Virus record (IMG/VR): IMGVR_UViG_3300020214_002535 | Coordinates: 1 to 54,958 of that record | Origin: a virus | Strand: one strand, 5' to 3' | DNA: 54,958 nucleotides | Shown here: positions 1 through 54,958 of the stretch, one piece after another | How positions within the stretch are numbered: the first letter of the stretch is position 1 | How the letters are laid out: each line of letters starts with the position of its first letter | Program-made: the position numbers and the translations under genes | Notes under the pieces: generated by a model | Told to the model about the DNA's origin: nothing | Databases searched by the model: none | Seen by the model: the letters and a program-made list of their open reading frames with translations, nothing else

Positions 1-536
1 GGATAATCATTAAAAAACTCAACCTTGATGTGAGACTCATCAATCTCCCATCCTGACTCTGTCACACATCCTAAAACAGCCCCGTGATAACAAGCTATGT
101 TAATCTTGCCCGGCTCTGGTTTGACGTCTTTCCATCCTTCTTCGTCGAACAAAGAATAAACGCACCAATTGTATCCTGGGTGGAACTCATAAACACCGCT
201 TTTCTTGTATAGATGTACTCGAGGATTATTCAATGCCTGTACAATAGGAGATACGGCATCCTGTCTAGATAGATTCGTCAAATTACCATCATGATTGCCT
301 AGAGTTAGATGAACTTGGGCAACCTCAGCCATAGATTCCAACCACCATGTAAGTTGATCAATATATTCAGGAGTGATACCTGTTGTCTTGGTATGAAAGA
401 TATCTCCTCCGACAAAGATATGATCAACTTTGTTTTTCTTGCAATCTTTTATAAAAGCAGAAAATACTTCACGATATTCATCATGTCTACTCAATCCGCG
501 CCAGTGAACGTCGGCGAGGTGTGCTATAATAGCCAT
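1..536 (-). CDS. SbcD/Mre11-type metallophosphoesterase (T4 gp47-like), partial
   Basis: The reading frame starts at 536 and runs off the left edge, leaving 178 residues of the N-terminal part. Visible phosphoesterase motifs are DVHW (D9, H11), GGD (D45) and GNHD (N81, H82, D83), with a later H151 in a CYHG motif. These are the metal ligands of the calcineurin-like fold used by SbcD, Mre11 and T4 gp47. Such proteins form a complex with an SbcC/gp46 ATPase and resect DNA ends for recombination. The partner gene is probably beyond the window. No clear Shine-Dalgarno sequence precedes the ATG. The family is clear; the exact gp47 role is inferred from the phage context. Confidence 0.88.
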   Translation of the reverse strand, partial: MAIIAHLADVHWRGLSRHDEYREVFSAFIKDCKKNKVDHIFVGGDIFHTKTTGITPEYIDQLTWWLESMAEVAQVHLTLGNHDGNLTNLSRQDAVSPIVQALNNPRVHLYKKSGVYEFHPGYNWCVYSLFDEEGWKDVKPEPGKINIACYHGAVLGCVTESGWEIDESHIKVEFFNDY

Positions 537-581
537 TAGTTAATTACAATATACTATGCGAAAGTAATGTTCAATAACTGT

Positions 582-1553
582 TTAAAACCTGAAACTTGAT
601 GAAACAAATTTATCTAATTTTGTCAAAAACCTATCTTCCCAAAATAAAGGTTTTGCAATATTCAATGCATCTTCAAACTCTGCCTTAGACATGTTACCAG
701 GATCTCCCCATGGTCGAACGTCGACAACAACAACATCTACATTATATTCTTGTAGCTTCTTTACGATCTTAGGAGTTTTCTTGTCCCACATGTCACCATC
801 AAGAGCTAAAGCGACTGGAGTGTTATGAAGGAGAATTTTATTAAGAACTTCGTGACGTTCATCAAGGTCGGAGCCCAACAAGGCTGTTGTGTTTTCAGGA
901 CACTTAACAAGGTCGAATGGGCCTTCAACTAAGGTCAGTCTTTTTGACCAGTCAATGTTGATCTCATTGAAGACAATGGGGTTTTTATCGACGTCAGGAT
1001 TATCATACTTAGGTTTTCGATCTTTGTCTATGGCTCGAGCTGCAAAGTAATTCAGCTCTCCGTTGCAATCAAAAGACGGCATAATGACCCTGCGTTTCCA
1101 ACGAACTTCATCCGATATACCAAACTTGAAGTACCAAGTATCACGATCCGTCAATCCTCTAGAATAGACGTATCGCCACGCCGCCTTGACATCAGGATCC
1201 ATATCATTTGCCAATGCCAACAATCGAAAATCTTTTGGTAGCTCAATCTTTTGGTTTTTTTCGATATCTGCAGTTATCAGGCTTGATTTGCCACCATGAC
1301 CTGTTAATTCTCGATATGCGTTGAGGTGTTCCTGCGTTCCGTATTTTCGTAATAGTGGAGCAAGGCTTCGGGCCTTCCATCCGCATACCCAACAGTGAGA
1401 GACGCAGCTGGGCAAAAGAATTGAAAGTTTCTTTTTTTGTGCGTCTAAAGGATTACAAATTGGGCATTTAACATCAAAATTATTATTTTTTGATAATCTT
1501 CCTTTTCCAAAAACTGACTCAATCAGTTTGACTAGGCTCGTTAACGATGCCAT
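582..1553 (-). CDS. DNA primase, zinc-ribbon plus Toprim
   Basis: This 323-residue protein has an N-terminal zinc-binding ribbon (C30, C33 and C54, C57) and a Toprim domain with the catalytic glutamate in LVEGPFD (E210) and a DxD pair in LDGD (D252, D254). Length and architecture match compact phage primases such as T4 gp61 rather than helicase-fused T7 gp4. It would make RNA primers for lagging-strand synthesis together with a separate replicative helicase not present here. The first 35 bases overlap the end of the upstream homing-endonuclease gene. An AGAAG stretch upstream of the ATG may serve as ribosome binding site. Confidence 0.88.
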   Translation of the reverse strand: MASLTSLVKLIESVFGKGRLSKNNNFDVKCPICNPLDAQKKKLSILLPSCVSHCWVCGWKARSLAPLLRKYGTQEHLNAYRELTGHGGKSSLITADIEKNQKIELPKDFRLLALANDMDPDVKAAWRYVYSRGLTDRDTWYFKFGISDEVRWKRRVIMPSFDCNGELNYFAARAIDKDRKPKYDNPDVDKNPIVFNEINIDWSKRLTLVEGPFDLVKCPENTTALLGSDLDERHEVLNKILLHNTPVALALDGDMWDKKTPKIVKKLQEYNVDVVVVDVRPWGDPGNMSKAEFEDALNIAKPLFWEDRFLTKLDKFVSSSFRF

Positions 1554-2535
1554 TTAACGCTTCTTCTCTTTCTCGTCTTTTTCTTTCTGCTCTTTCAAGC
1601 GCTCTAATCTTATTTGATTTAGCGTTTTTTCTTTTTGCTTCTTCTGATTGAGGTTTCCCATATGCAGGGTTTTTTGATCCTAACTTAGCCTGTCTGCATT
1701 TTACAATTTCTTCTTTTTGATCAAGCTTTTCTTTTTTCTTTTTTTCAATAAATTCTAAACGTTTTTTTCTCATTTTTTCTTTTGTTTCTTCGGAGACAAA
1801 ATGGCCCAAGAGTTTTTTTCTAATTTTTTCTTTCATTTCCTCAGAAGGTTTCCACCCATCACGAGATTTTTTTTGTTTTTCTCTGTATTCCTGAGAAGAC
1901 CAATTTTTTTTGGCATCTTCGCTTTTTTTCATTTTTACTTCTGGGTCTGAACAGTGTTCTTTCATTAAATCACTTTTTAATTTTTTAGTTTCAGACCTGT
2001 TTTGTCCTTCGACTCGCGCTTCGTGCGTTACCGAATTTCTTGCAAGCTCTAGCGAACGTAACATATGCTCTTTTCCAGCTTCGGTCGAAATCCAACTTTT
2101 CATTGCTTTGCTTTTTTTATTTTTTGTATTTTCACTATTTTGAATTTTAACTAATTTTTCTCTTTCTTTTTGGTTTGACCATCTAGATTTCATCCTATCT
2201 GACCTTCTTACTTTTTCAACTTTTGAAATTCCGCTTAAACCTTCTCCACCCTTTGTGAAATTACATCCAAAATCTTCATCAGAAACGTGGTATCCTTTAG
2301 CTAAAGTTTTGTATTCCTTTATTAAGTCAATTTCTTTTTTGTTTGCTTCATTTTCATCGTGCGTTTCAAAAACAACGATTCTTTGAATTCCAAATCTTTT
2401 TGAAATCGCAGAGTGTTTTTTATTTCTTTTAAGCTGATCTACTCTTCTTTTAGAGCCTTTACCAACATAAAAGATTCTTGGATTTGTTTCTAAAGTCTTG
2501 TCTACGTAGACGAATTTTTTTGTGATAGTATGCAT
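1519..2535 (-). CDS. GIY-YIG homing endonuclease with NUMOD-type repeats
   Basis: Residues 9-27 carry a GIY-YIG signature of the VY...FYVGKG kind, followed by a basic segment and a conserved acidic helix (EIDLIKEY). The C-terminal two thirds is Lys/Glu-rich with repeated SEE-x-K-x-K motifs and a NPAYGKPQSEEAK segment typical of NUMOD3 DNA-binding modules. I place the start at 2535 because a GAGGG ribosome binding site lies four bases before it; a longer form from 2553 is possible. The gene overlaps the 3' end of the RuvC gene by 34 bases and the primase start by 35 bases. It probably behaves as a selfish free-standing endonuclease. Confidence 0.85.
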   Translation of the reverse strand: MHTITKKFVYVDKTLETNPRIFYVGKGSKRRVDQLKRNKKHSAISKRFGIQRIVVFETHDENEANKKEIDLIKEYKTLAKGYHVSDEDFGCNFTKGGEGLSGISKVEKVRRSDRMKSRWSNQKEREKLVKIQNSENTKNKKSKAMKSWISTEAGKEHMLRSLELARNSVTHEARVEGQNRSETKKLKSDLMKEHCSDPEVKMKKSEDAKKNWSSQEYREKQKKSRDGWKPSEEMKEKIRKKLLGHFVSEETKEKMRKKRLEFIEKKKKEKLDQKEEIVKCRQAKLGSKNPAYGKPQSEEAKRKNAKSNKIRALERAERKRREREEALNGIVNEPSQTD

Positions 2536-3074
2536 GTTGCCCTCGCTACACAATAACTATCAGTTGCGTCTCTAGACCAATCAACTATTTCACCGTTTTT
2601 CTTTGTTGGCCAGGTGATGTGTTTTAGGTCGTGTTCTGCCATGTACTTGAAGACCTGTTCCTTGCCGCTCATCCCGGCGAGCGACGTCCTCTGTATCTTG
2701 ATTCCGCACAACTTTCGAGCCGAGGAAGATGCGATATACTCCGGATCTACCTTGAATATTTCGCGAGAGATATAGGACGTGATGCCGTTGAATCTCATTA
2801 GGGTTGTGATGGTGGTTGCGGAGGACATTCCTGTTCGAAATCCCATCAGGGGTTCCTCAAGAACAACCTTATAGGTTCCTGGATATTTTTTGGAGAGGTT
2901 GTGAAGCTCGAGGGCCGTGAGGTCGGCTTTTTCCCATAAGGTCTTGCATTTTTTAAATTCGATGTGATCCAGGTGAAGAATGTGGGATCCTCGGTCGTCA
3001 GGTTGAATGTCAGGATTGACTATGCAAACCCCTGTCACCGAAGTTGAAACATCTAAACCCAAAATTAATTTCAT
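2502..3074 (-). CDS. RuvC-like Holliday junction resolvase
   Basis: The 190-residue protein begins with the RNase H-fold strand LILGLDVSTSVTG, giving the first acidic ligand D8. Further candidate ligands are E73/E74 in VVLEEP and D169/D172 in WSRDATDSY near the C-terminus. This D-E-D-D arrangement is that of RuvC-type crossover junction endonucleases, which resolve branched DNA before packaging. T4 uses an unrelated endonuclease VII, so this phage appears to use a RuvC type. The last four bases of the methyltransferase gene overlap its start. Its 3' end has been invaded by the homing-endonuclease ORF without disrupting the resolvase frame. Confidence 0.85.
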   Translation of the reverse strand: MKLILGLDVSTSVTGVCIVNPDIQPDDRGSHILHLDHIEFKKCKTLWEKADLTALELHNLSKKYPGTYKVVLEEPLMGFRTGMSSATTITTLMRFNGITSYISREIFKVDPEYIASSSARKLCGIKIQRTSLAGMSGKEQVFKYMAEHDLKHITWPTKKNGEIVDWSRDATDSYCVARATCILSQKNSST

Positions 3075-3700
3075 GAATTAAAAACGTTTTGATTAAAGAT
3101 AGAAAGATCTTTTTTTCTTTTTAAAAGAACTGGTTCTCCAGAAATTGGTGTAGATAATTCCCAATTAGAATTTTTAGCTAGAAAATCGTCGACAGCAGGT
3201 TTTACGCCGTGCTTTTCAGTTTCAATTCTTTTGGTTGCGTTTTGCAAAGATTCATAACCTTCTCTTTCAGAATACCACAGGTCTTTTTCAGACCAGCGAC
3301 CGTGATAATCATCAATGATAACGAGACTGTTCTCATGGGTTAAGGAATCCAAATACTCAAGTTCCTTGGATACCGTGTAATAGTTGTGATCGCCGTCTAG
3401 CAGCAAAACATCAAACTTCTTTTTCTCCTCACAAAACTTTGGAAACAAATTAAGGCTGCTATCTTGACAAAGAAACATTTTTTGAGAAGGTATCATGTCT
3501 ATGTTATTTAAAGTTATCAATAATGATTCCTGTAAAAGAATATCAACACCGATGAATTCGAAGTCTTTATGAACTCTAGATAAAAAAATGATGATGGGTA
3601 TCGTCGTAGCACCTTTGCATAATCCTACTTCTAAAACTCTTGGGTTTTTTACCTTAGATAGATAATTCTTGATTCCAGATATGTATCCGTGATATGCCAT
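3071..3700 (-). CDS. Class I SAM methyltransferase (Methyltransf_24-like)
   Basis: This 209-residue protein shows a Rossmann motif I (RVLEVGLCKGATT, residues 21-33), an acidic strand (GVDI, 51-54), and the motif LLLDGDHNYYTV (99-110). The latter is characteristic of class 24 methyltransferases related to sugar O-methyltransferases. A second acidic pair follows in VIIDDYHG. Substrate cannot be read from sequence; related enzymes methylate sugars or small molecules. It lies between virion and recombination genes, about 21 kb from the sugar island, so it may be unrelated to that pathway. It overlaps the RuvC start by four bases, suggesting translational coupling. Confidence 0.75.
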   Translation of the reverse strand: MAYHGYISGIKNYLSKVKNPRVLEVGLCKGATTIPIIIFLSRVHKDFEFIGVDILLQESLLITLNNIDMIPSQKMFLCQDSSLNLFPKFCEEKKKFDVLLLDGDHNYYTVSKELEYLDSLTHENSLVIIDDYHGRWSEKDLWYSEREGYESLQNATKRIETEKHGVKPAVDDFLAKNSNWELSTPISGEPVLLKRKKDLSIFNQNVFNS

Positions 3701-3740
3701 GGCAAAATATTACCTTCTAAAGTGTTTTGGTAAAATCCTG

Positions 3741-4148
3741 TTAAAGTAGACCCATATCTTTTAATTCTATTTCCGTCAATATTTTATAGTCAACGTCGTG
3801 ATCGTTGCACCATTCTATGGCTGCCTTTATTTTTTTGATCACAGTTGATTGTTGAAGCTTTCTAGAAGGTTTAATCTCTATGACGACTTTCTTTCCATCT
3901 TTATATTCAACTTGAAAATCTGGGTAATACTTTCTTTTCTTTTTAGACTTCTTATTAGAAACGTATTCTATCACAAGCTTTTCATAAGACCATGTTACAA
4001 CATCTGGATTTGAATCTAGATAGACCATGTATTTTGATTCCCATCCTGAACGATACTTGCATTCACCAGCAATTGGAGAAACGTGGACGCCTCTATGATA
4101 ATGACCTTTTCGTTTACGGCGTCTCTTTTTACGAATCTTTTTTGGCAT
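3741..4148 (-). CDS. Head-completion nuclease, T4 gp4-like (TnsA-type PD-(D/E)XK)
   Basis: The 135-residue protein opens with a very basic tail (KKIRKKRRRKRK) and then has the restriction-endonuclease-fold pattern E37 (YRSGWES), D77 (YYPDF) and E91-x-K93 (VVIEIKP). The arrangement matches, motif by motif, my recollection of T4 gp4, a head-completion protein with a TnsA-like nuclease fold. The same YRS-W-E, LD-NP-(D/E), IEIKP and (R/K)ILTE elements occur in the same order. In T4 this protein acts on filled heads before tail joining. It sits directly beside long virion-type genes, which fits. Confidence 0.82.
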   Translation of the reverse strand: MPKKIRKKRRRKRKGHYHRGVHVSPIAGECKYRSGWESKYMVYLDSNPDVVTWSYEKLVIEYVSNKKSKKKRKYYPDFQVEYKDGKKVVIEIKPSRKLQQSTVIKKIKAAIEWCNDHDVDYKILTEIELKDMGLL

Positions 4149-4149
4149 G

Positions 4150-6609
4150 TTAAAAATCGTATTTAACCTTGAAGAGTATCTTGTCTGAAAATCTCTTCAT
4201 AATAGGCTGCGCAAGTTGAGTCTTCATGATTACGTTTAAATTATCATCATGAAAATTGATGCCAGTGATGTAAACAAAATTTGGATCTGGCTCATTAGGA
4301 CGATTCGTAGATGGAATATTTTTATAAGAAGGATTTGAAGAAGAATTTAAATAGTTCGTAGGAGCTAAAACGTCAGTTCTTAAAACATGAATATTTTGCT
4401 CACCTTTAAATGACATTTCATATTGATTTTCACCAAAGAAATATAAGTGAGGATTCTTGATAACAACGATACCTTCATTATAAAAAATTGTTCCAACTGA
4501 ATTCCATGTGCAATGAGACGTCAAAGAATCTGCTCGATATAAAGTGCCATTTCCATCATCTTTTATCGTTATGCTAATTGTCCCACCTGAACCTGATAAA
4601 TTAGAATCCGTTATAGAAAAACTTCCTGGCAAAATTCTTATTCCATAAAATAAATTGCTAATATCAAAGAAAACGACTTGATTTGATGAACCGTCTGCCG
4701 TCTTATACGCAGTAGAAAAAACTATATTTTTTTGTGCATTGTAAAAACCTTGAAAAGTCAAATCGATTGAGGACAAGATGACGTCGAAGACAAATGCAAA
4801 TTGGCCGGCAGCGGCGTGTCGAGGTTTTGAAGGTGTAAATCCCGTTATTGATTGCTTGATATATTCATTTTCTTTTTCATCAGTCGTATTTGAATCATTT
4901 CTTAGCGCTATAGTAGCCATATTATTTAAGCTTATAAATCCCTCTAGAGGATTTCCTAAGTCATCTACATATGCTATTTTTTCTGGATTTTCATTTAAAA
5001 CTGAATAACTTAACGATGCAAAATCGTTGATTACTATTGATGATCCGGTTGAAAGCAACTGATAATTGGGATAAAAATTTCCATCATCACAAGGCAAAAT
5101 CATCAAATTTCGTTTTCTAACAGCTGGTTGATCATACAAAATTTGATTTGCTGGTGTTTCTACATTTGGATCTGTGTTAACCAACGTCGCAGACAAAAAC
5201 AACTGCCGCGGCGTATAGTTCGAAGCAAAATCTTTTAAAAAATTTTCAGTATTAATATAATGACCGTCTACTCCGAAAGCCATTGGAACGCTAAACGGTG
5301 TTGTCGTGATTCCATAAGCCGCTATAGCAGGTGTATATACGACTCCATTTTTTCTAGAATTATCTGATTTTAATCCTCTAATAGGCGAATCAAAAGTAAA
5401 AAACGGAGGAACGTAGAAAGCAACGTTTTTTAAATCAGAAATCCCAGTAGAACCAGATGACTCTATATCTTGGTTTGTAGTATAAAATCTTTTTATAGAA
5501 AGATCATGCACTTCTGCTTGAAGTGGATGTCTAAAAGCGAATGAATCAGGAACAACTATGTTATCATCATTAGTAAACTTGTATAATCCTTCATTATGAG
5601 CAGGTATTTTAGCAAAAAATCTTGTCATACTATTATTACCAAGATTGCTTCCTTCGTAATAGTTTCCGATGCATAGACCAGCAGAAAAAGGCGGAGAGGG
5701 TAAAGCGCTAGATGGTATTACAAACGTACCTTTTTCTATTCCGTCGATTACAAATGAACCAGTTCCGTGATTAACCGTATTGGTTCCCCATCTAACGACA
5801 GCATGATGCCAATTGTTCCACTTAAGACAATTGTCATCGGATAAAAAAACAAGGTTTTTTGGATAACTTCCATTTGAAGCTAATGATGGTGAAATATCAG
5901 CACTGTGACTTAGCTGCAATTGCAATCTAAATGCTGTAGGAAGACCATTAACATCTTTTAAAGATCCAGTTACTAAAGACAAAGCGTAGCTAGAAGATAA
6001 ATGAAAAATCGTTCCAGCTTTAAAATGTCCAGTTGAATCAAGGGAATTGTATCTTGGATTAATATGAAAATCTAAGCTAAAAGCACCAGTTAAAAGATAT
6101 CTGTTATCTACGTTTGGGTACAGTAGTGAAGAAGAAGTTGGAACAGTAGAAGAAGAAAAAAAGTTTAAACTATGATAGTTGCAATATCCCCAATGCGCAG
6201 ATGGATAAGCTCCTCGATAATAACTTGAAAGATTATCTTTGACGGCTAGTTTTTTTAAAGTGTCTGTTGTAAATATATTCGGTGGAGTAAATCTAACTAT
6301 CCCTATTTCTGTCTGCTTTTTAAAAGAGATAGAAGCGTCATTAACTCCGGTTAAGTAATTTTGTAGGTTTATGTATTTATTTTTATTATTATCATTTTTT
6401 AAATAATTCCAAGATTTAAATAGAGTAGATTCATTAAACGGTGAATCAGGATTGTCTATCTCAAGAATATCTTTTTCTATCTTAGAATGCCTTGCAAATA
6501 CGAAAATAGATCCAGTTATACCACTTGAGCTAAAGGAATAATATTTCGATGGATTTGTGGCAACCGTTATGGTTTGAAAATCAGATGGATTGACCTTAAA
6601 AATAGACAT
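4150..6609 (-). CDS. Virion structural protein with LamG/concanavalin-like domain
   Basis: This is an 819-residue Ser/Asn/Tyr-rich protein. A LamG-type beta-sandwich lies at roughly residues 170-330, recognisable from its core W-NNWHHAVVRW segment near residue 265 followed by GSFVIDG. Such domains often bind glycans or proteins on phage appendages. The C-terminal 115 residues, starting with GTIFYNEGIVVI near residue 703 and ending ILFKVKYDF, resemble the C-terminus of the next gene, suggesting a shared attachment domain. It is probably a tail, baseplate or fibre component. Only one base separates it from the gp4-like gene. Confidence 0.68.
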   Translation of the reverse strand: MSIFKVNPSDFQTITVATNPSKYYSFSSSGITGSIFVFARHSKIEKDILEIDNPDSPFNESTLFKSWNYLKNDNNKNKYINLQNYLTGVNDASISFKKQTEIGIVRFTPPNIFTTDTLKKLAVKDNLSSYYRGAYPSAHWGYCNYHSLNFFSSSTVPTSSSLLYPNVDNRYLLTGAFSLDFHINPRYNSLDSTGHFKAGTIFHLSSSYALSLVTGSLKDVNGLPTAFRLQLQLSHSADISPSLASNGSYPKNLVFLSDDNCLKWNNWHHAVVRWGTNTVNHGTGSFVIDGIEKGTFVIPSSALPSPPFSAGLCIGNYYEGSNLGNNSMTRFFAKIPAHNEGLYKFTNDDNIVVPDSFAFRHPLQAEVHDLSIKRFYTTNQDIESSGSTGISDLKNVAFYVPPFFTFDSPIRGLKSDNSRKNGVVYTPAIAAYGITTTPFSVPMAFGVDGHYINTENFLKDFASNYTPRQLFLSATLVNTDPNVETPANQILYDQPAVRKRNLMILPCDDGNFYPNYQLLSTGSSIVINDFASLSYSVLNENPEKIAYVDDLGNPLEGFISLNNMATIALRNDSNTTDEKENEYIKQSITGFTPSKPRHAAAGQFAFVFDVILSSIDLTFQGFYNAQKNIVFSTAYKTADGSSNQVVFFDISNLFYGIRILPGSFSITDSNLSGSGGTISITIKDDGNGTLYRADSLTSHCTWNSVGTIFYNEGIVVIKNPHLYFFGENQYEMSFKGEQNIHVLRTDVLAPTNYLNSSSNPSYKNIPSTNRPNEPDPNFVYITGINFHDDNLNVIMKTQLAQPIMKRFSDKILFKVKYDF

Positions 6610-6675
6610 TACTTCTCAAGTAATTATACACTAGCAAAGAAACTGACGTCATACCAAAATGAATCAAATATTATT

Positions 6676-7884
6676 TTAGAAGTCTAGTCTAACTCTAAAA
6701 ACTAAATCTCTCTCAGGACTTTTCTCTACAGGTCTGCTTAGTTTTGCAACTGCAAGTAAGTTGTCATTTGCATCATAAAGACCAACGGATGTAATGAAAG
6801 TAAATGTTTGTTGCGTATCTTCACTTCCTGGGTCAATGACAACTATTCTATTTTGTGAATCAGCAAATGTGGGATTCGAAGAGTAGTTAAATTCATCTGC
6901 TTCTGCTCTGCAAGATATTAATGTGCTATTAATGTTTGTGACATTTTGAAATGTAATAGCGGTCAATGGCTCAGAACTAAATCTTGTTGAGCAAATGTGA
7001 TCAATAACATTGTCGATTGATGCTGAAACAATAAAGTCAGGAATAAATTTGGATACTCCTGCTGTTTCTGTTCCGGAACCTCCTAATATTGCTAATCCGC
7101 TTGGGGTCATACCATCTATAACGCCAGAAACGAATTGGCTACCTGAGGTTATCTTTTCTAAATCTAGAACTACGATTCCTCTATCATAAAATATAGTACC
7201 TACGGATCTTGTAGTGTCTGATGCGTCGACTACGTTTCCGATTTGTCCTCCAAACTCTGTATATCTTTGTGTAGAAGAACCGATGTCAGTGTATATCGAC
7301 ATCCCTAATTCAGAAGTCTTCCAAAGATTTTGTATGTCGAGCCCTCCATCATACCTGGCGAGAGATGCAGTCTGGTAAAATCTCATCGCGAATGACTCGC
7401 GCTTAATTTGATCTCTTGAAAATAATCTCTTAAATCCTATGAATAAAGCTGCGTCAATTTTATCATTTGTAGAAGTCGAATCATAAGGACTTATAAATTG
7501 TTCAGAAGCGTCGCCTAAAAGAAGCTGAGAAAATTGTCTATAGTTATCTAGTTTTTCTCTCATCATCAACGTTGAAGATGGGAAAAGTTCTTTTCCTACA
7601 GAGTCAATCCCGGAAAGAGATGAAGATGTGATCGAAGAATTTGCAAATAGTCCAACAGTACAATCAAAAATTTGATTAGCTGTTTGTAGAGTAAAATCTT
7701 GATCGTATACTGTTTGAAACAACGAAGATGTAATTCCAGGTCCTATTCCGCCTGTTACGAAAACTTGATACTTTCTTCTAGATGTAGAACCGCTGATGTC
7801 TTCTTGTATTACATCGATTAATTGATTTAAAAAAGATCTAGCAGTTTGAATATCTCTAGGTTGTAAATTCTTATAAGTTGCCAT
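6676..7884 (-). CDS. Virion structural protein, C-terminal domain shared with the LamG protein
   Basis: This 402-residue protein has no recognisable enzymatic motif. Its second half contains GTIFYDRGIVVL (from about residue 228) and ends in RDLVFRVRLDF, closely paralleling the LamG-containing protein encoded just downstream. Between these lies a region with VTNINSTLISCRAEADEFNYS and an SVGLYDANDNLLAVAKL strand pattern. The common C-terminal module suggests that the two proteins occupy equivalent sites on a baseplate or neck, or that one arose from the other by duplication and domain gain. A virion role is inferred from neighbours and protein character. Confidence 0.62.
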   Translation of the reverse strand: MATYKNLQPRDIQTARSFLNQLIDVIQEDISGSTSRRKYQVFVTGGIGPGITSSLFQTVYDQDFTLQTANQIFDCTVGLFANSSITSSSLSGIDSVGKELFPSSTLMMREKLDNYRQFSQLLLGDASEQFISPYDSTSTNDKIDAALFIGFKRLFSRDQIKRESFAMRFYQTASLARYDGGLDIQNLWKTSELGMSIYTDIGSSTQRYTEFGGQIGNVVDASDTTRSVGTIFYDRGIVVLDLEKITSGSQFVSGVIDGMTPSGLAILGGSGTETAGVSKFIPDFIVSASIDNVIDHICSTRFSSEPLTAITFQNVTNINSTLISCRAEADEFNYSSNPTFADSQNRIVVIDPGSEDTQQTFTFITSVGLYDANDNLLAVAKLSRPVEKSPERDLVFRVRLDF

Positions 7885-7909
7885 TTTTATTCAATTTCAA
7901 GTTGTTTGC

Positions 7910-7987
7910 TTAATGTTTACCAAAAATATCTTTTACTGCTAAATTCAGCAGTTTTGTTTAATATTTACCAAAATATCTTTTACTGCT
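7910..7987. repeat. Imperfect direct repeat duplicating a gene 3' end
   Basis: Two copies of a roughly 30-base segment occur at 7910-7940 and 7958-7987, differing by one substitution and one A insertion. The right copy is the C-terminal coding end of the gene at 7945-8676. The left copy lies beyond its stop codon. Without the extra A, the left copy would encode nearly the same ending (AVKDILVNIKQTT rather than AVKDILVNIKQNC). A six-base-pair hairpin (arms 7935-7940 and 7947-7952) spans the junction. Confidence 0.8.
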
Positions 7988-8676
7988 CCTGATTGCATAC
8001 CAGTAACTCTAACATAAGTCTTAATGGTATGTTTTGAAGTCCCAAGACCATAAACGTCAAACAGCGTCTGACTTAACGACTTTACCGATATGTTAAAAGT
8101 CAATTCCGAACCACCGTTAGCTGATGAAGACGAAGTTCTTGTCAAGATATACATTGCACGCTTTTGATTATCTACATTATTCGGACTAACTCTACCATCA
8201 TTCAAACGTAAAAACAAATCAGGAACATCAATTAAAAATGTTTGATCACGAAGTTCGACATCAATATTCGTCTCATTTAATAAGACTTGAGAAATTGTCA
8301 CGGTTTCAGATGACTTTAACCCACGAGTTCCACCAGTGGTATATAACGTTACAGTATCTCCAGAAACAGAAGATCCACCCGTAAATTCAAATTTTGGAAA
8401 TCTAATTAAGTTTGGGTTTGAAACTGAAATCAGTTTATACTTTTGAGCGTGAGATTGATTCGTTAATGCTTCAAATATAGGAGTATTTTTTTCAATTTTT
8501 TCTTTCCCAACAGAACGTCCATATTTTGAAATGATTCCGTAATTAACTTCATCATCGCCTAAAGCAAATTTAAAAAAGCTAAAAGAACCATCATTTCTAG
8601 ATAAGAGCTGTCTACCAGTATCAGTCAATACAGCATCTAAAATAATATTGTTTGTGCTGTGATCAAGAAATCCCAT
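7945..8676 (-). CDS. Putative virion structural protein (FLDHSTNNI family)
   Basis: The 243-residue protein begins MGFLDHSTNNIILDAVLTDT followed by GRQLLSRNDGSFSFFKFALGDDEVNY. That N-terminal block resembles the start of phage appendage or tail proteins that have an LT-x-x-G-R-x-x-x-A pattern. A weaker version occurs in the 327-residue protein encoded at 16570-17553. The rest is predicted beta-rich with no enzymatic motif. A diverged second copy of the gene's last 30 bases lies just beyond its stop codon, so the 3' end has been remodelled. Function beyond a probable structural role is unknown. Confidence 0.58.
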   Translation of the reverse strand: MGFLDHSTNNIILDAVLTDTGRQLLSRNDGSFSFFKFALGDDEVNYGIISKYGRSVGKEKIEKNTPIFEALTNQSHAQKYKLISVSNPNLIRFPKFEFTGGSSVSGDTVTLYTTGGTRGLKSSETVTISQVLLNETNIDVELRDQTFLIDVPDLFLRLNDGRVSPNNVDNQKRAMYILTRTSSSSANGGSELTFNISVKSLSQTLFDVYGLGTSKHTIKTYVRVTGMQSGAVKDILVNIKQNC

Positions 8677-8745
8677 AAATCCTCATTAAAATCTTACATG
8701 TAATTATCAATAAAGTAAACTTTTTAATCTTTTTATGTCTTTTAT

Positions 8746-10503
8746 TCAGCTTTGTAAAGTTAAATAAGAAATTTTTAGATTACTTCCCAAAGATTTATCT
8801 GTATTGATAAAGTTGAAAACATACTTGTTTGCAGCTTCCGTGTCTATAATCTTTGTTTCGTTGTTATTTCCTGATGTAACTGAGAAACAATCAGGGGTGA
8901 AATAAACGTCGAAACTTTTCTTATAAGAAGTTTTTATCGTGTCTAAAAATAAATCTTGAGCTAAATACAAATTAGGAAATTGTTTAGGCGCTCCAGCTAT
9001 AGAAACTAAAGAAGTTTCTATTTTGTTTAAAAACTGATCAAATCTAACTCTTATTTGCTCAGAGTAATTTGATGTTAATCCATGCGCATCTATAGAAGCA
9101 ACTGAATAAATATATTCTGAGTTTTTGTAAAAATCGTCATCATAATAACTTAAAACAGGAACTGCTATGACAGAACCATTTAGCGTACCGATTGTTTGGG
9201 ACTCTATTAAGTCTTGATTTATAAATTCCTCTTTATTTTGAAATTTTACAAAAGAATCATCAAAATCAAACATTTTGATAAGCTCAAAAGGTTCATCAAT
9301 AGACTTTCTTCTAAAAACTTGAAATTTCTTTATATCTCTTTGCGGATTTATTGGGAATGACCAATAAATCATTAGAGAACCTCTTTTACCAACGTTTTCC
9401 AAATGTATATTTGTATTTGGTAAAAATTCTGAAGTATTCAAGTTTATTCTATCATAATCCCAAACAAATCTAACCTCAATAGGGGCTGGCGGAGCTATAT
9501 TTTCCGTGGTTTCTACATAAGAAACGGTCGGTTTTGACGCAATCATTGACGTTATGTAATGAAATGTTAGCGTATCATTATCAACGGCAGAATATCCAAT
9601 CTTAAATAGTGCTCTAATCTTATAAACATAGATTGCGCCGTATCGAACTTTATCGTCTATGTAAGATATTATATCATGGCTTTTTAAAAAAATTTTGTCA
9701 AATTCTCTAATTGTACCGTCTGTTCTTAATTCAAATTTTTGTATTAAAAAGCCAACTAATGTTTTTGTAGACGTTGCTGGTGAACCACCTGTCTCTATAC
9801 CTTCTTGATAAGTTTGTATAGAAGGTGTGTATTGTGCGTCGGTCATGGCGAATGGATTTTGCGAAGATTTTTGTTTAGCAACGTTTATATTACTTTTATA
9901 AATTTCATTATTTGATAAGTAAGAACCAGAAGCATAAACAAAAAAATCATAAACAACTTGATTGTTTAGTTGAATATCAAATCTTAGTTTTGTAAGATTA
10001 AAAAATTTACTATTTTTTACTAAATCGTTAGTAAAAGAAATTCCATTTTCTTGTAATAGTTTTGCTGATGCATCTGAAGAATATTCTGAACTAAATTTAT
10101 AATCATCAAAATTTAGCCCGATTGTGTCGATGATATTAATAAATGAATTATTTTGATATTGATATTTAGCGTTTGAAGTAGTTTGCTGCTCGATTGACAA
10201 ATTAGTAATATTAACAGTCGTGTAATTGTCGGTTGCAAAAGTATCTTCGTATACAAGATCGTCTGCATTTATGTTCGTATCAATAGCGCCAAAGGTTACG
10301 TCTTCGTTGTAAGGAGGAGAAAATGTTAATTTAACATATCTTGGAATCTTTGTGTGTATGGAAGATTTTACTTCTTGGCCATTATCATTATTGATTTCAT
10401 CAATAACATGAAAATTATAGAAAAATTTAGATTCAAAATTTTTTACTTCAGGAACATCTATAGAATAAACTAGAGGAGATGGTAAGCTACATACTGATGA
10501 CAT
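8746..10503 (-). CDS. Virion structural protein with Fn3-like region
   Basis: This 585-residue protein is Tyr/Asn/Ser-rich and beta-strand-rich. Around residues 370-500 it has a fibronectin type III-like pattern: RGSLMIYWSFP, then KKFQVFRRKS, then EYIYSVASIDAHGLTSNYSE. That is the order of strand B tryptophan, strand C and the C-terminal tyrosine-containing strand expected for Fn3. Fn3 modules are common on phage tail surfaces. No catalytic motif is visible. It lies 69 bases from the neighbouring 243-residue structural gene and 21 bases from the 1202-residue gene, all in one minus-strand block, so a tail or baseplate location is the likeliest reading. Confidence 0.6.
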   Translation of the reverse strand: MSSVCSLPSPLVYSIDVPEVKNFESKFFYNFHVIDEINNDNGQEVKSSIHTKIPRYVKLTFSPPYNEDVTFGAIDTNINADDLVYEDTFATDNYTTVNITNLSIEQQTTSNAKYQYQNNSFINIIDTIGLNFDDYKFSSEYSSDASAKLLQENGISFTNDLVKNSKFFNLTKLRFDIQLNNQVVYDFFVYASGSYLSNNEIYKSNINVAKQKSSQNPFAMTDAQYTPSIQTYQEGIETGGSPATSTKTLVGFLIQKFELRTDGTIREFDKIFLKSHDIISYIDDKVRYGAIYVYKIRALFKIGYSAVDNDTLTFHYITSMIASKPTVSYVETTENIAPPAPIEVRFVWDYDRINLNTSEFLPNTNIHLENVGKRGSLMIYWSFPINPQRDIKKFQVFRRKSIDEPFELIKMFDFDDSFVKFQNKEEFINQDLIESQTIGTLNGSVIAVPVLSYYDDDFYKNSEYIYSVASIDAHGLTSNYSEQIRVRFDQFLNKIETSLVSIAGAPKQFPNLYLAQDLFLDTIKTSYKKSFDVYFTPDCFSVTSGNNNETKIIDTEAANKYVFNFINTDKSLGSNLKISYLTLQS

Positions 10504-10524
10504 ATTTTTTACTCTTTATTTTGC

Positions 10525-13500
10525 TCATTTTTTTATCGTCCAATTTTTAAATCCATTAATGAAACCATCAAAATCAGGAGATTTTGATCTTGAATATCCT
10601 GATTCTGCATTTTGAAAAATTTTTATGGAATCCAACAATCCTGGTATAATTGTAGGTGGACCTGGTATAATTGTAGGTGGAAGAAAATAAAAATCTGGGA
10701 GTGGTGGACCCTTAGGAGGTTTGACACCAGGATTAGAATTTGATGAACTAGCATCTTGTGGCAGAGATTCTTCTGCAGATGGAACGCCTAATCCTTTTTC
10801 GACATATGTCTCTACTGTAATAAAATAAGAATTCATAGACACATCATCAGATGTCTTATCTTTATCAACATATGTGGTATCACTAAATTTCTTAAAAAGA
10901 ACACTGTTTAATTGAGATTCTATGTCATTATTATCTTTTATATTATTCATAGTTTCTTGATAGTCAACTTCAAATTCTGGATCAAAAAGTATATTAAAAA
11001 CTCTATCAAATTTTTTAGGTTGTAAGATATGAGATATGTATTTTGACCCTTGTTTTTCGACAAAGAGCGCTTGTTGTAAGAAAGACAAAGGCAATACTTC
11101 AAAGTTTAAATTGAATGTTAATTCATTAACGTTTAAAGCTGAAATTAACTTTAAGTAATTCTCTAATAAAAAACTCACATTGTGGTTAAAAAGAATTTCT
11201 TTTTTATGCTCATTTGACCAAAATACATCAACATATTTTGAACCAAAAGCATTATCTAAATTTGTATCTATAGAAGGTTGTATGTTCCCTTTTATGGAAA
11301 AATCGCTAGAATCTACGGAATCAAAATTTCTAGTCGGTATTAAATCATACCCCTGTTCTCCAATTTTTTTGTACTCGGAGTAAATTCTTACAGGAAATCT
11401 TGAAGTTTCAAATAAAAATCTTTGTGGTTTGTAAATCAAGAATGGATTCAATAAATCCATTTTATAAATAGAAATTACAAATATGTCATACTGTTTTGAT
11501 TTTTTTGCATTTGGAGTGCCCAAGCTTTTGAGATCTTTAACTAAATTTTTAGTTAAACCAAATGGAAGTCCTATAGAAATAATTTGCTTATTATAACCTT
11601 TTGATAAAGTGTACTCTGCGTTTGAGGAAAAAAAACTCTCTAAAAGAGATACCATTTCAGAAGAATGAGGAAAATTATTTTCGCTTTTTATAAACAGCTT
11701 TTTAGTATCAACATTTTCAGTAGAAAAACCGTTATAAGACTGATATAAATCATCTACATTCGATAAAACTAAAAACAATTGCTGCTCTTCAAACAAAGAC
11801 AATAATTTCCGTTTATCTCCGCCTAAATAATTTAATAAACGATTTATATACGTCGTTTGAGATTTTAAAAGCAAATTATAGTAAACATCAACCTTGGTCT
11901 TAAAAGTTTGCAAGACATTTAATATTGAAAATGTTAAGTTGGAAATAAAAGATAAATCAGAAAAAACACGATTTTTTATAAAATTTATATGCGGATTCAA
12001 ATCTTCCTGATCTTGATTTAAATCAAATTGCGCAGCAATAGTATTGTCTACAGCAACAATTGATAATATTTCATATCCTGAAATTACTTTAATATAAGAA
12101 TGTAATCCCAAGAAAAAAAGAGGTAATAACTTTGGTAATTCGTCATTGTTTCCAAATAATGAAATATACTTTTTAAAAATATTAACTAATGAAATTATAA
12201 ATTGGCTATCAAGCAATTTACCTTTAATACAACTGTGCCAACCTGCGGAATCTCCTCTTATAAACTGAACTTTTTCACTTTTATTAACTCCATTATTGAG
12301 CGCACTTGATTCTTTTGTTATACTTCTAATTATTTCGTAAATTTCATGTACAATGGAATCTAAAAATCCATGATCAACAGCCGCATTTGTTGCTGCATGA
12401 TAAACATAACTGTAAAAATAGTTAATTAACTTAAATTTTTTTTCTTCTTGTAGATTCGTTGCAGTAAAAATTGCCAATAAAGAATTTTCATCAAATGGTA
12501 AAGCTTCTGACGTCAGTTCTCCGTTCGGACGACCCTGAACTGTTTTTTTAGTAACACTATTTTTAAAAACTCGTTTACCATCTTTAACTTTTGTAAATTG
12601 ATTATTTAAATCATCTAAAAACGTCAATGGATTTAAATCGTCAGACGGAATTGCTCCTAAATCAACAAATTGTTCATAAGATTTTGAAATAAATTTATCT
12701 AAAATATTCTTTAATCTGCCTATTTTTTCTACGTTAAATATAGGCCCATCTTTTGTGATAGTTGTTAATGAATCAATGAAATTTTTAGAGTATAAAAAGC
12801 TTTCACCTGTTATTACATTTTCTGGTAATACAAAACTTTTATTATTTTCTAAAAGCAAAACTTTTTTATTTGTTGTTGAATCTTCATAGAATGAAAAATT
12901 AGAAAGTTTATTACCAGAAGAAACAAACGTGACATCATTTGCTATGTTTAAAACAGATTCAAAGATTTTATAATCCCCAATAAAATCAAATATTTTTTTA
13001 CTTCTGTCAGAATGACTAAATACAGAATTAAACTTAGATTCATATTTTTTATTTTGATCAAGCTCTTTTAAACAAAAAACAAAAATATTTTTAGCATATT
13101 GCAATTCGTTATCTTTATTAAAAAAGCTATCTGTCGTGGTGCTTAATTTTTTAAATCTTTCATAATCTGATGGGTCTGCGCTGGGGTCGATGTGTAATGT
13201 ACCGTTATCGGTAACCTTATCATATGCTATTCTAGTATCTAAATCTTTTTTTGTGCCAGGAAGCAAATAAGATATTTGCGCCGGGGTGGGCTCGGCCTTC
13301 CAATCATCAAATTGTTCATAATTATAAAAATAAGAAATACAAGTTGCTAATTCTCTAATTGAAATTAAAAATAATTTTGTGTTTGAATATTTAAAAGCGT
13401 CATTAAATCTTGAGTTATACTCTCCTTTTAGTGCGTCTGCTAAGGATATCTTTTTGTCTCCGCCGCCGGCGCCGCTATAAATTCTTAGCAAGGAATTTTT

Positions 13501-14133
13501 CAAATCAGAATTATCATTTAGATATTTGTTAAAAAAATCTCTAGGAGAAAACTTATAAATTTCATCTGAAAAATCAGTTAAGCTTGATAAACTTTTGATA
13601 TTTTTTAAAAAATTTTGTAATTCTAATAAGTCATTTCTTAATTCAAATATTTCCTTTTTAAAATCATCATTTAACTTTTTAATTCCATCTTCACCTAATA
13701 AATTCTTTAAAACTTCATTTGATTGAGATTCTAATAATCTAAGATTATTGACGTACTGTTTGAATAATTCTCCATGAGGAGTAGGAGTAGTAATATCATT
13801 ATGCTTATCAGCGTATAATGGGTTAAACTTCGTTAATAATAAAATTTCTGGTCTTAATCCGTCGGCGGCGAGTGGCGGGGCTTCGGATGGCGGAGCGAGG
13901 ACCTGGGGCTGCGGTAATACGTCGCCGAGCTCGAGAAAGCCCTTGAGGCCAGGCTTGAGGCCGTTGTCGAGCGCGGAGGGGGCAGTCGGTAATGTGGCGA
14001 TGAGCGCTGCTGCGGCCGCATCATCCGGAACGCTCGATGCGAGCCCGACCTCTCCTGCGTCAGCGCGGAGGGCCGCGGCGAGCGTGATTGCTTGAGAATA
14101 GATGCCTCCAAAATCTTGAGTTTTTCCAGCCAT
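10525..14133 (-). CDS. Very large virion-associated protein of unknown function
   Basis: At 1202 residues this is the longest protein in the window. It is mostly Lys/Asn/Phe-rich and probably helical in the middle. It starts with MAGKTQDFGGIYSQAITLAA and moves at once into an Ala/Pro/Leu-rich stretch encoded by DNA of about 68 percent G+C, unlike anything around it. Short Gly/Ala/Pro linkers farther in are also GC-rich. Near the C-terminus a proline-rich segment contains PPTIIPG twice, encoded by a perfect tandem 21-base repeat. No family is recognised; size and position suggest a tail or internal virion protein. Confidence 0.6.
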   Translation of the reverse strand: MAGKTQDFGGIYSQAITLAAALRADAGEVGLASSVPDDAAAAALIATLPTAPSALDNGLKPGLKGFLELGDVLPQPQVLAPPSEAPPLAADGLRPEILLLTKFNPLYADKHNDITTPTPHGELFKQYVNNLRLLESQSNEVLKNLLGEDGIKKLNDDFKKEIFELRNDLLELQNFLKNIKSLSSLTDFSDEIYKFSPRDFFNKYLNDNSDLKNSLLRIYSGAGGGDKKISLADALKGEYNSRFNDAFKYSNTKLFLISIRELATCISYFYNYEQFDDWKAEPTPAQISYLLPGTKKDLDTRIAYDKVTDNGTLHIDPSADPSDYERFKKLSTTTDSFFNKDNELQYAKNIFVFCLKELDQNKKYESKFNSVFSHSDRSKKIFDFIGDYKIFESVLNIANDVTFVSSGNKLSNFSFYEDSTTNKKVLLLENNKSFVLPENVITGESFLYSKNFIDSLTTITKDGPIFNVEKIGRLKNILDKFISKSYEQFVDLGAIPSDDLNPLTFLDDLNNQFTKVKDGKRVFKNSVTKKTVQGRPNGELTSEALPFDENSLLAIFTATNLQEEKKFKLINYFYSYVYHAATNAAVDHGFLDSIVHEIYEIIRSITKESSALNNGVNKSEKVQFIRGDSAGWHSCIKGKLLDSQFIISLVNIFKKYISLFGNNDELPKLLPLFFLGLHSYIKVISGYEILSIVAVDNTIAAQFDLNQDQEDLNPHINFIKNRVFSDLSFISNLTFSILNVLQTFKTKVDVYYNLLLKSQTTYINRLLNYLGGDKRKLLSLFEEQQLFLVLSNVDDLYQSYNGFSTENVDTKKLFIKSENNFPHSSEMVSLLESFFSSNAEYTLSKGYNKQIISIGLPFGLTKNLVKDLKSLGTPNAKKSKQYDIFVISIYKMDLLNPFLIYKPQRFLFETSRFPVRIYSEYKKIGEQGYDLIPTRNFDSVDSSDFSIKGNIQPSIDTNLDNAFGSKYVDVFWSNEHKKEILFNHNVSFLLENYLKLISALNVNELTFNLNFEVLPLSFLQQALFVEKQGSKYISHILQPKKFDRVFNILFDPEFEVDYQETMNNIKDNNDIESQLNSVLFKKFSDTTYVDKDKTSDDVSMNSYFITVETYVEKGLGVPSAEESLPQDASSSNSNPGVKPPKGPPLPDFYFLPPTIIPGPPTIIPGLLDSIKIFQNAESGYSRSKSPDFDGFINGFKNWTIKK
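10640..10681. repeat. Tandem 21-base repeat (two perfect copies)
   Basis: Positions 10640-10660 and 10661-10681 are identical 21-mers. On the coding (minus) strand they specify a doubled PPTIIPG heptapeptide in a proline-rich linker near the C-terminus of the 1202-residue protein. The identity of the copies points to recent slippage duplication. Confidence 0.9.
13856..14100. other. GC-rich patch inside an AT-rich gene
   Basis: A hand count gives about 163 G or C in the 240 bases 13861-14100 (about 68 percent), against roughly 30 percent by eye on both sides. The patch encodes an Ala/Pro/Leu-rich low-complexity segment (roughly residues 12-93) of the 1202-residue protein, keeps that frame open, and begins and ends abruptly. 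It may be transferred DNA, a rapidly evolving linker, or an assembly artefact. Confidence 0.85.
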
Positions 14134-14141
14134 AATTTACT

Positions 14142-16577
14142 TTATAAACTATTAATTAAAATGTAATTTGAACCTACTAAATTTTCTGAAGAAGAATAAT
14201 CGTTGTAGATTACGTCTAACAAAAATCTAACTCTGCCTAAATCATCAGAAGATATTTCGTGAATATATGACGCATTGCTTGAAAAAGCATGAGATTTTCC
14301 TATTATGCTTTTTATACCATTAATTTCTTTTATAATTAGCATATGATCGATTAAATCTGTATTACCTGAGATATTCCAATTTAAAGTTAATCTTTTTTTA
14401 TCTAATAGTCGTATTTCAAATTTTTCTATTGTTGGATTAACTGTTGGTATAGAAGCATCTATTGAAAAAGATATTCCTAGATTTCCATAAAGCATGTCTT
14501 GCTTTGAATTTTTATTGATAAATTCTTGTGAAACAGATGATCCATGTATTAACGCTAAAGGATGATGGTGTTTTCTTGGATTAATTATATATTTCAATTT
14601 AGTTGTTTCATCAACAGTTTTTTCTTTTTCATTAATGACATCATAGGGGTCTCTAATCAATGGATAAATGACGTACCTATAAAACAGTCCAGGTTCAATC
14701 GGCTTAGCTGAATATTTTAATGACATTTCTTTATCAGAAAATTTTGATAAATTAGGAGATATGCCTAAATTTTCAACTTCTCCAGAAACAAGATTATATC
14801 TTAAAATATTAAACGCAATAAATCTATCAAGTTTTGCTCTTCTATCAAGCAACATTTGTTCGTCATATTTTTCAGAAACTTGTTGTAATAGATTTTTTAA
14901 AATTCCAATTTCATCATTAGCCAACTTAACTTCTAGGCCAAATATAACATCATCATTCGTTACAGACGGTGTTGTAATATTTAATACAATATCTCCTTGA
15001 TCAACACTTGGAATAAACTCAATAAAGCAAGAATAATTTGATGATACTTCAACTCCATTTTCTAAAATTAAATTTGCTGTAATTTCATAAATGTGATAAG
15101 GAGTTAAGTTAGTTAAATCACAATTAATTACGCTGTTGGAAGGACTTTGTATAATTTGACTGATTCTAAAATTTTTTTCTTTTAAAGAAACGTCTTTGTA
15201 TAAAATCTTTAAAAATGATACATCAAATAAACAGTGATTAGCATCACTAATTGATAATGAAATTTTATTTTGAGAAATAGAAGGAACTATTACAACTTTT
15301 CTTGATGTATTGACTAGCTCGTTTCTTGTTACTATGTCTTTAAATTCTGACTGCCCGTCAACTTGAATTCTATAAATGGAATTGTCTTTTTCATTTGAAA
15401 ATGACAACGTAAAATTATCATTAAGATTTGAAACTTCCCTAGATCCTATTAAAGAAAATCTAGAATTTAAACGATTTAAATCTTTTTTATAGATGTTAAT
15501 TTTTTCTAGATTTTTTGTAAAAACAGATCGATCATCTCTTTGCTTTCTTAAAGAAATTGAAATATTAGTATTATTAGTTGAGACACCTAAATCTATATTT
15601 TTTAAGATAGAAATTTTTTGATAATAATTTAAAAGATCAACCGTTTTTTCAACTTTTTCTAAAACTTCAGTTTGAGTTGAACCTTTAGAAACAGAATTTT
15701 TTAAAAGTTCAAATGAAACAGTCACATTTGTATTTGTAATTTCAAAAAAATTTTGTATTGAAATTGGAATATCAATTGTAGCAATATCATCAAAAAAACT
15801 TTCAATAGAAGTCACATATTGTTGTTGCAATGAATCATCAACAATATTTCTTATATGAGAATCAATTAATAAATTTAATAAAGGGTTTCGTCTATTATCA
15901 TTCTTTAATTTTGAAGTTCCAGAAAAACTTTGATTAGCAGATATACTCTTACTATCAAGTTCAGATATCATTGATGGAGATATAAAATCTTTTTTTAAAA
16001 GCTTTAATCTTAAATTAGGTTGTTGTATTTCTACGTTTTCTATTTCTTTGGAACGAGCTTGAATATATTTTAATCCTTGTGAAATATCTCCTGATAATTG
16101 ACTGTTTTGTTTGCTTTTTACTACTAGCTTTGTTTTTTCTAATCCTAAATTAGAAATTGGTCGACCTGTTTTAGCTGCTCCGATGATTTGATTATTAATT
16201 TTTGAAAATATATCTCCTACCTTAGAGGCAATAATCAAATCTGCGTTTTGTTTATTGATGTTCAACACTCTTGATTTATGATTTAATATATTCTTTACAA
16301 TTTGTTGAGCATTTGAAACATCTAATTGTCCATTTCTATTATAAATTAAGATATTTGGATTAGAAACGATTGAAGGTTTCTTTACAGTGACAAGAACTGA
16401 AAATGCATTATTGTTAATCGCTTCTATTTTTGATATTTTAAAAGAAAACAAAAAATTAGCAGTCATTGTAGAATTTGAATCTTTTACTAAATCTACAAGA
16501 GTTATAAAATTTTCGTCTATATTCAATAAACTAGTTTGTTCTTTAGTTCTTTTTATATACACTTTTACCTCATTCAA
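14142..16577 (-). CDS. Virion structural protein with Fn3-like C-terminal regions
   Basis: This 811-residue protein has a long Asn/Ser/Lys/Ile-rich N-terminal half. The second half shows repeated beta-sandwich-like segments. One has LTPYHIYEITANLILENGVE, where the Y-x-I-x-A strand resembles Fn3. A final one at about 715-811 begins IEKFEIRLLDKKRLTLNWNI and continues DHMLIIKE, matching Fn3 strands B and C. No enzymatic motif is evident. It overlaps the next upstream gene by eight bases and ends eight bases before the start of the 1202-residue gene, so the block is probably co-transcribed. A tail or baseplate role is inferred, not shown. Confidence 0.58.
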   Translation of the reverse strand: MNEVKVYIKRTKEQTSLLNIDENFITLVDLVKDSNSTMTANFLFSFKISKIEAINNNAFSVLVTVKKPSIVSNPNILIYNRNGQLDVSNAQQIVKNILNHKSRVLNINKQNADLIIASKVGDIFSKINNQIIGAAKTGRPISNLGLEKTKLVVKSKQNSQLSGDISQGLKYIQARSKEIENVEIQQPNLRLKLLKKDFISPSMISELDSKSISANQSFSGTSKLKNDNRRNPLLNLLIDSHIRNIVDDSLQQQYVTSIESFFDDIATIDIPISIQNFFEITNTNVTVSFELLKNSVSKGSTQTEVLEKVEKTVDLLNYYQKISILKNIDLGVSTNNTNISISLRKQRDDRSVFTKNLEKINIYKKDLNRLNSRFSLIGSREVSNLNDNFTLSFSNEKDNSIYRIQVDGQSEFKDIVTRNELVNTSRKVVIVPSISQNKISLSISDANHCLFDVSFLKILYKDVSLKEKNFRISQIIQSPSNSVINCDLTNLTPYHIYEITANLILENGVEVSSNYSCFIEFIPSVDQGDIVLNITTPSVTNDDVIFGLEVKLANDEIGILKNLLQQVSEKYDEQMLLDRRAKLDRFIAFNILRYNLVSGEVENLGISPNLSKFSDKEMSLKYSAKPIEPGLFYRYVIYPLIRDPYDVINEKEKTVDETTKLKYIINPRKHHHPLALIHGSSVSQEFINKNSKQDMLYGNLGISFSIDASIPTVNPTIEKFEIRLLDKKRLTLNWNISGNTDLIDHMLIIKEINGIKSIIGKSHAFSSNASYIHEISSDDLGRVRFLLDVIYNDYSSSENLVGSNYILINSL

Positions 16578-17553
16578 ACACTAAAGTGAATATTTTAACG
16601 AAAGTCTGACAACCATTATCATCTATTAAAACTTTTCCAACAAAGAATGCTCGTTTTTGAATATTATTATACACATACGAACCGTAATCAACAATATCAA
16701 GTTTTTGTAATTCAGAATCTTTCATTTCAAAAATTTGACAAAACATGTTATTTGCAAGTGATGTTGGATCAAAATTTATTCTCTTAGAAAATCCATAAGA
16801 TTTTAATAAAGATAAATCTTCTTCTAGCTTATCGCAAGAATATTCATCTTTAGTTGCTTCGAATCTACCTTTTCCATCATTGTACATTCCTATTCTATTT
16901 TGGTTGATAATATTGATGTCAGTCTTATCCAAAAATTTATCAAAAATTTTGTTAATAGGCGGTAAATACTTAAAATTTTTTGATTTACTAAACGATTTAT
17001 CTATGAATAAAGCAGGTAATTCGTTAATATTTCTTTGTTGTTTAAATGATGCTAAAGGAAGATCATTAGATATTTTAAAATGTATCTCTTCAGGTGATGA
17101 TTGAAAATCATCATCCTCAAAAACATAGTCTTTTGTTCCTAAAACTTGCAAACTTTGAAAATTTTGAATAGAAGAACCTAACAACTTTTCAGCCAATGAT
17201 GCAAACGAAGATCCTGTTAAAAATTCCAACTTTGGTGATGAAATAGATTGTGTAATGTAAACAATATTCCCAGCAAGAGAACCTGTAATATTGCTGGCGT
17301 TTTTAAATGGTTTTATTTTTCCAGAATCATCAGCTTCAAACGTAATACGATCCTGCATTAAGCTAGTCTGCTCAACATAAATTCTATTAGATGGATCAGC
17401 AGAACCACTCAATAAATCTAGATCATAAAATGTTGCATTATCGGTAAAACTTACATACTCAATACGAAGCTTGCCTTCGGCAATTTGCCGTCGACCTTCA
17501 AGCGTGATAATGGTATCCATCACTCTTGATTTGTTGTCCAAAAAGCCACTCAT
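16570..17553 (-). CDS. Putative virion structural protein (FLDNKSRVMD family)
   Basis: The 327-residue protein starts MSGFLDNKSRVMDTIITLEG followed by RRQIAEGKLRIEYVSFTDNATFY. This block recalls the beginning of the 243-residue structural protein at 7945-8676 (FLD, then L-T/L-x-x-GR, then a short linker and a beta strand), so the two may be distant paralogues sharing an assembly domain. The rest lacks recognisable motifs. Its stop overlaps the 811-residue structural gene start by eight bases. It is the first gene of the structural block in the direction of transcription, 44 bases after the PhoH gene's stop. Confidence 0.58.
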   Translation of the reverse strand: MSGFLDNKSRVMDTIITLEGRRQIAEGKLRIEYVSFTDNATFYDLDLLSGSADPSNRIYVEQTSLMQDRITFEADDSGKIKPFKNASNITGSLAGNIVYITQSISSPKLEFLTGSSFASLAEKLLGSSIQNFQSLQVLGTKDYVFEDDDFQSSPEEIHFKISNDLPLASFKQQRNINELPALFIDKSFSKSKNFKYLPPINKIFDKFLDKTDINIINQNRIGMYNDGKGRFEATKDEYSCDKLEEDLSLLKSYGFSKRINFDPTSLANNMFCQIFEMKDSELQKLDIVDYGSYVYNNIQKRAFFVGKVLIDDNGCQTFVKIFTLVFE

Positions 17554-17597
17554 AGCAATATCAAATATACGTTAACAACAGTATCTTGCCTTTCAGG

Positions 17598-18962
17598 TTA
17601 TAAAATCTTTGATGCTAATGTTGCCAATGGACTTCTTTCACCTTTCAACAACGTTACATGCGCCGCGATTGAGTATTCTTTAAATTTTTCAATTGCATAA
17701 GTTAATCCATTTGTATAAGCATCAACTTCAACATTGTCGATTTGTTCAATGTCACCAGTGAGAACTATCTTTGTTCCTTCTCCAACACGAGTCACGATGG
17801 TTTTTAACTCATGCATTGAAAGATTTTGCGCTTCATCGATGATGATATATGCATTAGCAATCGAACGACCTCTAATAAAAGATATTGCTTCAATCTCAAC
17901 CAATCCTCTTTGCTGCATCAAATCAAGATAAGGATTAGATGACCCTAGATTATCTTTTATTTTTCTGCCTTGTTTATTACCATTAATACCTAAAAGAAAA
18001 TCTAGATTGTCTTTAATGGGTGCGATCCATGGTTCCATCTTTTCTTCCAAAGTACCTGGAAGATATCCGATGTCTTTACCCACAGATTGAACTGGTCTAG
18101 AAACAATAAGTTTTTGATACCTTGGTTGAGAACCAATTGATACTAATTGTTCCAACCCAGAAGCAATTGCTAATAATGTTTTACCACATCCAGCTTTTCC
18201 TATCATAGATAAAAGTTTGATGTTTTCATCCATTAATAAATCTAGAGAAAATTGTTGTTCTTTATTTCTTGGGCGTAATCCAAATACACTTTCAATTTTA
18301 GCCAATGACTGTAAAGTTCCATCTTCATGTAATCTAGATATTGCAGACTTTACAGTGTTTCCTTGCGAGTTTACCGTCTTTAAAATAACGATTTGATTAG
18401 GATAAACTTTTTCCTGAGTAAAAGAATTTAATTCTACTTTTCCTTCTTTATAAAAAGAATCTACAACTTCTTCAGGAATATGAATGATTTTTACGCCTCG
18501 ATACAGTTCATCAATATCAGACGAAATTCGCATGCTAAGATAATCTTGACATTGTAATCCTAACGCATCGCATTTAACTCTGATATTAATATCCTTTGAA
18601 ACTAGTACTAGATTCTCATTCTTACGCAATAACATGAAACCAATAATCATGTTATCAAGACTAGAACTGGATGAAAGCTCTTTAGGAAGGATAGCAGTAG
18701 GATCTCCTCCTGAAGAAACTATCTTTAGAAGACCTCCTTCTCTAGTTTTTACTCCATCATGAAAACTTCCTTGACTTCTCATTGAATCAAGATTTCTGCT
18801 TACCTGTCTAGCATTTCTGCCAACATCATCATTTCTTGTTTTATGATTATCCAGTTCCTCTAATACCAAAACTGGTATTAGAAGATTGTTGTCCTTAAAA
18901 CTGTGTATGCATTCTGGATCGCTTAAAAGAACGTTTGTGTCTAGGACATATGTTTTTTTCAT
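17598..18962 (-). CDS. PIN-PhoH protein (PhoH2-type ATPase/ribonuclease)
   Basis: This 454-residue protein combines an N-terminal PIN nuclease domain with a C-terminal PhoH ATPase. PIN acidic residues are D8 (VLDTN), E35/E36, D104 and D124. The ATPase has Walker A GKAGCGKT (255-262), Walker B IIIDEAQ (D376, E377) and a GD-x-x-Q sensor (LTGDIEQID). PhoH proteins are very common in marine phages. PIN-PhoH pairs are reported as RNA helicase/RNases in bacteria; the phage role is unsettled. A TATAAT hexamer lies on this strand at 18998-19003, without an obvious -35 box. Confidence 0.9.
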   Translation of the reverse strand: MKKTYVLDTNVLLSDPECIHSFKDNNLLIPVLVLEELDNHKTRNDDVGRNARQVSRNLDSMRSQGSFHDGVKTREGGLLKIVSSGGDPTAILPKELSSSSSLDNMIIGFMLLRKNENLVLVSKDINIRVKCDALGLQCQDYLSMRISSDIDELYRGVKIIHIPEEVVDSFYKEGKVELNSFTQEKVYPNQIVILKTVNSQGNTVKSAISRLHEDGTLQSLAKIESVFGLRPRNKEQQFSLDLLMDENIKLLSMIGKAGCGKTLLAIASGLEQLVSIGSQPRYQKLIVSRPVQSVGKDIGYLPGTLEEKMEPWIAPIKDNLDFLLGINGNKQGRKIKDNLGSSNPYLDLMQQRGLVEIEAISFIRGRSIANAYIIIDEAQNLSMHELKTIVTRVGEGTKIVLTGDIEQIDNVEVDAYTNGLTYAIEKFKEYSIAAHVTLLKGERSPLATLASKIL

Positions 18963-19034
18963 GTTTATATATGAACAATAGTAAATTTGTTACGTAAATT
19001 ATAAACCAATACTCATTCTTATGGTTTATTAAAA
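18963..19034. promoter_or_regulatory. Divergent intergenic region with an inverted repeat
   Basis: These 72 bases separate the PhoH gene (minus) from the sigma-like gene (plus). They contain TATAAT on the minus strand (18998-19003) and an 8-base inverted repeat (ATAAACCA at 19001-19008, TGGTTTAT at 19022-19029) with a 13-base loop ending six bases before the plus-strand ATG. This could be an operator or a hairpin controlling translation. It is a visual call only. Confidence 0.45.
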
Positions 19035-19280
19035 ATGAAATTACCCGTAATAAATACAACTTGTTTTGAAGCTCACTCAAATTATAAAGTTAACTGTCAA
19101 AAAAAAAGCTGCCGACATTACGTTGAAAATGTTGACAGCTTTAATTGTGTTGTTATAGCTTCTCAAAATGGTCCGTATACTCTTCAAAAGATTGGAAAAA
19201 TTTACGGGTTAACTAGAATGAGAATTTGTCAAATTGAAAAAAACATCATTCAAAAGATAAAGAACTCAATTTTGATTTAA
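19035..19280 (+). CDS. Small sigma-70 region-4-like DNA-binding protein
   Basis: The 81-residue protein ends with a helix-turn-helix, YTLQKIGKIYGLTRMRICQI plus EK (residues 48-69), that closely resembles sigma-70 region 4.2, where TL-x-x-IG...LTR-x-R-x-x-QIE is the -35 recognition unit. The N-terminal half has cysteines C10, C21, C26 and C38 that could bind metal. No region 2 is present, so it cannot be a complete sigma factor and is more likely a regulator. It is the only plus-strand gene in a 25-kb minus-strand stretch and lies divergent to PhoH. Its stop abuts the stop of the next gene. Confidence 0.75.
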   Translation: MKLPVINTTCFEAHSNYKVNCQKKSCRHYVENVDSFNCVVIASQNGPYTLQKIGKIYGLTRMRICQIEKNIIQKIKNSILI

Positions 19281-19676
19281 TCATTTCTTTTTCTTTTTTG
19301 TCTTTTTTGTTGTTACCTCATCATTCACAGCAATTTCTTCTGACTTAATTTCTTCTTCAATTACCGAACCATTTGCAACCTTTGTTGCAATAGATGGTAT
19401 TAAAAATCCATCTTGCTCTTCAACTATATCAGCTGGTTTTAAACCATTGACTATATCGTTGATATTAGATTCAAAACTCTCCTCTAACTTATCATTTTTA
19501 AATTGAGATTTTTGTGTACTAACAAAAACGACTTTTTCTTCTTGATGTACGTTTACATCAAGATCTTTTTTATGTTTAATAATTCTTCTAGACTTATCCA
19601 AAGATGTATACATGCTCTTTGGATCTAATTTTCTTTCAAAAACATCTATCAATATTGCTCTACGATTACCACGCAT
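19281..19676 (-). CDS. Hypothetical acidic protein with lysine-rich tail
   Basis: This 131-residue protein is not recognised. It starts MRGNRRAILIDVFERKLDPK, has a charged middle rich in Glu, Asp and Lys, and ends in TTKKTKKKKK, which may bind nucleic acid. A strong ribosome binding site (GAGGTG, five bases before the ATG) supports the start and suggests good expression. The gene converges with the small sigma-like gene with no spacing between the two stop codons. It lies directly downstream of the histone-like gene on the same strand, so a joint transcript is likely. Confidence 0.6.
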   Translation of the reverse strand: MRGNRRAILIDVFERKLDPKSMYTSLDKSRRIIKHKKDLDVNVHQEEKVVFVSTQKSQFKNDKLEESFESNINDIVNGLKPADIVEEQDGFLIPSIATKVANGSVIEEEIKSEEIAVNDEVTTKKTKKKKK

Positions 19677-19746
19677 CTAATCACCTCATATGAAAACGGG
19701 ATACACTTATATGTATCCCATAGTAAAAAATGGCTTTAAGAGGATT

Positions 19747-19947
19747 TCAATCCTTTTTCTTTGATTTATCAAACTCAATCGTGAATTTCACTAAATCACC
19801 AGCCTTAGCCTTTAACTCACGAAGACCTTTACGAACACGTACACCGGCAGCTGCTGTACCTTTAGCATTCTTTGCAACATCATGCTCAAGAGACTCGACT
19901 AAAGATTTAAGATCTGCCCACTTTGCTAAAACTTCATTTTCTGACAT
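19747..19947 (-). CDS. Histone H1-like (Hc1-type) nucleoprotein
   Basis: The 66-residue basic protein contains KGTAAAGVRVRKGLRELKAK, a close match to the core of bacterial Hc1/H1-like proteins, where G-x-AAG-x-R-x-RK-x-x-x-x-LK forms the signature helix. These small proteins coat or compact DNA, as in Chlamydia and some Bacteroidetes. An AGGAGG Shine-Dalgarno sequence precedes the ATG, implying abundant translation. In a phage it might condense replicating DNA, alter host nucleoid structure or be packaged. The C-terminus ends DKSKKKD without the long Lys/Ala repeat tail of chlamydial Hc1. Confidence 0.75.
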   Translation of the reverse strand: MSENEVLAKWADLKSLVESLEHDVAKNAKGTAAAGVRVRKGLRELKAKAGDLVKFTIEFDKSKKKD

Positions 19948-20001
19948 TTTAAAAATATCCTCCTGTTAACAAATATAGTCATAATGTCTAAAGAGTAAAA
20001 T

Positions 20002-21648
20002 TTAAGTTATAATGAAATCTTCAGGAAACATATTTTTATTCATCTTATAAAATCTCTCCCAATCTGAATCTAATATGTAAGAATCGGCATAATCATTTTC
20101 ATTTCTAATTGATCTTCCTAATGATTGAATTACTGATTTTGCCGTCATGTAAGGATACCAAAACTTGTTTTTTTCCATTCTTTTTTGAACAACAAGATCT
20201 CCAAGATAAGGAAAAGGAACCTTACAAATAATTTGGAATCTGCTACTATCATCCTTAAGATCAACACCTTCCATCATCGATGGACTTAGCAGAACTGTCG
20301 GCTCAATAGATTCAAGATGAATCTTTAGCATTTGATCTCTATTATAAGAATCATGCATCAATATTCTTGTAGATTGTATCGATTCATTAATGTATTTAAC
20401 AACTTTATAATTTGCACAATGGATAATTCCTTTATCGTTTGAATGTTTCTCTAATAACATTTTTACTGCTTCAGCCATGGCAGGAAGCGTTTTGTTAATG
20501 TTATTTTTTGACATCGATCCGACGGGTATAAAATGAATAGGGCGATTTTCAATTGGGAATGGAGAAGAGATATTTAAAAACGTTGTGTCTTCTTCTTTAA
20601 TTCCTAATGATTCGCAAAAAATATTTTTATCTACAATTGTCGCAGACATCAAGAGAACCCTCCCGCCATGCTTAAAAAACACATCGTGACTGTAAGGTGA
20701 AATATCAATAGGTTTAAATTCGAATTTTTTACCGGCCTTCTTGTTGTCAGGAGATGGATAAGCAACATTCATGGTCCAATTGTCAGGTTTATAGACCTCC
20801 GTGAATCGATTAATCTTACAAATATGTTTGTCCAACATTTCATACTGCTTTGAGAAAGAACCATACCCGTCGATATCTCCACTCAATTTTGCAAGAGACT
20901 TTTCGAGGTCCTTCATGTATTTTGTCGCAGACTTCTTATAGACCTTATTGACCCAATCATAGATAGATACCTGGTCGAAGTTTCGTGGTATCTTGCATTT
21001 AAGAATATCACGAGCGAACTTTTCAGAAAATGTTACTTCGATAAACTTGCCTAGTTCTGTTTCTGTATTATGAGCTTCATCTACCACAAGAAGAGCTCGA
21101 GGCTCTAACTTTCCTGCATACATCGTTTCTGCAAGAAAATAGGAAAAATTTGTCACTGAAATCGGTGAATCTATGAATGCTTGTTTTTCTAGGCTATAAG
21201 GACATTGAGTCTTGCATTGCTTTTGAAACTCAGAACCATTCAAATGCTTTGCAAGATTGCTAAGAATTCTTTTAGATTCTGAGCAAGACTGATCTGAATA
21301 GAAAGAACATTGGTAATTCAAGCTTGACTTAATCGATCTAACCAGACAAGTCTTATTTGGTCCTCCTCCAAAGTCTCTAAGATATTGCTCTTGTAAGATT
21401 TTTTGTGTTGTGATTACATAAGAACCTGTTTGTAAATCTCCTTTTTCATCTCTAATTGGAGAGCCATGAGCTTCCATATATCTAGAGATCGTAATCCCAA
21501 TTGCAGATTTACCTACACCGGTACCTAATTCTAATATTACGCATTTTTTTCCTAATTCATAAGCATCAATTGCAAACTCGATCGCTTTAGCTTGCTCTTT
21601 TCTAATCTTTTCAAACGGAAAATATTTTACGTAATCATGAAATGGCAT
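20002..21648 (-). CDS. DinG/XPD-type superfamily 2 DNA helicase
   Basis: This 548-residue helicase has Walker A ELGTGVGKS (42-48), a DEAH box VVDEAHNTE (D190-H193), LLMSAT (motif III), SPSMMEGVDL (motif V) and QSLGRSIRNENDYAD (motif VI). Between Walker A and DEAH lie C114, C122, C145 and C149, spaced like the iron-sulfur cluster ligands of DinG, XPD and FancJ. Such enzymes unwind DNA 5' to 3' and clear R-loops, G-quadruplexes or recombination intermediates. T4 does not use a DinG; large phages often carry one. The gene sits 39 bases downstream of clpP. Confidence 0.88.
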   Translation of the reverse strand: MPFHDYVKYFPFEKIRKEQAKAIEFAIDAYELGKKCVILELGTGVGKSAIGITISRYMEAHGSPIRDEKGDLQTGSYVITTQKILQEQYLRDFGGGPNKTCLVRSIKSSLNYQCSFYSDQSCSESKRILSNLAKHLNGSEFQKQCKTQCPYSLEKQAFIDSPISVTNFSYFLAETMYAGKLEPRALLVVDEAHNTETELGKFIEVTFSEKFARDILKCKIPRNFDQVSIYDWVNKVYKKSATKYMKDLEKSLAKLSGDIDGYGSFSKQYEMLDKHICKINRFTEVYKPDNWTMNVAYPSPDNKKAGKKFEFKPIDISPYSHDVFFKHGGRVLLMSATIVDKNIFCESLGIKEEDTTFLNISSPFPIENRPIHFIPVGSMSKNNINKTLPAMAEAVKMLLEKHSNDKGIIHCANYKVVKYINESIQSTRILMHDSYNRDQMLKIHLESIEPTVLLSPSMMEGVDLKDDSSRFQIICKVPFPYLGDLVVQKRMEKNKFWYPYMTAKSVIQSLGRSIRNENDYADSYILDSDWERFYKMNKNMFPEDFIIT

Positions 21649-21687
21649 ACCGGCAAGGTATAAATTTTACCTAAACCAGATAATTGT

Positions 21688-22284
21688 TCATTGACCAATA
21701 ATCTTATCAACAATGCCTAACTTAATAGCATCTTCTGCAGAAAGATAATAATCATGACCAGATTTCATAATTGATTCAATATGTTCTACTGTCATATTCG
21801 TTTCTTTTTGTAGAGCATTTGTCATAAGATGATGTAATCTCTTATGTTCATTTGTCTCATTTACTGACTCAAAAACGTTTCCGTAAAATCCGCCTGAAAT
21901 TGGATGCATCATAAGTCTCGCAGATGAACCAATCATTCTCTTTCCTTTTACTCCAGAAGCAAGTAAAAGAACTCCAGCTGACATGACTTTTCCTAATGCG
22001 ATTGTATGAACTGGACATGGCAAGAATCTTATTGTGTCATAAAGAGAAAACATTTCATCTACAGATCCACCATATGTTGATACGACTAAATGAATTGGCT
22101 TATGATTTTGATTGGCAAGATATAATAATTGTACTATGGTTGCGGCAATTGATTGCTCACTTACTCCTCCATATAGAACAACGATTCTTGAATCTGTACC
22201 ATGGTTAACCAACATCCCTGGATCAAATTCGTCAGAATTTGTTTTTGAAACTAATTTATTTTGAGGTTCAGCTGATCGTCCCAT
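21688..22284 (-). CDS. clpP: ClpP-type serine protease
   Basis: The 198-residue protein is a full-length ClpP with its catalytic triad at S102 (GKVMSAG), H127 (MMHPISG) and D178 (HDYYLSA), with spacings of 25 and 51 that match bacterial ClpP. The oxyanion GGSVDE motif is at 72-77. I choose the ATG at 22284 because AAGGAAA lies a few bases upstream; a start at 22326 would add 14 residues with no ribosome binding site. It overlaps the upstream small gene by 17 bases. No Clp ATPase is encoded here, so it would pair with a host ATPase or serve as a prohead protease. Confidence 0.88.
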   Translation of the reverse strand: MGRSAEPQNKLVSKTNSDEFDPGMLVNHGTDSRIVVLYGGVSEQSIAATIVQLLYLANQNHKPIHLVVSTYGGSVDEMFSLYDTIRFLPCPVHTIALGKVMSAGVLLLASGVKGKRMIGSSARLMMHPISGGFYGNVFESVNETNEHKRLHHLMTNALQKETNMTVEHIESIMKSGHDYYLSAEDAIKLGIVDKIIGQ

Positions 22285-22513
22285 TATTTTCCTTTTTTGA
22301 TGAAATAAAAATATCTTCTCCTGCAATTTCTTTTATAACATCTGCTAGCGCCTGTACATGCTCAATATTTTCAAGTTCTAAAGACAATAGGTAAATTAAA
22401 AACATATGTTGCCTTTGGGTCAAGCCTACGTTTAAAATTTCTCTAACTATCCTTCGACAGTCTTCATTTTCACAAGCCAGTTTTTCAGAATTTAGCTGAC
22501 CATAAGTTTGCAT
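22268..22513 (-). CDS. Hypothetical small protein
   Basis: The 81-residue product is not recognised. It begins MQTYGQLNSEKLACENEDCR and has two helical, Leu/Ile-rich segments (residues 25-65) with no transmembrane character. A CENEDC motif might bind metal, but one pair of cysteines is not enough for a zinc site alone. It sits between a zinc-ribbon gene (seven bases upstream) and clpP, which it overlaps by 17 bases, so translation is probably coupled to clpP. Whether it is a ClpP adaptor is only a guess from position. Confidence 0.55.
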   Translation of the reverse strand: MQTYGQLNSEKLACENEDCRRIVREILNVGLTQRQHMFLIYLLSLELENIEHVQALADVIKEIAGEDIFISSKKENNGTIS

Positions 22514-22520
22514 ATTTTAC

Positions 22521-22991
22521 CTAGACATTTTCTTTTCTAATGTGAGTATCTACCTTAAATAAAGATTCTCCTAAAATTCTAACATACTTGATTATTCTAT
22601 TATCATCTTCTAAATCGCTGGTTAAGATTATAAAATCTCCCCACCTTTTATTTTCAATTACAAATTGTGAATGTTCCCATGTAGGTAAATCACAATTATG
22701 TCTTTCAAGTATGGAAATAAGCGATTGATTCATACTTGGTTTTATGTCATCAATCGTTAAAATAGATGACATTGCTTCTTTACCAGGCATTATTTCAGAG
22801 GTGCATATGTCAGTAACCTTATGGATTATTCCGCAGTTGTTACATTGAGAAAATTTATGCTTTACAACATCGTTTTCTATAGTCGAAAAAACTAAAAATC
22901 TATGTTGTTTTTTTTCTATGTCAGTAGAGTTTTTAAACTGTGGTAAAACGCATCTACAACTTATAAGATGCTTTTGTCCAGTAGTCGACAT
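22521..22991 (-). CDS. Conserved-looking phage protein with split zinc ribbon
   Basis: The 156-residue protein has two cysteine pairs, C12-x-C14 in ISCRCVLPQF and C50-x2-C53 in QCNNCGIIH, that together look like a zinc ribbon. The second half contains PTWEHSQFVIENKRWGDFII, a Trp-rich block. The general pattern (CRCVLPQF followed about 35 residues later by CNNCGIIHKVT) recalls uncharacterised proteins in marine T4-like phages, but that is memory rather than a search. Function unknown; a nucleic-acid-binding or assembly role is possible. Confidence 0.6.
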   Translation of the reverse strand: MSTTGQKHLISCRCVLPQFKNSTDIEKKQHRFLVFSTIENDVVKHKFSQCNNCGIIHKVTDICTSEIMPGKEAMSSILTIDDIKPSMNQSLISILERHNCDLPTWEHSQFVIENKRWGDFIILTSDLEDDNRIIKYVRILGESLFKVDTHIRKENV

Positions 22992-23004
22992 AAAAAATTA
23001 AAAA

Positions 23005-23274
23005 TTATTTTCTTTTTTTTAAAGATGATTCACTTGGACTTAGTTTTTTTTTAACTTCTTCATCAAGAAGTTTTTCAAACTTATTCGAAGTACTTTTATG
23101 ACTTTTTGAATATGCCTCTGAAATAGAAGCATCGATTAAAGAGAAAAGTTTTGGAAGAGAATCTTGATTTAAATCTAACTGTTTTGAAGAAACAGCAGAA
23201 GTTATATTTTGTTTAATCATATCTTTAGTTACTTCAACTAATTCCCAAGAAAGCTTATCTAAATTGTTATTCAT
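23005..23274 (-). CDS. Hypothetical small charged protein
   Basis: This 89-residue protein is predicted largely helical and ends in a basic tail (SSLKKRK). No motif is recognised. It lies 41 bases after the end of the GroEL-like gene and 13 bases before the zinc-ribbon gene, in the same orientation. Amino-acid usage is ordinary for the phage. It is kept because it fills the gap with a complete frame in the operon direction. Confidence 0.5.
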   Translation of the reverse strand: MNNNLDKLSWELVEVTKDMIKQNITSAVSSKQLDLNQDSLPKLFSLIDASISEAYSKSHKSTSNKFEKLLDEEVKKKLSPSESSLKKRK

Positions 23275-23315
23275 ACATTATATGATAGTCTTTTTTATTA
23301 AAAAGTAAATAAAAA

Positions 23316-24515
23316 TTAAACAATAGTTGCCCCTATATTTTTTATTTGCAATAAAAAATTTTCAGAAAGTTTTTTTGAAATTTGTAATGTAGCATTTAGC
23401 ATTACTTTGTCATTTTTTAAAACTATTCCATAGTCCAGCATAGATCTAATTGAACGTAAAGATCTATCAATAAACTGTCGTTTTAAAATATACGATGAGT
23501 CGTCGGCGAGCCTTATTATGACGTTTATTCCAGATAGAGATCTAATTCTACAAATTAAAAGATTTTCTATATCTTCATTTGAAGATTTTACTTTTTGCAG
23601 CAAATTATTGATGTGCACACTAACATTTCTTTTTGAACTTGAATTTTTTATTACTATAGAATCATGAATTATCGTTACTTCATCGAGCTGAATAGCATCA
23701 GATATTTTTATAGAAGATATTAGTTCTCCAAGATTACAAGAAACTGGATTTGTTAAAGACACAGTTGACATGTCAACTATCGTATTAATTCCTTCTAGAT
23801 CAAAATTTATTATTATTGGATATACAAACATCGTTGATCGATCACGATTGACTTTTATTGTATTTAAAACATCATCATGCATTCCTCTAGAAACAAGCAA
23901 AATTTGTTCTTTAGTGTCTGAGGCTCCTTCGAATAACGTGTTAATTTCTGAGACAGATTCGATATATCCATCAATTAAAATTATTTTTGGTTTTGTTAAT
24001 CTTATCGAAGATAAACCTATAGGTTTATGTTTAAAAGTATAACCTTCTATTAGTTCTATAGAGTTGTAATCATTACTACTTTTTTCAACTGTTATTTTAC
24101 CAGCAAATCCAGCTAAATCAATTGCTTCTAACGTAAGATCAACCAAAGATTTATCATCGGTTTCATTTGAAATTAACGAAGAAAAATCTTCAAATTTAGG
24201 ACATAATACACACAATTCTTCTTTAAAAGAATCATTATGAACGATGTTTTTTGATATAAGTTCGAGCGTTAAATAAAATCCGCCAGGAGAAATACTTTCT
24301 GCTTTAAAGCAATAATCAATTAAGATTTTATGAATTAATTTCTTTAATTTATTTTCATATTTTTTATTGACGCATGCTTGAATATCTGTTTTTAATAAAA
24401 TTTTTTCTTTTTCTGATTGCAAAAAAGAATTATTTTCTATTGAAATAAGATTTTTTAAATCTTGAATAACATCACAAATAGATAGCCTGATATCATCAGC
24501 AAAAAAAACAGACAT
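23316..24515 (-). CDS. Highly diverged GroEL-like chaperonin, probably without ATPase activity
   Basis: The 399-residue protein aligns by eye with group I chaperonins. Its start (VFFADDIRLSICDVIQDL) matches the GroEL N-terminal helix. Residues 130-160 (AIDLAGFAGKITVEKS, then IELIEGYTF) match the entry to the apical domain, and 178-235 follow the apical strands through ILLVSRGM...LNTIKVNR. The later intermediate segment (283-363) also follows GroEL. Missing are the LGPKGRNV and DGTTT nucleotide-binding loops. The catalytic Asp398 position is R351 and the GGG loop is KND. It is about 150 residues shorter than GroEL. It may be a structural or modulatory derivative. Confidence 0.72.
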   Translation of the reverse strand: MSVFFADDIRLSICDVIQDLKNLISIENNSFLQSEKEKILLKTDIQACVNKKYENKLKKLIHKILIDYCFKAESISPGGFYLTLELISKNIVHNDSFKEELCVLCPKFEDFSSLISNETDDKSLVDLTLEAIDLAGFAGKITVEKSSNDYNSIELIEGYTFKHKPIGLSSIRLTKPKIILIDGYIESVSEINTLFEGASDTKEQILLVSRGMHDDVLNTIKVNRDRSTMFVYPIIINFDLEGINTIVDMSTVSLTNPVSCNLGELISSIKISDAIQLDEVTIIHDSIVIKNSSSKRNVSVHINNLLQKVKSSNEDIENLLICRIRSLSGINVIIRLADDSSYILKRQFIDRSLRSIRSMLDYGIVLKNDKVMLNATLQISKKLSENFLLQIKNIGATIV

Positions 24516-24546
24516 AAGTAAACTTTACGCTACGCAACGTAAATGT

Positions 24547-25176
24547 TTAAATAAACTTAACATGTTCCGATATAAAATTGTATACTAGCTTTCCTAATAA
24601 GCTAACTATAGCTCCGCCTAAAGATACTATCACCCATTTGGTAGCAGCATTATATTTCAAAATTGAAGCTTGAAGATCACGTATCATCGACTCATGCTCT
24701 AAAAGAAGTTTATCATTTTTTCCATCTTTTTCTTCATCTTTTACAGCTGTTTTCTCTTCAGATGATTTCCAAATTTTTATTTCTTGAACGTCTTTTTCTA
24801 AAGATTCAATAGATTCTTCTGAAGCACAATCATTTTCAATTTTTTTTACCCTTGCGTATAATCCTTTGTCTGGTTCGTATAAAACATCATGAATTTGATC
24901 AACTTTTTGTACTAATTTAGTTTGAGATTCTTCTATGTTTTCAATCTTATACATCAATGTAGTAAATCCGCCGTTCATCGACGGAGCCGCTAAAATCTTG
25001 TCTTGCATTTCAAGTATTTGTCGATAATTATTTTCGATTAAGTCGATAGCTTTTTTTGATATGGGTTCAAAATTTTCAATAAGTTTATCTTCTTTGTCAG
25101 ACCCACTTTTTTTATAGACTTTTTTTGCTTTACTTTCGAGTTGAATGTCTTGTGCTGTTTTTTTCTTTCTTGGCAT
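24547..25176 (-). CDS. Coiled-coil protein with C-terminal membrane anchor
   Basis: About 209 residues: a basic N-terminus (MPRKKKTAQD), a long charged heptad-like middle (IENIEESQTKLVQKVDQIHD and following), and one C-terminal hydrophobic span near residues 185-203 (WVIVSLGGAIVSLLGKLVY). I prefer the ATG at 25176, seven bases after GAGAG, over the one at 25182. The layout recalls XhlA-like or spanin/holin accessory proteins, which place a coiled coil next to a membrane helix, but no specific family is recognised. It is the last minus-strand gene before the divergent promoter region. Confidence 0.6.
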   Translation of the reverse strand: MPRKKKTAQDIQLESKAKKVYKKSGSDKEDKLIENFEPISKKAIDLIENNYRQILEMQDKILAAPSMNGGFTTLMYKIENIEESQTKLVQKVDQIHDVLYEPDKGLYARVKKIENDCASEESIESLEKDVQEIKIWKSSEEKTAVKDEEKDGKNDKLLLEHESMIRDLQASILKYNAATKWVIVSLGGAIVSLLGKLVYNFISEHVKFI

Positions 25177-25298
25177 ATACATTCTCTCTATTAGTGCTAA
25201 GATAAAAATCTAGAATAGAAGATCTATATTGATCTAGATTAATTTGATCTTTAAATATTAAGATTTAGATCTTATTTCTAATAAACGAGGAACAAAAA
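25177..25298. promoter_or_regulatory. Divergent promoter/operator region with GATCTA-type repeats
   Basis: This 122-base region separates the minus-strand block from the plus-strand sugar island. It is very AT-rich and carries repeated palindromic hexamers: AGATCT at 25220-25225 and 25267-25272, ATCTAGAT at 25232-25239, and related ATCTAGA/GATCTT copies. A possible plus-strand -35 TTGATC (25229-25234) lies 17 bases before TAAATA (25252-25257). The repeats look like binding sites for a regulator. Promoter assignment is by eye. Confidence 0.5.
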
Positions 25299-27233
25299 GT
25301 GAGTAATTTTAACGAAAGCATTTTTAGCGTCCCACAACCTAAAATTTCTATTCCAGAAAATGTTAAAGTCGTTTTTGTTGCAGACTTATTCGCGGAACAT
25401 TATGTAGGCGGAGCAGAGCTAACCACACAGGCTCTCATAGATGAATGTCCTCTTCCTTATGTTAAAATTCTATCCAGGGACCTTAACGTAGGACTCCTTA
25501 AAGAAGGTGTCGATAAGTTTTGGGTCTTTGGAAACTTTGCTCAGATTAATCCTGAGTTGATTCCTAGCATCATAGGTAACCTGAAGTACACGGTCCTCGA
25601 GTACGATTACAAATATTGTCGTTACCGTTCCCCAGAAAAACATGAGGCTGCCGCAGGTAAGCCTTGTGATTGTCAGGAACAGATGAACGGAAAGCTTATC
25701 TCCGCTTTCTACTACGGTTCCAGGGGTCTATGGTGGATGTCTGAGGCACAAAAAGAGTGGTACCTCAAGCTGTTCCCCTTTTTATCTGAAAAAAATAATG
25801 TGGTTTTATCTAGCGTATTTTCGAAGAATACTCTAGGGACAATCAAGTTCCTTCGGGCACAGGTTTCTAACTCCTCAGTGGAAAGAAAAGGGTGGATTGT
25901 TCTTGGATCAGATTCTTGGGTAAAAGGTGCTGACGATGCCAAGAAATGGTGTGAAGAAAACGGTAAAGAGCATGAAGTAGTTTGGAACGTTCCTTATGAG
26001 GTCATGTTGGATAAGCTTGCTCGTGCCGAAGGATTCGTTTATCTTCCCAAAGGAAAAGATACGTGTCCTCGCATGGTCATCGAAGCCAAGTTGTTAGGTT
26101 GTAAGTTACACCTCAATGACAATGTTCAGCATGGTAAAGAAGACTGGTTTGCAACGGATGACATCGAATCAATTGAAGAATATCTTTTTGCAGCACCGGG
26201 ACTTTTCTGGGCCGGTGTCAAGTCAATGATGGAATATCGTCCTTCAATCAGCGGTTATACAACAGTTCTCAACTGCATCAAACAAGAGTATCCATTTGAG
26301 CAATGCATCGCATCAATGTTGCCATTTTGTGAAGAGGTTTGCGTTGTTGACGGTGGTTCAACAGATGGTACTTGGGAAAAATTGACTGAGTGGGCCAAAC
26401 AGGAATCAAAGTTAAAAATCAAGCAAGTCACTCGTGATTGGAATCATCCAAGGTTTGCTGTGTTCGATGGAATGCAAAAGGCTGAAGCACGAGCAATGTG
26501 TAAGTCGACATTCTGTTGGCAAATGGATTCTGATGAAATTGTTCACGAAGACGACATTCAAAAGATAATTGATTTGTGTTCCAAATTTCCGGTCGGGGTC
26601 GATCTCATTTCCCTCCCTGTCGTCGAATATTGGGGTGGATCAGAAAAAGTTCGTGTTGATATTATGCCGTGGAAGTGGCGTTTAAGCAGAAACAAGCCTA
26701 ACATCACACATGGTATACCGGTCGACCTTCGTCGTCACGATGAAAACGGTCATCTTTATGCAGCTGAAGGAACAGACGGTTGTGATATGATTGATGCTAG
26801 TACAGGTGAAAGAATTAATCATGTCAGTTTTTATTCTCCTGAAGCAGATCAAGCACGTCGAGCGGTGATGCTAGGAAACTCTGCAGCATTAAGCGATTAT
26901 AACAATTGGTTTAATAATGTCATCGAAAACTTACCTGGGGTTTTTCATTACAGTTGGTATGATCTTGAGAGAAAAATGAAACTGTATCGTGATTATTGGA
27001 CACGACATTGGGAATCATTATCAGGTAAGAAGTATGAAGACACCGCGCAAACAAATATGATGTTTGATGCTCCATGGTCAAAAGTCACAGATGAGATGAT
27101 AAAGTTACGTGCCGATGAGTTGAAGACCAAGTTAGGCGGGTGGATTTGGCATCGAAAGTGGGATGGTACAACTACAACACCCCACCTTACAATCAACAGA
27201 ATGCAACCCAAAATTATGCTAAACAAGGTGTGA
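25299..27233 (+). CDS. Two-domain glycosyltransferase (GT-B-like plus GT2)
   Basis: The 644-residue protein starts at a GTG preceded by ACGAGG. The N-terminal half (about 20-300) resembles GT-B enzymes, with VGGAELTTQALID near the start and CPRMVIEAKLLGCKL near residue 260, where E-A-x-x-x-G is the usual nucleotide-sugar-binding motif. The C-terminal half is GT-A family 2: VVDGGSTDGTWEK near residue 350 and MDSDE near 409, the DxD metal site. Fused enzymes can add two sugars in sequence. It opens the plus-strand sugar island. Donor and acceptor are unknown. GC content is slightly higher than downstream genes. Confidence 0.82.
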   Translation: MSNFNESIFSVPQPKISIPENVKVVFVADLFAEHYVGGAELTTQALIDECPLPYVKILSRDLNVGLLKEGVDKFWVFGNFAQINPELIPSIIGNLKYTVLEYDYKYCRYRSPEKHEAAAGKPCDCQEQMNGKLISAFYYGSRGLWWMSEAQKEWYLKLFPFLSEKNNVVLSSVFSKNTLGTIKFLRAQVSNSSVERKGWIVLGSDSWVKGADDAKKWCEENGKEHEVVWNVPYEVMLDKLARAEGFVYLPKGKDTCPRMVIEAKLLGCKLHLNDNVQHGKEDWFATDDIESIEEYLFAAPGLFWAGVKSMMEYRPSISGYTTVLNCIKQEYPFEQCIASMLPFCEEVCVVDGGSTDGTWEKLTEWAKQESKLKIKQVTRDWNHPRFAVFDGMQKAEARAMCKSTFCWQMDSDEIVHEDDIQKIIDLCSKFPVGVDLISLPVVEYWGGSEKVRVDIMPWKWRLSRNKPNITHGIPVDLRRHDENGHLYAAEGTDGCDMIDASTGERINHVSFYSPEADQARRAVMLGNSAALSDYNNWFNNVIENLPGVFHYSWYDLERKMKLYRDYWTRHWESLSGKKYEDTAQTNMMFDAPWSKVTDEMIKLRADELKTKLGGWIWHRKWDGTTTTPHLTINRMQPKIMLNKV

Positions 27234-27234
27234 G

Positions 27235-27951
27235 ATGAAAGGAATCATTTTAACAGGCGGAATTAGCAGCCGATTACAACCTCTTACTAAGTTTACAAGT
27301 AAATGTTTACTTCCTGTAGGAAGTAAACCTATGGTCCAATACTCCGTGGAATTATTGGTATCATCGGGTGTAAAAGATATTTGCATAATCACTAGACCAG
27401 AACACATTGATCAGTTTGCTACTTTATTTGGTATGGGAGAAAACTACGGTTGCTCAATTTATTATTGCATACAAGAAATTGCCAATGGTATAGCATCAGC
27501 AATCAAACTTTGTCAAGGATTTGTTGGAAGAGAAAAATTTGTAGTTGTATTAGGCGATAACATCTTTGAAAATAATTCAAACGTATGCAAATCGATAAAA
27601 AAGTTTGAATCATCTTTTGATGATTATGCTTTATTTACTAAAAAAGTTACAGATCCGCAAAGGTTTGGTGTCCCAGTTTACGAAAATTGCAAAATCATCG
27701 ACATAATTGAAAAGCCGAAAAATCCGACTTGTAATGAAGCGATTGTCGGCGTATATTGCTACACTCCTGAAGCGTTTGATATTATTGACACGCTTGAACC
27801 ATCAGCTAGAGGTGAGTATGAAGTAAGCGATATAAACTCTTTTATGGTAAAAAATAGAAGAGGGACATTTAATGACGTAGGTTGTGGGTGGATTGACGCA
27901 GGTACTCATGAATCTTATCGTATAGCAAATGAAATGATGAAAGATTTATAA
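27235..27951 (+). CDS. Sugar-1-phosphate nucleotidyltransferase (RmlA-like)
   Basis: This 238-residue protein has the nucleotide-binding start MKGIILTGGISSRLQPLTKF and the LLPVGSKPM signature, LGDNIFE (metal-binding Asp), EKPKNPTC, and WIDAGTHES. These are the motifs of glucose-1-phosphate thymidylyltransferase and relatives, which make NDP-sugars. It lacks the extra C-terminal helices of full-length RmlA (about 290 residues). No RmlB, RmlC or RmlD is seen, so dTDP-rhamnose is not the obvious product. It begins one base after the preceding stop codon, with translational coupling likely. Confidence 0.85.
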   Translation: MKGIILTGGISSRLQPLTKFTSKCLLPVGSKPMVQYSVELLVSSGVKDICIITRPEHIDQFATLFGMGENYGCSIYYCIQEIANGIASAIKLCQGFVGREKFVVVLGDNIFENNSNVCKSIKKFESSFDDYALFTKKVTDPQRFGVPVYENCKIIDIIEKPKNPTCNEAIVGVYCYTPEAFDIIDTLEPSARGEYEVSDINSFMVKNRRGTFNDVGCGWIDAGTHESYRIANEMMKDL

Positions 27952-27956
27952 ACATT

Positions 27957-28691
27957 ATGAATAATAAGTTTGTTTTTATTTCTCCAATGTTTAATGCGTC
28001 TGATACTCTACCTCGGATGCTTCATTCAATATGTGGTCAATCGCATGATAATTGGAAGATTATTTTAATCGATGACGTTTCTTCAAAAGAACATCGAGAA
28101 AAATCTGAAAAAATATGTAATGAGTTTAAATTACTATTAAATGGAAAATATTCAGATTGTATTATCAACATCTGGAATACGGAAAAGAAGTGGGAAGTAG
28201 CGAATGTTTTACACGGAATTTCATTATGCGATGATGATGATATCATCTGCAGAATCGACGCGGACGATTGGTTAACAGAGTTAGACTCATTAGCAATTAT
28301 TGATTCAGTTTATCAACAAGTTAATTGTGACATCTTATGGACAGCTCATCGTTGGGGATTTAGCGACAAAAATATAAGCGGTCCAATGCCACAAGAAGCT
28401 GATCCGTATAAACATCCTTGGGTTTCCAGTCACTTAAAAACATTTAGAAAAAAATTGCTAAATGAAGTAAGAGATGAAAATTATAGAGGCGAAGATGGAA
28501 ACTATATCAGAAGAGCAGGAGATCAAGCAATTTATTTACCAGCTCTTCATAATTGTAAAAAAAGAGTCTTCTTGCCTAGAGTAATGTATCATTATACAAT
28601 TAACGATATTCCTGAAACATATCAAACAAATGATGCTATATTTCAAAGGGATGAAGCTGTCTTTTTAAGGAATAGAGGATACGTAAAATGA
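27957..28691 (+). CDS. Family 2 glycosyltransferase
   Basis: The 244-residue protein has the GT-A start VFISPMFNASDTLPRMLHSI, an LIDDVSSKEH nucleotide-binding loop and CRIDADDWL with the DxD metal site. It would transfer a sugar from an NDP donor to a glycan acceptor on the cytoplasmic side. It has no membrane segment. Its stop overlaps the next start by four bases. Specificity cannot be predicted. Confidence 0.82.
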   Translation: MNNKFVFISPMFNASDTLPRMLHSICGQSHDNWKIILIDDVSSKEHREKSEKICNEFKLLLNGKYSDCIINIWNTEKKWEVANVLHGISLCDDDDIICRIDADDWLTELDSLAIIDSVYQQVNCDILWTAHRWGFSDKNISGPMPQEADPYKHPWVSSHLKTFRKKLLNEVRDENYRGEDGNYIRRAGDQAIYLPALHNCKKRVFLPRVMYHYTINDIPETYQTNDAIFQRDEAVFLRNRGYVK

Positions 28692-29053
28692 TGCAAGGTG
28701 AAGCTCTTTATGAATCAATTTCTAAGTTACTATCCGAACGTTTAACTAAAAGAAAAGGAGAAAAACTTACTTCTCAAGTTTGTTCAGAGATTTACCAAGA
28801 CATTTTCTTTTCTTTATCCGAAATTGTTAAAGAGTCTTCAGCTTCTTTAACAAATGAATCTGTAAATTTTATAGCGCAGATGTATTATGATGCTGTAACT
28901 ATAAATGGAAATCAAGAGTTAGATCCAAATATATTTACGCAAAGAGCTAGTCTTTCTAATATAGAAACAAAAGAAATTGCTTTGATGGCAATGATGTTTA
29001 ATAAGACTCCGTTTGCAATACCGTTTATTGCCGAAGTAAAAAAGCGATCATGA
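28688..29053 (+). CDS. Hypothetical small protein in the sugar island
   Basis: The 121-residue protein is unrecognised. It is soluble and mainly helical (ALYESISKLLSERLTKRKGE, IYQDIFFSLSEIVKE), with no signal peptide or catalytic motif. It overlaps both flanking glycosyltransferase genes by four bases, so its translation is coupled with theirs. It may be an accessory or non-sugar protein carried along. The start could be either of two adjacent ATGs at 28688 and 28691. Confidence 0.6.
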   Translation: MMQGEALYESISKLLSERLTKRKGEKLTSQVCSEIYQDIFFSLSEIVKESSASLTNESVNFIAQMYYDAVTINGNQELDPNIFTQRASLSNIETKEIALMAMMFNKTPFAIPFIAEVKKRS

Positions 29054-29979
29054 AAGTACACCTTGATAATGTCAACATGAGCTCAAGCTCTGGTCCAAAC
29101 TCTTTTGGAAAGAGATTAGCTATGGCATTAATAGAATCTGGTCATGAAGTTGAATTGCATGATGGAACGCATGCTGATGTTTCAATAGTTTTCATTGAAC
29201 CTTCAGGAAGACCTTTAGCAAAAAAAGTCATCCAGAGGTTGGACGGAATTTGGTTTTCACCTGAAGAATTTGAAACAAAAAATTCTTCAATAAAAAAGTT
29301 ATATCAATCAGCAGATGGAGTCATTTGGCAATCTGAATTTGATAAAGAAATGATTACAAAGTGGTGGAAATTTCCTAAAAAAGGTGCCGTAATTCATAAT
29401 GGTATAAATGCACGTGAAATTAAAAAATTTCAAATACCTGCATTAGAGCAAATCAGGCAACAGTATGAAATGCTATTTGTGTGCTCTGCAAACTGGCATC
29501 CTCAAAAACGTTTGTTACAAAACATAGAGTTATATAAACATTTAAGAAATTTTTATTCTTCGGCTGCTCTTATAGTTCTAGGATCTAACCCAATAAAAGT
29601 TGCCGATCCTCACATTTTTTATGCAGGATCCCAACCCCATGAAATTTGTTTAGAAATTTTTTCTGCTGCAAATTGGATGCTTCATCTTGCTTGGCTAGAT
29701 CATTGTCCAAATACAGTTATAGAATCTTTGTCACAAGGAACCCCAGTAATATGTTCTGAGCATGGAGGGACAAAGGAACTTATTAAAGGATATGGAATTA
29801 TTCTTAACGAAAAAGTTAACTATAATTTTGAGTTAACAGATTATGAAAATCCTCCAAAAATTGATGTAAAACAAATAAAGAATAAGCTTCCTAACAAAAG
29901 CGAATTATCAAATTGTTTTGATATAACTATGAAAAATTGCTTATCAAATTATATAAATTTTATTAAAGAAATAGTATGA
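29050..29979 (+). CDS. GT4-like (GT-B) glycosyltransferase
   Basis: This 309-residue protein shows a GT-B layout. The N-terminal domain has a glycine-rich start (SSSGPNSFGKRLAMALIESG), then GAVIHNGINAREI, a typical linker before the second domain. The C-terminal domain has VCSANWHPQKRL and CPNTVIESLSQGTPVICSEH, where E-S-x-x-x-G-x-P is the donor-binding motif. The protein is somewhat shorter than typical GT4 enzymes (about 370). It overlaps the neighbours on both sides by four bases. Confidence 0.82.
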   Translation: MKVHLDNVNMSSSSGPNSFGKRLAMALIESGHEVELHDGTHADVSIVFIEPSGRPLAKKVIQRLDGIWFSPEEFETKNSSIKKLYQSADGVIWQSEFDKEMITKWWKFPKKGAVIHNGINAREIKKFQIPALEQIRQQYEMLFVCSANWHPQKRLLQNIELYKHLRNFYSSAALIVLGSNPIKVADPHIFYAGSQPHEICLEIFSAANWMLHLAWLDHCPNTVIESLSQGTPVICSEHGGTKELIKGYGIILNEKVNYNFELTDYENPPKIDVKQIKNKLPNKSELSNCFDITMKNCLSNYINFIKEIV

Positions 29980-30311
29980 TAAAAAAAGTCGAAAAGGGAT
30001 GGGGTTATGAACTCTGGATCCACAATGATGAAAAGTATTGTGGAAAACTTTTATTTTTTTTCAAAGGTAAAAAATGTAGCCTTCATTATCACAAGTTGAA
30101 ACACGAAACCTTCTATGTTCAATCTGGTTCTCTTAAGTGCACGTTCATAGATGGTGATAAAACAGAAAACGTAGTGTTGTCTCCTGGTGATGTTAAAGAA
30201 ATACATCCTGGTTTGATTCATCAAATGGAAGCAATCGAAGATACTGTTATGTTTGAGTTTTCAACGCAGCATTTTGATGAAGACAGTTATAGATTACAAA
30301 AAGGTGACTAA
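29976..30311 (+). CDS. Cupin, mannose-6-phosphate isomerase type II-like
   Basis: The 111-residue single cupin domain carries metal-binding histidines in CSLHYHKLKHETF and HPGLIHQME, with GD near LSPGDVKEIHPG. The opening KGWGYELWIH resembles the KPWGYE start of the cupin domain of ManC/type II phosphomannose isomerases. It may therefore isomerise a sugar phosphate that feeds NDP-sugar synthesis, or bind a sugar ligand. No fused pyrophosphorylase is present; the separate RmlA-like enzyme is encoded about 2 kb upstream. It overlaps both neighbours by one to four bases. Confidence 0.72.
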   Translation: MIKKVEKGWGYELWIHNDEKYCGKLLFFFKGKKCSLHYHKLKHETFYVQSGSLKCTFIDGDKTENVVLSPGDVKEIHPGLIHQMEAIEDTVMFEFSTQHFDEDSYRLQKGD

Positions 30312-31156
30312 TGGGCTTAGGTGGGTATTTAACTTGGACAGCTGTTGCAAGAGAAATTTGTAAAGCAGCTAATGTTCGAAAAGTTTTTCCGTTTGAACAG
30401 CACGGAATGTTAGTCAAAACAATAAAGACATCTATTTTTGAGAATAATCCTTTTATTCAACAAGAATATGAAAGCGATGTAATTGCATTTCCAATGCAAC
30501 TAAACAATCATGCCACAAACTACTGTAAAAAAGATACCTCAGAAAAAGCCGTTCATAGACATGACAAGCATATTATTGAACAAATATGCGAGTTTTATGG
30601 AATTAAAAACCCTAAATTAAAATGTGAACTTTATTTAAATGAGCAAGAAAACAAATTTACAAATCAATTATTGAGTCTTTTTAATTTAAAAGATAACTTC
30701 TTAGTTATTGAACCGCAATCAAATGATGAATATACTGTAAACAAACTTTATTCAATACAAAAATGGCAAACTGTTGTAGACTCTTTAGTAAAAGAAGGAC
30801 AAACTATAGTTCAAGTAGGACGTCCAACAACATCTAATAAACTTTCAAACGTAATTGACTTAACTGGAAAAACTAGTTTTAGAGAAGCAGCTTCTATAAT
30901 TTCTAAATCAAAACTTTTTATTTCTTCTGAAGGCGGTCTGATGCATGCTGCTAATGCAGTGGGTGCTAGAAGCGTAATCCTATTTACTGGATTTATTCAT
31001 CCTACGATGACAGGATATCCAGAAAACAAAAATATTTGGATTGGCAAAGATCATGGCCCTTGCGGAATGAAAGTTTTTTGTAATAATTGCAAAAAAAATG
31101 TTGAAAATCATGATCCATTAGAAATAGTTCAAGCAGTTAAGGAACTACTAAAATGA
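30311..31156 (+). CDS. Family 9 (heptosyltransferase-like) glycosyltransferase
   Basis: The 281-residue protein has the GT9 features GLGGYLTWTAVAREI at the N-terminus, FLVIEPQSNDEYTVNKLYSI (the donor-domain start), IVQVGRPT, and ISSEGGLMHAANAVGARSVI, the conserved heptosyltransferase donor loop. GT9 enzymes such as WaaC and WaaF transfer heptose from ADP-heptose to LPS core. Its position directly before hldD, hldC and hldA makes heptose transfer the leading hypothesis. It is slightly short for the family (about 320-350). It overlaps hldD by four bases. Confidence 0.78.
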   Translation: MGLGGYLTWTAVAREICKAANVRKVFPFEQHGMLVKTIKTSIFENNPFIQQEYESDVIAFPMQLNNHATNYCKKDTSEKAVHRHDKHIIEQICEFYGIKNPKLKCELYLNEQENKFTNQLLSLFNLKDNFLVIEPQSNDEYTVNKLYSIQKWQTVVDSLVKEGQTIVQVGRPTTSNKLSNVIDLTGKTSFREAASIISKSKLFISSEGGLMHAANAVGARSVILFTGFIHPTMTGYPENKNIWIGKDHGPCGMKVFCNNCKKNVENHDPLEIVQAVKELLK

Positions 31157-32058
31157 AAGCCTTAGTAACCGGTGGCCTTGGTTTCGTCGGGAGCAATATA
31201 ATAAAAGCTCTTAATAATCGAGGAGCTAATGTTTATGTTATTGACGATTTAAACGGAAACAACGAATACGTTTTAAAAACTATCAATTTCGTAGAATTAA
31301 TTAGCAAAGAAAAATTTCATGATGATATTATTAGAGAACTTGGCGTCGATGTAGTTTTTCACCAAGGAGCAATTACTGATACAACGTTTCAAGATGAAAC
31401 CGAAATGACTCGAGTTAATCTAGGGCTTAGTTCTAACGTTTTTAGACAATGCAAAAACAACGATGTCAGGTTAATCTATGCCTCGTCGGCTGCTGTTTAT
31501 GGATTAGGCGATAATGGATTTAAAGAAGAACCACTTTGCGAATCTCCTCTTAACATTTATGGAGAATCAAAACTAAGGTTTGATAATTTCGTTAGAAGTC
31601 AAATAGCCAAAAATCAAGTTGTTGGATTAAGATATTTTAACGTTTATGGTCAAAACGAAAATCACAAAGCAAAGATGGCCTCTCCCTTAAATCAATTTTT
31701 TCATCAAGCCAAGAAGGACGGAGAAATTAGAGTTTTTGAAGGTAGCGAAAATTTTCATAGAGACTTTATATGCGTAGAAGATGTTGTCGACGTAAACATG
31801 TTCTTTTTAGAAAATCAAAGCATATCAGGTATTTTTAATTGTGGAACGGGGAATACGGCGACGTTTCAAGATGCTGCGAATGTTGTTTCGACAGTTCTAG
31901 AAATTCCTATCAAGACAATACCATTTCCAGATATTTTAAAAGGAAAATATCAAGCATATACGAAATCTGAAGTTTCAAAGTTGCGATCAGCTGGATATAA
32001 AAAATCTTTTTCTAACTTTAAAATTGCTGCGACGTCTTATGTGAAGTCGATGCTATGA
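31153..32058 (+). CDS. hldD: ADP-L-glycero-D-manno-heptose-6-epimerase
   Basis: The 301-residue short-chain dehydrogenase has TGGLGFVGSN (cofactor loop, 6-15), YASSAAVYG (S111/S112), and NIYGESK with catalytic Y136 and K140. Diagnostic HldD features are GQNENHKAKMAS, FEGSENFHRDFI and the C-terminal FPDILKGKYQAYT, which correspond closely to E. coli HldD as I recall it. It epimerises C6 of ADP-D,D-heptose to the L,D form for LPS core synthesis. The next genes encode the preceding enzymes, so this is a pathway cluster. Confidence 0.92.
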   Translation: MKALVTGGLGFVGSNIIKALNNRGANVYVIDDLNGNNEYVLKTINFVELISKEKFHDDIIRELGVDVVFHQGAITDTTFQDETEMTRVNLGLSSNVFRQCKNNDVRLIYASSAAVYGLGDNGFKEEPLCESPLNIYGESKLRFDNFVRSQIAKNQVVGLRYFNVYGQNENHKAKMASPLNQFFHQAKKDGEIRVFEGSENFHRDFICVEDVVDVNMFFLENQSISGIFNCGTGNTATFQDAANVVSTVLEIPIKTIPFPDILKGKYQAYTKSEVSKLRSAGYKKSFSNFKIAATSYVKSML

Positions 32059-32480
32059 ACAACAACACAATTTTTACTAACGGGTGTTTCGATATTCTGC
32101 ACGCAGGGCACATTCAACTTCTCAAAGAATGTAAAAAACTTGCCGGAGATGACGGTAAAGTTATAGTTGGTTTAAACAGTGACGTCAGCGTAAAAAAACT
32201 AAAAGGCGAATCTCGACCTGTCAACGATCAGGATTCTAGAAAACTACTCCTAGAATCTTTAAGATTTGTCGACGAAGTTATTATTTTCGAAGAAGAAACG
32301 CCAGAACTGTTAATAGAAAAAATACGCCCAGACATACTTGTAAAAGGCGGAGATTATTCCATAGACCAAATTGTAGGAAAACAATATACAAAAAAAGTTG
32401 TAATATTTCCATATGTCGATGGAAAATCAACAACAAACACAATTGAAAAACTCTCAAAGAGTTTTAGTCATTGGCGATAG
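32055..32480 (+). CDS. hldC: Heptose-1-phosphate adenylyltransferase (HldE C-terminal domain)
   Basis: The 141-residue nucleotidyltransferase has the HxGH motif in FDILHAGH (H16, H19), LNSDVSVKKLKG, and DILVKGGDY, all typical of the HldE C-terminal domain and HldC/RfaE2. The reaction joins heptose-1-phosphate with ATP to give ADP-heptose. Stand-alone HldC is seen where kinase and transferase are separate proteins. The gene overlaps hldD by four bases, and its last 68 bases overlap the kinase frame. Confidence 0.88.
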   Translation: MNNNTIFTNGCFDILHAGHIQLLKECKKLAGDDGKVIVGLNSDVSVKKLKGESRPVNDQDSRKLLLESLRFVDEVIIFEEETPELLIEKIRPDILVKGGDYSIDQIVGKQYTKKVVIFPYVDGKSTTNTIEKLSKSFSHWR

Positions 32481-33207
32481 TTGCGAAGACGTATATCATT
32501 ACGGGACCTGCGAAAGACTGAGTCCCGAAGCCCCGGTTCCAATTTTGAGGTTGACGAAAATTGAAACCAAACCTGGCATGTGTCTTAACGTTGCTAAAAA
32601 CCTAGAAGGATTAGGTTTATCTGTCGACATTATTACTCAAAGCGAGATCATTAAGAAAAATAGATACGTCGAAGAGAAACGATTGGTTCATTTGTTAAGA
32701 ATGGACGAAGAACAAGCTAAGGTCACTAAACTTAAATTAAAAGACGTTGAAGAAGCTTTGAGAAATTGCGACTATAGCGCCCTCGTTATATCCGATTATA
32801 ATAAGGGTTTTTTAACTCATTCATCATGTGAAGAATTGGTAAATCTTGTTGACAACAAAATTCCTATCTTTGTCGATAGTAAAAAGCAAGACTTATCCTG
32901 CTTCACTAATTGCGTTATTAAAATAAACAAAGTAGAAAATGAAGCAATTAAATCTCTGCCTCTAAAATGCGATTTGATAGTTACTCTTGGCGAAGAAGGG
33001 GCGATTTGGAATGACAGGCATTATCCAACCGTCAAGTCGAAGTTGTATGATGTCTGCGGAGCTGGTGATACTTTTCTAGCAGGCTTAACGTTTGAATTTC
33101 TAAGAACGTCATCTTTAAACGATGCAATTTTATTTGCCAATAAGTGTGCTAGTATTTCAGTTACTCATTTTGGAAACTTTATCTTAAGGCAATCAGATGT
33201 CATTTGA
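32413..33207 (+). CDS. hldA: Heptose-7-phosphate kinase (HldA/RfaE1-like), shortened
   Basis: This 264-residue PfkB-family kinase matches HldE domain 1: LVIGDSCEDVYHYG, then LSPEAPVPILRL, then VISDYNKGF and the catalytic CGAGDTF loop with D219. It is shorter than usual (about 315-330). The segment between the LSPEAPVP block and the ADP-binding domain, which carries the lid loop, is reduced, and the normal GGAAN sugar-binding motif reads PGMCLNVA. Activity is therefore not certain. The start is unclear: ATGs at 32413 or 32419, or a TTG at 32443; none has a strong Shine-Dalgarno. It overlaps hldC by up to 68 bases. Confidence 0.82.
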   Translation: MSMENQQQTQLKNSQRVLVIGDSCEDVYHYGTCERLSPEAPVPILRLTKIETKPGMCLNVAKNLEGLGLSVDIITQSEIIKKNRYVEEKRLVHLLRMDEEQAKVTKLKLKDVEEALRNCDYSALVISDYNKGFLTHSSCEELVNLVDNKIPIFVDSKKQDLSCFTNCVIKINKVENEAIKSLPLKCDLIVTLGEEGAIWNDRHYPTVKSKLYDVCGAGDTFLAGLTFEFLRTSSLNDAILFANKCASISVTHFGNFILRQSDVI

Positions 33208-33805
33208 AGGGGTTATACTAGACTTTGATGGTACCTTATGTGACTCTTCAAACGTGCACAAAATTGCTTTTATAGAAGCAATAAAAAATTTTGGATATAC
33301 ATGGTGTAATACAAAAGAAAAAGAATATAATAAAAATAAAAATTTAAAAACACTTTTTAAGTTAAAGAATTTTGCAAATTTAGGGTTAATAGAAGCTAAA
33401 CATATTAATGAAATAAATGAATTAAAACAGTTTTTAATGAAACAAAAAATTCATCTATTAAAAATAGATAAAAAGGTTTCTAATTTTTTAAAATCTCTTA
33501 CTAACAAAAAGATTTTTATAGCGTCTGATGCAAATAAAGAAACAATCTTATCAGTTTTAAAATTTAATAAAATAGAAAATATCTTTCAAGGTGTTATTAC
33601 TTCAAAAGAAGTCGAACTATCTTGCAAACCAGCTCCAGACATTTATTTAAAATGTTTAGAAATAATGAATTTAAATCCGAAAGATATAGTAGCTTTTGAA
33701 GATACAGAAGAAGGACTAATCTCAGCTAAAAAAGCAGGTATTTTTAATGTTCATTTATGTACATGTAAAACGTTATACGATATATTAAAAAGAATAAATG
33801 ATTAA
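33197..33805 (+). CDS. HAD-superfamily hydrolase (phosphoglucomutase/phosphatase-like)
   Basis: The 202-residue protein has the HAD motifs DFDGTLCDS (nucleophile and acid Asp at about 9 and 11), IASDANKE (motif II), a CKPAPDIYL lysine (motif III) and AFEDTEEGL (motif IV acidic pair). The intact acid/base points to phosphatase or beta-phosphoglucomutase-like activity. Its position next to hldA and hldC makes it a candidate for the phosphatase step (GmhB role), although GmhB proper has a DRDG-type motif that is absent here. It overlaps the neighbours by 8-11 bases. Confidence 0.78.
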   Translation: MSFEGVILDFDGTLCDSSNVHKIAFIEAIKNFGYTWCNTKEKEYNKNKNLKTLFKLKNFANLGLIEAKHINEINELKQFLMKQKIHLLKIDKKVSNFLKSLTNKKIFIASDANKETILSVLKFNKIENIFQGVITSKEVELSCKPAPDIYLKCLEIMNLNPKDIVAFEDTEEGLISAKKAGIFNVHLCTCKTLYDILKRIND

Positions 33806-34685
33806 AATAGCGATTAATAGAAAGCCTGTCATTGGACCATATGGCGGAGGCAACAATTTTATCAAGGCTGTTTATTCTTCTGTTCCATCTAATGTTAAGT
33901 TAACAAATCATTTAGAGAATGATGTGGATTTAATTTTTTTAGTTGATCCACGTAAAGATGAGTTTTTTGATGTAAATGATGTAGCTAAATTCATACAACA
34001 AAAAAAGATTCCTGTTGTTCAAAGAATTAACGAATGTGATGCAAGAAAAAACACTGAACATATGGATCATCTATTGCTTCAATGTAGCACAATTAATAAT
34101 AAAACCATTTTTGTTAGTAACTGGATGAAAAGCTACTTTAACGCTAAGGGATGGGCTAGCAAAAATCAACATGTTTTATACAATGGAGTCGACGATGTTT
34201 TTTTTAACTTAAAAGTCGATAAAAAAAATGATGATGTTTTAAAAGTAGTAACTCATCATTGGTCGAACAATTACTTAAAGGGATTTGACGTTTACGAATT
34301 TTTAGATTATCTTAGCGTAAAAAATGATAAAATATCTTTTACGTACATCGGAAGAGATAGAGGGACATTTAGTAATTCTAAAACTATACCTCCTTTGCAC
34401 GGACAAGCATTAGCTGAAGAACTTTCTAAGTATGACGTTTATGTCAGCGCATCTAGAAACGATCCCGGACCTAATCATGTGTTAGAAGCTTTAGCTGTCG
34501 GATTACCTACATACGTACATGCAGAAGGTGGCGGAGGAGTTGAGTTCGTTGACCAAGAACACGTCTATAAAAATTTCTTTGAAATTGAAAAAATATTGCT
34601 TGAAAAGAATATTTTAAAAAATTCTAAGATTCCCATGAAATGGGAAGATTCAATGAAATCTTTTTGGGAAATAATGCTTAATTAG
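33798..34685 (+). CDS. GT4-like (GT-B) glycosyltransferase
   Basis: The 295-residue protein has GPYGGGNNFIKAVY at the start, IFVSNWMKSYF and HVLYNGVDDVFF in the linker, and SRNDPGPNHVLEALAVGLPTYV in the donor-binding domain, the E-A-x-x-x-G-x-P motif of GT4 enzymes. No membrane segment. It is shorter than typical bacterial GT4 proteins. Sugar and acceptor are unknown. It overlaps the HAD gene by eight bases. Confidence 0.8.
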   Translation: MIKIAINRKPVIGPYGGGNNFIKAVYSSVPSNVKLTNHLENDVDLIFLVDPRKDEFFDVNDVAKFIQQKKIPVVQRINECDARKNTEHMDHLLLQCSTINNKTIFVSNWMKSYFNAKGWASKNQHVLYNGVDDVFFNLKVDKKNDDVLKVVTHHWSNNYLKGFDVYEFLDYLSVKNDKISFTYIGRDRGTFSNSKTIPPLHGQALAEELSKYDVYVSASRNDPGPNHVLEALAVGLPTYVHAEGGGGVEFVDQEHVYKNFFEIEKILLEKNILKNSKIPMKWEDSMKSFWEIMLN

Positions 34686-34693
34686 TGATAACA

Positions 34694-35185
34694 ATGAAAA
34701 ACTATTTTTCGCATGAAACAGCAATCGTAGAATCGCAAGATATTGGCGAAGGTACGAAGATTTGGGCTTTTACTCACATAAGTAAAAATGCAAAAATAGG
34801 AAAAAATTGCAATATCGGAGAAGGAGTTTATATCGGCTGCGGAGTAACGATAGGAGATAATGTAAAAATCCAAAATCACTCATTGTTATATGAAGGAGTT
34901 ACAATAGAAGATGACGTCTTTATTGGTCCAAATGTCATTACGACTAATGACATTTTCCCTAGAGCCTCAAATGGAGATTGGTCACACAAATTTAGAACAA
35001 CCTTGTTTAAAAAAGGTTGTTCAGTTGGAGCAAATTCTACAATAGTTTGTGGAATTGAAATTGGTACTCAAGCAATGATTGGAGCAGGAAGCGTCGTTAC
35101 AAAAAGCGTAAATGACGAAACGTTAGTTTACGGAAATCCAGCAAAACCAAGAAAGAAAGTTAGCAATACTAATTATGATAAATGA
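34694..35185 (+). CDS. Left-handed beta-helix sugar N-acetyltransferase (WlbB/FdtC-like)
   Basis: The 163-residue protein consists of hexapeptide repeats (IGEGTKIWAFTHIS, IGKNCNIGEGVYIGCGVTIG), a catalytic-loop region and VYGNPAKPRKK at the end. The N-terminal YFSHETAIVESQDIGEGTKIW resembles WlbB/WbpD and FdtC, which acetylate a 3- or 4-amino group on NDP-amino sugars. The neighbouring DegT aminotransferase would supply such a sugar. I place the start at 34694; a GTG at 34685 would add three residues. It overlaps the next gene by 11 bases. Confidence 0.82.
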   Translation: MKNYFSHETAIVESQDIGEGTKIWAFTHISKNAKIGKNCNIGEGVYIGCGVTIGDNVKIQNHSLLYEGVTIEDDVFIGPNVITTNDIFPRASNGDWSHKFRTTLFKKGCSVGANSTIVCGIEIGTQAMIGAGSVVTKSVNDETLVYGNPAKPRKKVSNTNYDK

Positions 35186-36035
35186 TTATGAAATTGTAAT
35201 TGCTACGATGGTAGCAAACATTGAGTTGACTGGATACAATCTTGTAACTCAAGCTGCTTGCAAATCTTGGGCAAATGCAAATTTTGTTGATAGAGTTGTC
35301 GTCGTCGACGGACAGTCTGTAGACAACACAGCAGAACTAATTAAATCATTCGTAGGACCAAAATGTGAAATAGTTGTTAATGAAATTCCTTGGCCAATAG
35401 AAAAATGGACATGGAAAATTATTCATTCAATGGAAAACACGGCGTTTAATTACGTAAAGTCGATATCAAACCCAAAAAAACTGTATATATTTCTTTCTTC
35501 AGATAACGTTTTTACTGATGAAGCCATTCAAGAATTACATGATGTATGTAATAAATTGATTGAAAGTGATAAACATGATTACATTAATTTAACTTTTCAA
35601 AAGGCAATAACTCTTAATTTTATTTCTAAAATATATCCATTGATGAAAGGATGGCACGTAACTTCTATTACAAAACTTAATGAAAGTATACAATGGGGAG
35701 AAATTTCGCTATACGAAAATAGTATAAAAGTTAATAGAGAAATATCCGGTCTATTTTATGACTTTAAAAATCCAGCAATATGTTATGATTTGTTTTGTTT
35801 TACGAAACAAAATATTTTAGACAAACTATCAAGACATGTAGATTCTTCCATATCAAAAATTGATATTGATGATTTTATTGTCAATCAATTTTTAAGAAAA
35901 TTAAAAAAGCTAGGAATAAAAAAATTTGAACAAAAAAATCATCCTGCTGTATCCATGCATTTTATTGAAAAGTTAAATGAAACTCATTTTGGATATGACT
36001 TGTTCGGAAATATAAAATTATTAAACAACGTATAA
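35175..36035 (+). CDS. GT2-like glycosyltransferase
   Basis: The 286-residue protein has VVVVDGQSVDNTAELIKS, a GT-A nucleotide-binding loop, and LSSDNVFTDEAI where the DxD-like metal motif would be (SDN). The remaining sequence, including NEIPWPIEKWTWKI, is unusual for GT2. It has no transmembrane segments. It overlaps the acetyltransferase gene by 11 bases and lies 18 bases before the aminotransferase gene. The family call is moderate because the metal motif is atypical. Confidence 0.65.
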   Translation: MINDYEIVIATMVANIELTGYNLVTQAACKSWANANFVDRVVVVDGQSVDNTAELIKSFVGPKCEIVVNEIPWPIEKWTWKIIHSMENTAFNYVKSISNPKKLYIFLSSDNVFTDEAIQELHDVCNKLIESDKHDYINLTFQKAITLNFISKIYPLMKGWHVTSITKLNESIQWGEISLYENSIKVNREISGLFYDFKNPAICYDLFCFTKQNILDKLSRHVDSSISKIDIDDFIVNQFLRKLKKLGIKKFEQKNHPAVSMHFIEKLNETHFGYDLFGNIKLLNNV

Positions 36036-36053
36036 TAAGATAGCTTATTTAAA

Positions 36054-37157
36054 ATGAAAATTCCTTTTAATAATTTGTATGAGTTAAACAAGAGCTTTAA
36101 AGACAAATTTTTAAAAGATGTAGAAAACATATTTGAAAACAGCGATTTTGTAGGAGGCAAATTTGTAGAATCTTTTGAAGAAAAATTCTCTAACTTTACT
36201 GGAAATAAACATGCTGTAGCTACGTCGAGCGGTTCTGATTCTTTATCAATTATAATTAGAGCTTATAATTTGAGACCAGATGATGGCGTAATCTATTATC
36301 CTGCTAATACATTCATAGGTTCTGTATTAGGCGCTTTACAATTAGGTTTTAAGTGTAAACCATATGACGTTAATTTGCAAACATTTAATGCAGAAAAAGA
36401 ATCATACTTACAAATTGGTGATGATGCTATAGCAGTCATAGCAGTTCACTTGTATGGGTATGGGTTAAAAAGCATAGAACATTTACAAAAAATTTGTAAA
36501 GATAAAAAAATTCTTCTTTTTGAAGATTGTTCTCAATCACATTTTCAAACAATTAATAAGACTCAAAAGCAAGTTTCAAATTTCGGTGATGCTTCATTTT
36601 TTTCCATGTATCCTGGAAAAAACTTTGGTGCAGCTGGACAAGCTGGGGCTATTTGTGTAAATGATAAATCAATTTCTGATAGAATGAAAGCTATTAGAAA
36701 CTATGGTGCTCCTAAAAAATATGAGCATTCATATAAGGGTTTTAATCATAGAATGGATTCTATTCAAGCAGCATTTTTACTTAGAAAATTTGACGTTATG
36801 CAAAATGAAATTTCTAGGCGCCGCAAAATTGCAAAAAAATACTTAGAAAACATAAACGTTAATTCATTTACATTAATGAATGTAGAAAGCGACGAAAGCG
36901 TTTGGCATATTTTTCCAATCGTAGCTGATAATAGAGATTCTTTAATTGAGCATTTAACAAAAAGAAATATAGAAACAGTAATTCATTATCCTAAAAACAT
37001 ACATCAATTTGATACATGGCAAGGACAGCTAATAAAATCAGAAACTAAAAATGCAGATTTATTAGCATCAAAAGTTTTAAGCATTCCATGTCATGGAGCA
37101 ATGTCTGATGAAGAAACAGATTATGTAATAGAGGCAATAAATGACTTTCGTGAATAA
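36054..37157 (+). CDS. DegT/DnrJ/EryC1 sugar aminotransferase
   Basis: This full-length 367-residue PLP enzyme has the Schiff-base lysine K189 in SMYPGKNFGAAGQAG, the cofactor aspartate in LLFEDCSQSH (D158), VATSSGSDSL for phosphate binding, and a C-terminal VIHYPKNIHQFDTWQG loop. It transfers an amino group from glutamate to a keto-sugar nucleotide. With the acetyltransferase encoded two genes upstream it could make an acetamido-sugar. Both Asp and Lys are intact, unlike the shortened paralogue at 43800-44648. It overlaps the oxidoreductase gene by 17 bases. Confidence 0.88.
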   Translation: MKIPFNNLYELNKSFKDKFLKDVENIFENSDFVGGKFVESFEEKFSNFTGNKHAVATSSGSDSLSIIIRAYNLRPDDGVIYYPANTFIGSVLGALQLGFKCKPYDVNLQTFNAEKESYLQIGDDAIAVIAVHLYGYGLKSIEHLQKICKDKKILLFEDCSQSHFQTINKTQKQVSNFGDASFFSMYPGKNFGAAGQAGAICVNDKSISDRMKAIRNYGAPKKYEHSYKGFNHRMDSIQAAFLLRKFDVMQNEISRRRKIAKKYLENINVNSFTLMNVESDESVWHIFPIVADNRDSLIEHLTKRNIETVIHYPKNIHQFDTWQGQLIKSETKNADLLASKVLSIPCHGAMSDEETDYVIEAINDFRE

Positions 37158-37980
37158 TCCTTCAAAAACTTTATTGATTGGAAATGGATACTGGGGGAAA
37201 ATTATAAAAAATAATTTAAAAAATGAACCAATCGTTTTTGACTCGTTAACTGATTCATCAGCTGAGTTAGATAGCCTATTATCAAATTCAAATTACGTCA
37301 TTATTGCAACTCCTGCATCGACTCATTTCGAGTTGGTATCAAAAGCTTTGAATTTTCAATGTAATGTTTTTTGTGAAAAACCTCTATGTTTATCATTGCA
37401 TGAATCTCAAAAACTTTTTGAAGCGGCAAAGAGCGTCAATAAAAACCTATATGTAGACTGGATATTTCTGTGTAATCCAGTCATTAGAACAATTAAAAAT
37501 TTAATTGACAATCGTCGATTTGGAAAGCTGATTCATGCATCTATGAATCGACTAAATTTAGGACCTATTCGAAATGACGTCTCCGCGACACAAGATTTAG
37601 CATCTCACGATTTATCAATTTTAAGTTATTTAGTCAATGAAAACTTAACAGCAACTAAATTTGAACACTCATTGTCAAACGATATCAAGCCAAGTACATC
37701 TTGTGTAAAAGTAAATTGGTCTAACGGCGATGCGGTCATTAATGTAAGCTGGAGCTATCCTATAAAAAACAGAACTTGCGTTTTTAGTTTTGAAAAAGCG
37801 ACTGTACATTGGGATGATTGTTTAGATATTTTTTATATCAATGGAAAAAAGCAAACCATAAAAAAGAAACTTTCTCCTTTGCAAGTTTCTTTAAACGATT
37901 TTTTCTCGAATGAGTATGACAAAGAATTGAATGAAAAAATCACATTAAGCGTTGCTAGCTTATTAGAAACTAATCATTAA
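37141..37980 (+). CDS. Gfo/Idh/MocA-family oxidoreductase
   Basis: The 279-residue protein has LLIGNGYWGKIIKNNL (NAD-binding G-x-G-x-x-G), VIIATPASTHFELVSKAL and FCEKPLCLS (the conserved EKP). It is short for the family (usually about 330-380). The second domain contains DLASHDLSILSYL, matching the catalytic histidine region (D-x-x-x-H-D). Members act on NDP-sugars, for example the 3-dehydrogenase step before DegT amination. Its place directly after DegT fits that pairing. Confidence 0.82.
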   Translation: MTFVNNPSKTLLIGNGYWGKIIKNNLKNEPIVFDSLTDSSAELDSLLSNSNYVIIATPASTHFELVSKALNFQCNVFCEKPLCLSLHESQKLFEAAKSVNKNLYVDWIFLCNPVIRTIKNLIDNRRFGKLIHASMNRLNLGPIRNDVSATQDLASHDLSILSYLVNENLTATKFEHSLSNDIKPSTSCVKVNWSNGDAVINVSWSYPIKNRTCVFSFEKATVHWDDCLDIFYINGKKQTIKKKLSPLQVSLNDFFSNEYDKELNEKITLSVASLLETNH

Positions 37981-37985
37981 AAATT

Positions 37986-39173
37986 ATGAAAAAGTTAAAT
38001 GTTTTTATAGAAGACACAGCTTGCCGGTCGCAGGCGATGAATTTGCCATTTCATTATGCAAGAGCAAATTGCAACATTTATATGTTGAAACCAGGCGAGT
38101 TTAAAGACTCAAGAGATTGGTCAAAGACTACAATTTGGCCAAGGCTGTTATTCAAACCATCTGCAAATTCTTCAGAAAGAAATCTTTCAAACTATCGTTT
38201 GAATGAAGATGATATTCTTTATGGAGAAGACTACTTTTTAATTAATGAAAGAGATGAAATTTTAGCGACAACATATAAAGATAATGCTCACGTTACTTTG
38301 GTTTCAGAAAATGAATTAAAAACGTTAGGAAAAGAAATAGATGTTTTTCATACATCTGAATTTTGTAAGAATAACTTAAATAAGCTTTTATCATGGGGCA
38401 ATCATTGGTTACCCAATGCAAAATGGATATCTTCTTGTGTGGATCCAGGAGACGTTAACAAGGGGCATCCGGGGCCTAAACAACCAGACAACATTTGTCT
38501 AGTTGCTCCATCTCCATGTGAAAACATGTTCGATAATTCAGGAAAAAACGTGGTTCTAATGTTTAGAAATAAATTTGAATTAGAACTTATAGGAGCAAAC
38601 AAAAATTTGGAAAGAAATCAAAACGTAATTTCATCGTTTATGCATAATTTTCATGTTAGAGATCCGGGATATTATAAGCTATTTTGTGAATTGAAAGAAT
38701 ATGTAGGCAAGTTAGGTATAGAGATTACAAACTATGGTGGAAACATACGAGGCCATGGAGCAGATCTCAGATATAATAAAGGAGGAAAAGAAGGAAAAGG
38801 ACCTTCTGGTTCAAACTTTGAAACTCTTAGTATCAGAAAAAGCATCGAAAAATATTACTCTAGTAGAGCAATATTACACTTAAAGGGGCTTGATTGGGCA
38901 GGTGGAGTACCTGCTCATTCTCAAATGACTGGTACACCATTAATTACAATTTTACCATTTTTGCAAGCGTCTAATTATCTAAAAAGTTACAATCAAAGCA
39001 CTGGGACAATTATCTGCAATTCTACTCAAGAAATTTTAGAAGCAATCGTTGCTATCGTTAATAATGAACAATTATTTAAAGATCTTTCTACAAAGATGCT
39101 CAATTTAGAAGAAACATTTTTTTCTAAATCATATTGGGAAAAATGGGTTTATTTCGTGAATAATCTAAAATAA
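37986..39173 (+). CDS. Putative glycosyltransferase, family unclear
   Basis: The 395-residue protein is not clearly assigned. It begins MKKLNVFIEDTACRSQAMNL and has a central VVLMFRNKFELELIGANKNL and C-terminal SRAILHLKGLDWAGGVPAHS, then TGTPLITILPFLQASN and ILEAIVAIVNNEQLF. The later part looks like the C-terminal domain of GT-B enzymes, where a G-x-P-x-I segment precedes donor binding. A patch encoding KGHPGPKQP (from about 38460) is GC-rich relative to its surroundings. Location in the sugar island supports a sugar-transfer role. Confidence 0.5.
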   Translation: MKKLNVFIEDTACRSQAMNLPFHYARANCNIYMLKPGEFKDSRDWSKTTIWPRLLFKPSANSSERNLSNYRLNEDDILYGEDYFLINERDEILATTYKDNAHVTLVSENELKTLGKEIDVFHTSEFCKNNLNKLLSWGNHWLPNAKWISSCVDPGDVNKGHPGPKQPDNICLVAPSPCENMFDNSGKNVVLMFRNKFELELIGANKNLERNQNVISSFMHNFHVRDPGYYKLFCELKEYVGKLGIEITNYGGNIRGHGADLRYNKGGKEGKGPSGSNFETLSIRKSIEKYYSSRAILHLKGLDWAGGVPAHSQMTGTPLITILPFLQASNYLKSYNQSTGTIICNSTQEILEAIVAIVNNEQLFKDLSTKMLNLEETFFSKSYWEKWVYFVNNLK

Positions 39174-39191
39174 ACAAAGGAACAAATATTA

Positions 39192-39801
39192 ATGTCATTT
39201 CCGTACACAAAATATGAATACAAAAGTTATGATGAGTATATTTCTGCACAATTATCCTATGAACTTACGAAAGATCGAACAAAAAGCAGACCATTTCTTC
39301 AATACGTCGAAGAAATAAAAAAAATTTTTTGAATGCAAAAAAATTATCTGCGCCGGGGCAAGAGACATCAGCGAAGTAAACACATTAAGAATTGCAGGAT
39401 ATGACGCAATAGGAATAGATTTATTTTCTTCGAATCAAGATGTTATAAAGATTTTAGACATGCACAATCTTGAAGAAAACTTTGAAGAAAACGAATTTAA
39501 CATAGTATATGCATGCCACTCTTTAGAGCATTCATATAATCCAGAAAAAGTTTTAAATGGATTTAAAAAAATATCAAAATTAGGCGCATTTATAATACTA
39601 CCATTTTTAAAAAATGAGCATTTAAAAGATCCTATTTCGTTTAGATTTATGAAAGAATATAATACTAATTTAGAATCTATGATTAGCTTAATTGAAGAAG
39701 ATTTTGAAAAATTAGGATGTACATGCAAGGTTACAGATTTAAAAATAAATCCATTGCAAAATAATGTAGATGGATATTGGATATCACTTTATTGGAAATA
39801 G
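39192..39801 (+). CDS. SAM-dependent methyltransferase, frame interrupted at TTT-TGA
   Basis: Frame one runs from 39192 (after an AAGGA ribosome binding site) to TGA at 39330-39332, 46 residues, ending EEIKKIF. Continuing in the +1 frame from 39331 gives 156 more residues starting ECKKIICAGARDISEVNTLR, a class I methyltransferase motif I, then YDAIGIDLF and ACHSLEHSYNPEKVLNG, as in Methyltransf_11 proteins. The two pieces join into one normal-looking 202-residue protein. The break lies in A8T6 (39317-39330). It may be a one-base indel, a sequencing error or a +1 recoding site. Its substrate could be a sugar. Confidence 0.72.
39317..39332 (+). other. Candidate +1 frameshift site (A8T6 followed by GA)
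   Basis: The run A8 (39317-39324) and T6 (39325-39330) ends at a TGA stop. The codon before the stop is TTT and can re-pair perfectly one base downstream, as in the RF2 recoding site (CTT TGA). The site could equally be a homopolymer error. No stimulatory Shine-Dalgarno-like element is clearly placed upstream. Confidence 0.4.
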
Positions 39802-39803
39802 AC

Positions 39804-40136
39804 ATGAATAAAAGATACGTTTTTGATATAGATGGGACGATATGCACCCCTTGCCCAGGAAAATATCTTGAAGCGAAACCATACGAAGATAGAATAAAAA
39901 AAGTTAATTCTTTATTTGACCAAGGTAATCATATAGTTTTTTTTACGTCAAGAGGAATGACAGGTGCTAATGGAAACGTATCATTATGTTATGAACGCTA
40001 TTACGATATTACTAAAAGACAATTAATCGAATGGGGTGTAAAATATCATCAATTGATAATGGGAAAACCTGCTGCTGAATTTTATGTCGATGATCATGCT
40101 TGGAACGATAAAGATTTTTTTGAGGAAAAAACATGA
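39804..40136 (+). CDS. HAD-superfamily small phosphatase-like protein
   Basis: The 110-residue protein begins MNKRYVFDIDGTICTPCPGK, with the HAD nucleophile and acid D8/D10, then FFTSRGMTG (motif II) and VDDHAWND (motif IV acidic pair). It resembles the short HAD proteins often found in polysaccharide loci, sometimes annotated as capsular-biosynthesis phosphatases. I chose 39804 rather than 39777 because GGAAA precedes it and the HAD motif should be near the start. It overlaps the next gene by four bases. Confidence 0.75.
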   Translation: MNKRYVFDIDGTICTPCPGKYLEAKPYEDRIKKVNSLFDQGNHIVFFTSRGMTGANGNVSLCYERYYDITKRQLIEWGVKYHQLIMGKPAAEFYVDDHAWNDKDFFEEKT

Positions 40137-41041
40137 ATATCACTATTGCAATTACGACATTCAACCGTTTGAAATACACCAAGTCTCTTTTTGAAAGTAT
40201 TAAAGAACTTGCTGGAGACAATCAAATTATTGCTGTCGATAATTGCAGCATAGAAAACGGATTAAAAGATTATTTGTCATCTCAAAAAGAAAAAGGAATC
40301 ATTAATGATTTAATTTCTAGAGAACCTCAAGAAAGAAATTGGGTCAATGATGAATATATTGCAAAAAATATCGTTATTGAACGTGCTAAACATGACGTAA
40401 TCTTATTTCTTCAAGATGATTTGCAATTTATTACGAAAAGAGAAGTTTTAGAAAAAACGGTCGAAGATTTTCGTAATTACGATGAAATGATTTCTTTAGA
40501 AATTAATGCAGTAAGAAAATCGACCATTTATAATAAATTTAATCCTAACTTTACTTTAAATAAAAACTATAGATACTATCGTCCGACAGATAATCATTTT
40601 CCAACGATGGGTCTTTTTAAAAAGCAAATTTTTGATACGTTTGGAACATATCCAGTAACGTGGCCACAAACTCAAGAGTTTTGGGGTAGATCAGAAGATT
40701 GGTATGATTCTCATTTAAAATCTAATCTTCCTCAAAGGCAGTTAAATTACTGTTCATGGGTCCCATTATTTGCTCCAGTATGGAATGATCCTCGCGGTGG
40801 ATACGCATTTATTAGAGGAGATAAAAGATATGGGTATTATACAGATGCCCCATCATCATCCGTAGAGTATTATGAAAAAATATCGATTCAAGAGTATTCT
40901 CAAAAACAACATTCTCAAATTCCGCTAAGTTTTGTTGATGTATGTCGACCAATCGGATGGTCATATCAAGTAGTTAATGGTGATCAAACAAAATATCCAC
41001 AAAGTAAAGTATTATTAGAAGGGCCAGTATCCGATTTATGA
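40133..41041 (+). CDS. Family 2-like glycosyltransferase
   Basis: The 302-residue protein has the GT-A start ITIAITTFNRLKYTKSLFES, IIAVDNCSIENG and ILFLQDDLQFI, where QDD occupies the DxD position. A long C-terminal part (NYRYYRPTDNHFPTMGLFKK and beyond) is specific. Overlaps with both neighbours by four bases indicate tight coupling. Donor and acceptor are unknown. Confidence 0.78.
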   Translation: MNITIAITTFNRLKYTKSLFESIKELAGDNQIIAVDNCSIENGLKDYLSSQKEKGIINDLISREPQERNWVNDEYIAKNIVIERAKHDVILFLQDDLQFITKREVLEKTVEDFRNYDEMISLEINAVRKSTIYNKFNPNFTLNKNYRYYRPTDNHFPTMGLFKKQIFDTFGTYPVTWPQTQEFWGRSEDWYDSHLKSNLPQRQLNYCSWVPLFAPVWNDPRGGYAFIRGDKRYGYYTDAPSSSVEYYEKISIQEYSQKQHSQIPLSFVDVCRPIGWSYQVVNGDQTKYPQSKVLLEGPVSDL

Positions 41042-42021
41042 AAATTAGCGTTGTCGGTTGCGGAAGCATGGGAAAAAACCATGCTAGAGTCTTAAAGTCT
41101 CTCGGCGTCTTAGACTACATAGTCGAGTCTTCGCAAGAAACTAGAAAAGTGTTGTGTTCTCTAGGCTACGATGAAAACAAAATCATAAGTTCGATTGATG
41201 ATACAGACAGCGACGCATACATCATTGCAACGCCGTCTAGCAATCATGTTGAAATAGCGCTTAAATTGACACAAAGAAAAAAGCATCTATTGATAGAAAA
41301 GCCTGCAGCTCCATCCGCCAGAGAAATTCAGGGTTTAAAAGAAGAATCAGAAAAGTTCGGTACAATAGTGCGGGTCGGCCACATAGAACAATTCAACCCT
41401 ACGATTAGACATTTAAAAAAATCGATTAATAAAAAGCTAGTAAACCTATGCCAATTTTATCGATATTCACCTAGACCTTGCAGAATTAACGACACCAACG
41501 TTTGGATTGACATCGGCGTCCATGATGTAGACTTAATGATTAGTTTGTTCGGCATGCCGACCACGGTAAATTCTAATGCGCTGATTGATGACAAAGGAGT
41601 TATTACGTCAATGCATTCAGCTTTCGAGTTTATAAACGACGAAAGAAATGTTTTATGCATGATAAACACAAGTTGGTTGTCTTCATCCAAAAAGAGGCAG
41701 ATACATTTCTATTTGGATCGTGACGAGAGCAACGATGCAAAAGTTATTCATGCAGATTTGTTAGAACAAATGATAGAAGAAATTAAAGAAACTAGAATCG
41801 TAAAGAAACCAGATGACCATTTCTCACCAAATATTATAGATTCTACGACTATTACTAGATTAACCAAAGAAGAACCTTTGTTACTGGAAAGTCAATCATT
41901 CATTTCTTCCCTTCAAGGAGCAATCAACGAAGGAACTACGTTAAGCGATGCTTTAAACGTGGCTAAAGTTTTGGAAGCTTCGTTAGAATCGCTACGACAA
42001 AAGAAAACGATTAAAATATGA
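41038..42021 (+). CDS. Gfo/Idh/MocA-family oxidoreductase
   Basis: The 327-residue protein has ISVVGCGSMGKNHARVLKSL, IIATPSSNHVEIALKL and LIEKPAAPSAREI, the complete Gfo/Idh signature, and WIDIGVHDVDLMISLFG near the catalytic histidine. It is full length, in contrast to the 279-residue paralogue at 37141. It starts a four-gene cassette with an ATP-grasp enzyme, a deacetylase-like protein and a shortened DegT. The product is probably a keto-sugar nucleotide. It overlaps neighbours by four bases. Confidence 0.85.
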   Translation: MKISVVGCGSMGKNHARVLKSLGVLDYIVESSQETRKVLCSLGYDENKIISSIDDTDSDAYIIATPSSNHVEIALKLTQRKKHLLIEKPAAPSAREIQGLKEESEKFGTIVRVGHIEQFNPTIRHLKKSINKKLVNLCQFYRYSPRPCRINDTNVWIDIGVHDVDLMISLFGMPTTVNSNALIDDKGVITSMHSAFEFINDERNVLCMINTSWLSSSKKRQIHFYLDRDESNDAKVIHADLLEQMIEEIKETRIVKKPDDHFSPNIIDSTTITRLTKEEPLLLESQSFISSLQGAINEGTTLSDALNVAKVLEASLESLRQKKTIKI

Positions 42022-43130
42022 AAAAGAATATTTTAATTACGACTGTTGGAGCCCCTGGGTTCGACTGTATCTTTTCTTCAATAAAAGAGTGGTCAAAAGA
42101 ATCCAAAATCGATTTATGTGTAATCGGGATTGATGCAGACGAAAACGCGTTAGGTAAACATTTCGTTGATGTTTGGTACAAAGTACCACGAGCTGATGAA
42201 AACTACTTAGGATTAAAAACAGAAATAAGTGCCATCATCGAAAAGCATCAAATCGACCTGATTATTCCGATTGGAGATGTAGAGCTTGAAATCTTAGAAG
42301 AACTAAAGCTAAATGAAACATTATCTTCATTCCCATCGGGCGAATACAAAATTAAGAGCATACAGGACAAACTTTCGTTATACGCTATTCTAGCAAATAA
42401 TTCATCGTTAAAATCAGCTATACCAAGATTTAAGCAACCTAAAAATTATGACGAAATACAACAATTTATTTTCGACGAACTAAAACTAAATGGTGCAGCT
42501 TGTGCTAAGCCTAAACTTACGTCTGGTACTCGTGGAGTACTAAAGATAATTGAAAACGAAGATTTAGATTTAGAAAAAATCAAAAATTCAAAATTCAGTT
42601 TGATAGAAGCAAATGTCTCAAGGTTTTTAAATTCATGCAAAAGCTATCTACAAACTAATGCAGTGTTCGATTACGTTTTATGTGAGTATTTGCCTGGCGT
42701 AGAATACAGCGTAGATCTTTACGTTTCTGCTGCTGGCAATTTCCAAATAGCTGTTTCCAGAAAAAGAAAAAAAATCACTTCTGGAATTTGTACGGAAGCT
42801 GTCATCGAAGACCCAACTAATTTAAAAGAGTTGTCAATAAAAATTGCGAAACATCTTCGATTGACAGGAAACGTTAACATGCAATTCAAACAAAGCTCTA
42901 TCGGAGAATTTAAGTTATTAGAAATTAATCCGCGCTTATCCGGTGCCGTGGCAGGTTGTAAAGCCGCAGAAATAGATTTTGTTAAGTTAATGTTAGCTGA
43001 TAAGTTAATCAATATTCATTTTAATGAAAAAGAATTACGAAACAAAATACTAGAAGCAGAGCTAAACAGGCATGTCATGAAGCGTACTTACAAAGAATAT
43101 TTCATTGTAAAAAATGATATAAAAGTGTAG
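42018..43130 (+). CDS. ATP-grasp domain enzyme
   Basis: The 370-residue protein has an N-terminal Rossmann-like start (ILITTVGAPGFDCIFSSIKE), a KPKLTSGTRGVLK loop for ATP binding, VLCEYLPGVEYSVDLY, and the metal-binding LLEINPRLSGAVAG. This is the carbamoyl-phosphate-synthase-like ATP-grasp arrangement found in carboxylate-amine ligases. In polysaccharide loci such enzymes attach amino acids or amide groups to sugars. The exact acceptor cannot be read. It sits four bases into the previous gene and ten bases before the next. Confidence 0.82.
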   Translation: MKKNILITTVGAPGFDCIFSSIKEWSKESKIDLCVIGIDADENALGKHFVDVWYKVPRADENYLGLKTEISAIIEKHQIDLIIPIGDVELEILEELKLNETLSSFPSGEYKIKSIQDKLSLYAILANNSSLKSAIPRFKQPKNYDEIQQFIFDELKLNGAACAKPKLTSGTRGVLKIIENEDLDLEKIKNSKFSLIEANVSRFLNSCKSYLQTNAVFDYVLCEYLPGVEYSVDLYVSAAGNFQIAVSRKRKKITSGICTEAVIEDPTNLKELSIKIAKHLRLTGNVNMQFKQSSIGEFKLLEINPRLSGAVAGCKAAEIDFVKLMLADKLINIHFNEKELRNKILEAELNRHVMKRTYKEYFIVKNDIKV

Positions 43131-43140
43131 TGTAAATTAC

Positions 43141-43752
43141 ATGTCTTTTAAGTTATCTCATTACAAGGATACGCTTTTAGCTTATAAAAAAGCTGGATAT
43201 GATATAAAAAATTCATGCATGAATAATCATGCTAAAAAAGATTTACAATTGACCCATGACATAGACTTCAATCCATCTTTAGCTTTGAAGCTAGCTAAAA
43301 TAGAAAATGATGTCTCTGCAGTTTCGTCTTACTTCTTTAGATTAAAAGCCACCAGTTACAATCTTTTTTCTTTCAACACGATTCAAGTCATTAAAGAACT
43401 AATATCATTAGGACATAACGTCGGATTGCATTATGAGCAAACGCATCTTGAAGTGAGTGTAGAATTTGATGTTGAAAAAGCAACCAGAATAATGTCAGAA
43501 ATGTTATTCATGGACATAAACTTTTTTAATATTCATGAACCCGCCAGAACTGGATTGGACATATCAAAAATCTTACCAGAAAAAAACAGAAGCTATAATT
43601 CCAGCTTTTTTGAAGGATACAAGTACCTTTCAGACTCAGGCGGCAGATGGAGAGAAGGTTGCTTCTCGAAGCACATAAACAAGCATGATAAACTGTTGGT
43701 ATTAACTCATCCTTTATGGTGGTATGAAAACAGCCCAATAGAAAATTATTGA
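43141..43752 (+). CDS. Polysaccharide deacetylase-like protein (NodB/WbmS-type)
   Basis: The 203-residue protein has LTHDID (H39, D40, D42), the first metal motif of NodB-like deacetylases, then VIKELISLGHNVGLHYEQTH, matching the G-H-x-x-G-x-H second motif. A final VLTHPLWWYE contains another histidine. The domain is short (about 200 residues), as in O-antigen-locus WbmS-like proteins. It may remove an acyl group from an amino sugar. Its neighbours are an ATP-grasp enzyme and a short DegT. Confidence 0.72.
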   Translation: MSFKLSHYKDTLLAYKKAGYDIKNSCMNNHAKKDLQLTHDIDFNPSLALKLAKIENDVSAVSSYFFRLKATSYNLFSFNTIQVIKELISLGHNVGLHYEQTHLEVSVEFDVEKATRIMSEMLFMDINFFNIHEPARTGLDISKILPEKNRSYNSSFFEGYKYLSDSGGRWREGCFSKHINKHDKLLVLTHPLWWYENSPIENY

Positions 43753-43799
43753 TGTGATATACTACATCTAAAATTAAGTGTATTTTGGAGATAATTTTT

Positions 43800-44648
43800 A
43801 TGCCTCAAATTATTAGAAAAATTTTTGAAGATGAATTCACGTCAAGGATGAACGTTCAAGATTCAATCGCTGTAACTAGCGGAACATCGGCATTAATCGC
43901 AGCGTTATGGTCTTTAAATCTAAAACCAGGTGATGAAGTCATTACGACGCCATTTACTTTCATTGCAACAACCAATGCAATATTGATTGCCGGAGCTACG
44001 CCTGTTTTCGTTGACATTCATCCAAACAGTAAGCTTATTGATGAAACAAAAATTGAGAAAGCAATAACCCCAAGAACAAAAGCAATAATTCCAGTCCATC
44101 TATATGGAAGAATTTGTAATATGTCTGTAATTATGGATATTGCGCGGAGACACAATTTAATTGTTATTGAAGATAATGCGCAAGGCTTCGGCGCAAGAAC
44201 TGATTTTAGACATGATGTTGCAAACTCTATGTCTCCTTGTTTAGAAGGGAATAGTCTAGCAGGAACAATTGGAGACGTTGGTTGCTTTTCTTTTTATAAG
44301 ACAAAAAATCTATCCACATTTGAAGGTGGAATGATAACAATTAATAAAAATTCTAGAGCTAATGGTGCTGCTATTCGAGCGATTTGTGACCAAGGACAAA
44401 CGGCAAAATATCATCATGAATATGTTGGGTTTAATTTTAGATTAGCAGAACCGCTTTGTTTGATAGGGTTAGAGAGACTAAAACTTCATGAAGTTGGAAA
44501 CCTAGCAGAACTTGGATTCAGAGATGAATCAAAGGGACATTACCCAAATGTTGTATATGAACAACCAATTTATAAGCAAAGAGGAATAACAGGAAATTGT
44601 CCTAATGCCGAGGAAGCAGCCAGAAAAATAAGAGAAAACTCAAAATGA
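43800..44648 (+). CDS. Shortened DegT/DnrJ/EryC1 aminotransferase
   Basis: The 282-residue protein keeps the core AVTSGTSALIAALWSL, VIEDNAQGFGA (D125) and SFYKTKN with Schiff-base lysine K169. It lacks the usual N-terminal segment. After LERLKLHE it passes straight to HYPNVVYEQPIYKQRG, so about 80 residues of the C-terminal domain normally found there are missing, and the end is short. The result may be a minimal enzyme or a decaying gene with an in-frame deletion. I place the start at the ATG at 43800, nine bases after GGAG; the upstream TTG at 43785 is less likely. Confidence 0.78.
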   Translation: MPQIIRKIFEDEFTSRMNVQDSIAVTSGTSALIAALWSLNLKPGDEVITTPFTFIATTNAILIAGATPVFVDIHPNSKLIDETKIEKAITPRTKAIIPVHLYGRICNMSVIMDIARRHNLIVIEDNAQGFGARTDFRHDVANSMSPCLEGNSLAGTIGDVGCFSFYKTKNLSTFEGGMITINKNSRANGAAIRAICDQGQTAKYHHEYVGFNFRLAEPLCLIGLERLKLHEVGNLAELGFRDESKGHYPNVVYEQPIYKQRGITGNCPNAEEAARKIRENSK

Positions 44649-45595
44649 AATTGTATGTTATTTTTCCGGAAAATGTTGATGACTTCATGCCAGTCAATGA
44701 CCAACTAATTCCAGCAAAAATATTTAATTCTTTAGGTGCAATCGTAAGTAAGCAAGAAGCTTTTTTTTCTTCCATCGCTTCAAATGTAAAAAAGGAAGAC
44801 TACATTCTTGTTTATCCAACTCTTCATAAAAAATGGAGAGAGCAATTTAAAAAAATAAATTGCACAAAAATATTACGAAATATCGATCCAGCTAAATCTG
44901 ATGGAATTTTATATAGAACTGATTTAGAACTACATGAAGAAATAGGAGGATTTGATAGATGGTTTGTCGGCGTTCCATCTGAAAAAAATCTTAACTTCTT
45001 AAGAAACAAAGGATTAAGAGTCGACCCCTTTACTCATTGTTTAGATTTTAATGGAATGATATCTCCTGATGAAGCTAGACAAACAAAAAATTATGATGTT
45101 ATTTTAAGCGGTCAACAACATGAAAAATTTTATCCTGATCGATGGAGATTAATGAACTATTTTCTAGGTGGACAAAAAAAATATAAAACATTATTTTTGC
45201 CCCACCCTGGGTTTGAAATTTCCAAACGACGTCATGAATATATTGGAGAAAATTACGTAAAATTATTACATAATTTTTGGGCCGGGCCCGTAGGGGTTGG
45301 ACATGCGGATGGTTTACATATGAAATTTTTAGAAATGGCTAAGGCGTATGTTTTACCCCTAGGTTCGGTTCCAACTTATATGATTGTTGAAGCAGCAAAA
45401 GAAATTTGTCAAGTTGGCATGTCTGAAACAGATGAGCAAATGGAAAAAATTATTAGTGACTTGTTTTTAGATAAAGAAGCGTTATGGCAACGAATAGTGA
45501 GTTATTCAAGCATAATCAAGAGTCACTATGATGCCAACATGGTAATAAAAGAAATTTATCGTTCTATTATGCAAAACAAATCAATAAAAGATTGA
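44645..45595 (+). CDS. Putative glycosyltransferase or glycan-related protein
   Basis: The 316-residue protein starts MKLYVIFPENVDDFMPVNDQ and has YDVILSGQQHEKFYPDRWRL followed by KTLFLPHPGFEISKRRHEYI and EMAKAYVLPLGSVPTYMIVE. The last segment recalls CgeB-like GT-B C-terminal domains, which have an E-A or K-x-x-E-A donor motif. No strict family motif is visible, so the call rests on overall layout and context. A GC-rich stretch encodes AGPVGVGHADG (45281 onward). It overlaps the DegT gene by four bases. Confidence 0.5.
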   Translation: MKLYVIFPENVDDFMPVNDQLIPAKIFNSLGAIVSKQEAFFSSIASNVKKEDYILVYPTLHKKWREQFKKINCTKILRNIDPAKSDGILYRTDLELHEEIGGFDRWFVGVPSEKNLNFLRNKGLRVDPFTHCLDFNGMISPDEARQTKNYDVILSGQQHEKFYPDRWRLMNYFLGGQKKYKTLFLPHPGFEISKRRHEYIGENYVKLLHNFWAGPVGVGHADGLHMKFLEMAKAYVLPLGSVPTYMIVEAAKEICQVGMSETDEQMEKIISDLFLDKEALWQRIVSYSSIIKSHYDANMVIKEIYRSIMQNKSIKD

Positions 45596-45599
45596 TTAA

Positions 45600-45836
45600 A
45601 TGCAACTAACACAACAAAAAATTTATTTCATAATAAATCCTAGATGGCCAGATCCACAATCACGAGGATCGTCTATAATGAGGGCTTATGTACCAACAGT
45701 TTGTCTTTCAAAGTTTATTAAGTCTTATGTTGGCAAATCGTTACCAGACGACGTGCAAAAAAATGATATAGTAATTTTTCTTAAGGATATGCATCATCCT
45801 GATTTGTTAAAAGCGAAAAGTTTAAATCGTAAATAA
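45600..45836 (+). CDS. Short protein resembling a glycosyltransferase N-terminus
   Basis: The 78-residue ORF begins MQLTQQKIYFIINPRWPDPQ and contains RGSSIMRAYVPTVCLSKFIK and KNDIVIFLKDMHHPDLLKAK. It reads like the opening Rossmann half of a glycosyltransferase that ends early, before the donor-binding domain. It could be a gene remnant or a small accessory protein. No closing sequence in another frame was found in the 22 bases before the next gene. It lies four bases after the previous gene. Confidence 0.45.
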   Translation: MQLTQQKIYFIINPRWPDPQSRGSSIMRAYVPTVCLSKFIKSYVGKSLPDDVQKNDIVIFLKDMHHPDLLKAKSLNRK

Positions 45837-45858
45837 ATCTTAATTTAATAAAGGAAAA

Positions 45859-46821
45859 ATGAAAAAAAAATCAATAGCAGTGATTGGGCAAGGCTTCGTA
45901 GGCGGTTCACTTACAACAGTTTTTTCAGAGCGTGGATTCGATGTCTATGCTTACGACAAGGCGGGAAAGTATGCAAAAGGATCTCTACCTAGCCATGGAG
46001 ATCCAGTTGCTGGATACCCCGGATCCATTGCAGAATTAATTCATGATAATGAGGAAGGTGGAACACTTGGATTTTCTAAGGTTTATTTTGTATGCCTTCC
46101 TACGCCAATGTATGATGATGGATCTGCAGACTTATCCATCGTCGATGGCGCATTAACAGAACTTTCATTAGTTTCAGGAGAGAGAATTGCTGTCGTTAAA
46201 TCAACAGTTCCGCCTGGGTCTGTCGAGATGTGGAATAAGAAGTTTGCTGAGACAGGATTACGCGTCATCTTTAATCCTGAGTTCTTAACGGAGGCAAACG
46301 CTGTCGATGATATGCGAAATCAAAACAGAATCATTCTTGGTGGACCTCGACCATGGATCAATAAGGTGAAGCAAGTTTTTGAAGCTGCATTTCCAAACGT
46401 GCCAATCATCAAGACATCAAGCACGACTGCTGAAATGGTGAAGTATGTGACCAACATCCACCTTGCCGTGAAGGTTGCACTAGCAAATGAGTTCTATCAA
46501 ATCTGCCAAGCCTTAGATTCCAAAGGGGCAAACATTGATTATGATAAAGTCATAGAATATGCTACACTCGACAAGCGGTTAGGCAGCTCACACTGGAAGG
46601 TCCCTGGACCAATGCCTGCAGATGACACAGGTGAACCTGCTTTTGGTTTTGGAGGAAGCTGTTTCGTTAAGGATATTAATGCATTAATTAGCATCGCAAA
46701 AACTCTTGGAATTGATCCGAAGGTAATGAATGGTGCATGGCACAAGAACATGGAAGTCAGACCACAAAGAGATTGGGAAAAGCTTGTAGGCAGAGCAATT
46801 TCAAAGAAACCAAAAGATTGA
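45859..46821 (+). CDS. UDP-glucose/GDP-mannose dehydrogenase family protein, C-terminally short
   Basis: The 320-residue protein has an NAD-binding start IAVIGQGFVGG, VVKSTVPPGS, FNPEFLTE (E141), EMVKYVTNIHLAVK (K196) and GFGGSCFVKD with catalytic C268. Thus the NAD-binding and central domains are present, but it ends about 50 residues after the cysteine, without the C-terminal UDP-binding domain of typical enzymes (about 390-440 residues). It could make a uronic acid or act on a diverged substrate. An AAGGAAAA Shine-Dalgarno precedes the ATG. Confidence 0.82.
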   Translation: MKKKSIAVIGQGFVGGSLTTVFSERGFDVYAYDKAGKYAKGSLPSHGDPVAGYPGSIAELIHDNEEGGTLGFSKVYFVCLPTPMYDDGSADLSIVDGALTELSLVSGERIAVVKSTVPPGSVEMWNKKFAETGLRVIFNPEFLTEANAVDDMRNQNRIILGGPRPWINKVKQVFEAAFPNVPIIKTSSTTAEMVKYVTNIHLAVKVALANEFYQICQALDSKGANIDYDKVIEYATLDKRLGSSHWKVPGPMPADDTGEPAFGFGGSCFVKDINALISIAKTLGIDPKVMNGAWHKNMEVRPQRDWEKLVGRAISKKPKD

Positions 46822-46853
46822 ACTAACAATTAAGAGGGCGTTACTATTAAATA

Positions 46854-47672
46854 ATGCAAGAAGTAACACCTTCATTTGAGGTACTGCCGACGGGAAAACA
46901 ACACATTTCATTTTCAGAAGTTAAACTCTGGAAAGAGTGTTCGTATCGTCACAATTTAGTTCATATTAAAAAAGTTGATCTTTCGAAACCATCTCCTGTA
47001 TTAGACTTTGGTACTGCTGTTCACGCTTCATGTGAGCACTACCTACTGACTCGCGAGATGAAACCCGAAATTGCTTTCGAGCATATGGAGAAAGCCTGGG
47101 CGCAGCACGAAGGGAATCCAGACTTTTCTCCAATGTCTCTTGCAAAAGCTAAGTCAGAAGCTGAGGCTATTCTTGTAGAAGTTCCTAAGTTTTTTGATGA
47201 AACATTCCCTGAGTGGGAAGTTGTTGACGCAGAGCATCAACTTTATGAAGCTGTTGAAAATCATCCTCATGCTTTTAAGGGTTTTATTGACGGCATAATC
47301 AAATGCAAAGGAAAAAAAGGAGAAACTTTGTATTGGATTTTAGACCATAAGACAACGGCACGCGGATGGTTTAGAGAAAAGCGTAGTGATGATATGGTGA
47401 AAGCCCAATTGGCTCTTTATAAGAACTATTGGTGTCAAAAAAATCCGACAGTTCCTATGAAAGACGTCCGCTGCGGTTTCGTTCTACTAAAGAAATCAGC
47501 AAAGTCTGGCAATCACTGTGAGCTATTCTCTGTCTCACTAGGTGAGGTGCCAATCAAACGATCTCTTAAAGTTGTTAGTAACATGTTGACATCAGTAAAG
47601 AGAGGAATCGCATTAAAAAATCGAGATGCATGTACTTGGTGTGAATATAAAAACACCGAACACTGCACTTAA
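46854..47672 (+). CDS. RecB/Cas4-type PD-(D/E)XK nuclease with probable Fe-S cluster
   Basis: The 272-residue protein has GTAVHASCEHYL (histidine motif), KGFIDGII and WILDHKTTARG (D...D-x-K), and KAQLALYKNYW (QxxxY), the order seen in RecB-family exonucleases. Cysteines C29, C260, C263 and C271 match the iron-sulfur cluster of AddB and Cas4. It may process DNA ends in recombination or degrade host DNA. It sits between the sugar island and two further glycosyltransferases, and is 32 bases from the preceding gene, with GAGGG upstream. Confidence 0.85.
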   Translation: MQEVTPSFEVLPTGKQHISFSEVKLWKECSYRHNLVHIKKVDLSKPSPVLDFGTAVHASCEHYLLTREMKPEIAFEHMEKAWAQHEGNPDFSPMSLAKAKSEAEAILVEVPKFFDETFPEWEVVDAEHQLYEAVENHPHAFKGFIDGIIKCKGKKGETLYWILDHKTTARGWFREKRSDDMVKAQLALYKNYWCQKNPTVPMKDVRCGFVLLKKSAKSGNHCELFSVSLGEVPIKRSLKVVSNMLTSVKRGIALKNRDACTWCEYKNTEHCT

Positions 47673-47674
47673 AA

Positions 47675-47705
47675 ATATTACAAACTTTTTAAAAGTTAGT
47701 AATAT
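47675..47705. promoter_or_regulatory. 31-base near-palindrome upstream of a glycosyltransferase gene
   Basis: The intergenic gap between 47672 and 47712 is occupied by a nearly perfect inverted repeat: 15 paired bases on each side of a single central base, with one mismatch. The arms are AT-rich (5' arm ATATTACAAACTTTT). It could be an operator, a transcription terminator for the upstream nuclease gene, or a processing site. No strong T-run follows, which argues somewhat against a standard terminator. Confidence 0.6.
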
Positions 47706-47711
47706 AACGAC

Positions 47712-48956
47712 ATGCAGAAAAAAACTATATTAATGCTTTCAGACCACCCTTTAAGTTCTAGTGGCGTTGGAACGCAGGCTAGATGGTTGATTCATGGATT
47801 GCTAACAACCGGAAAATACAAATTTAAGTGTTTTGGCGGGGCGATGAAACATGAAGATTACAGAACCGTCGTAGTAAATGAAGATTTTATTATCAAACCT
47901 ACGGACGGATTTGGAGATAGAAATATGTTGCGTCAAGTTCTAGCTACTGAAAAACCTGATGCAATATTGCTTTTTACAGATCCAAGATTTTTTATTTGGA
48001 TTTGGGAAATGGAAGACGAAATTCATCAAGTATGTCCTATAGTATATAATCACTTATGGGACAATCTTCCATGGCCAGAATTTAATAGAGTTTTATATGA
48101 GTCGACAGATTTAATCAACTGCATCAACTGGCCAACGTATCAAATGATCAAAGAACGATTTCCTGAGAAAACAAACTACATTCCTCACTCAATTCCTAAA
48201 GAGGTCTATTATCCTTTACCTGAAGAAGAACAACAAAAAGTAAAAATTTCTTTATTAGGAAAAGATAAGAAAGATCACTTTGCTGCATTATTCGTTTCAA
48301 GAAACGCAAGAAGAAAAATGCCAAGTGATATTTTAGTTTCATGGAAGCAATTTATTGATGAGTTGAAACTTAGACATGGTCATTCAAACGCGACGCTCAT
48401 TATGCATACAGAGCCTTTAGATCCAGAAGGTCCTAATTTGCATCATGTTGTCGATATGTTAGGAATAAGAGATTCAATAGTCTTTTCTAAGAACAGAATT
48501 GAGTTTCAGGATATGAATAAACTTTATAATGCCGTTGATACAGTTGTAAATCGAAGTTGTAATGAAGGATTTGGTTTATCAACGTTAGAAGGGATGATGT
48601 GCGGAAAACCAATTATCGCAATTAAAACTGGAGGATTAACTCGACAAGTTGAAGACTTAGAAACTGGCGAGCAATTTGGGATTGCGTTAGAACCTGATGC
48701 AAAATCTTTAGTAGGAAATCAAATGGTCCCTTACATCTATGAAGATTACGTAACCCATGAACACCTTGCAAGTGCATTCATGGAAATGTATGAGTGGGGT
48801 CCAGAAAAAAGAAAACAAGTTGGCCTCCGCGCGCTCGAACACGCAACAAAAGATTATAATATAGAAAATTTAATAAAGCGTTGGGATGAGACTTTGACTA
48901 CGCTACTTGAAAAGTGGAAAGATAATCACCATAGTTGGGAAATAAAAGAAATTTGA
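47712..48956 (+). CDS. GT4-family glycosyltransferase
   Basis: The 414-residue protein has SSSGVGTQARWLIHGLLTTG at the start, NYIPHSIPKEVYYPLP, and NEGFGLSTLEGMMCGKPIIA in the donor domain, with the E-G-F-G-x-x-x-x-E-x-x-x-x-G-x-P pattern of GT4 enzymes. It is full length with no membrane segments. It follows a long palindrome and has no strong ribosome binding site. It is paired with another GT4 gene nine bases downstream. A role in decorating the phage or host glycan is inferred from its family only. Confidence 0.85.
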   Translation: MQKKTILMLSDHPLSSSGVGTQARWLIHGLLTTGKYKFKCFGGAMKHEDYRTVVVNEDFIIKPTDGFGDRNMLRQVLATEKPDAILLFTDPRFFIWIWEMEDEIHQVCPIVYNHLWDNLPWPEFNRVLYESTDLINCINWPTYQMIKERFPEKTNYIPHSIPKEVYYPLPEEEQQKVKISLLGKDKKDHFAALFVSRNARRKMPSDILVSWKQFIDELKLRHGHSNATLIMHTEPLDPEGPNLHHVVDMLGIRDSIVFSKNRIEFQDMNKLYNAVDTVVNRSCNEGFGLSTLEGMMCGKPIIAIKTGGLTRQVEDLETGEQFGIALEPDAKSLVGNQMVPYIYEDYVTHEHLASAFMEMYEWGPEKRKQVGLRALEHATKDYNIENLIKRWDETLTTLLEKWKDNHHSWEIKEI

Positions 48957-48965
48957 AGAGGAAAA

Positions 48966-50132
48966 ATGAAAAAAGTTGTTTTTAGAGGACCTGCCCTCAC
49001 GCAATCCGGATATGGAGTTCATAGCCGCCAAGTTGCAAAATGGTTATTGTCAAGAAAAGATATTGATGTCAAGTTTTTATTAACCCCGTGGGGCGATACT
49101 CCATGGATTTTAAATAAAACTAAATGTGATGGACTAATCGAACAAATCATGTGTAGAACCGCAAGTAACGCTAGCGGCTATGATGTTTCAATTCAACTTC
49201 AACTTCCTAATGAATGGGATAACAATTTAGCAAAAACGAATATCGGCATCACAGCTTCAGTAGAAACAGATTTAGCAAATCATGAATGGGTTCATGCATG
49301 CAATAAAATGTCATGTATTATTTTGCCTTCAACCCACGCATTAAAAAGCTTGAAAAATTCAGGACAATTAAACGTTGAGTCTCACATTATACCTGAGTCT
49401 TTTACTGAAGAAATTACAAAAGTTAATGATGGAATCGATCTTTCTGAAATAAAAACTTCTTTTAACTTTTTGGTTTTTGGTCAAATGACTGGAAATAATC
49501 CATTTAATGATAGAAAAAATTTATTATTTACTATTAAATGGTTATGCGAAACATTTTCTAAGGATGATGACGTTGGAGTTATTATCAAAACAAATGCTGG
49601 AAGAAATACAAAAATTGATCGTAATATTGTGGTAAAAAATCTTGAAGCTCTTTTAAGAGAAGTTCGTAAATCAATCAATCCTAAAATTTATTTGCTGCAT
49701 GGCGAAATGAGCGATGCGCATGTTTCATCTCTTTACAAAAACCCTAAAGTAAAAGCGCTAATTTCATTGACAAGAGGAGAAGGATACGGACTTCCGATAT
49801 TAGAAGCTGCAGCATCAGGATTACCAGTTATCGCTACAAATTGGTCTGGTCATTTAGATTTTATGAAACACACTAAATTTATTGGTGTTAACTACGACTT
49901 AGTTCAAGTTCATGCTTCTAGAATTGATAATAAGATATTCATGAATGATTCAAAGTGGGCAGAGCCGTTGGAAGATGATTTTAAAAAGAAAATAATAAAG
50001 TTTAAAAATTCATCTTCTTTACCAAAAAAATGGGCCGTTGAAGGGTCAAAGAAAATTATAGAATTTTATAATCATAATTCTGTTTCTAAGATTTATGATG
50101 AAAAACTTTCGAAGTATTTGGTTAGTGTATGA
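48966..50132 (+). CDS. GT4-family glycosyltransferase
   Basis: The 388-residue protein starts MKKVVFRGPALTQSGYGVHS, continues with SHIIPESFTEE, and has GEGYGLPILEAAASGLPVIA in the donor domain, the same E-G-Y-G motif as its neighbour. It overlaps the next small gene by four bases. An AGAGG ribosome binding site precedes the ATG. The two adjacent GT4 genes may act in sequence on one acceptor. Confidence 0.85.
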   Translation: MKKVVFRGPALTQSGYGVHSRQVAKWLLSRKDIDVKFLLTPWGDTPWILNKTKCDGLIEQIMCRTASNASGYDVSIQLQLPNEWDNNLAKTNIGITASVETDLANHEWVHACNKMSCIILPSTHALKSLKNSGQLNVESHIIPESFTEEITKVNDGIDLSEIKTSFNFLVFGQMTGNNPFNDRKNLLFTIKWLCETFSKDDDVGVIIKTNAGRNTKIDRNIVVKNLEALLREVRKSINPKIYLLHGEMSDAHVSSLYKNPKVKALISLTRGEGYGLPILEAAASGLPVIATNWSGHLDFMKHTKFIGVNYDLVQVHASRIDNKIFMNDSKWAEPLEDDFKKKIIKFKNSSSLPKKWAVEGSKKIIEFYNHNSVSKIYDEKLSKYLVSV

Positions 50133-50437
50133 TTTACTTGTTAATAACAACAAATTTGCTAACTTCAATTGGTTTATTGTTCACTATTAAACGTTTTTTG
50201 AAATCAGCAGAAACTTTAGATTCTTTAGCAATTCAAATCGAAGAATCTTTAGATATTATAGATGAGTCTTACTCTAACATATCAAAACATTTAAAGTCTC
50301 CAATTATGTTTGATGACCCAGTTATCGTTTCAATGGTTAATGACGTAAAAAAAACTAGACAGTCATTATTGCTTATTGCAAATAAAATATCAAGCCCGTT
50401 TGAAAACTTAAATTCTGATGAGGATAAATTAACGTGA
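50129..50437 (+). CDS. Small N-terminally anchored membrane protein
   Basis: The 102-residue protein has a hydrophobic N-terminal span (IYLLITTNLLTSIGLLFTI, residues 2-20), then a soluble helical part with SLDIIDESYSNISKHLKSPI and FDDPVIVSMVNDVKKTRQS. Its general form recalls small conserved phage membrane proteins placed near late genes; I have no function to offer. It overlaps the neighbouring genes by four bases each, so it is translated with the late sigma factor. Confidence 0.6.
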   Translation: MIYLLITTNLLTSIGLLFTIKRFLKSAETLDSLAIQIEESLDIIDESYSNISKHLKSPIMFDDPVIVSMVNDVKKTRQSLLLIANKISSPFENLNSDEDKLT

Positions 50438-51198
50438 AAAAAGTAAAAATAAAAAAAACAAGAAAACGAAGACAAAAGAGTTCAGATGAAAAAGAACCTC
50501 AAGACTCTAAATTTTATTTTACTGCAGAAACACAAAAAGCAATATGCGAATTTCAAAAAGCAGATGATAGAAAAGTTAGAGAAAAATTTTACGTCGAAAA
50601 AATACTCCCTGCTTTTGAAAAGTTAGTTGAAAACCTAATCAATATTCACAAGTTTAGCGGGCTACATGACACATACGACGATTTAAAAAACGATTGTGTA
50701 AATTTTTTGTTTGAAACAATTCATAAATTCAATCCCACAATGGGAACAAATGCGTTTTCTTATTTTAACGTTGTTGCAAAAAACTGGTTGATAATAAAAA
50801 CCAAACAAAAAGCTCAAAGAGGAAGAAGAGATGTTAGCATTGATGATCAAAAAAGCCTTAATGCTTCAGAACTTCAAATTATAGAAGAACGAGGTTCTAT
50901 CCCGTCTCAAGATTCTGTATTAGAAAATTCTGAAAATATATCAGGAATTTTAAAACTGATGTATGAGATACGCTCAAAAGTTAAGGTTGAAAACGAATTA
51001 CTTTGCATAAATTCAGTAATAACTATATTTGAAAATATCAATGATATTGACATTTTAAATAAAAGTGCCATCCTTCTCTACATAAGAGAGTTATCAGGTC
51101 TTAGCCCGAAACAGCTAACAACATCAATGCAGGCAATTAAAAAACACTATAATAAATTAAAAGTGGAACAAATTTCTAATTATTCTAATATATTTTAA
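50434..51198 (+). CDS. Late-transcription sigma factor (T4 gp55-like)
   Basis: The 254-residue protein has a basic N-terminus, then a sigma region 2-like segment: YDDLKNDCVNFLFETIHKFN followed by GTNAFSYFNVVAKNWLI, where the aromatic and hydrophobic core for -10 recognition lies. No region 4 is visible, as in T4 gp55. In T4, gp55 replaces the host sigma factor to read TATAAATA late promoters with gp33 and the sliding clamp. Neighbouring virion genes fit a late-gene role. Start ATG overlaps the previous stop by four bases. Confidence 0.82.
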   Translation: MKKVKIKKTRKRRQKSSDEKEPQDSKFYFTAETQKAICEFQKADDRKVREKFYVEKILPAFEKLVENLINIHKFSGLHDTYDDLKNDCVNFLFETIHKFNPTMGTNAFSYFNVVAKNWLIIKTKQKAQRGRRDVSIDDQKSLNASELQIIEERGSIPSQDSVLENSENISGILKLMYEIRSKVKVENELLCINSVITIFENINDIDILNKSAILLYIRELSGLSPKQLTTSMQAIKKHYNKLKVEQISNYSNIF

Positions 51199-51222
51199 AT
51201 AAAACTGGAGATGCTAGAACAT

Positions 51223-51627
51223 ATGTCTACAATGGACGGTGATTCTAAAAATTTTGATATGGATGAAGATATTAAAATAATTGATTCTTCTGAAAAAAGT
51301 ATCAAAGAAAGAATAAAAGATTTTAGCGGATTATTAAATCAAATTGAATCTCTTAATGATAAAAAAAAGCAATTGTGGAAAGAGATTTATGAAAATGCTA
51401 TAACCGACAGACAAAATGCTTATATAATGTTTACTAAGCTTGTAATGATCGTCCAAGATAAAAGCACAGAGCATGCAGTTCATGGAAGAACTATTTCTTC
51501 TTATATCGAAAGAATGAGTAAAGCAAATGAACAATTGATTAAATTGGCAGAATTAATTTCTAAAGCAGAATATGCATCAGAATCGATTGATCCTAATGAT
51601 ATGTTCGATAAAATAAGGAACAATTAA
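51223..51627 (+). CDS. Hypothetical coiled-coil protein
   Basis: The 134-residue product is helical and coiled-coil-like (KSIKERIKDFSGLLNQIESL; RQNAYIMFTKLVMIVQDKST; ERMSKANEQLIKLAELISKA). No family is recognised. I place the start at 51223, about 12 bases after GGAG; an ATG at 51211 directly abuts GGAG and is less likely. It lies between the late sigma factor and the baseplate gene, so it might be a late-transcription cofactor or assembly protein, but that is speculation. Confidence 0.55.
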   Translation: MSTMDGDSKNFDMDEDIKIIDSSEKSIKERIKDFSGLLNQIESLNDKKKQLWKEIYENAITDRQNAYIMFTKLVMIVQDKSTEHAVHGRTISSYIERMSKANEQLIKLAELISKAEYASESIDPNDMFDKIRNN

Positions 51628-51628
51628 A

Positions 51629-53227
51629 ATGGCATCTAAAAATGCGTTGATCATCAACGGAAAACTTAATTTAGTTGGTGCTGAACACGCAGAATACAAT
51701 TACGATGCTAGTTCAACAATTTCGATTAGACAAGTCTTTCAGCAATGGGTCGTCGTTGACGTAATTTTTGATCCAATTGTACTTACAGAAAAAAAAGTAC
51801 AACAATTAGAAGAAAAATATAGACTAGAATATGGTAAAACATTTTCAAATCTTGAAAGATATGTAAGAAATAAAGTTTTACCAAGAAACACTATCATTGC
51901 TGCAAAAGTCATCATGCTTGATCAAGGGGTCAAATATGAAGTCGATAAGCTAATGTTTCTTTATCCGTTTTTCCCTCCTGCATTATCGATGCCGTGTAAA
52001 CCGGGAGAACATGTTTGGGTAATGTTTGAAAATTTGACAAGCATTGATCCAATAGGATATTGGGTTTGTGGTGTCGTTGGTTCTGGCGTCGTTGATGATG
52101 TTAACCATTCTCATTATCCAAGAATTAATCAAAGTTCTTTTGTTGAAGGTGATGCTAGCGAAAAATGGGAAAAAACAAGCCAACAAGGAAACAATCAAGT
52201 TCCATCTTATAATTTTGATGATGGAACTCTTTTTCTACAAGATAGAAAAATCTATGAAAGAATTTTAACTACATCAGAAGGTTCTGATGCGTCTGTTTAT
52301 GAGTCTGTTCCGCGTTTTAAAAAGAGACCAGGCGATATTGCCTTTGAAGGTAGCAACAACACGCTAATAGTATTAGGAAGAGATAGAACTGGTTCAGCGG
52401 TTGAATATACTACGGTTGATACATCAAATCCCAATAATCCAACAAATGATGGACCAAAAAGTGTAAGTAAAGATAAAAAAGCATTCTTTAAAAAAAGAAA
52501 TGCAGGTTCAATCGACATAGTCGCTGGTAGAGGACAAAAAGAATCTACAGCAGGAAAAACTGTAATCAACACATTGCTAAATCCAGAATTAGACAAATCA
52601 ATTAACTCATTAATGCCTAATGAAGGAGATCCTGATTTTAAAAATGATAGAAGCAGAATTTATGTTTCGCAAAACGCTGAAATTGATAAATCTTTAGAAC
52701 TACAAGGGTATAACGAAAAACTTGGAGTTAAAGACACACAAACTGGTGATGCAAGCATAATAGTAAAAACTGATAAAATACGAATATTCGCTAGATCAGA
52801 CGTTCAAATATTAGTGACGGGATTTAACGAAGAAACCAAATCAACAGAAATTACTCAAGACGTCCCAGCGGATTTAGAATTTTTAAAAAATGAAGTTAAT
52901 GAATCAATAATAGATAAAATTAAGAATCAAAAATCGTCAGAAACAAATTGGGCATCGATAACAATTAAATCAAATGGTGACATTATCTTTAAGCCCTCTG
53001 ATTCAGGTTACATCAAGTTAGGAGATGAAACCGCAGATAAAGCTATACTTTGCACCGACATACCCGTTGATTCAGCTGCGATGCAAGGAGATATAAAAAT
53101 TCACGATCCAATAAGGGGAAAAACAAATCCTGGTGGAGCAGTACCAATTTTTACAACTGGTAATAAACAAATTGGAACGGGAGAAGCTGGACAAGGTACG
53201 TTTTCTAGAAAAGTTCTTATAAAATAA
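51629..53227 (+). CDS. Baseplate hub/spike protein (gp5-like OB-fold)
   Basis: The 532-residue protein has an OB-fold-like segment FFPPALSMPCKPGEHVWVMF followed by GYWVCGVVGSGVVDDV (about 110-150), as in T4 gp5 and other puncturing-device hubs. Its end contains SITIKSNGDIIF-type strands (residues near 450-460, ASITIKSNG) followed by GYIKLGDE, which is common in spike beta-helix tips. No lysozyme domain is visible here; the peptidase-like gene downstream may supply that activity. It follows the previous gene by one base. Confidence 0.68.
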   Translation: MASKNALIINGKLNLVGAEHAEYNYDASSTISIRQVFQQWVVVDVIFDPIVLTEKKVQQLEEKYRLEYGKTFSNLERYVRNKVLPRNTIIAAKVIMLDQGVKYEVDKLMFLYPFFPPALSMPCKPGEHVWVMFENLTSIDPIGYWVCGVVGSGVVDDVNHSHYPRINQSSFVEGDASEKWEKTSQQGNNQVPSYNFDDGTLFLQDRKIYERILTTSEGSDASVYESVPRFKKRPGDIAFEGSNNTLIVLGRDRTGSAVEYTTVDTSNPNNPTNDGPKSVSKDKKAFFKKRNAGSIDIVAGRGQKESTAGKTVINTLLNPELDKSINSLMPNEGDPDFKNDRSRIYVSQNAEIDKSLELQGYNEKLGVKDTQTGDASIIVKTDKIRIFARSDVQILVTGFNEETKSTEITQDVPADLEFLKNEVNESIIDKIKNQKSSETNWASITIKSNGDIIFKPSDSGYIKLGDETADKAILCTDIPVDSAAMQGDIKIHDPIRGKTNPGGAVPIFTTGNKQIGTGEAGQGTFSRKVLIK

Positions 53228-53228
53228 A

Positions 53229-54958
53229 ATGAGTATACTAACTTCATTCGGCGCGCTGAATCCAGATGGAACAATTTCTAATGCTTTTAGAACAAGAGCA
53301 ATAGAAATTTATAAAAATTTTGATCCTTATTCTAAGCAAATAGATTTAAATGATTTAAAAAGATACGGTGATTGGCATTCTCAATTAATTGATGAAACTA
53401 TAGGTTTTTCGATGAAAACCCTTGATGTTCCTGCGCCATTATCAACAATACCAGTTTTTGATCCTAGCGGGGTAGCTGCTGCTTTAAAAATAAAAGAGCC
53501 TCCTCTAGATTTGGCGACAATTATCGCTTCATTTGCTGCTCCGCTAGCGTCTATACCTGCATTGCTAAACATAAAACCAAATGATATCCCTAGTTTTTTA
53601 TCAAACTTATTAAATTTAGTAAAACCACCACCAATAGCTCCAGCCCCCGTTTATCCAGAGATAAAAATTTTATCAACAACGGGCAAATCAGCTTGGGGAG
53701 GAGGTGGAACACCTAATTATCCTAGTCAGGAAGGATTTAATTTAGCATTTATTAATGCGCTTCCAATAGCTCAAGCGCAATTAGACATAGTTACCAAGGA
53801 TCCTTCATGGTGGGCAAGCTTTACACCAAATAAGCTTTTTGATACTGCAAAGCAAATATTAGAAACCGTCGTAAAACCGTTAACCCAACCAATAACTTCT
53901 GATCCGATAGGGTATATAGCAGATTTAAATGTAGCTTTAACATTAGCAAGCGAAGCCATGGCCGCGCGGACGGCTGCTACAACTGTTGGAGCAACAAAAT
54001 TATTAAAAGAGCTTGGAGCAATAAAAGGTTACGTAACCGTAGCAGACATTCCAGGATTTGAGACAAAGTTAGATAGAGAAGCTTTAAAAAATAATCTTTA
54101 TAAACTTCAATCTAATGAAAAAAATATGGTTACTTTATTCCCAAGCAGAAATATGTCTTATGGAGACAATTACGCGTTAGAGACGATCTATGCTTTATCT
54201 GAACACATGTACAATGATAAAAGCTATAGAAAATCTAATAATGAAGATTCAGTAACTCTTGAAGTTGGAAACATTACAGGTAATACGTTCGTTAGTCCAC
54301 AAGGACAGTCAATTCCTAAGGGGTCAGGGTGGAGAATCAACCCCTGGTCTGAAACTCATGGTGGTACTGCATTTGATATGGCATATCCTATGCGAGATAA
54401 AGCTGGAAATTGGATGTCAGGAATCGAGAATAATAACGCAACTGAAATTAAAGAATTTTCGAATTTATCTCCATTTAAATGTGCAGGCGGGGCACACGAA
54501 CCTTATAGAATAGAAGGTAAACTTACGCATGATTTTGCTGCGATGTATGAAATAGGAAGATGGTTGTTTCATGAATGGCAAATTAGTCTGATTGAAAAAG
54601 GCCGCTTGCTTCCTTGGATCGATGATGGACAAAAACTAAAACTAATTCCTTATAGAAGTATTTTAATTGGAAGTAAAATATACAAAGAATTTCAGCAATG
54701 GGCAATAAAAGAATTTGGAAACAAATGGAATGTTGGGCATATAGACAAATATAAGAAGCTAAAGTGGTTTACAGGCCCTGGTATGTTTATTCCAGCAGAG
54801 ATACATGAAGATCATATGCATTTCCAAGCCGGCAGAACGAAAATAGACGAAAATCTTTCATTCGAAAAATTAGAATTAATTTATAGAGCTCATCCGGCTG
54901 CTTCAGAACAACAGTACAGAGGGACAAAAGTTAATAAAAATTTTGGAAAAGGGCCAGA
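53229..54958 (+). CDS. Tail-associated peptidase-like lysin, partial at right edge
   Basis: The frame is open from 53229 to the window end (576 residues so far). It begins MSILTSFGALNPDGTISNAF and continues with a Pro/Ala-rich linker. Residues 374-383 read SETHGGTAFD and 526-531 HEDHMH, resembling the S-x-H-x-x-G-x-A-x-D and H-x-H zinc motifs of M15/LAS peptidoglycan peptidases, although the first spacing is one residue short. Located after a baseplate spike gene, it would cut the cell wall during entry. A GC-rich codon patch encodes EAMAARTA (about residue 240). Confidence 0.65.
   Translation, partial: MSILTSFGALNPDGTISNAFRTRAIEIYKNFDPYSKQIDLNDLKRYGDWHSQLIDETIGFSMKTLDVPAPLSTIPVFDPSGVAAALKIKEPPLDLATIIASFAAPLASIPALLNIKPNDIPSFLSNLLNLVKPPPIAPAPVYPEIKILSTTGKSAWGGGGTPNYPSQEGFNLAFINALPIAQAQLDIVTKDPSWWASFTPNKLFDTAKQILETVVKPLTQPITSDPIGYIADLNVALTLASEAMAARTAATTVGATKLLKELGAIKGYVTVADIPGFETKLDREALKNNLYKLQSNEKNMVTLFPSRNMSYGDNYALETIYALSEHMYNDKSYRKSNNEDSVTLEVGNITGNTFVSPQGQSIPKGSGWRINPWSETHGGTAFDMAYPMRDKAGNWMSGIENNNATEIKEFSNLSPFKCAGGAHEPYRIEGKLTHDFAAMYEIGRWLFHEWQISLIEKGRLLPWIDDGQKLKLIPYRSILIGSKIYKEFQQWAIKEFGNKWNVGHIDKYKKLKWFTGPGMFIPAEIHEDHMHFQAGRTKIDENLSFEKLELIYRAHPAASEQQYRGTKVNKNFGKGP

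Follow-up and report, generated by a model that had tools for sequence, protein, structure and literature searches.

Chaperonins are usually defined by an ATP cycle and a ring, and the order of structural elements in GroEL is known from crystal structures. The GroEL minichaperone is a laboratory fragment that consists of the isolated apical domain, with the hydrophobic groove intact. Among the chaperonins of large phages, that of phage EL is full-length and hydrolyzes ATP (PMC7185714), and the EL and OBP chaperonins have been reported to work without GroES (PMC5934643). The apical groove of the EL chaperonin is also altered (PMC7185714). In animals, MKKS, BBS10, BBS12, and CCT8L are divergent, fast-evolving chaperonin paralogues and, by prediction, do not assemble into standard rings (PMC2846930). 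In the open papers searched, no description was found of a family of shortened phage chaperonins that lack the ATPase.

The window, that is, the whole stretch of DNA analyzed here, corresponds to an IMG/VR record (54,958 bases) and is a fragment when set against relatives of up to 369 kb. It carries a gene for a short chaperonin-like protein, referred to below as the mini-chaperonin. The gene and its segments are as follows:

23316..24515, minus strand: mini-chaperonin gene, 399 aa, ATG start, stop included
24213..24515, minus strand: remnant of the first equatorial half (E1), residues 1-101, from predicted secondary structure and GroEL alignment
24048..24212, minus strand: first intermediate segment (I1), residues 102-156, from homology
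23523..24047, minus strand: apical domain with remodelled groove, residues 157-331, from alignment and conservation
23430..23522, minus strand: second intermediate segment (I2), helix M, residues 332-362, in which the Asp398 position is Arg351
23319..23429, minus strand: remainder of the second equatorial half (E2), residues 363-399, with a hairpin, a helix (374-392), and a strand (396-398)

An earlier note on this DNA had proposed a GroEL-like protein at 23316-24515. The frame is exact, it lies on the minus strand, which that note had left unstated, and the homology is significant in both PHROG and PDB. Residues 114-366 match phrog_5725 ("chaperonin groEL", E=9.6e-16), and a phmmer search against the PDB matched residues 118-379 to Thermus thermophilus GroEL (E=8.9e-11). 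With a profile of 37 relatives, PDB GroEL was reached at E=1.5e-27, and the homologous stretch comprises I1, the apical domain, and I2. The single window sequence did not reach Pfam Cpn60_TCP1 (PF00118) at E 0.1 and scored 43.8 bits with TIGR02348 against a cut-off of 582, so that curated family cut-offs were missed. An AlphaFold2 model of the monomer, built from the family alignment, has a pLDDT of 87.5 and a pTM of 0.73, and its top Foldseek match is GroEL (E=9.4e-26, TM up to 0.66, approximately 450 alignment columns). The profile and AlphaFold comparisons that the note had proposed as checks thus returned chaperonin matches and a predicted GroEL fold. The protein is a genuine homologue of group I chaperonins, albeit a very divergent one. 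Fold and descent place it in the chaperonin superfamily, and the tested defining features of a functional group I chaperonin are absent from it.

One of these features is the ATP site. When aligned with E. coli GroEL, the window protein lacks the LGPKG loop and has GGFYL in place of the DGTTT loop, for which the family has SPGGF. The position of Asp398 is Arg351, Gly414-416 read Lys-Asn-Asp, and Asp52, Asp87, Thr89-91, and Asp495 are all replaced. The set (LGPKG, D52, D87, TTT89-91, D398, GGG414-416, and D495) is kept in none of the 61 aligned mini-chaperonins. The absence of LGPKGRNV and DGTTT, the Arg at Asp398, and the KND at GGG, all noted earlier from this one protein, therefore hold on alignment, and the same losses occur in 61 aligned relatives. 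The 18 full-length chaperonins compared, including seven from contigs that also carry a mini-chaperonin (L163-L169), retain these positions almost unchanged. Judging by these motifs, ATPase activity has presumably been lost, and we infer a loss of general folding activity as well.

Another feature is the complete three-domain subunit of approximately 540 aa, which the window protein, with 399 aa and a reduced E2, does not form. Its size also bears out the earlier estimate of about 150 residues fewer than GroEL (399 vs 548 aa). The segment order had been described as that of group I chaperonins, and the predicted elements do follow GroEL from the N-terminal strand as far as helix M, with the helix before the intermediate segment absent. 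In the AlphaFold model, the E1 remnant comprises a strand (3-5), a helix (6-25), a hairpin (31-42), and two further helices (56-75 and 79-93). After helix M, the model has no predicted elements beyond a hairpin, a helix, and a strand. E2 has approximately 115 residues in GroEL and approximately 37 in the mini-chaperonin, a loss of about two thirds. When the isolated N- and C-terminal segments were aligned with the GroEL equatorial halves by sequence only, no significant match was obtained. Longer relatives of 450-485 aa (L253, L255, L256, L258, L259, and L261-L263) helped here. Residues 5-458 of their profile align with GroEL 1-524 (probability 99.6, E=1.7e-24), including the last helix and strand of GroEL. 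Through these relatives, the helix and strand of the E2 remainder probably correspond to GroEL's last helix and C-terminal strand. Because the longer relatives align across nearly all of GroEL, the window protein is best described as carrying an internal E2 deletion and not a simple C-terminal truncation. The ATP-site motifs were looked for in the 450-485 aa relatives and are absent, and these proteins look like intermediates.

A search of viral contigs with the single window protein found no relative. Relatives were first found through the neighboring helicase and PhoH genes and then with a family profile (59 loci), and a search with a neighboring Cys-rich gene added more, with 80 loci kept of 158. 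The mini-chaperonin gene is present on at least 80 further IMG/VR contigs, counted by contig name and including some near-duplicates. Most members have 370-430 aa, divergent ones approximately 450-485 aa, and one frame has 511. When five different mini-chaperonins were searched against 50,697 isolated phage records, no mini-chaperonin was recovered, only full-length GroELs or nothing. The sole match of the family pattern in 85k bacterial and archaeal species genomes was a Bradyrhizobium GroEL. In a viral structure library, all nine significant matches were chaperonins of at least 511 aa and none had about 400 aa, in agreement with the earlier statement that known phage chaperonins are near full length. 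In a tree of 31 mini-chaperonins and 18 full-length chaperonins, the former are set apart by a branch supported at 100/100. Their stem is 2.6 changes per site long with a weak attachment point, and two origins were weighed, from the phages' own full-length gene or by independent capture. The features found for the family are a single clade, no ATP site, a reduced E2, and a position upstream of the Cys-rich gene. The family is under purifying selection, with a dN/dS of 0.07-0.13 for close pairs and up to 0.20 for more distant pairs, for which dS is near saturation.

The distribution of conservation within the protein is informative. In full-length chaperonins, the mean JSD is 0.57-0.71 across all domains. 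In mini-chaperonins, the apical domain is the most conserved part (0.49), and each equatorial part reaches 0.30. Conservation is therefore inverted relative to full-length chaperonins. As the apical domain is the most and the equatorial parts are the least conserved, selection acts chiefly on the apical domain, which favors a specific binding function over general folding. The apical domain contains the family motifs DGYIESVSE and RG.SDDV.HTLKVN.DR. Residues E186, E190, R210, and N223 are invariant or nearly so among mini-chaperonins, and the invariant positions of the 37-sequence alignment include E154, D182, G183, E186, E190, R210, N223, R226, N244, D248, G263, R323, and D350. The hydrophobic groove for substrate and GroES (Y199, Y203, F204, L234, L237, L259, V263, and V264) is not preserved, with Y199, Y203, F204, L234, and V263 changed or deleted. 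His or Asn occupies the Leu234 position in 60 of 61 mini-chaperonins, Lys or Arg (mostly Lys) occupies the Val263 position in 50 of 61, and most have lost the loop with Tyr203 and Phe204. Leu237 and Val264 are retained for the most part, and Leu259 partly.

The gene sits in a conserved block. The order divergent glycosyltransferase, coiled-coil protein, mini-chaperonin, protein of ~85 aa, Cys-rich protein of ~157 aa, protein of ~82 aa, ClpP, DinG-type helicase, and PhoH was found in approximately 50 of 61 loci. In the window, the nearest members are:

24547..25182, minus strand: 211-aa protein upstream of the mini-chaperonin, an apparent coiled coil with a C-terminal hydrophobic segment; related gene in 49 loci
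23005..23274, minus strand: 89-aa protein directly downstream, conserved in 48 loci
22521..22991, minus strand: 156-aa Cys-rich protein with invariant C12, C14, C50, C53, H8, and H57
22268..22513, minus strand: 81-aa predicted helical protein, conserved in 51 loci
21688..22326, minus strand: ClpP homologue (Pfam CLP_protease, E=1.1e-38), in which the Ser/His/Asp positions are in place on inspection

The invariant Cys and His residues of the 156-aa protein could form a metal site. Its AlphaFold model has a pLDDT of 89, but no fold match was found in the PDB. The Cys-rich family is present in at least 158 viral stretches and has no match among isolated phages. Among 77 loci fetched via this gene, the mini-chaperonin gene lies directly upstream in 75, one starts inside the gene, and one (L251) has no mini-chaperonin; it precedes the Cys-rich gene in 75 of the 76 assessable loci. 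Family and fold searches assigned no known function or fold to the small block proteins. A reading of the block as a defense system gained no support except from the DinG-type helicase.

Other observations concern the surroundings. In many relatives (L114-L119, L123-L124, L129-L130, L133, L143, L158, and others), the mini-chaperonin is separated from the next block gene by an opposite-strand gene of the glycosyltransferase cluster. In the window, positions 25299-53227 on the plus strand form a region of approximately 28 kb rich in glycosyltransferase and sugar-modification genes (nucleotidyltransferase, DegT aminotransferase, and ATP-grasp). A DNA primase gene or fragment lies at 582-3074 on the minus strand, beside a homing-endonuclease-like ORF (1519-2553) and a RuvC-like resolvase.

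We favor the explanation that the mini-chaperonin is an ATP-independent, chaperonin-derived binding or assembly protein for one dedicated partner, most likely a product of its own block, and give it a probability of slightly under one half (about 0.48). It is favored on the basis of the loss of the ATP site, apical conservation, the changed groove, purifying selection, linkage to the block, and the GroEL-like fold. A group I chaperonin paralogue would have lost ATP binding and about two thirds of its second equatorial half. Its apical domain would have been rebuilt, the hydrophobic groove for promiscuous peptide and GroES binding giving way to a largely invariant polar binding face. The resulting protein would bind or assemble, free of ATP, one partner, which could be the 89-, 156-, or 81-aa protein or ClpP; both the single partner and its place in the block are our suggestion. 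Some points weigh against such a block partner. When a gene order is conserved in phages, the cause can be co-expression instead of contact, ClpP is missing from some loci, and the small block proteins have no known function or fold. Moreover, the predicted end strands and hairpin, which make subunit contacts in GroEL, seem to be kept, so that a ring, alone or with a full-length paralogue, is conceivable.

Such a paralogue exists. All eight tested mini-chaperonin contigs longer than 213 kb (369, 340, 324, 309, 298, 278, 267, and 245 kb) also encode a full-length chaperonin, as do contigs of 205 and 191 kb. It was not found on the 213 kb, 200 kb, and other shorter mini-chaperonin contigs tested, which may reflect that these are fragments. 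On the larger contigs, the two genes are separated by tens of kilobases to approximately 180 kb. GroES was sought in 16 contigs and not detected. The main rival is that the mini-chaperonin serves the full-length chaperonin of the same phage as a non-catalytic partner, which would form mixed rings with it or dock to it and alter client choice or cap the ring. We consider this a serious alternative, although an unlikely one. In its favor are the coexistence on large contigs, those that lack the full-length gene being shorter, and the absence of GroES from the 16 contigs; the end strands and hairpin for ring contacts appear to be kept in the model, and inactive paralogues play such roles in other ring machines, by analogy. 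However, the equatorial parts that would form the ring contacts are the least conserved, and the two genes are far apart. In a related marine group, whose PhoH is ~45-51% identical, the full-length gene is present in 7 of 16 contigs and a mini-chaperonin in one only (L065), whose gene order groups with the mini-chaperonin-carrying phages. Since related marine phages retain a full-length chaperonin with no mini-chaperonin found, the full-length protein can do without it. The same distribution suggests that the full-length chaperonin is older in these phages and the mini-chaperonin an addition.

Several small genes accompany the full-length gene. A protein of 93-110 aa (~50% identical among copies, ending in AWRKGQPVYVxVTK) precedes it, in the position of groES. 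A conserved small protein nearby resembles IF-1 by eye (ALPGTLFRVK...LSGKLR..HIRLLPGD.VTIEVSPYDLTRGR). On the 309-kb contig (L185), two further genes lie close to it.

L183:9064-9387 (minus), L184:6964-7296 (plus), L185:9048-9329 (minus), L186:9270-9560 (minus): 93-110 aa protein
L183:6407-6694 (minus), L184:9718-9969 (plus), L185:3548-3880 (minus), L186:896-1198 (minus): IF-1-like protein
L185:11683-12657 (minus): ADP-ribosylglycohydrolase
L185:15021-15830 (minus): papain-type cysteine protease

The 93-110 aa protein is a candidate non-canonical co-chaperonin: its L183 copy matches nothing in PHROG and nothing convincingly in Pfam, and a search of these contigs for Cpn10 came back empty.

A role as a virion or scaffold component, or as a morphogenesis chaperone for one structural protein, is clearly less probable. 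Large phage proteins are the presumed clients of full-length phage chaperonins (PMC5934643, PMC7185714), and large proteins with no informative family matches lie 3' of the block in the window. The block itself, however, contains no recognizable head, portal, or tail gene; the genes around the mini-chaperonin encode a homologue of ClpP, a helicase of the DinG type, PhoH, and small proteins. The presence of ClpP in the block in 53 loci would fit an ATP-independent cap or adaptor of this protease, acting through the seven-fold symmetry that both families can share, but this is improbable because several loci (L123, L126, L136, and L159-L161) retain the mini-chaperonin with no ClpP nearby. The earlier note was right in proposing a reused chaperonin fold with no ATPase site; its suggestion of a regulator of host GroEL found no support. 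A regulator or decoy of this kind would be in keeping with a GroEL-derived apical domain, but is just as improbable as the ClpP cap, since the apical and equatorial contact surfaces have diverged strongly, the large contigs encode their own full-length chaperonin with ATPase motifs, and nothing points to the host protein. That the gene is a decaying fragment, a pseudogene, or an assembly artefact, as a shortened protein with no active site might suggest, is hardly credible, and the pseudogene reading was rejected in practice because of intact frames on at least 80 further contigs, purifying selection (dN/dS of 0.07-0.20), invariant residues, and a fixed gene order.

Together, the data suggest that many uncultivated giant phages carry a second, shrunken copy beside a normal-looking GroEL-type machine, rebuilt into the dedicated binding protein that we favor. 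A bolder scenario, possible but doubtful, is that a chaperonin was duplicated and one copy eroded stepwise, first to 450-485 aa and then to approximately 400 aa, until it became a ring or adaptor that needs no ATP and serves private partners (the Cys-rich protein, the two small proteins, and ClpP). If true, an infected cell would run two chaperonin-derived machines at once, each with a different job. With apparent intermediates still extant, a large family that has kept its fold, and in which selection is strongest on the apical domain, despite the loss of the ATP site would show a folding machine changing its role. It would also show what an apical domain is capable of with no ATP, and would mean that giant phages with a GroEL-like protein of their own possess a second protein derived from a chaperonin.

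Compared with known systems, the animal proteins MKKS, BBS10, BBS12, and CCT8L resemble the mini-chaperonin, by analogy, in their evolutionary route only. They are eukaryotic group II proteins that largely retain a chaperonin-like core, and have no specific relationship to it. Like the mini-chaperonin, the GroEL minichaperone is centered on the apical domain and is independent of ATP, a property that is presumed for the phage protein. Unlike that fragment, the phage protein keeps intermediate segments and reduced equatorial parts, and its groove is polar. With GroEL/Cpn60 (phrog_5725 and TIGR02348), it shares homology over I1, the apical domain, and I2, a match of the whole model, and longer members that span nearly all of GroEL; it differs in the missing ATP site, an E2 of ~37 vs ~115 residues, an altered groove, and a length of 399 vs 548 aa. 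The chaperonins of EL, OBP, and AR9 are likewise encoded by large phages, and the groove change is shared with EL. The mini-chaperonin is not of the full-length, ATP-hydrolyzing, GroES-independent EL/OBP type, given its motif loss and length. Their counterpart in the mini-chaperonin-carrying lineage is instead the separate full-length gene (L163-L169), in which the ATP-site motifs are present.

Follow-up and report, generated by a model that had tools for sequence, protein, structure and literature searches.

Gene content and origin of the locus

The window, i.e., the whole stretch of 54,958 nucleotides analysed here, carries the following sugar genes and edge markers of a sugar island:

25299..27233, plus strand, large glycosyltransferase (PF00535; 56-78% identity in sisters), conserved left edge of the sugar island
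29976..30311, plus strand, small cupin of 111 aa (phrog_7851, E 3.1e-47; AF2 pLDDT 97)
30311..31156, plus strand, GT9 heptosyltransferase-like transferase of 281 aa (PF01075, E 1.6e-15)
31153..32058, plus strand, HldD, ADP-glyceromanno-heptose 6-epimerase (TIGR02197, 309.6 bits; 1eq2, E 8.4e-70)
32055..32480, plus strand, HldC, heptose-1-phosphate adenylyltransferase, unfused (TIGR02199, E 6.6e-48)
32413..33207, plus strand, HldA, heptose-7-phosphate kinase, unfused and shortened, 264 aa (TIGR02198, E 8.7e-43)
33197..33805, plus strand, HAD-IA phosphatase, beta-phosphoglucomutase-like (PF13419, E 2.5e-23; TIGR02009, E 1e-26; phrog_8468)
39804..40136, plus strand, capless (C0) HAD (phrog_1238, E 2.6e-26)
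45859..50132, plus strand, right island edge with UDP-glucose dehydrogenase, PDDEXK nuclease and two GT4 transferases (conserved in sisters)

An earlier note on this DNA had described an overlapping GT9-hldD-hldC-hldA-HAD cluster at 30311-33805 with unfused kinase and adenylyltransferase. Its gene calls and coordinates were correct, and HldA and HldC are indeed separate proteins. The overlaps measure 4 bp (GT9/HldD), 4 bp (HldD/HldC), 68 bp (HldC/HldA) and 11 bp (HldA/HAD). The cupin gene lies directly upstream of GT9, its stop overlapping the GT9 start by 1 bp. For HldA the second ATG (32419) is a possible start, in line with the sister phage L006. In scans for promoters and terminators the counts were near the shuffled mean.

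The heptose genes lie inside a sugar island of 25 kb, which also holds aminotransferases, an acetyltransferase and the UDP-glucose dehydrogenase. The earlier note had named host DNA misassembled into the phage contig as a possible source of error, and the stretch does hold mostly bacterial-type sugar genes. However, in a synteny comparison both the left and the right island edge recurred in sister phages, the gene order of the right edge being identical in G001-G005 at 56-99% identity. Phage genes also flank the island (PhoH, helicase and protease; a late sigma factor-like gene at 50434). Misassembly was rejected on the basis of this synteny and can practically be dismissed. Since the sister phages have both island edges in common, the heptose cluster is native phage DNA.

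Identity of the heptose enzymes and of the GT9 transferase

The earlier note had proposed a comparison with family HMMs. In this comparison HldD, HldC, HldA and the GT9 all matched the expected families, with E-values so small that chance matches are excluded. The identities of these four proteins and of both HADs are thus assigned from their sequences. HldD scored above the TIGR02197 cut-off of 274.6 bits and is identical to E. coli HldD at 133 of 299 positions; the catalytic residues S116, Y140, K144 and K178 are retained in the alignment of the two proteins. HldC shares 65/136 residues with the C-terminus of E. coli HldE and contains the HAGH (HxGH), KGGDY and STTN motifs of HldE domain II. 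As its score of 162.2 bits lies below the TIGR02199 cut-off (181.5), the protein is termed HldC-like, presumably working like HldC. HldA likewise has to be termed HldA-like, because it is about 50 aa short and, with 146.6 bits, stays well below the TIGR02198 cut-off of 345. Its SPEAPVP substrate region and the GAGD catalytic motif are retained, and the best PDB match is the heptose kinase 4e84 (E 1.2e-16).

The GT9 transferase scored 57.5 bits against PF01075 (cut-off 22), and its best score with the NCBIfam equivalogs for WaaC, WaaF and WaaQ was 36.6 bits, where 467 are demanded. The protein has neither the first strand of WaaC/WaaF nor their GD aspartate, the position of G-D being taken by GLGGYL. 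In WaaC the Asp of this N-terminal GD motif has a catalytic role. All phage relatives of the GT9 that reach the N-terminus have GLGGYL or GLGGHL in place of the G-D motif. A phmmer search against the PDB gave no match at 1e-3 for the GT9, and with a profile only WaaF (1psw, E 0.013) was found. The GT9 tree divides exactly according to the presence of HldD (99/97), whereas the trees of HldA and the cupin do not. The GT9 hence co-varies with HldD, a concordance that could come from physical linkage.

A cupin proposed in the place of GmhA

Gene linkage was counted in 77 dereplicated viral HldA loci whose flanks were complete to 4 kb. Within 4 kb of HldA we found HldC in 76, the cupin in 73, the capless HAD in 55 and HldD in 40 of these loci; at 8 kb the cupin was found in 48/49 loci. 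In one locus (L205) HldC, HldA, cupin, HAD and HldD are consecutive, and in another (L206, 9262-10041) the cupin is fused to HldC. On the other hand, 13 of 17 cupin loci that were checked, most of them fragments, had no HldA on their contig. The cupin and the capless HAD, both overlooked in the earlier note, belong to the conserved heptose gene set, as judged from this linkage with HldA. That note had reported GmhA as absent and proposed to look for it elsewhere in the genome; a search for SIS_2/GmhA (PF13580) through the whole 54,958-base record was negative. Nor was GmhA found in any of 37 phage records, among them the full genomes of the cyanophages P-SSM2 and S-SSM7.

The cupin family phrog_7851 bears the PHROG name 'cysteine dioxygenase'. 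In 36 diverse relatives the metal ligands H37, H39, E44 and H82 are invariant, and so are Y21, C22, K24, K42, E94, S96, T97, D103 and R106. The phage cupin has the HxH..E..H metal site and the YCxK/KxE residues of the cupin aldose-ketose isomerases; the pattern YCxK...CxxHxH...KxETF is common to it and the D-lyxose isomerase 2y0o. Against the Pfam family of D-lyxose isomerases (PF07385) it scored 18.9 bits, narrowly below the cut-off of 20.8. In the fold comparison it matched 7nzo with Z 15.0 at 30% identity and an archaeal phosphomannose isomerase with Z 15.4, but cupin folds are promiscuous, and oxalate decarboxylase, quercetinase, KdgF and CapF matched about equally well. With the D-lyxose/D-mannose isomerases (2y0o, 7nzo) and the archaeal phosphomannose isomerase (7zvm, 7zvy) the phage cupin shares the fold, the metal site, YCxK and KxETF; in contrast to them it is shorter (111 aa) and has additional conserved EFST..D.R residues.

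The isomerisation of sedoheptulose-7-phosphate is, from its established stereochemistry, the seven-carbon homologue of the conversion of fructose to mannose. This is the type of reaction carried out by the cupin D-lyxose/D-mannose and phosphomannose isomerases. We propose that the phage cupin is apparently a sedoheptulose-7-phosphate isomerase replacing GmhA, an activity that we infer.

A similar replacement was seen in bacteria of the class Binatia. Genomes with a fused HldE contained the cupin in 35 and a strong GmhA in none of 38 cases; in genomes with a split HldA the cupin was found in 0/76 and a strong GmhA in 62/76. HldE and the cupin are within 1.5 kb of each other in G036 and G236. 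In a further genome, G040, two clusters were seen, one of the order HldC-cupin-kinase and another in which kinase and nucleotidyltransferase genes are accompanied by a GmhA-like SIS protein. The cupin may thus take the place of GmhA in Binatia, a clade-level pattern that may go back to one event. As to cyanobacterial hosts, 100 of 121 Cyanobiaceae genomes were without an HldC match and about 99 of the 121 without a GmhA-sized SIS protein. Cyanobacterial LPS has been reviewed as lacking heptose (PMC4390846).

We lean towards the view that in phage heptose pathways and in Binatia GmhA has given way to a cupin-fold sedoheptulose-7-phosphate isomerase that is unrelated to it and forms an undescribed family. 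The phages could then make ADP-heptose by themselves, starting from a central metabolite of the host, even in heptose-less cyanobacteria. It is unlikely that the cupin is instead a phosphomannose or other hexose-phosphate isomerase that serves another NDP-sugar of the island and merely adjoins the heptose genes. The best folds include the archaeal phosphomannose isomerase, and in Binatia the cupin also adjoins a GDP-mannose-dehydratase-like gene, which would suit such an enzyme, but the constant partners of the phage cupin are HldC and HldA, including the one fusion.

The phosphatases

PHROG lists phrog_1238, the family of the capless HAD, as 'phosphoheptose isomerase', a name also given in cyanophages. 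We rejected this family as a true GmhA: the HAD motifs DxDGT, R50, K88 and D96-D97 are conserved, the fold is that of a HAD (9iqw AfhF, Z 13.8; 1xpj, Z 13.6; GmhB 3l8h, Z 8.6), and it is E. coli GmhB that matches phrog_1238, E. coli GmhA matching phrog_14703 instead. The capless HAD is a proposed heptose-1,7-bisphosphate 7-phosphatase, filling the role of GmhB. Its closest solved relative, AfhF of phage HY126, likewise belongs to a phage sugar route and dephosphorylates a sugar-1,n-bisphosphate; however, AfhF is named D-arabinose-1,5-diphosphate phosphatase, after a pentose rather than a heptose bisphosphate, and has 27% identity to the capless HAD.

Between HldA and the capless HAD there are 6.6 kb in the window, and the latter was not found in the sisters L006, L007, L008 and L010, which are fragmentary contigs. 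All four contain the HAD-IA, a possible second sugar phosphatase outside the HAD class of GmhB. No locus had both the capless HAD and GmhB at a threshold of at least 55 bits, a result that is not significant with only 2-3 dereplicated GmhB loci, and one locus held the two together once the cut-off was relaxed. Mutual exclusivity of the two was consequently not upheld.

Pathway model

We consider it probable that the phage encodes a complete route from sedoheptulose-7-phosphate to ADP-L-glycero-beta-D-manno-heptose, with the cupin replacing GmhA, and a GT9 that uses the product. The cupin would convert the sedoheptulose-7-phosphate of the host to D-glycero-D-manno-heptose-7-phosphate in the place of GmhA, and HldA would phosphorylate C1. 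The 7-phosphate would be removed by the capless HAD (39804) in the role of GmhB, the HAD-IA (33197) being a possible alternative. HldC would then add AMP, HldD would epimerise C6, and the GT9 would pass the heptose to an acceptor. Remodelling of LPS, exclusion of superinfecting phages and decoration of the particle, suggested in the earlier note, are possible end uses. The substrates of the cupin and the HAD as well as donor and acceptor of the GT9 are predictions. The earlier idea that the phage has an ADP-heptose pathway and a GT9 of its own finds support, but the number of steps is probably five instead of three, the cupin and the capless HAD having been added.

The earlier note had left the isomerase to the host. 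Such a phage would contribute kinase, adenylyltransferase and epimerase, host GmhA and GmhB would do the rest, and the cupin would be a tailoring or regulatory protein. Many Gram-negative hosts do possess GmhA, and the isomerase role of the cupin is a predicted one. Nevertheless, host supply of the isomerase is unsupported and probably wrong, because the cupin accompanies HldA (more constantly than HldD, 73 versus 40 of 77 loci), is fused to HldC in L206, has the D-lyxose-isomerase signature and replaces GmhA in Binatia. Moreover, the cupin also occurs in phages that infect cyanobacteria, and most relatives of these hosts are devoid of GmhA and HldC. Taken as a whole, this division of labour appears rather doubtful. 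Still less credible is a module producing an NDP-sugar, be it heptose or another, for DNA base glycosylation, with the GT9 or another transferase acting on DNA. The T4-like phage RB69 arabinosylates its own DNA and has candidate genes for a sugar isomerase and an NTP-transferase (PMC6024577), and the relation of the capless HAD to AfhF would fit such a use. Against this, HldD scores above the heptose-epimerase cut-off, the GT9 is of the LPS type, the genes lie within the sugar island, and no base-hydroxymethylating enzyme was seen in the record, although this is a fragment.

Comparison with known systems

Compared with the E. coli GmhA-HldE-GmhB-HldE-HldD pathway, the window has orthologues of HldD, HldC and HldA with conserved catalytic motifs, but kinase and adenylyltransferase are separate, GmhA is missing, and the cupin stands for GmhA and the capless HAD for GmhB. 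Phage heptose genes as such are already known from P-SSM2, S-SSM7 and SynMITS9220M01. The sugar cluster of cyanomyoviruses (P-SSM2 PSSM2_309-313, S-SSM7, S-CAM1/3, Sf-FS3; T4-GC 304-308) likewise combines HldC, HldA, capless HAD, cupin and an HldD-like epimerase. The window differs by the additional GT9 and HAD-IA, a full-length HldD above the TIGR02197 cut-off and the set-apart capless HAD; its Hld proteins are only 33-47% identical to those of the cyanomyoviruses. A survey of jumbo phages (PMC7824862) described, for clusters of cyanophages, cupin sugar isomerases, PfkB kinases, HIGH nucleotidyltransferases and HAD phosphatases but names neither heptose nor a GmhA replacement. Among the papers searched none pairs a cupin with GmhA and heptose, two hits appearing incidental from title and abstract. 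What is apparently new is the substitution of the cupin for GmhA, together with two misleading database names exposed by it.

If the model is true, phages have a complete nucleotide-heptose pathway that is independent of host heptose genes and has a displaced first enzyme. It would also fill the hole in heptose biosynthesis in bacteria with HldE but without a recognisable GmhA. Two widely copied names would have to be corrected: 'phosphoheptose isomerase' for phrog_1238 would become HAD phosphatase, and 'cysteine dioxygenase' for phrog_7851 would become probable sugar-phosphate isomerase. Under the name 'phosphoheptose isomerase [gmhA]' a phage gene has served as a marker for auxiliary metabolic genes (PMC9238414).

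Position of the heptose genes in the phage genome

The heptose cluster of the window is phage DNA. It lies in a 25-kb sugar island situated between phage genes:

25299-50132, sugar island
one island flank, primase, PhoH, helicase and head-protease-like genes
29976-30311, cupin (phrog_7851)
30311-33805, five-gene heptose cluster
34685-45592, variable island middle with a hexapeptide acetyltransferase, two DegT aminotransferases, two Gfo/Idh/MocA oxidoreductases and an ATP-grasp protein
39804-40136, capless HAD (phrog_1238)
50434, other island flank, late sigma factor-like gene

In the sister phage contigs G001-G005 the right island edge (UDP-glucose dehydrogenase, PDDEXK nuclease, two GT4s) is found with 56-99% identity, and the left edge is also kept in those that extend to it. 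The middle is variable, and its genes suggest more unusual sugars.

Outside the island, a primase-like fragment (582-2553) is overlapped on the same strand by a homing-endonuclease-like ORF, possibly an intein or intron insertion. Several large proteins at 4150-16577 on the minus strand (819, 585, 1202 and 811 aa) without PHROG match, one with a faint Laminin_G_3 match, are possibly tail or fibre proteins. A GroEL-like phage protein (23316-24515; phrog_5725, E 1e-15) has no Pfam match.

Enzymes of the proposed ADP-heptose route

The five overlapping genes GT9, HldD, HldC, HldA and HAD had been positioned correctly in the earlier note, and its statement that GmhA is lacking held for the SIS-type enzyme across the window record. 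HldD scores above its curated cut-off and keeps the catalytic residues. HldC (E 6.6e-48) and HldA (E 8.7e-43, about 50 residues short) are clear relatives with intact motifs, both below cut-offs set on cellular proteins. The HAD of the cluster is beta-phosphoglucomutase-like. We infer the catalytic assignments of the cupin, both HADs and GT9.

In cyanophage relatives the neighbours of HldC and HldA include two short genes, one annotated as "phosphoheptose isomerase" and the other as "cysteine dioxygenase"; their window homologues are the capless HAD and the cupin, respectively. phrog_1238 as isomerase was rejected; E. coli GmhB matches this family, E. coli GmhA does not. We conclude that the capless HAD, with its conserved HAD motifs, is a phosphatase and not an isomerase, in a presumed catalytic role. 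GmhB acts on a sugar-1,n-bisphosphate, from which it takes off the terminal phosphate. The model of the capless HAD (pLDDT 87) is closer in fold to AfhF of phage HY126 (Z 13.8), named a D-arabinose-1,5-diphosphate phosphatase, and to 1xpj (Z 13.6) than to GmhB (Z 8.6, far lower).

We regard the cupin as a probable aldose-ketose isomerase. The predicted structure has high confidence (pLDDT 97), the fold by itself not being decisive for function. Aligned to the D-lyxose isomerase 2y0o, the cupin profile has common residues outside the metal site (YCxK and KxETF), most of them invariant in 36 diverse relatives. Locally, the conversion of sedoheptulose-7-P into D-glycero-D-manno-heptose-7-P is stereochemically the same as that of fructose into mannose, the reaction class of D-lyxose-isomerase-type cupins.

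Conservation among viral loci

With HldA as anchor and 90% dereplication, the 77 viral loci that extend a full 4 kb to either side contained HldC (76), the cupin (73), the capless HAD (55) and HldD (40); these scans took the 80 best loci, many on fragmentary contigs, so that the counts hold for relatives of this cluster rather than for all phages, and the cupin counts take in a divergent subfamily from other phages (77-96 bits). The cupin was situated at most 8 kb from HldA in 48/49 viral loci. One locus (L205) has HldC, HldA, cupin, HAD and HldD as consecutive genes, and in another (L206, 9262-10041) a single 259-aa phage protein is a fusion of cupin and HldC.

GmhA was found in none of 37 phage records searched. 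By tblastn against 50,697 phage records, relatives appeared in 13, mostly host fragments or unannotated metagenomic records and none a cyanophage. An exception is Caulobacter phage Cr30, whose relative looks genuine.

Another viral group (L187, L191, L193, L206, L211) lacks the capless HAD and has an opposite-strand GmhB-like HAD with HldC, HldA, divergent cupin and HldD. The module or its cupin also occurs on phage-looking contigs in bacterial or archaeal MAGs or a Prochlorococcus single-cell genome (L102, L107, L108, L125, L131 and L100); such contigs inside cellular genomes could distort gene-content counts. A MAG contig labelled Bifidobacterium breve (L127) carries HldC, cupin, HldA, epimerase and capless HAD with other genes in between.

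Exchange of GmhA and cupin in bacteria

We compared 140 genomes, mostly MAGs, of one class, Binatia, that of "Candidatus Binatus soli", scoring a cupin as strong at ≥140 bits and GmhA (SIS_2) at ≥75 bits. Strong cupin was present in 35/38 genomes with fused HldE and strong GmhA in 0/38 (a weaker SIS match in four), whereas the 76 split-HldA genomes had strong GmhA in 62 and strong cupin in none (Fisher p 8e-17, ignoring the kinship of these related genomes). A single displacement may underlie the pattern.

In G036 and G236 at most 1.5 kb separates HldE from the cupin, and a GDP-mannose-dehydratase-like gene stands between them; this neighbour keeps alive the reading of the cupin as phosphomannose isomerase. 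G037 has a cupin after a second HldE-like gene. In G040 one cluster consists of nucleotidyltransferase, cupin and kinase, and at another place a kinase/nucleotidyltransferase is accompanied by a GmhA-like SIS protein.

GT9 and its co-variation with HldD

GT9 scores above the PF01075 cut-off and matched none of the LPS heptosyltransferase equivalogs. Its N-terminus starts past the point where other GT9s have finished the first strand, and GLGGYL stands at the place of the G-D motif. Since phage relatives have the same N-terminal traits, we regard GT9 as a subfamily and not as decayed.

In the GT9 tree a branch with 99/97 support separates five phages with HldD over cut-off (window, L006, L007, L010, L151) from four without true HldD in the available contig (L008, L009, L143, L146), a sample of nine. 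The same split on the HldA and cupin trees requires at least two changes. Judged from these trees, GT9 and HldD have been exchanged together. This is what one would predict for a transferase that reads the C6 epimer, although physical linkage could also explain the co-variation.

Published work and cyanobacterial hosts

Phage heptose genes have already been published (PMC7378029). A jumbo-phage survey (PMC7824862) does not name heptose but reports cyanophage clusters with cupin isomerases, PfkB kinases, nucleotidyltransferases and HADs. Judged by the literature searched, the following are new: the joining of these parts to a complete ADP-heptose route, the corrected names of the families, the fusion of cupin with HldC, the exchange between GmhA and cupin in bacteria, and the co-variation of GT9 with HldD.

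According to a review (PMC4390846), cyanobacterial LPS contains no heptose. Any HldC match was found in only 21/121 Cyanobiaceae genomes and a GmhA-sized SIS protein in about 22/121 (hand count). Phages of such hosts could not depend on host heptose enzymes. One of the 21 HldC matches lies on a contig of 130,604 bases, and an IMG/VR viral record has equal size.
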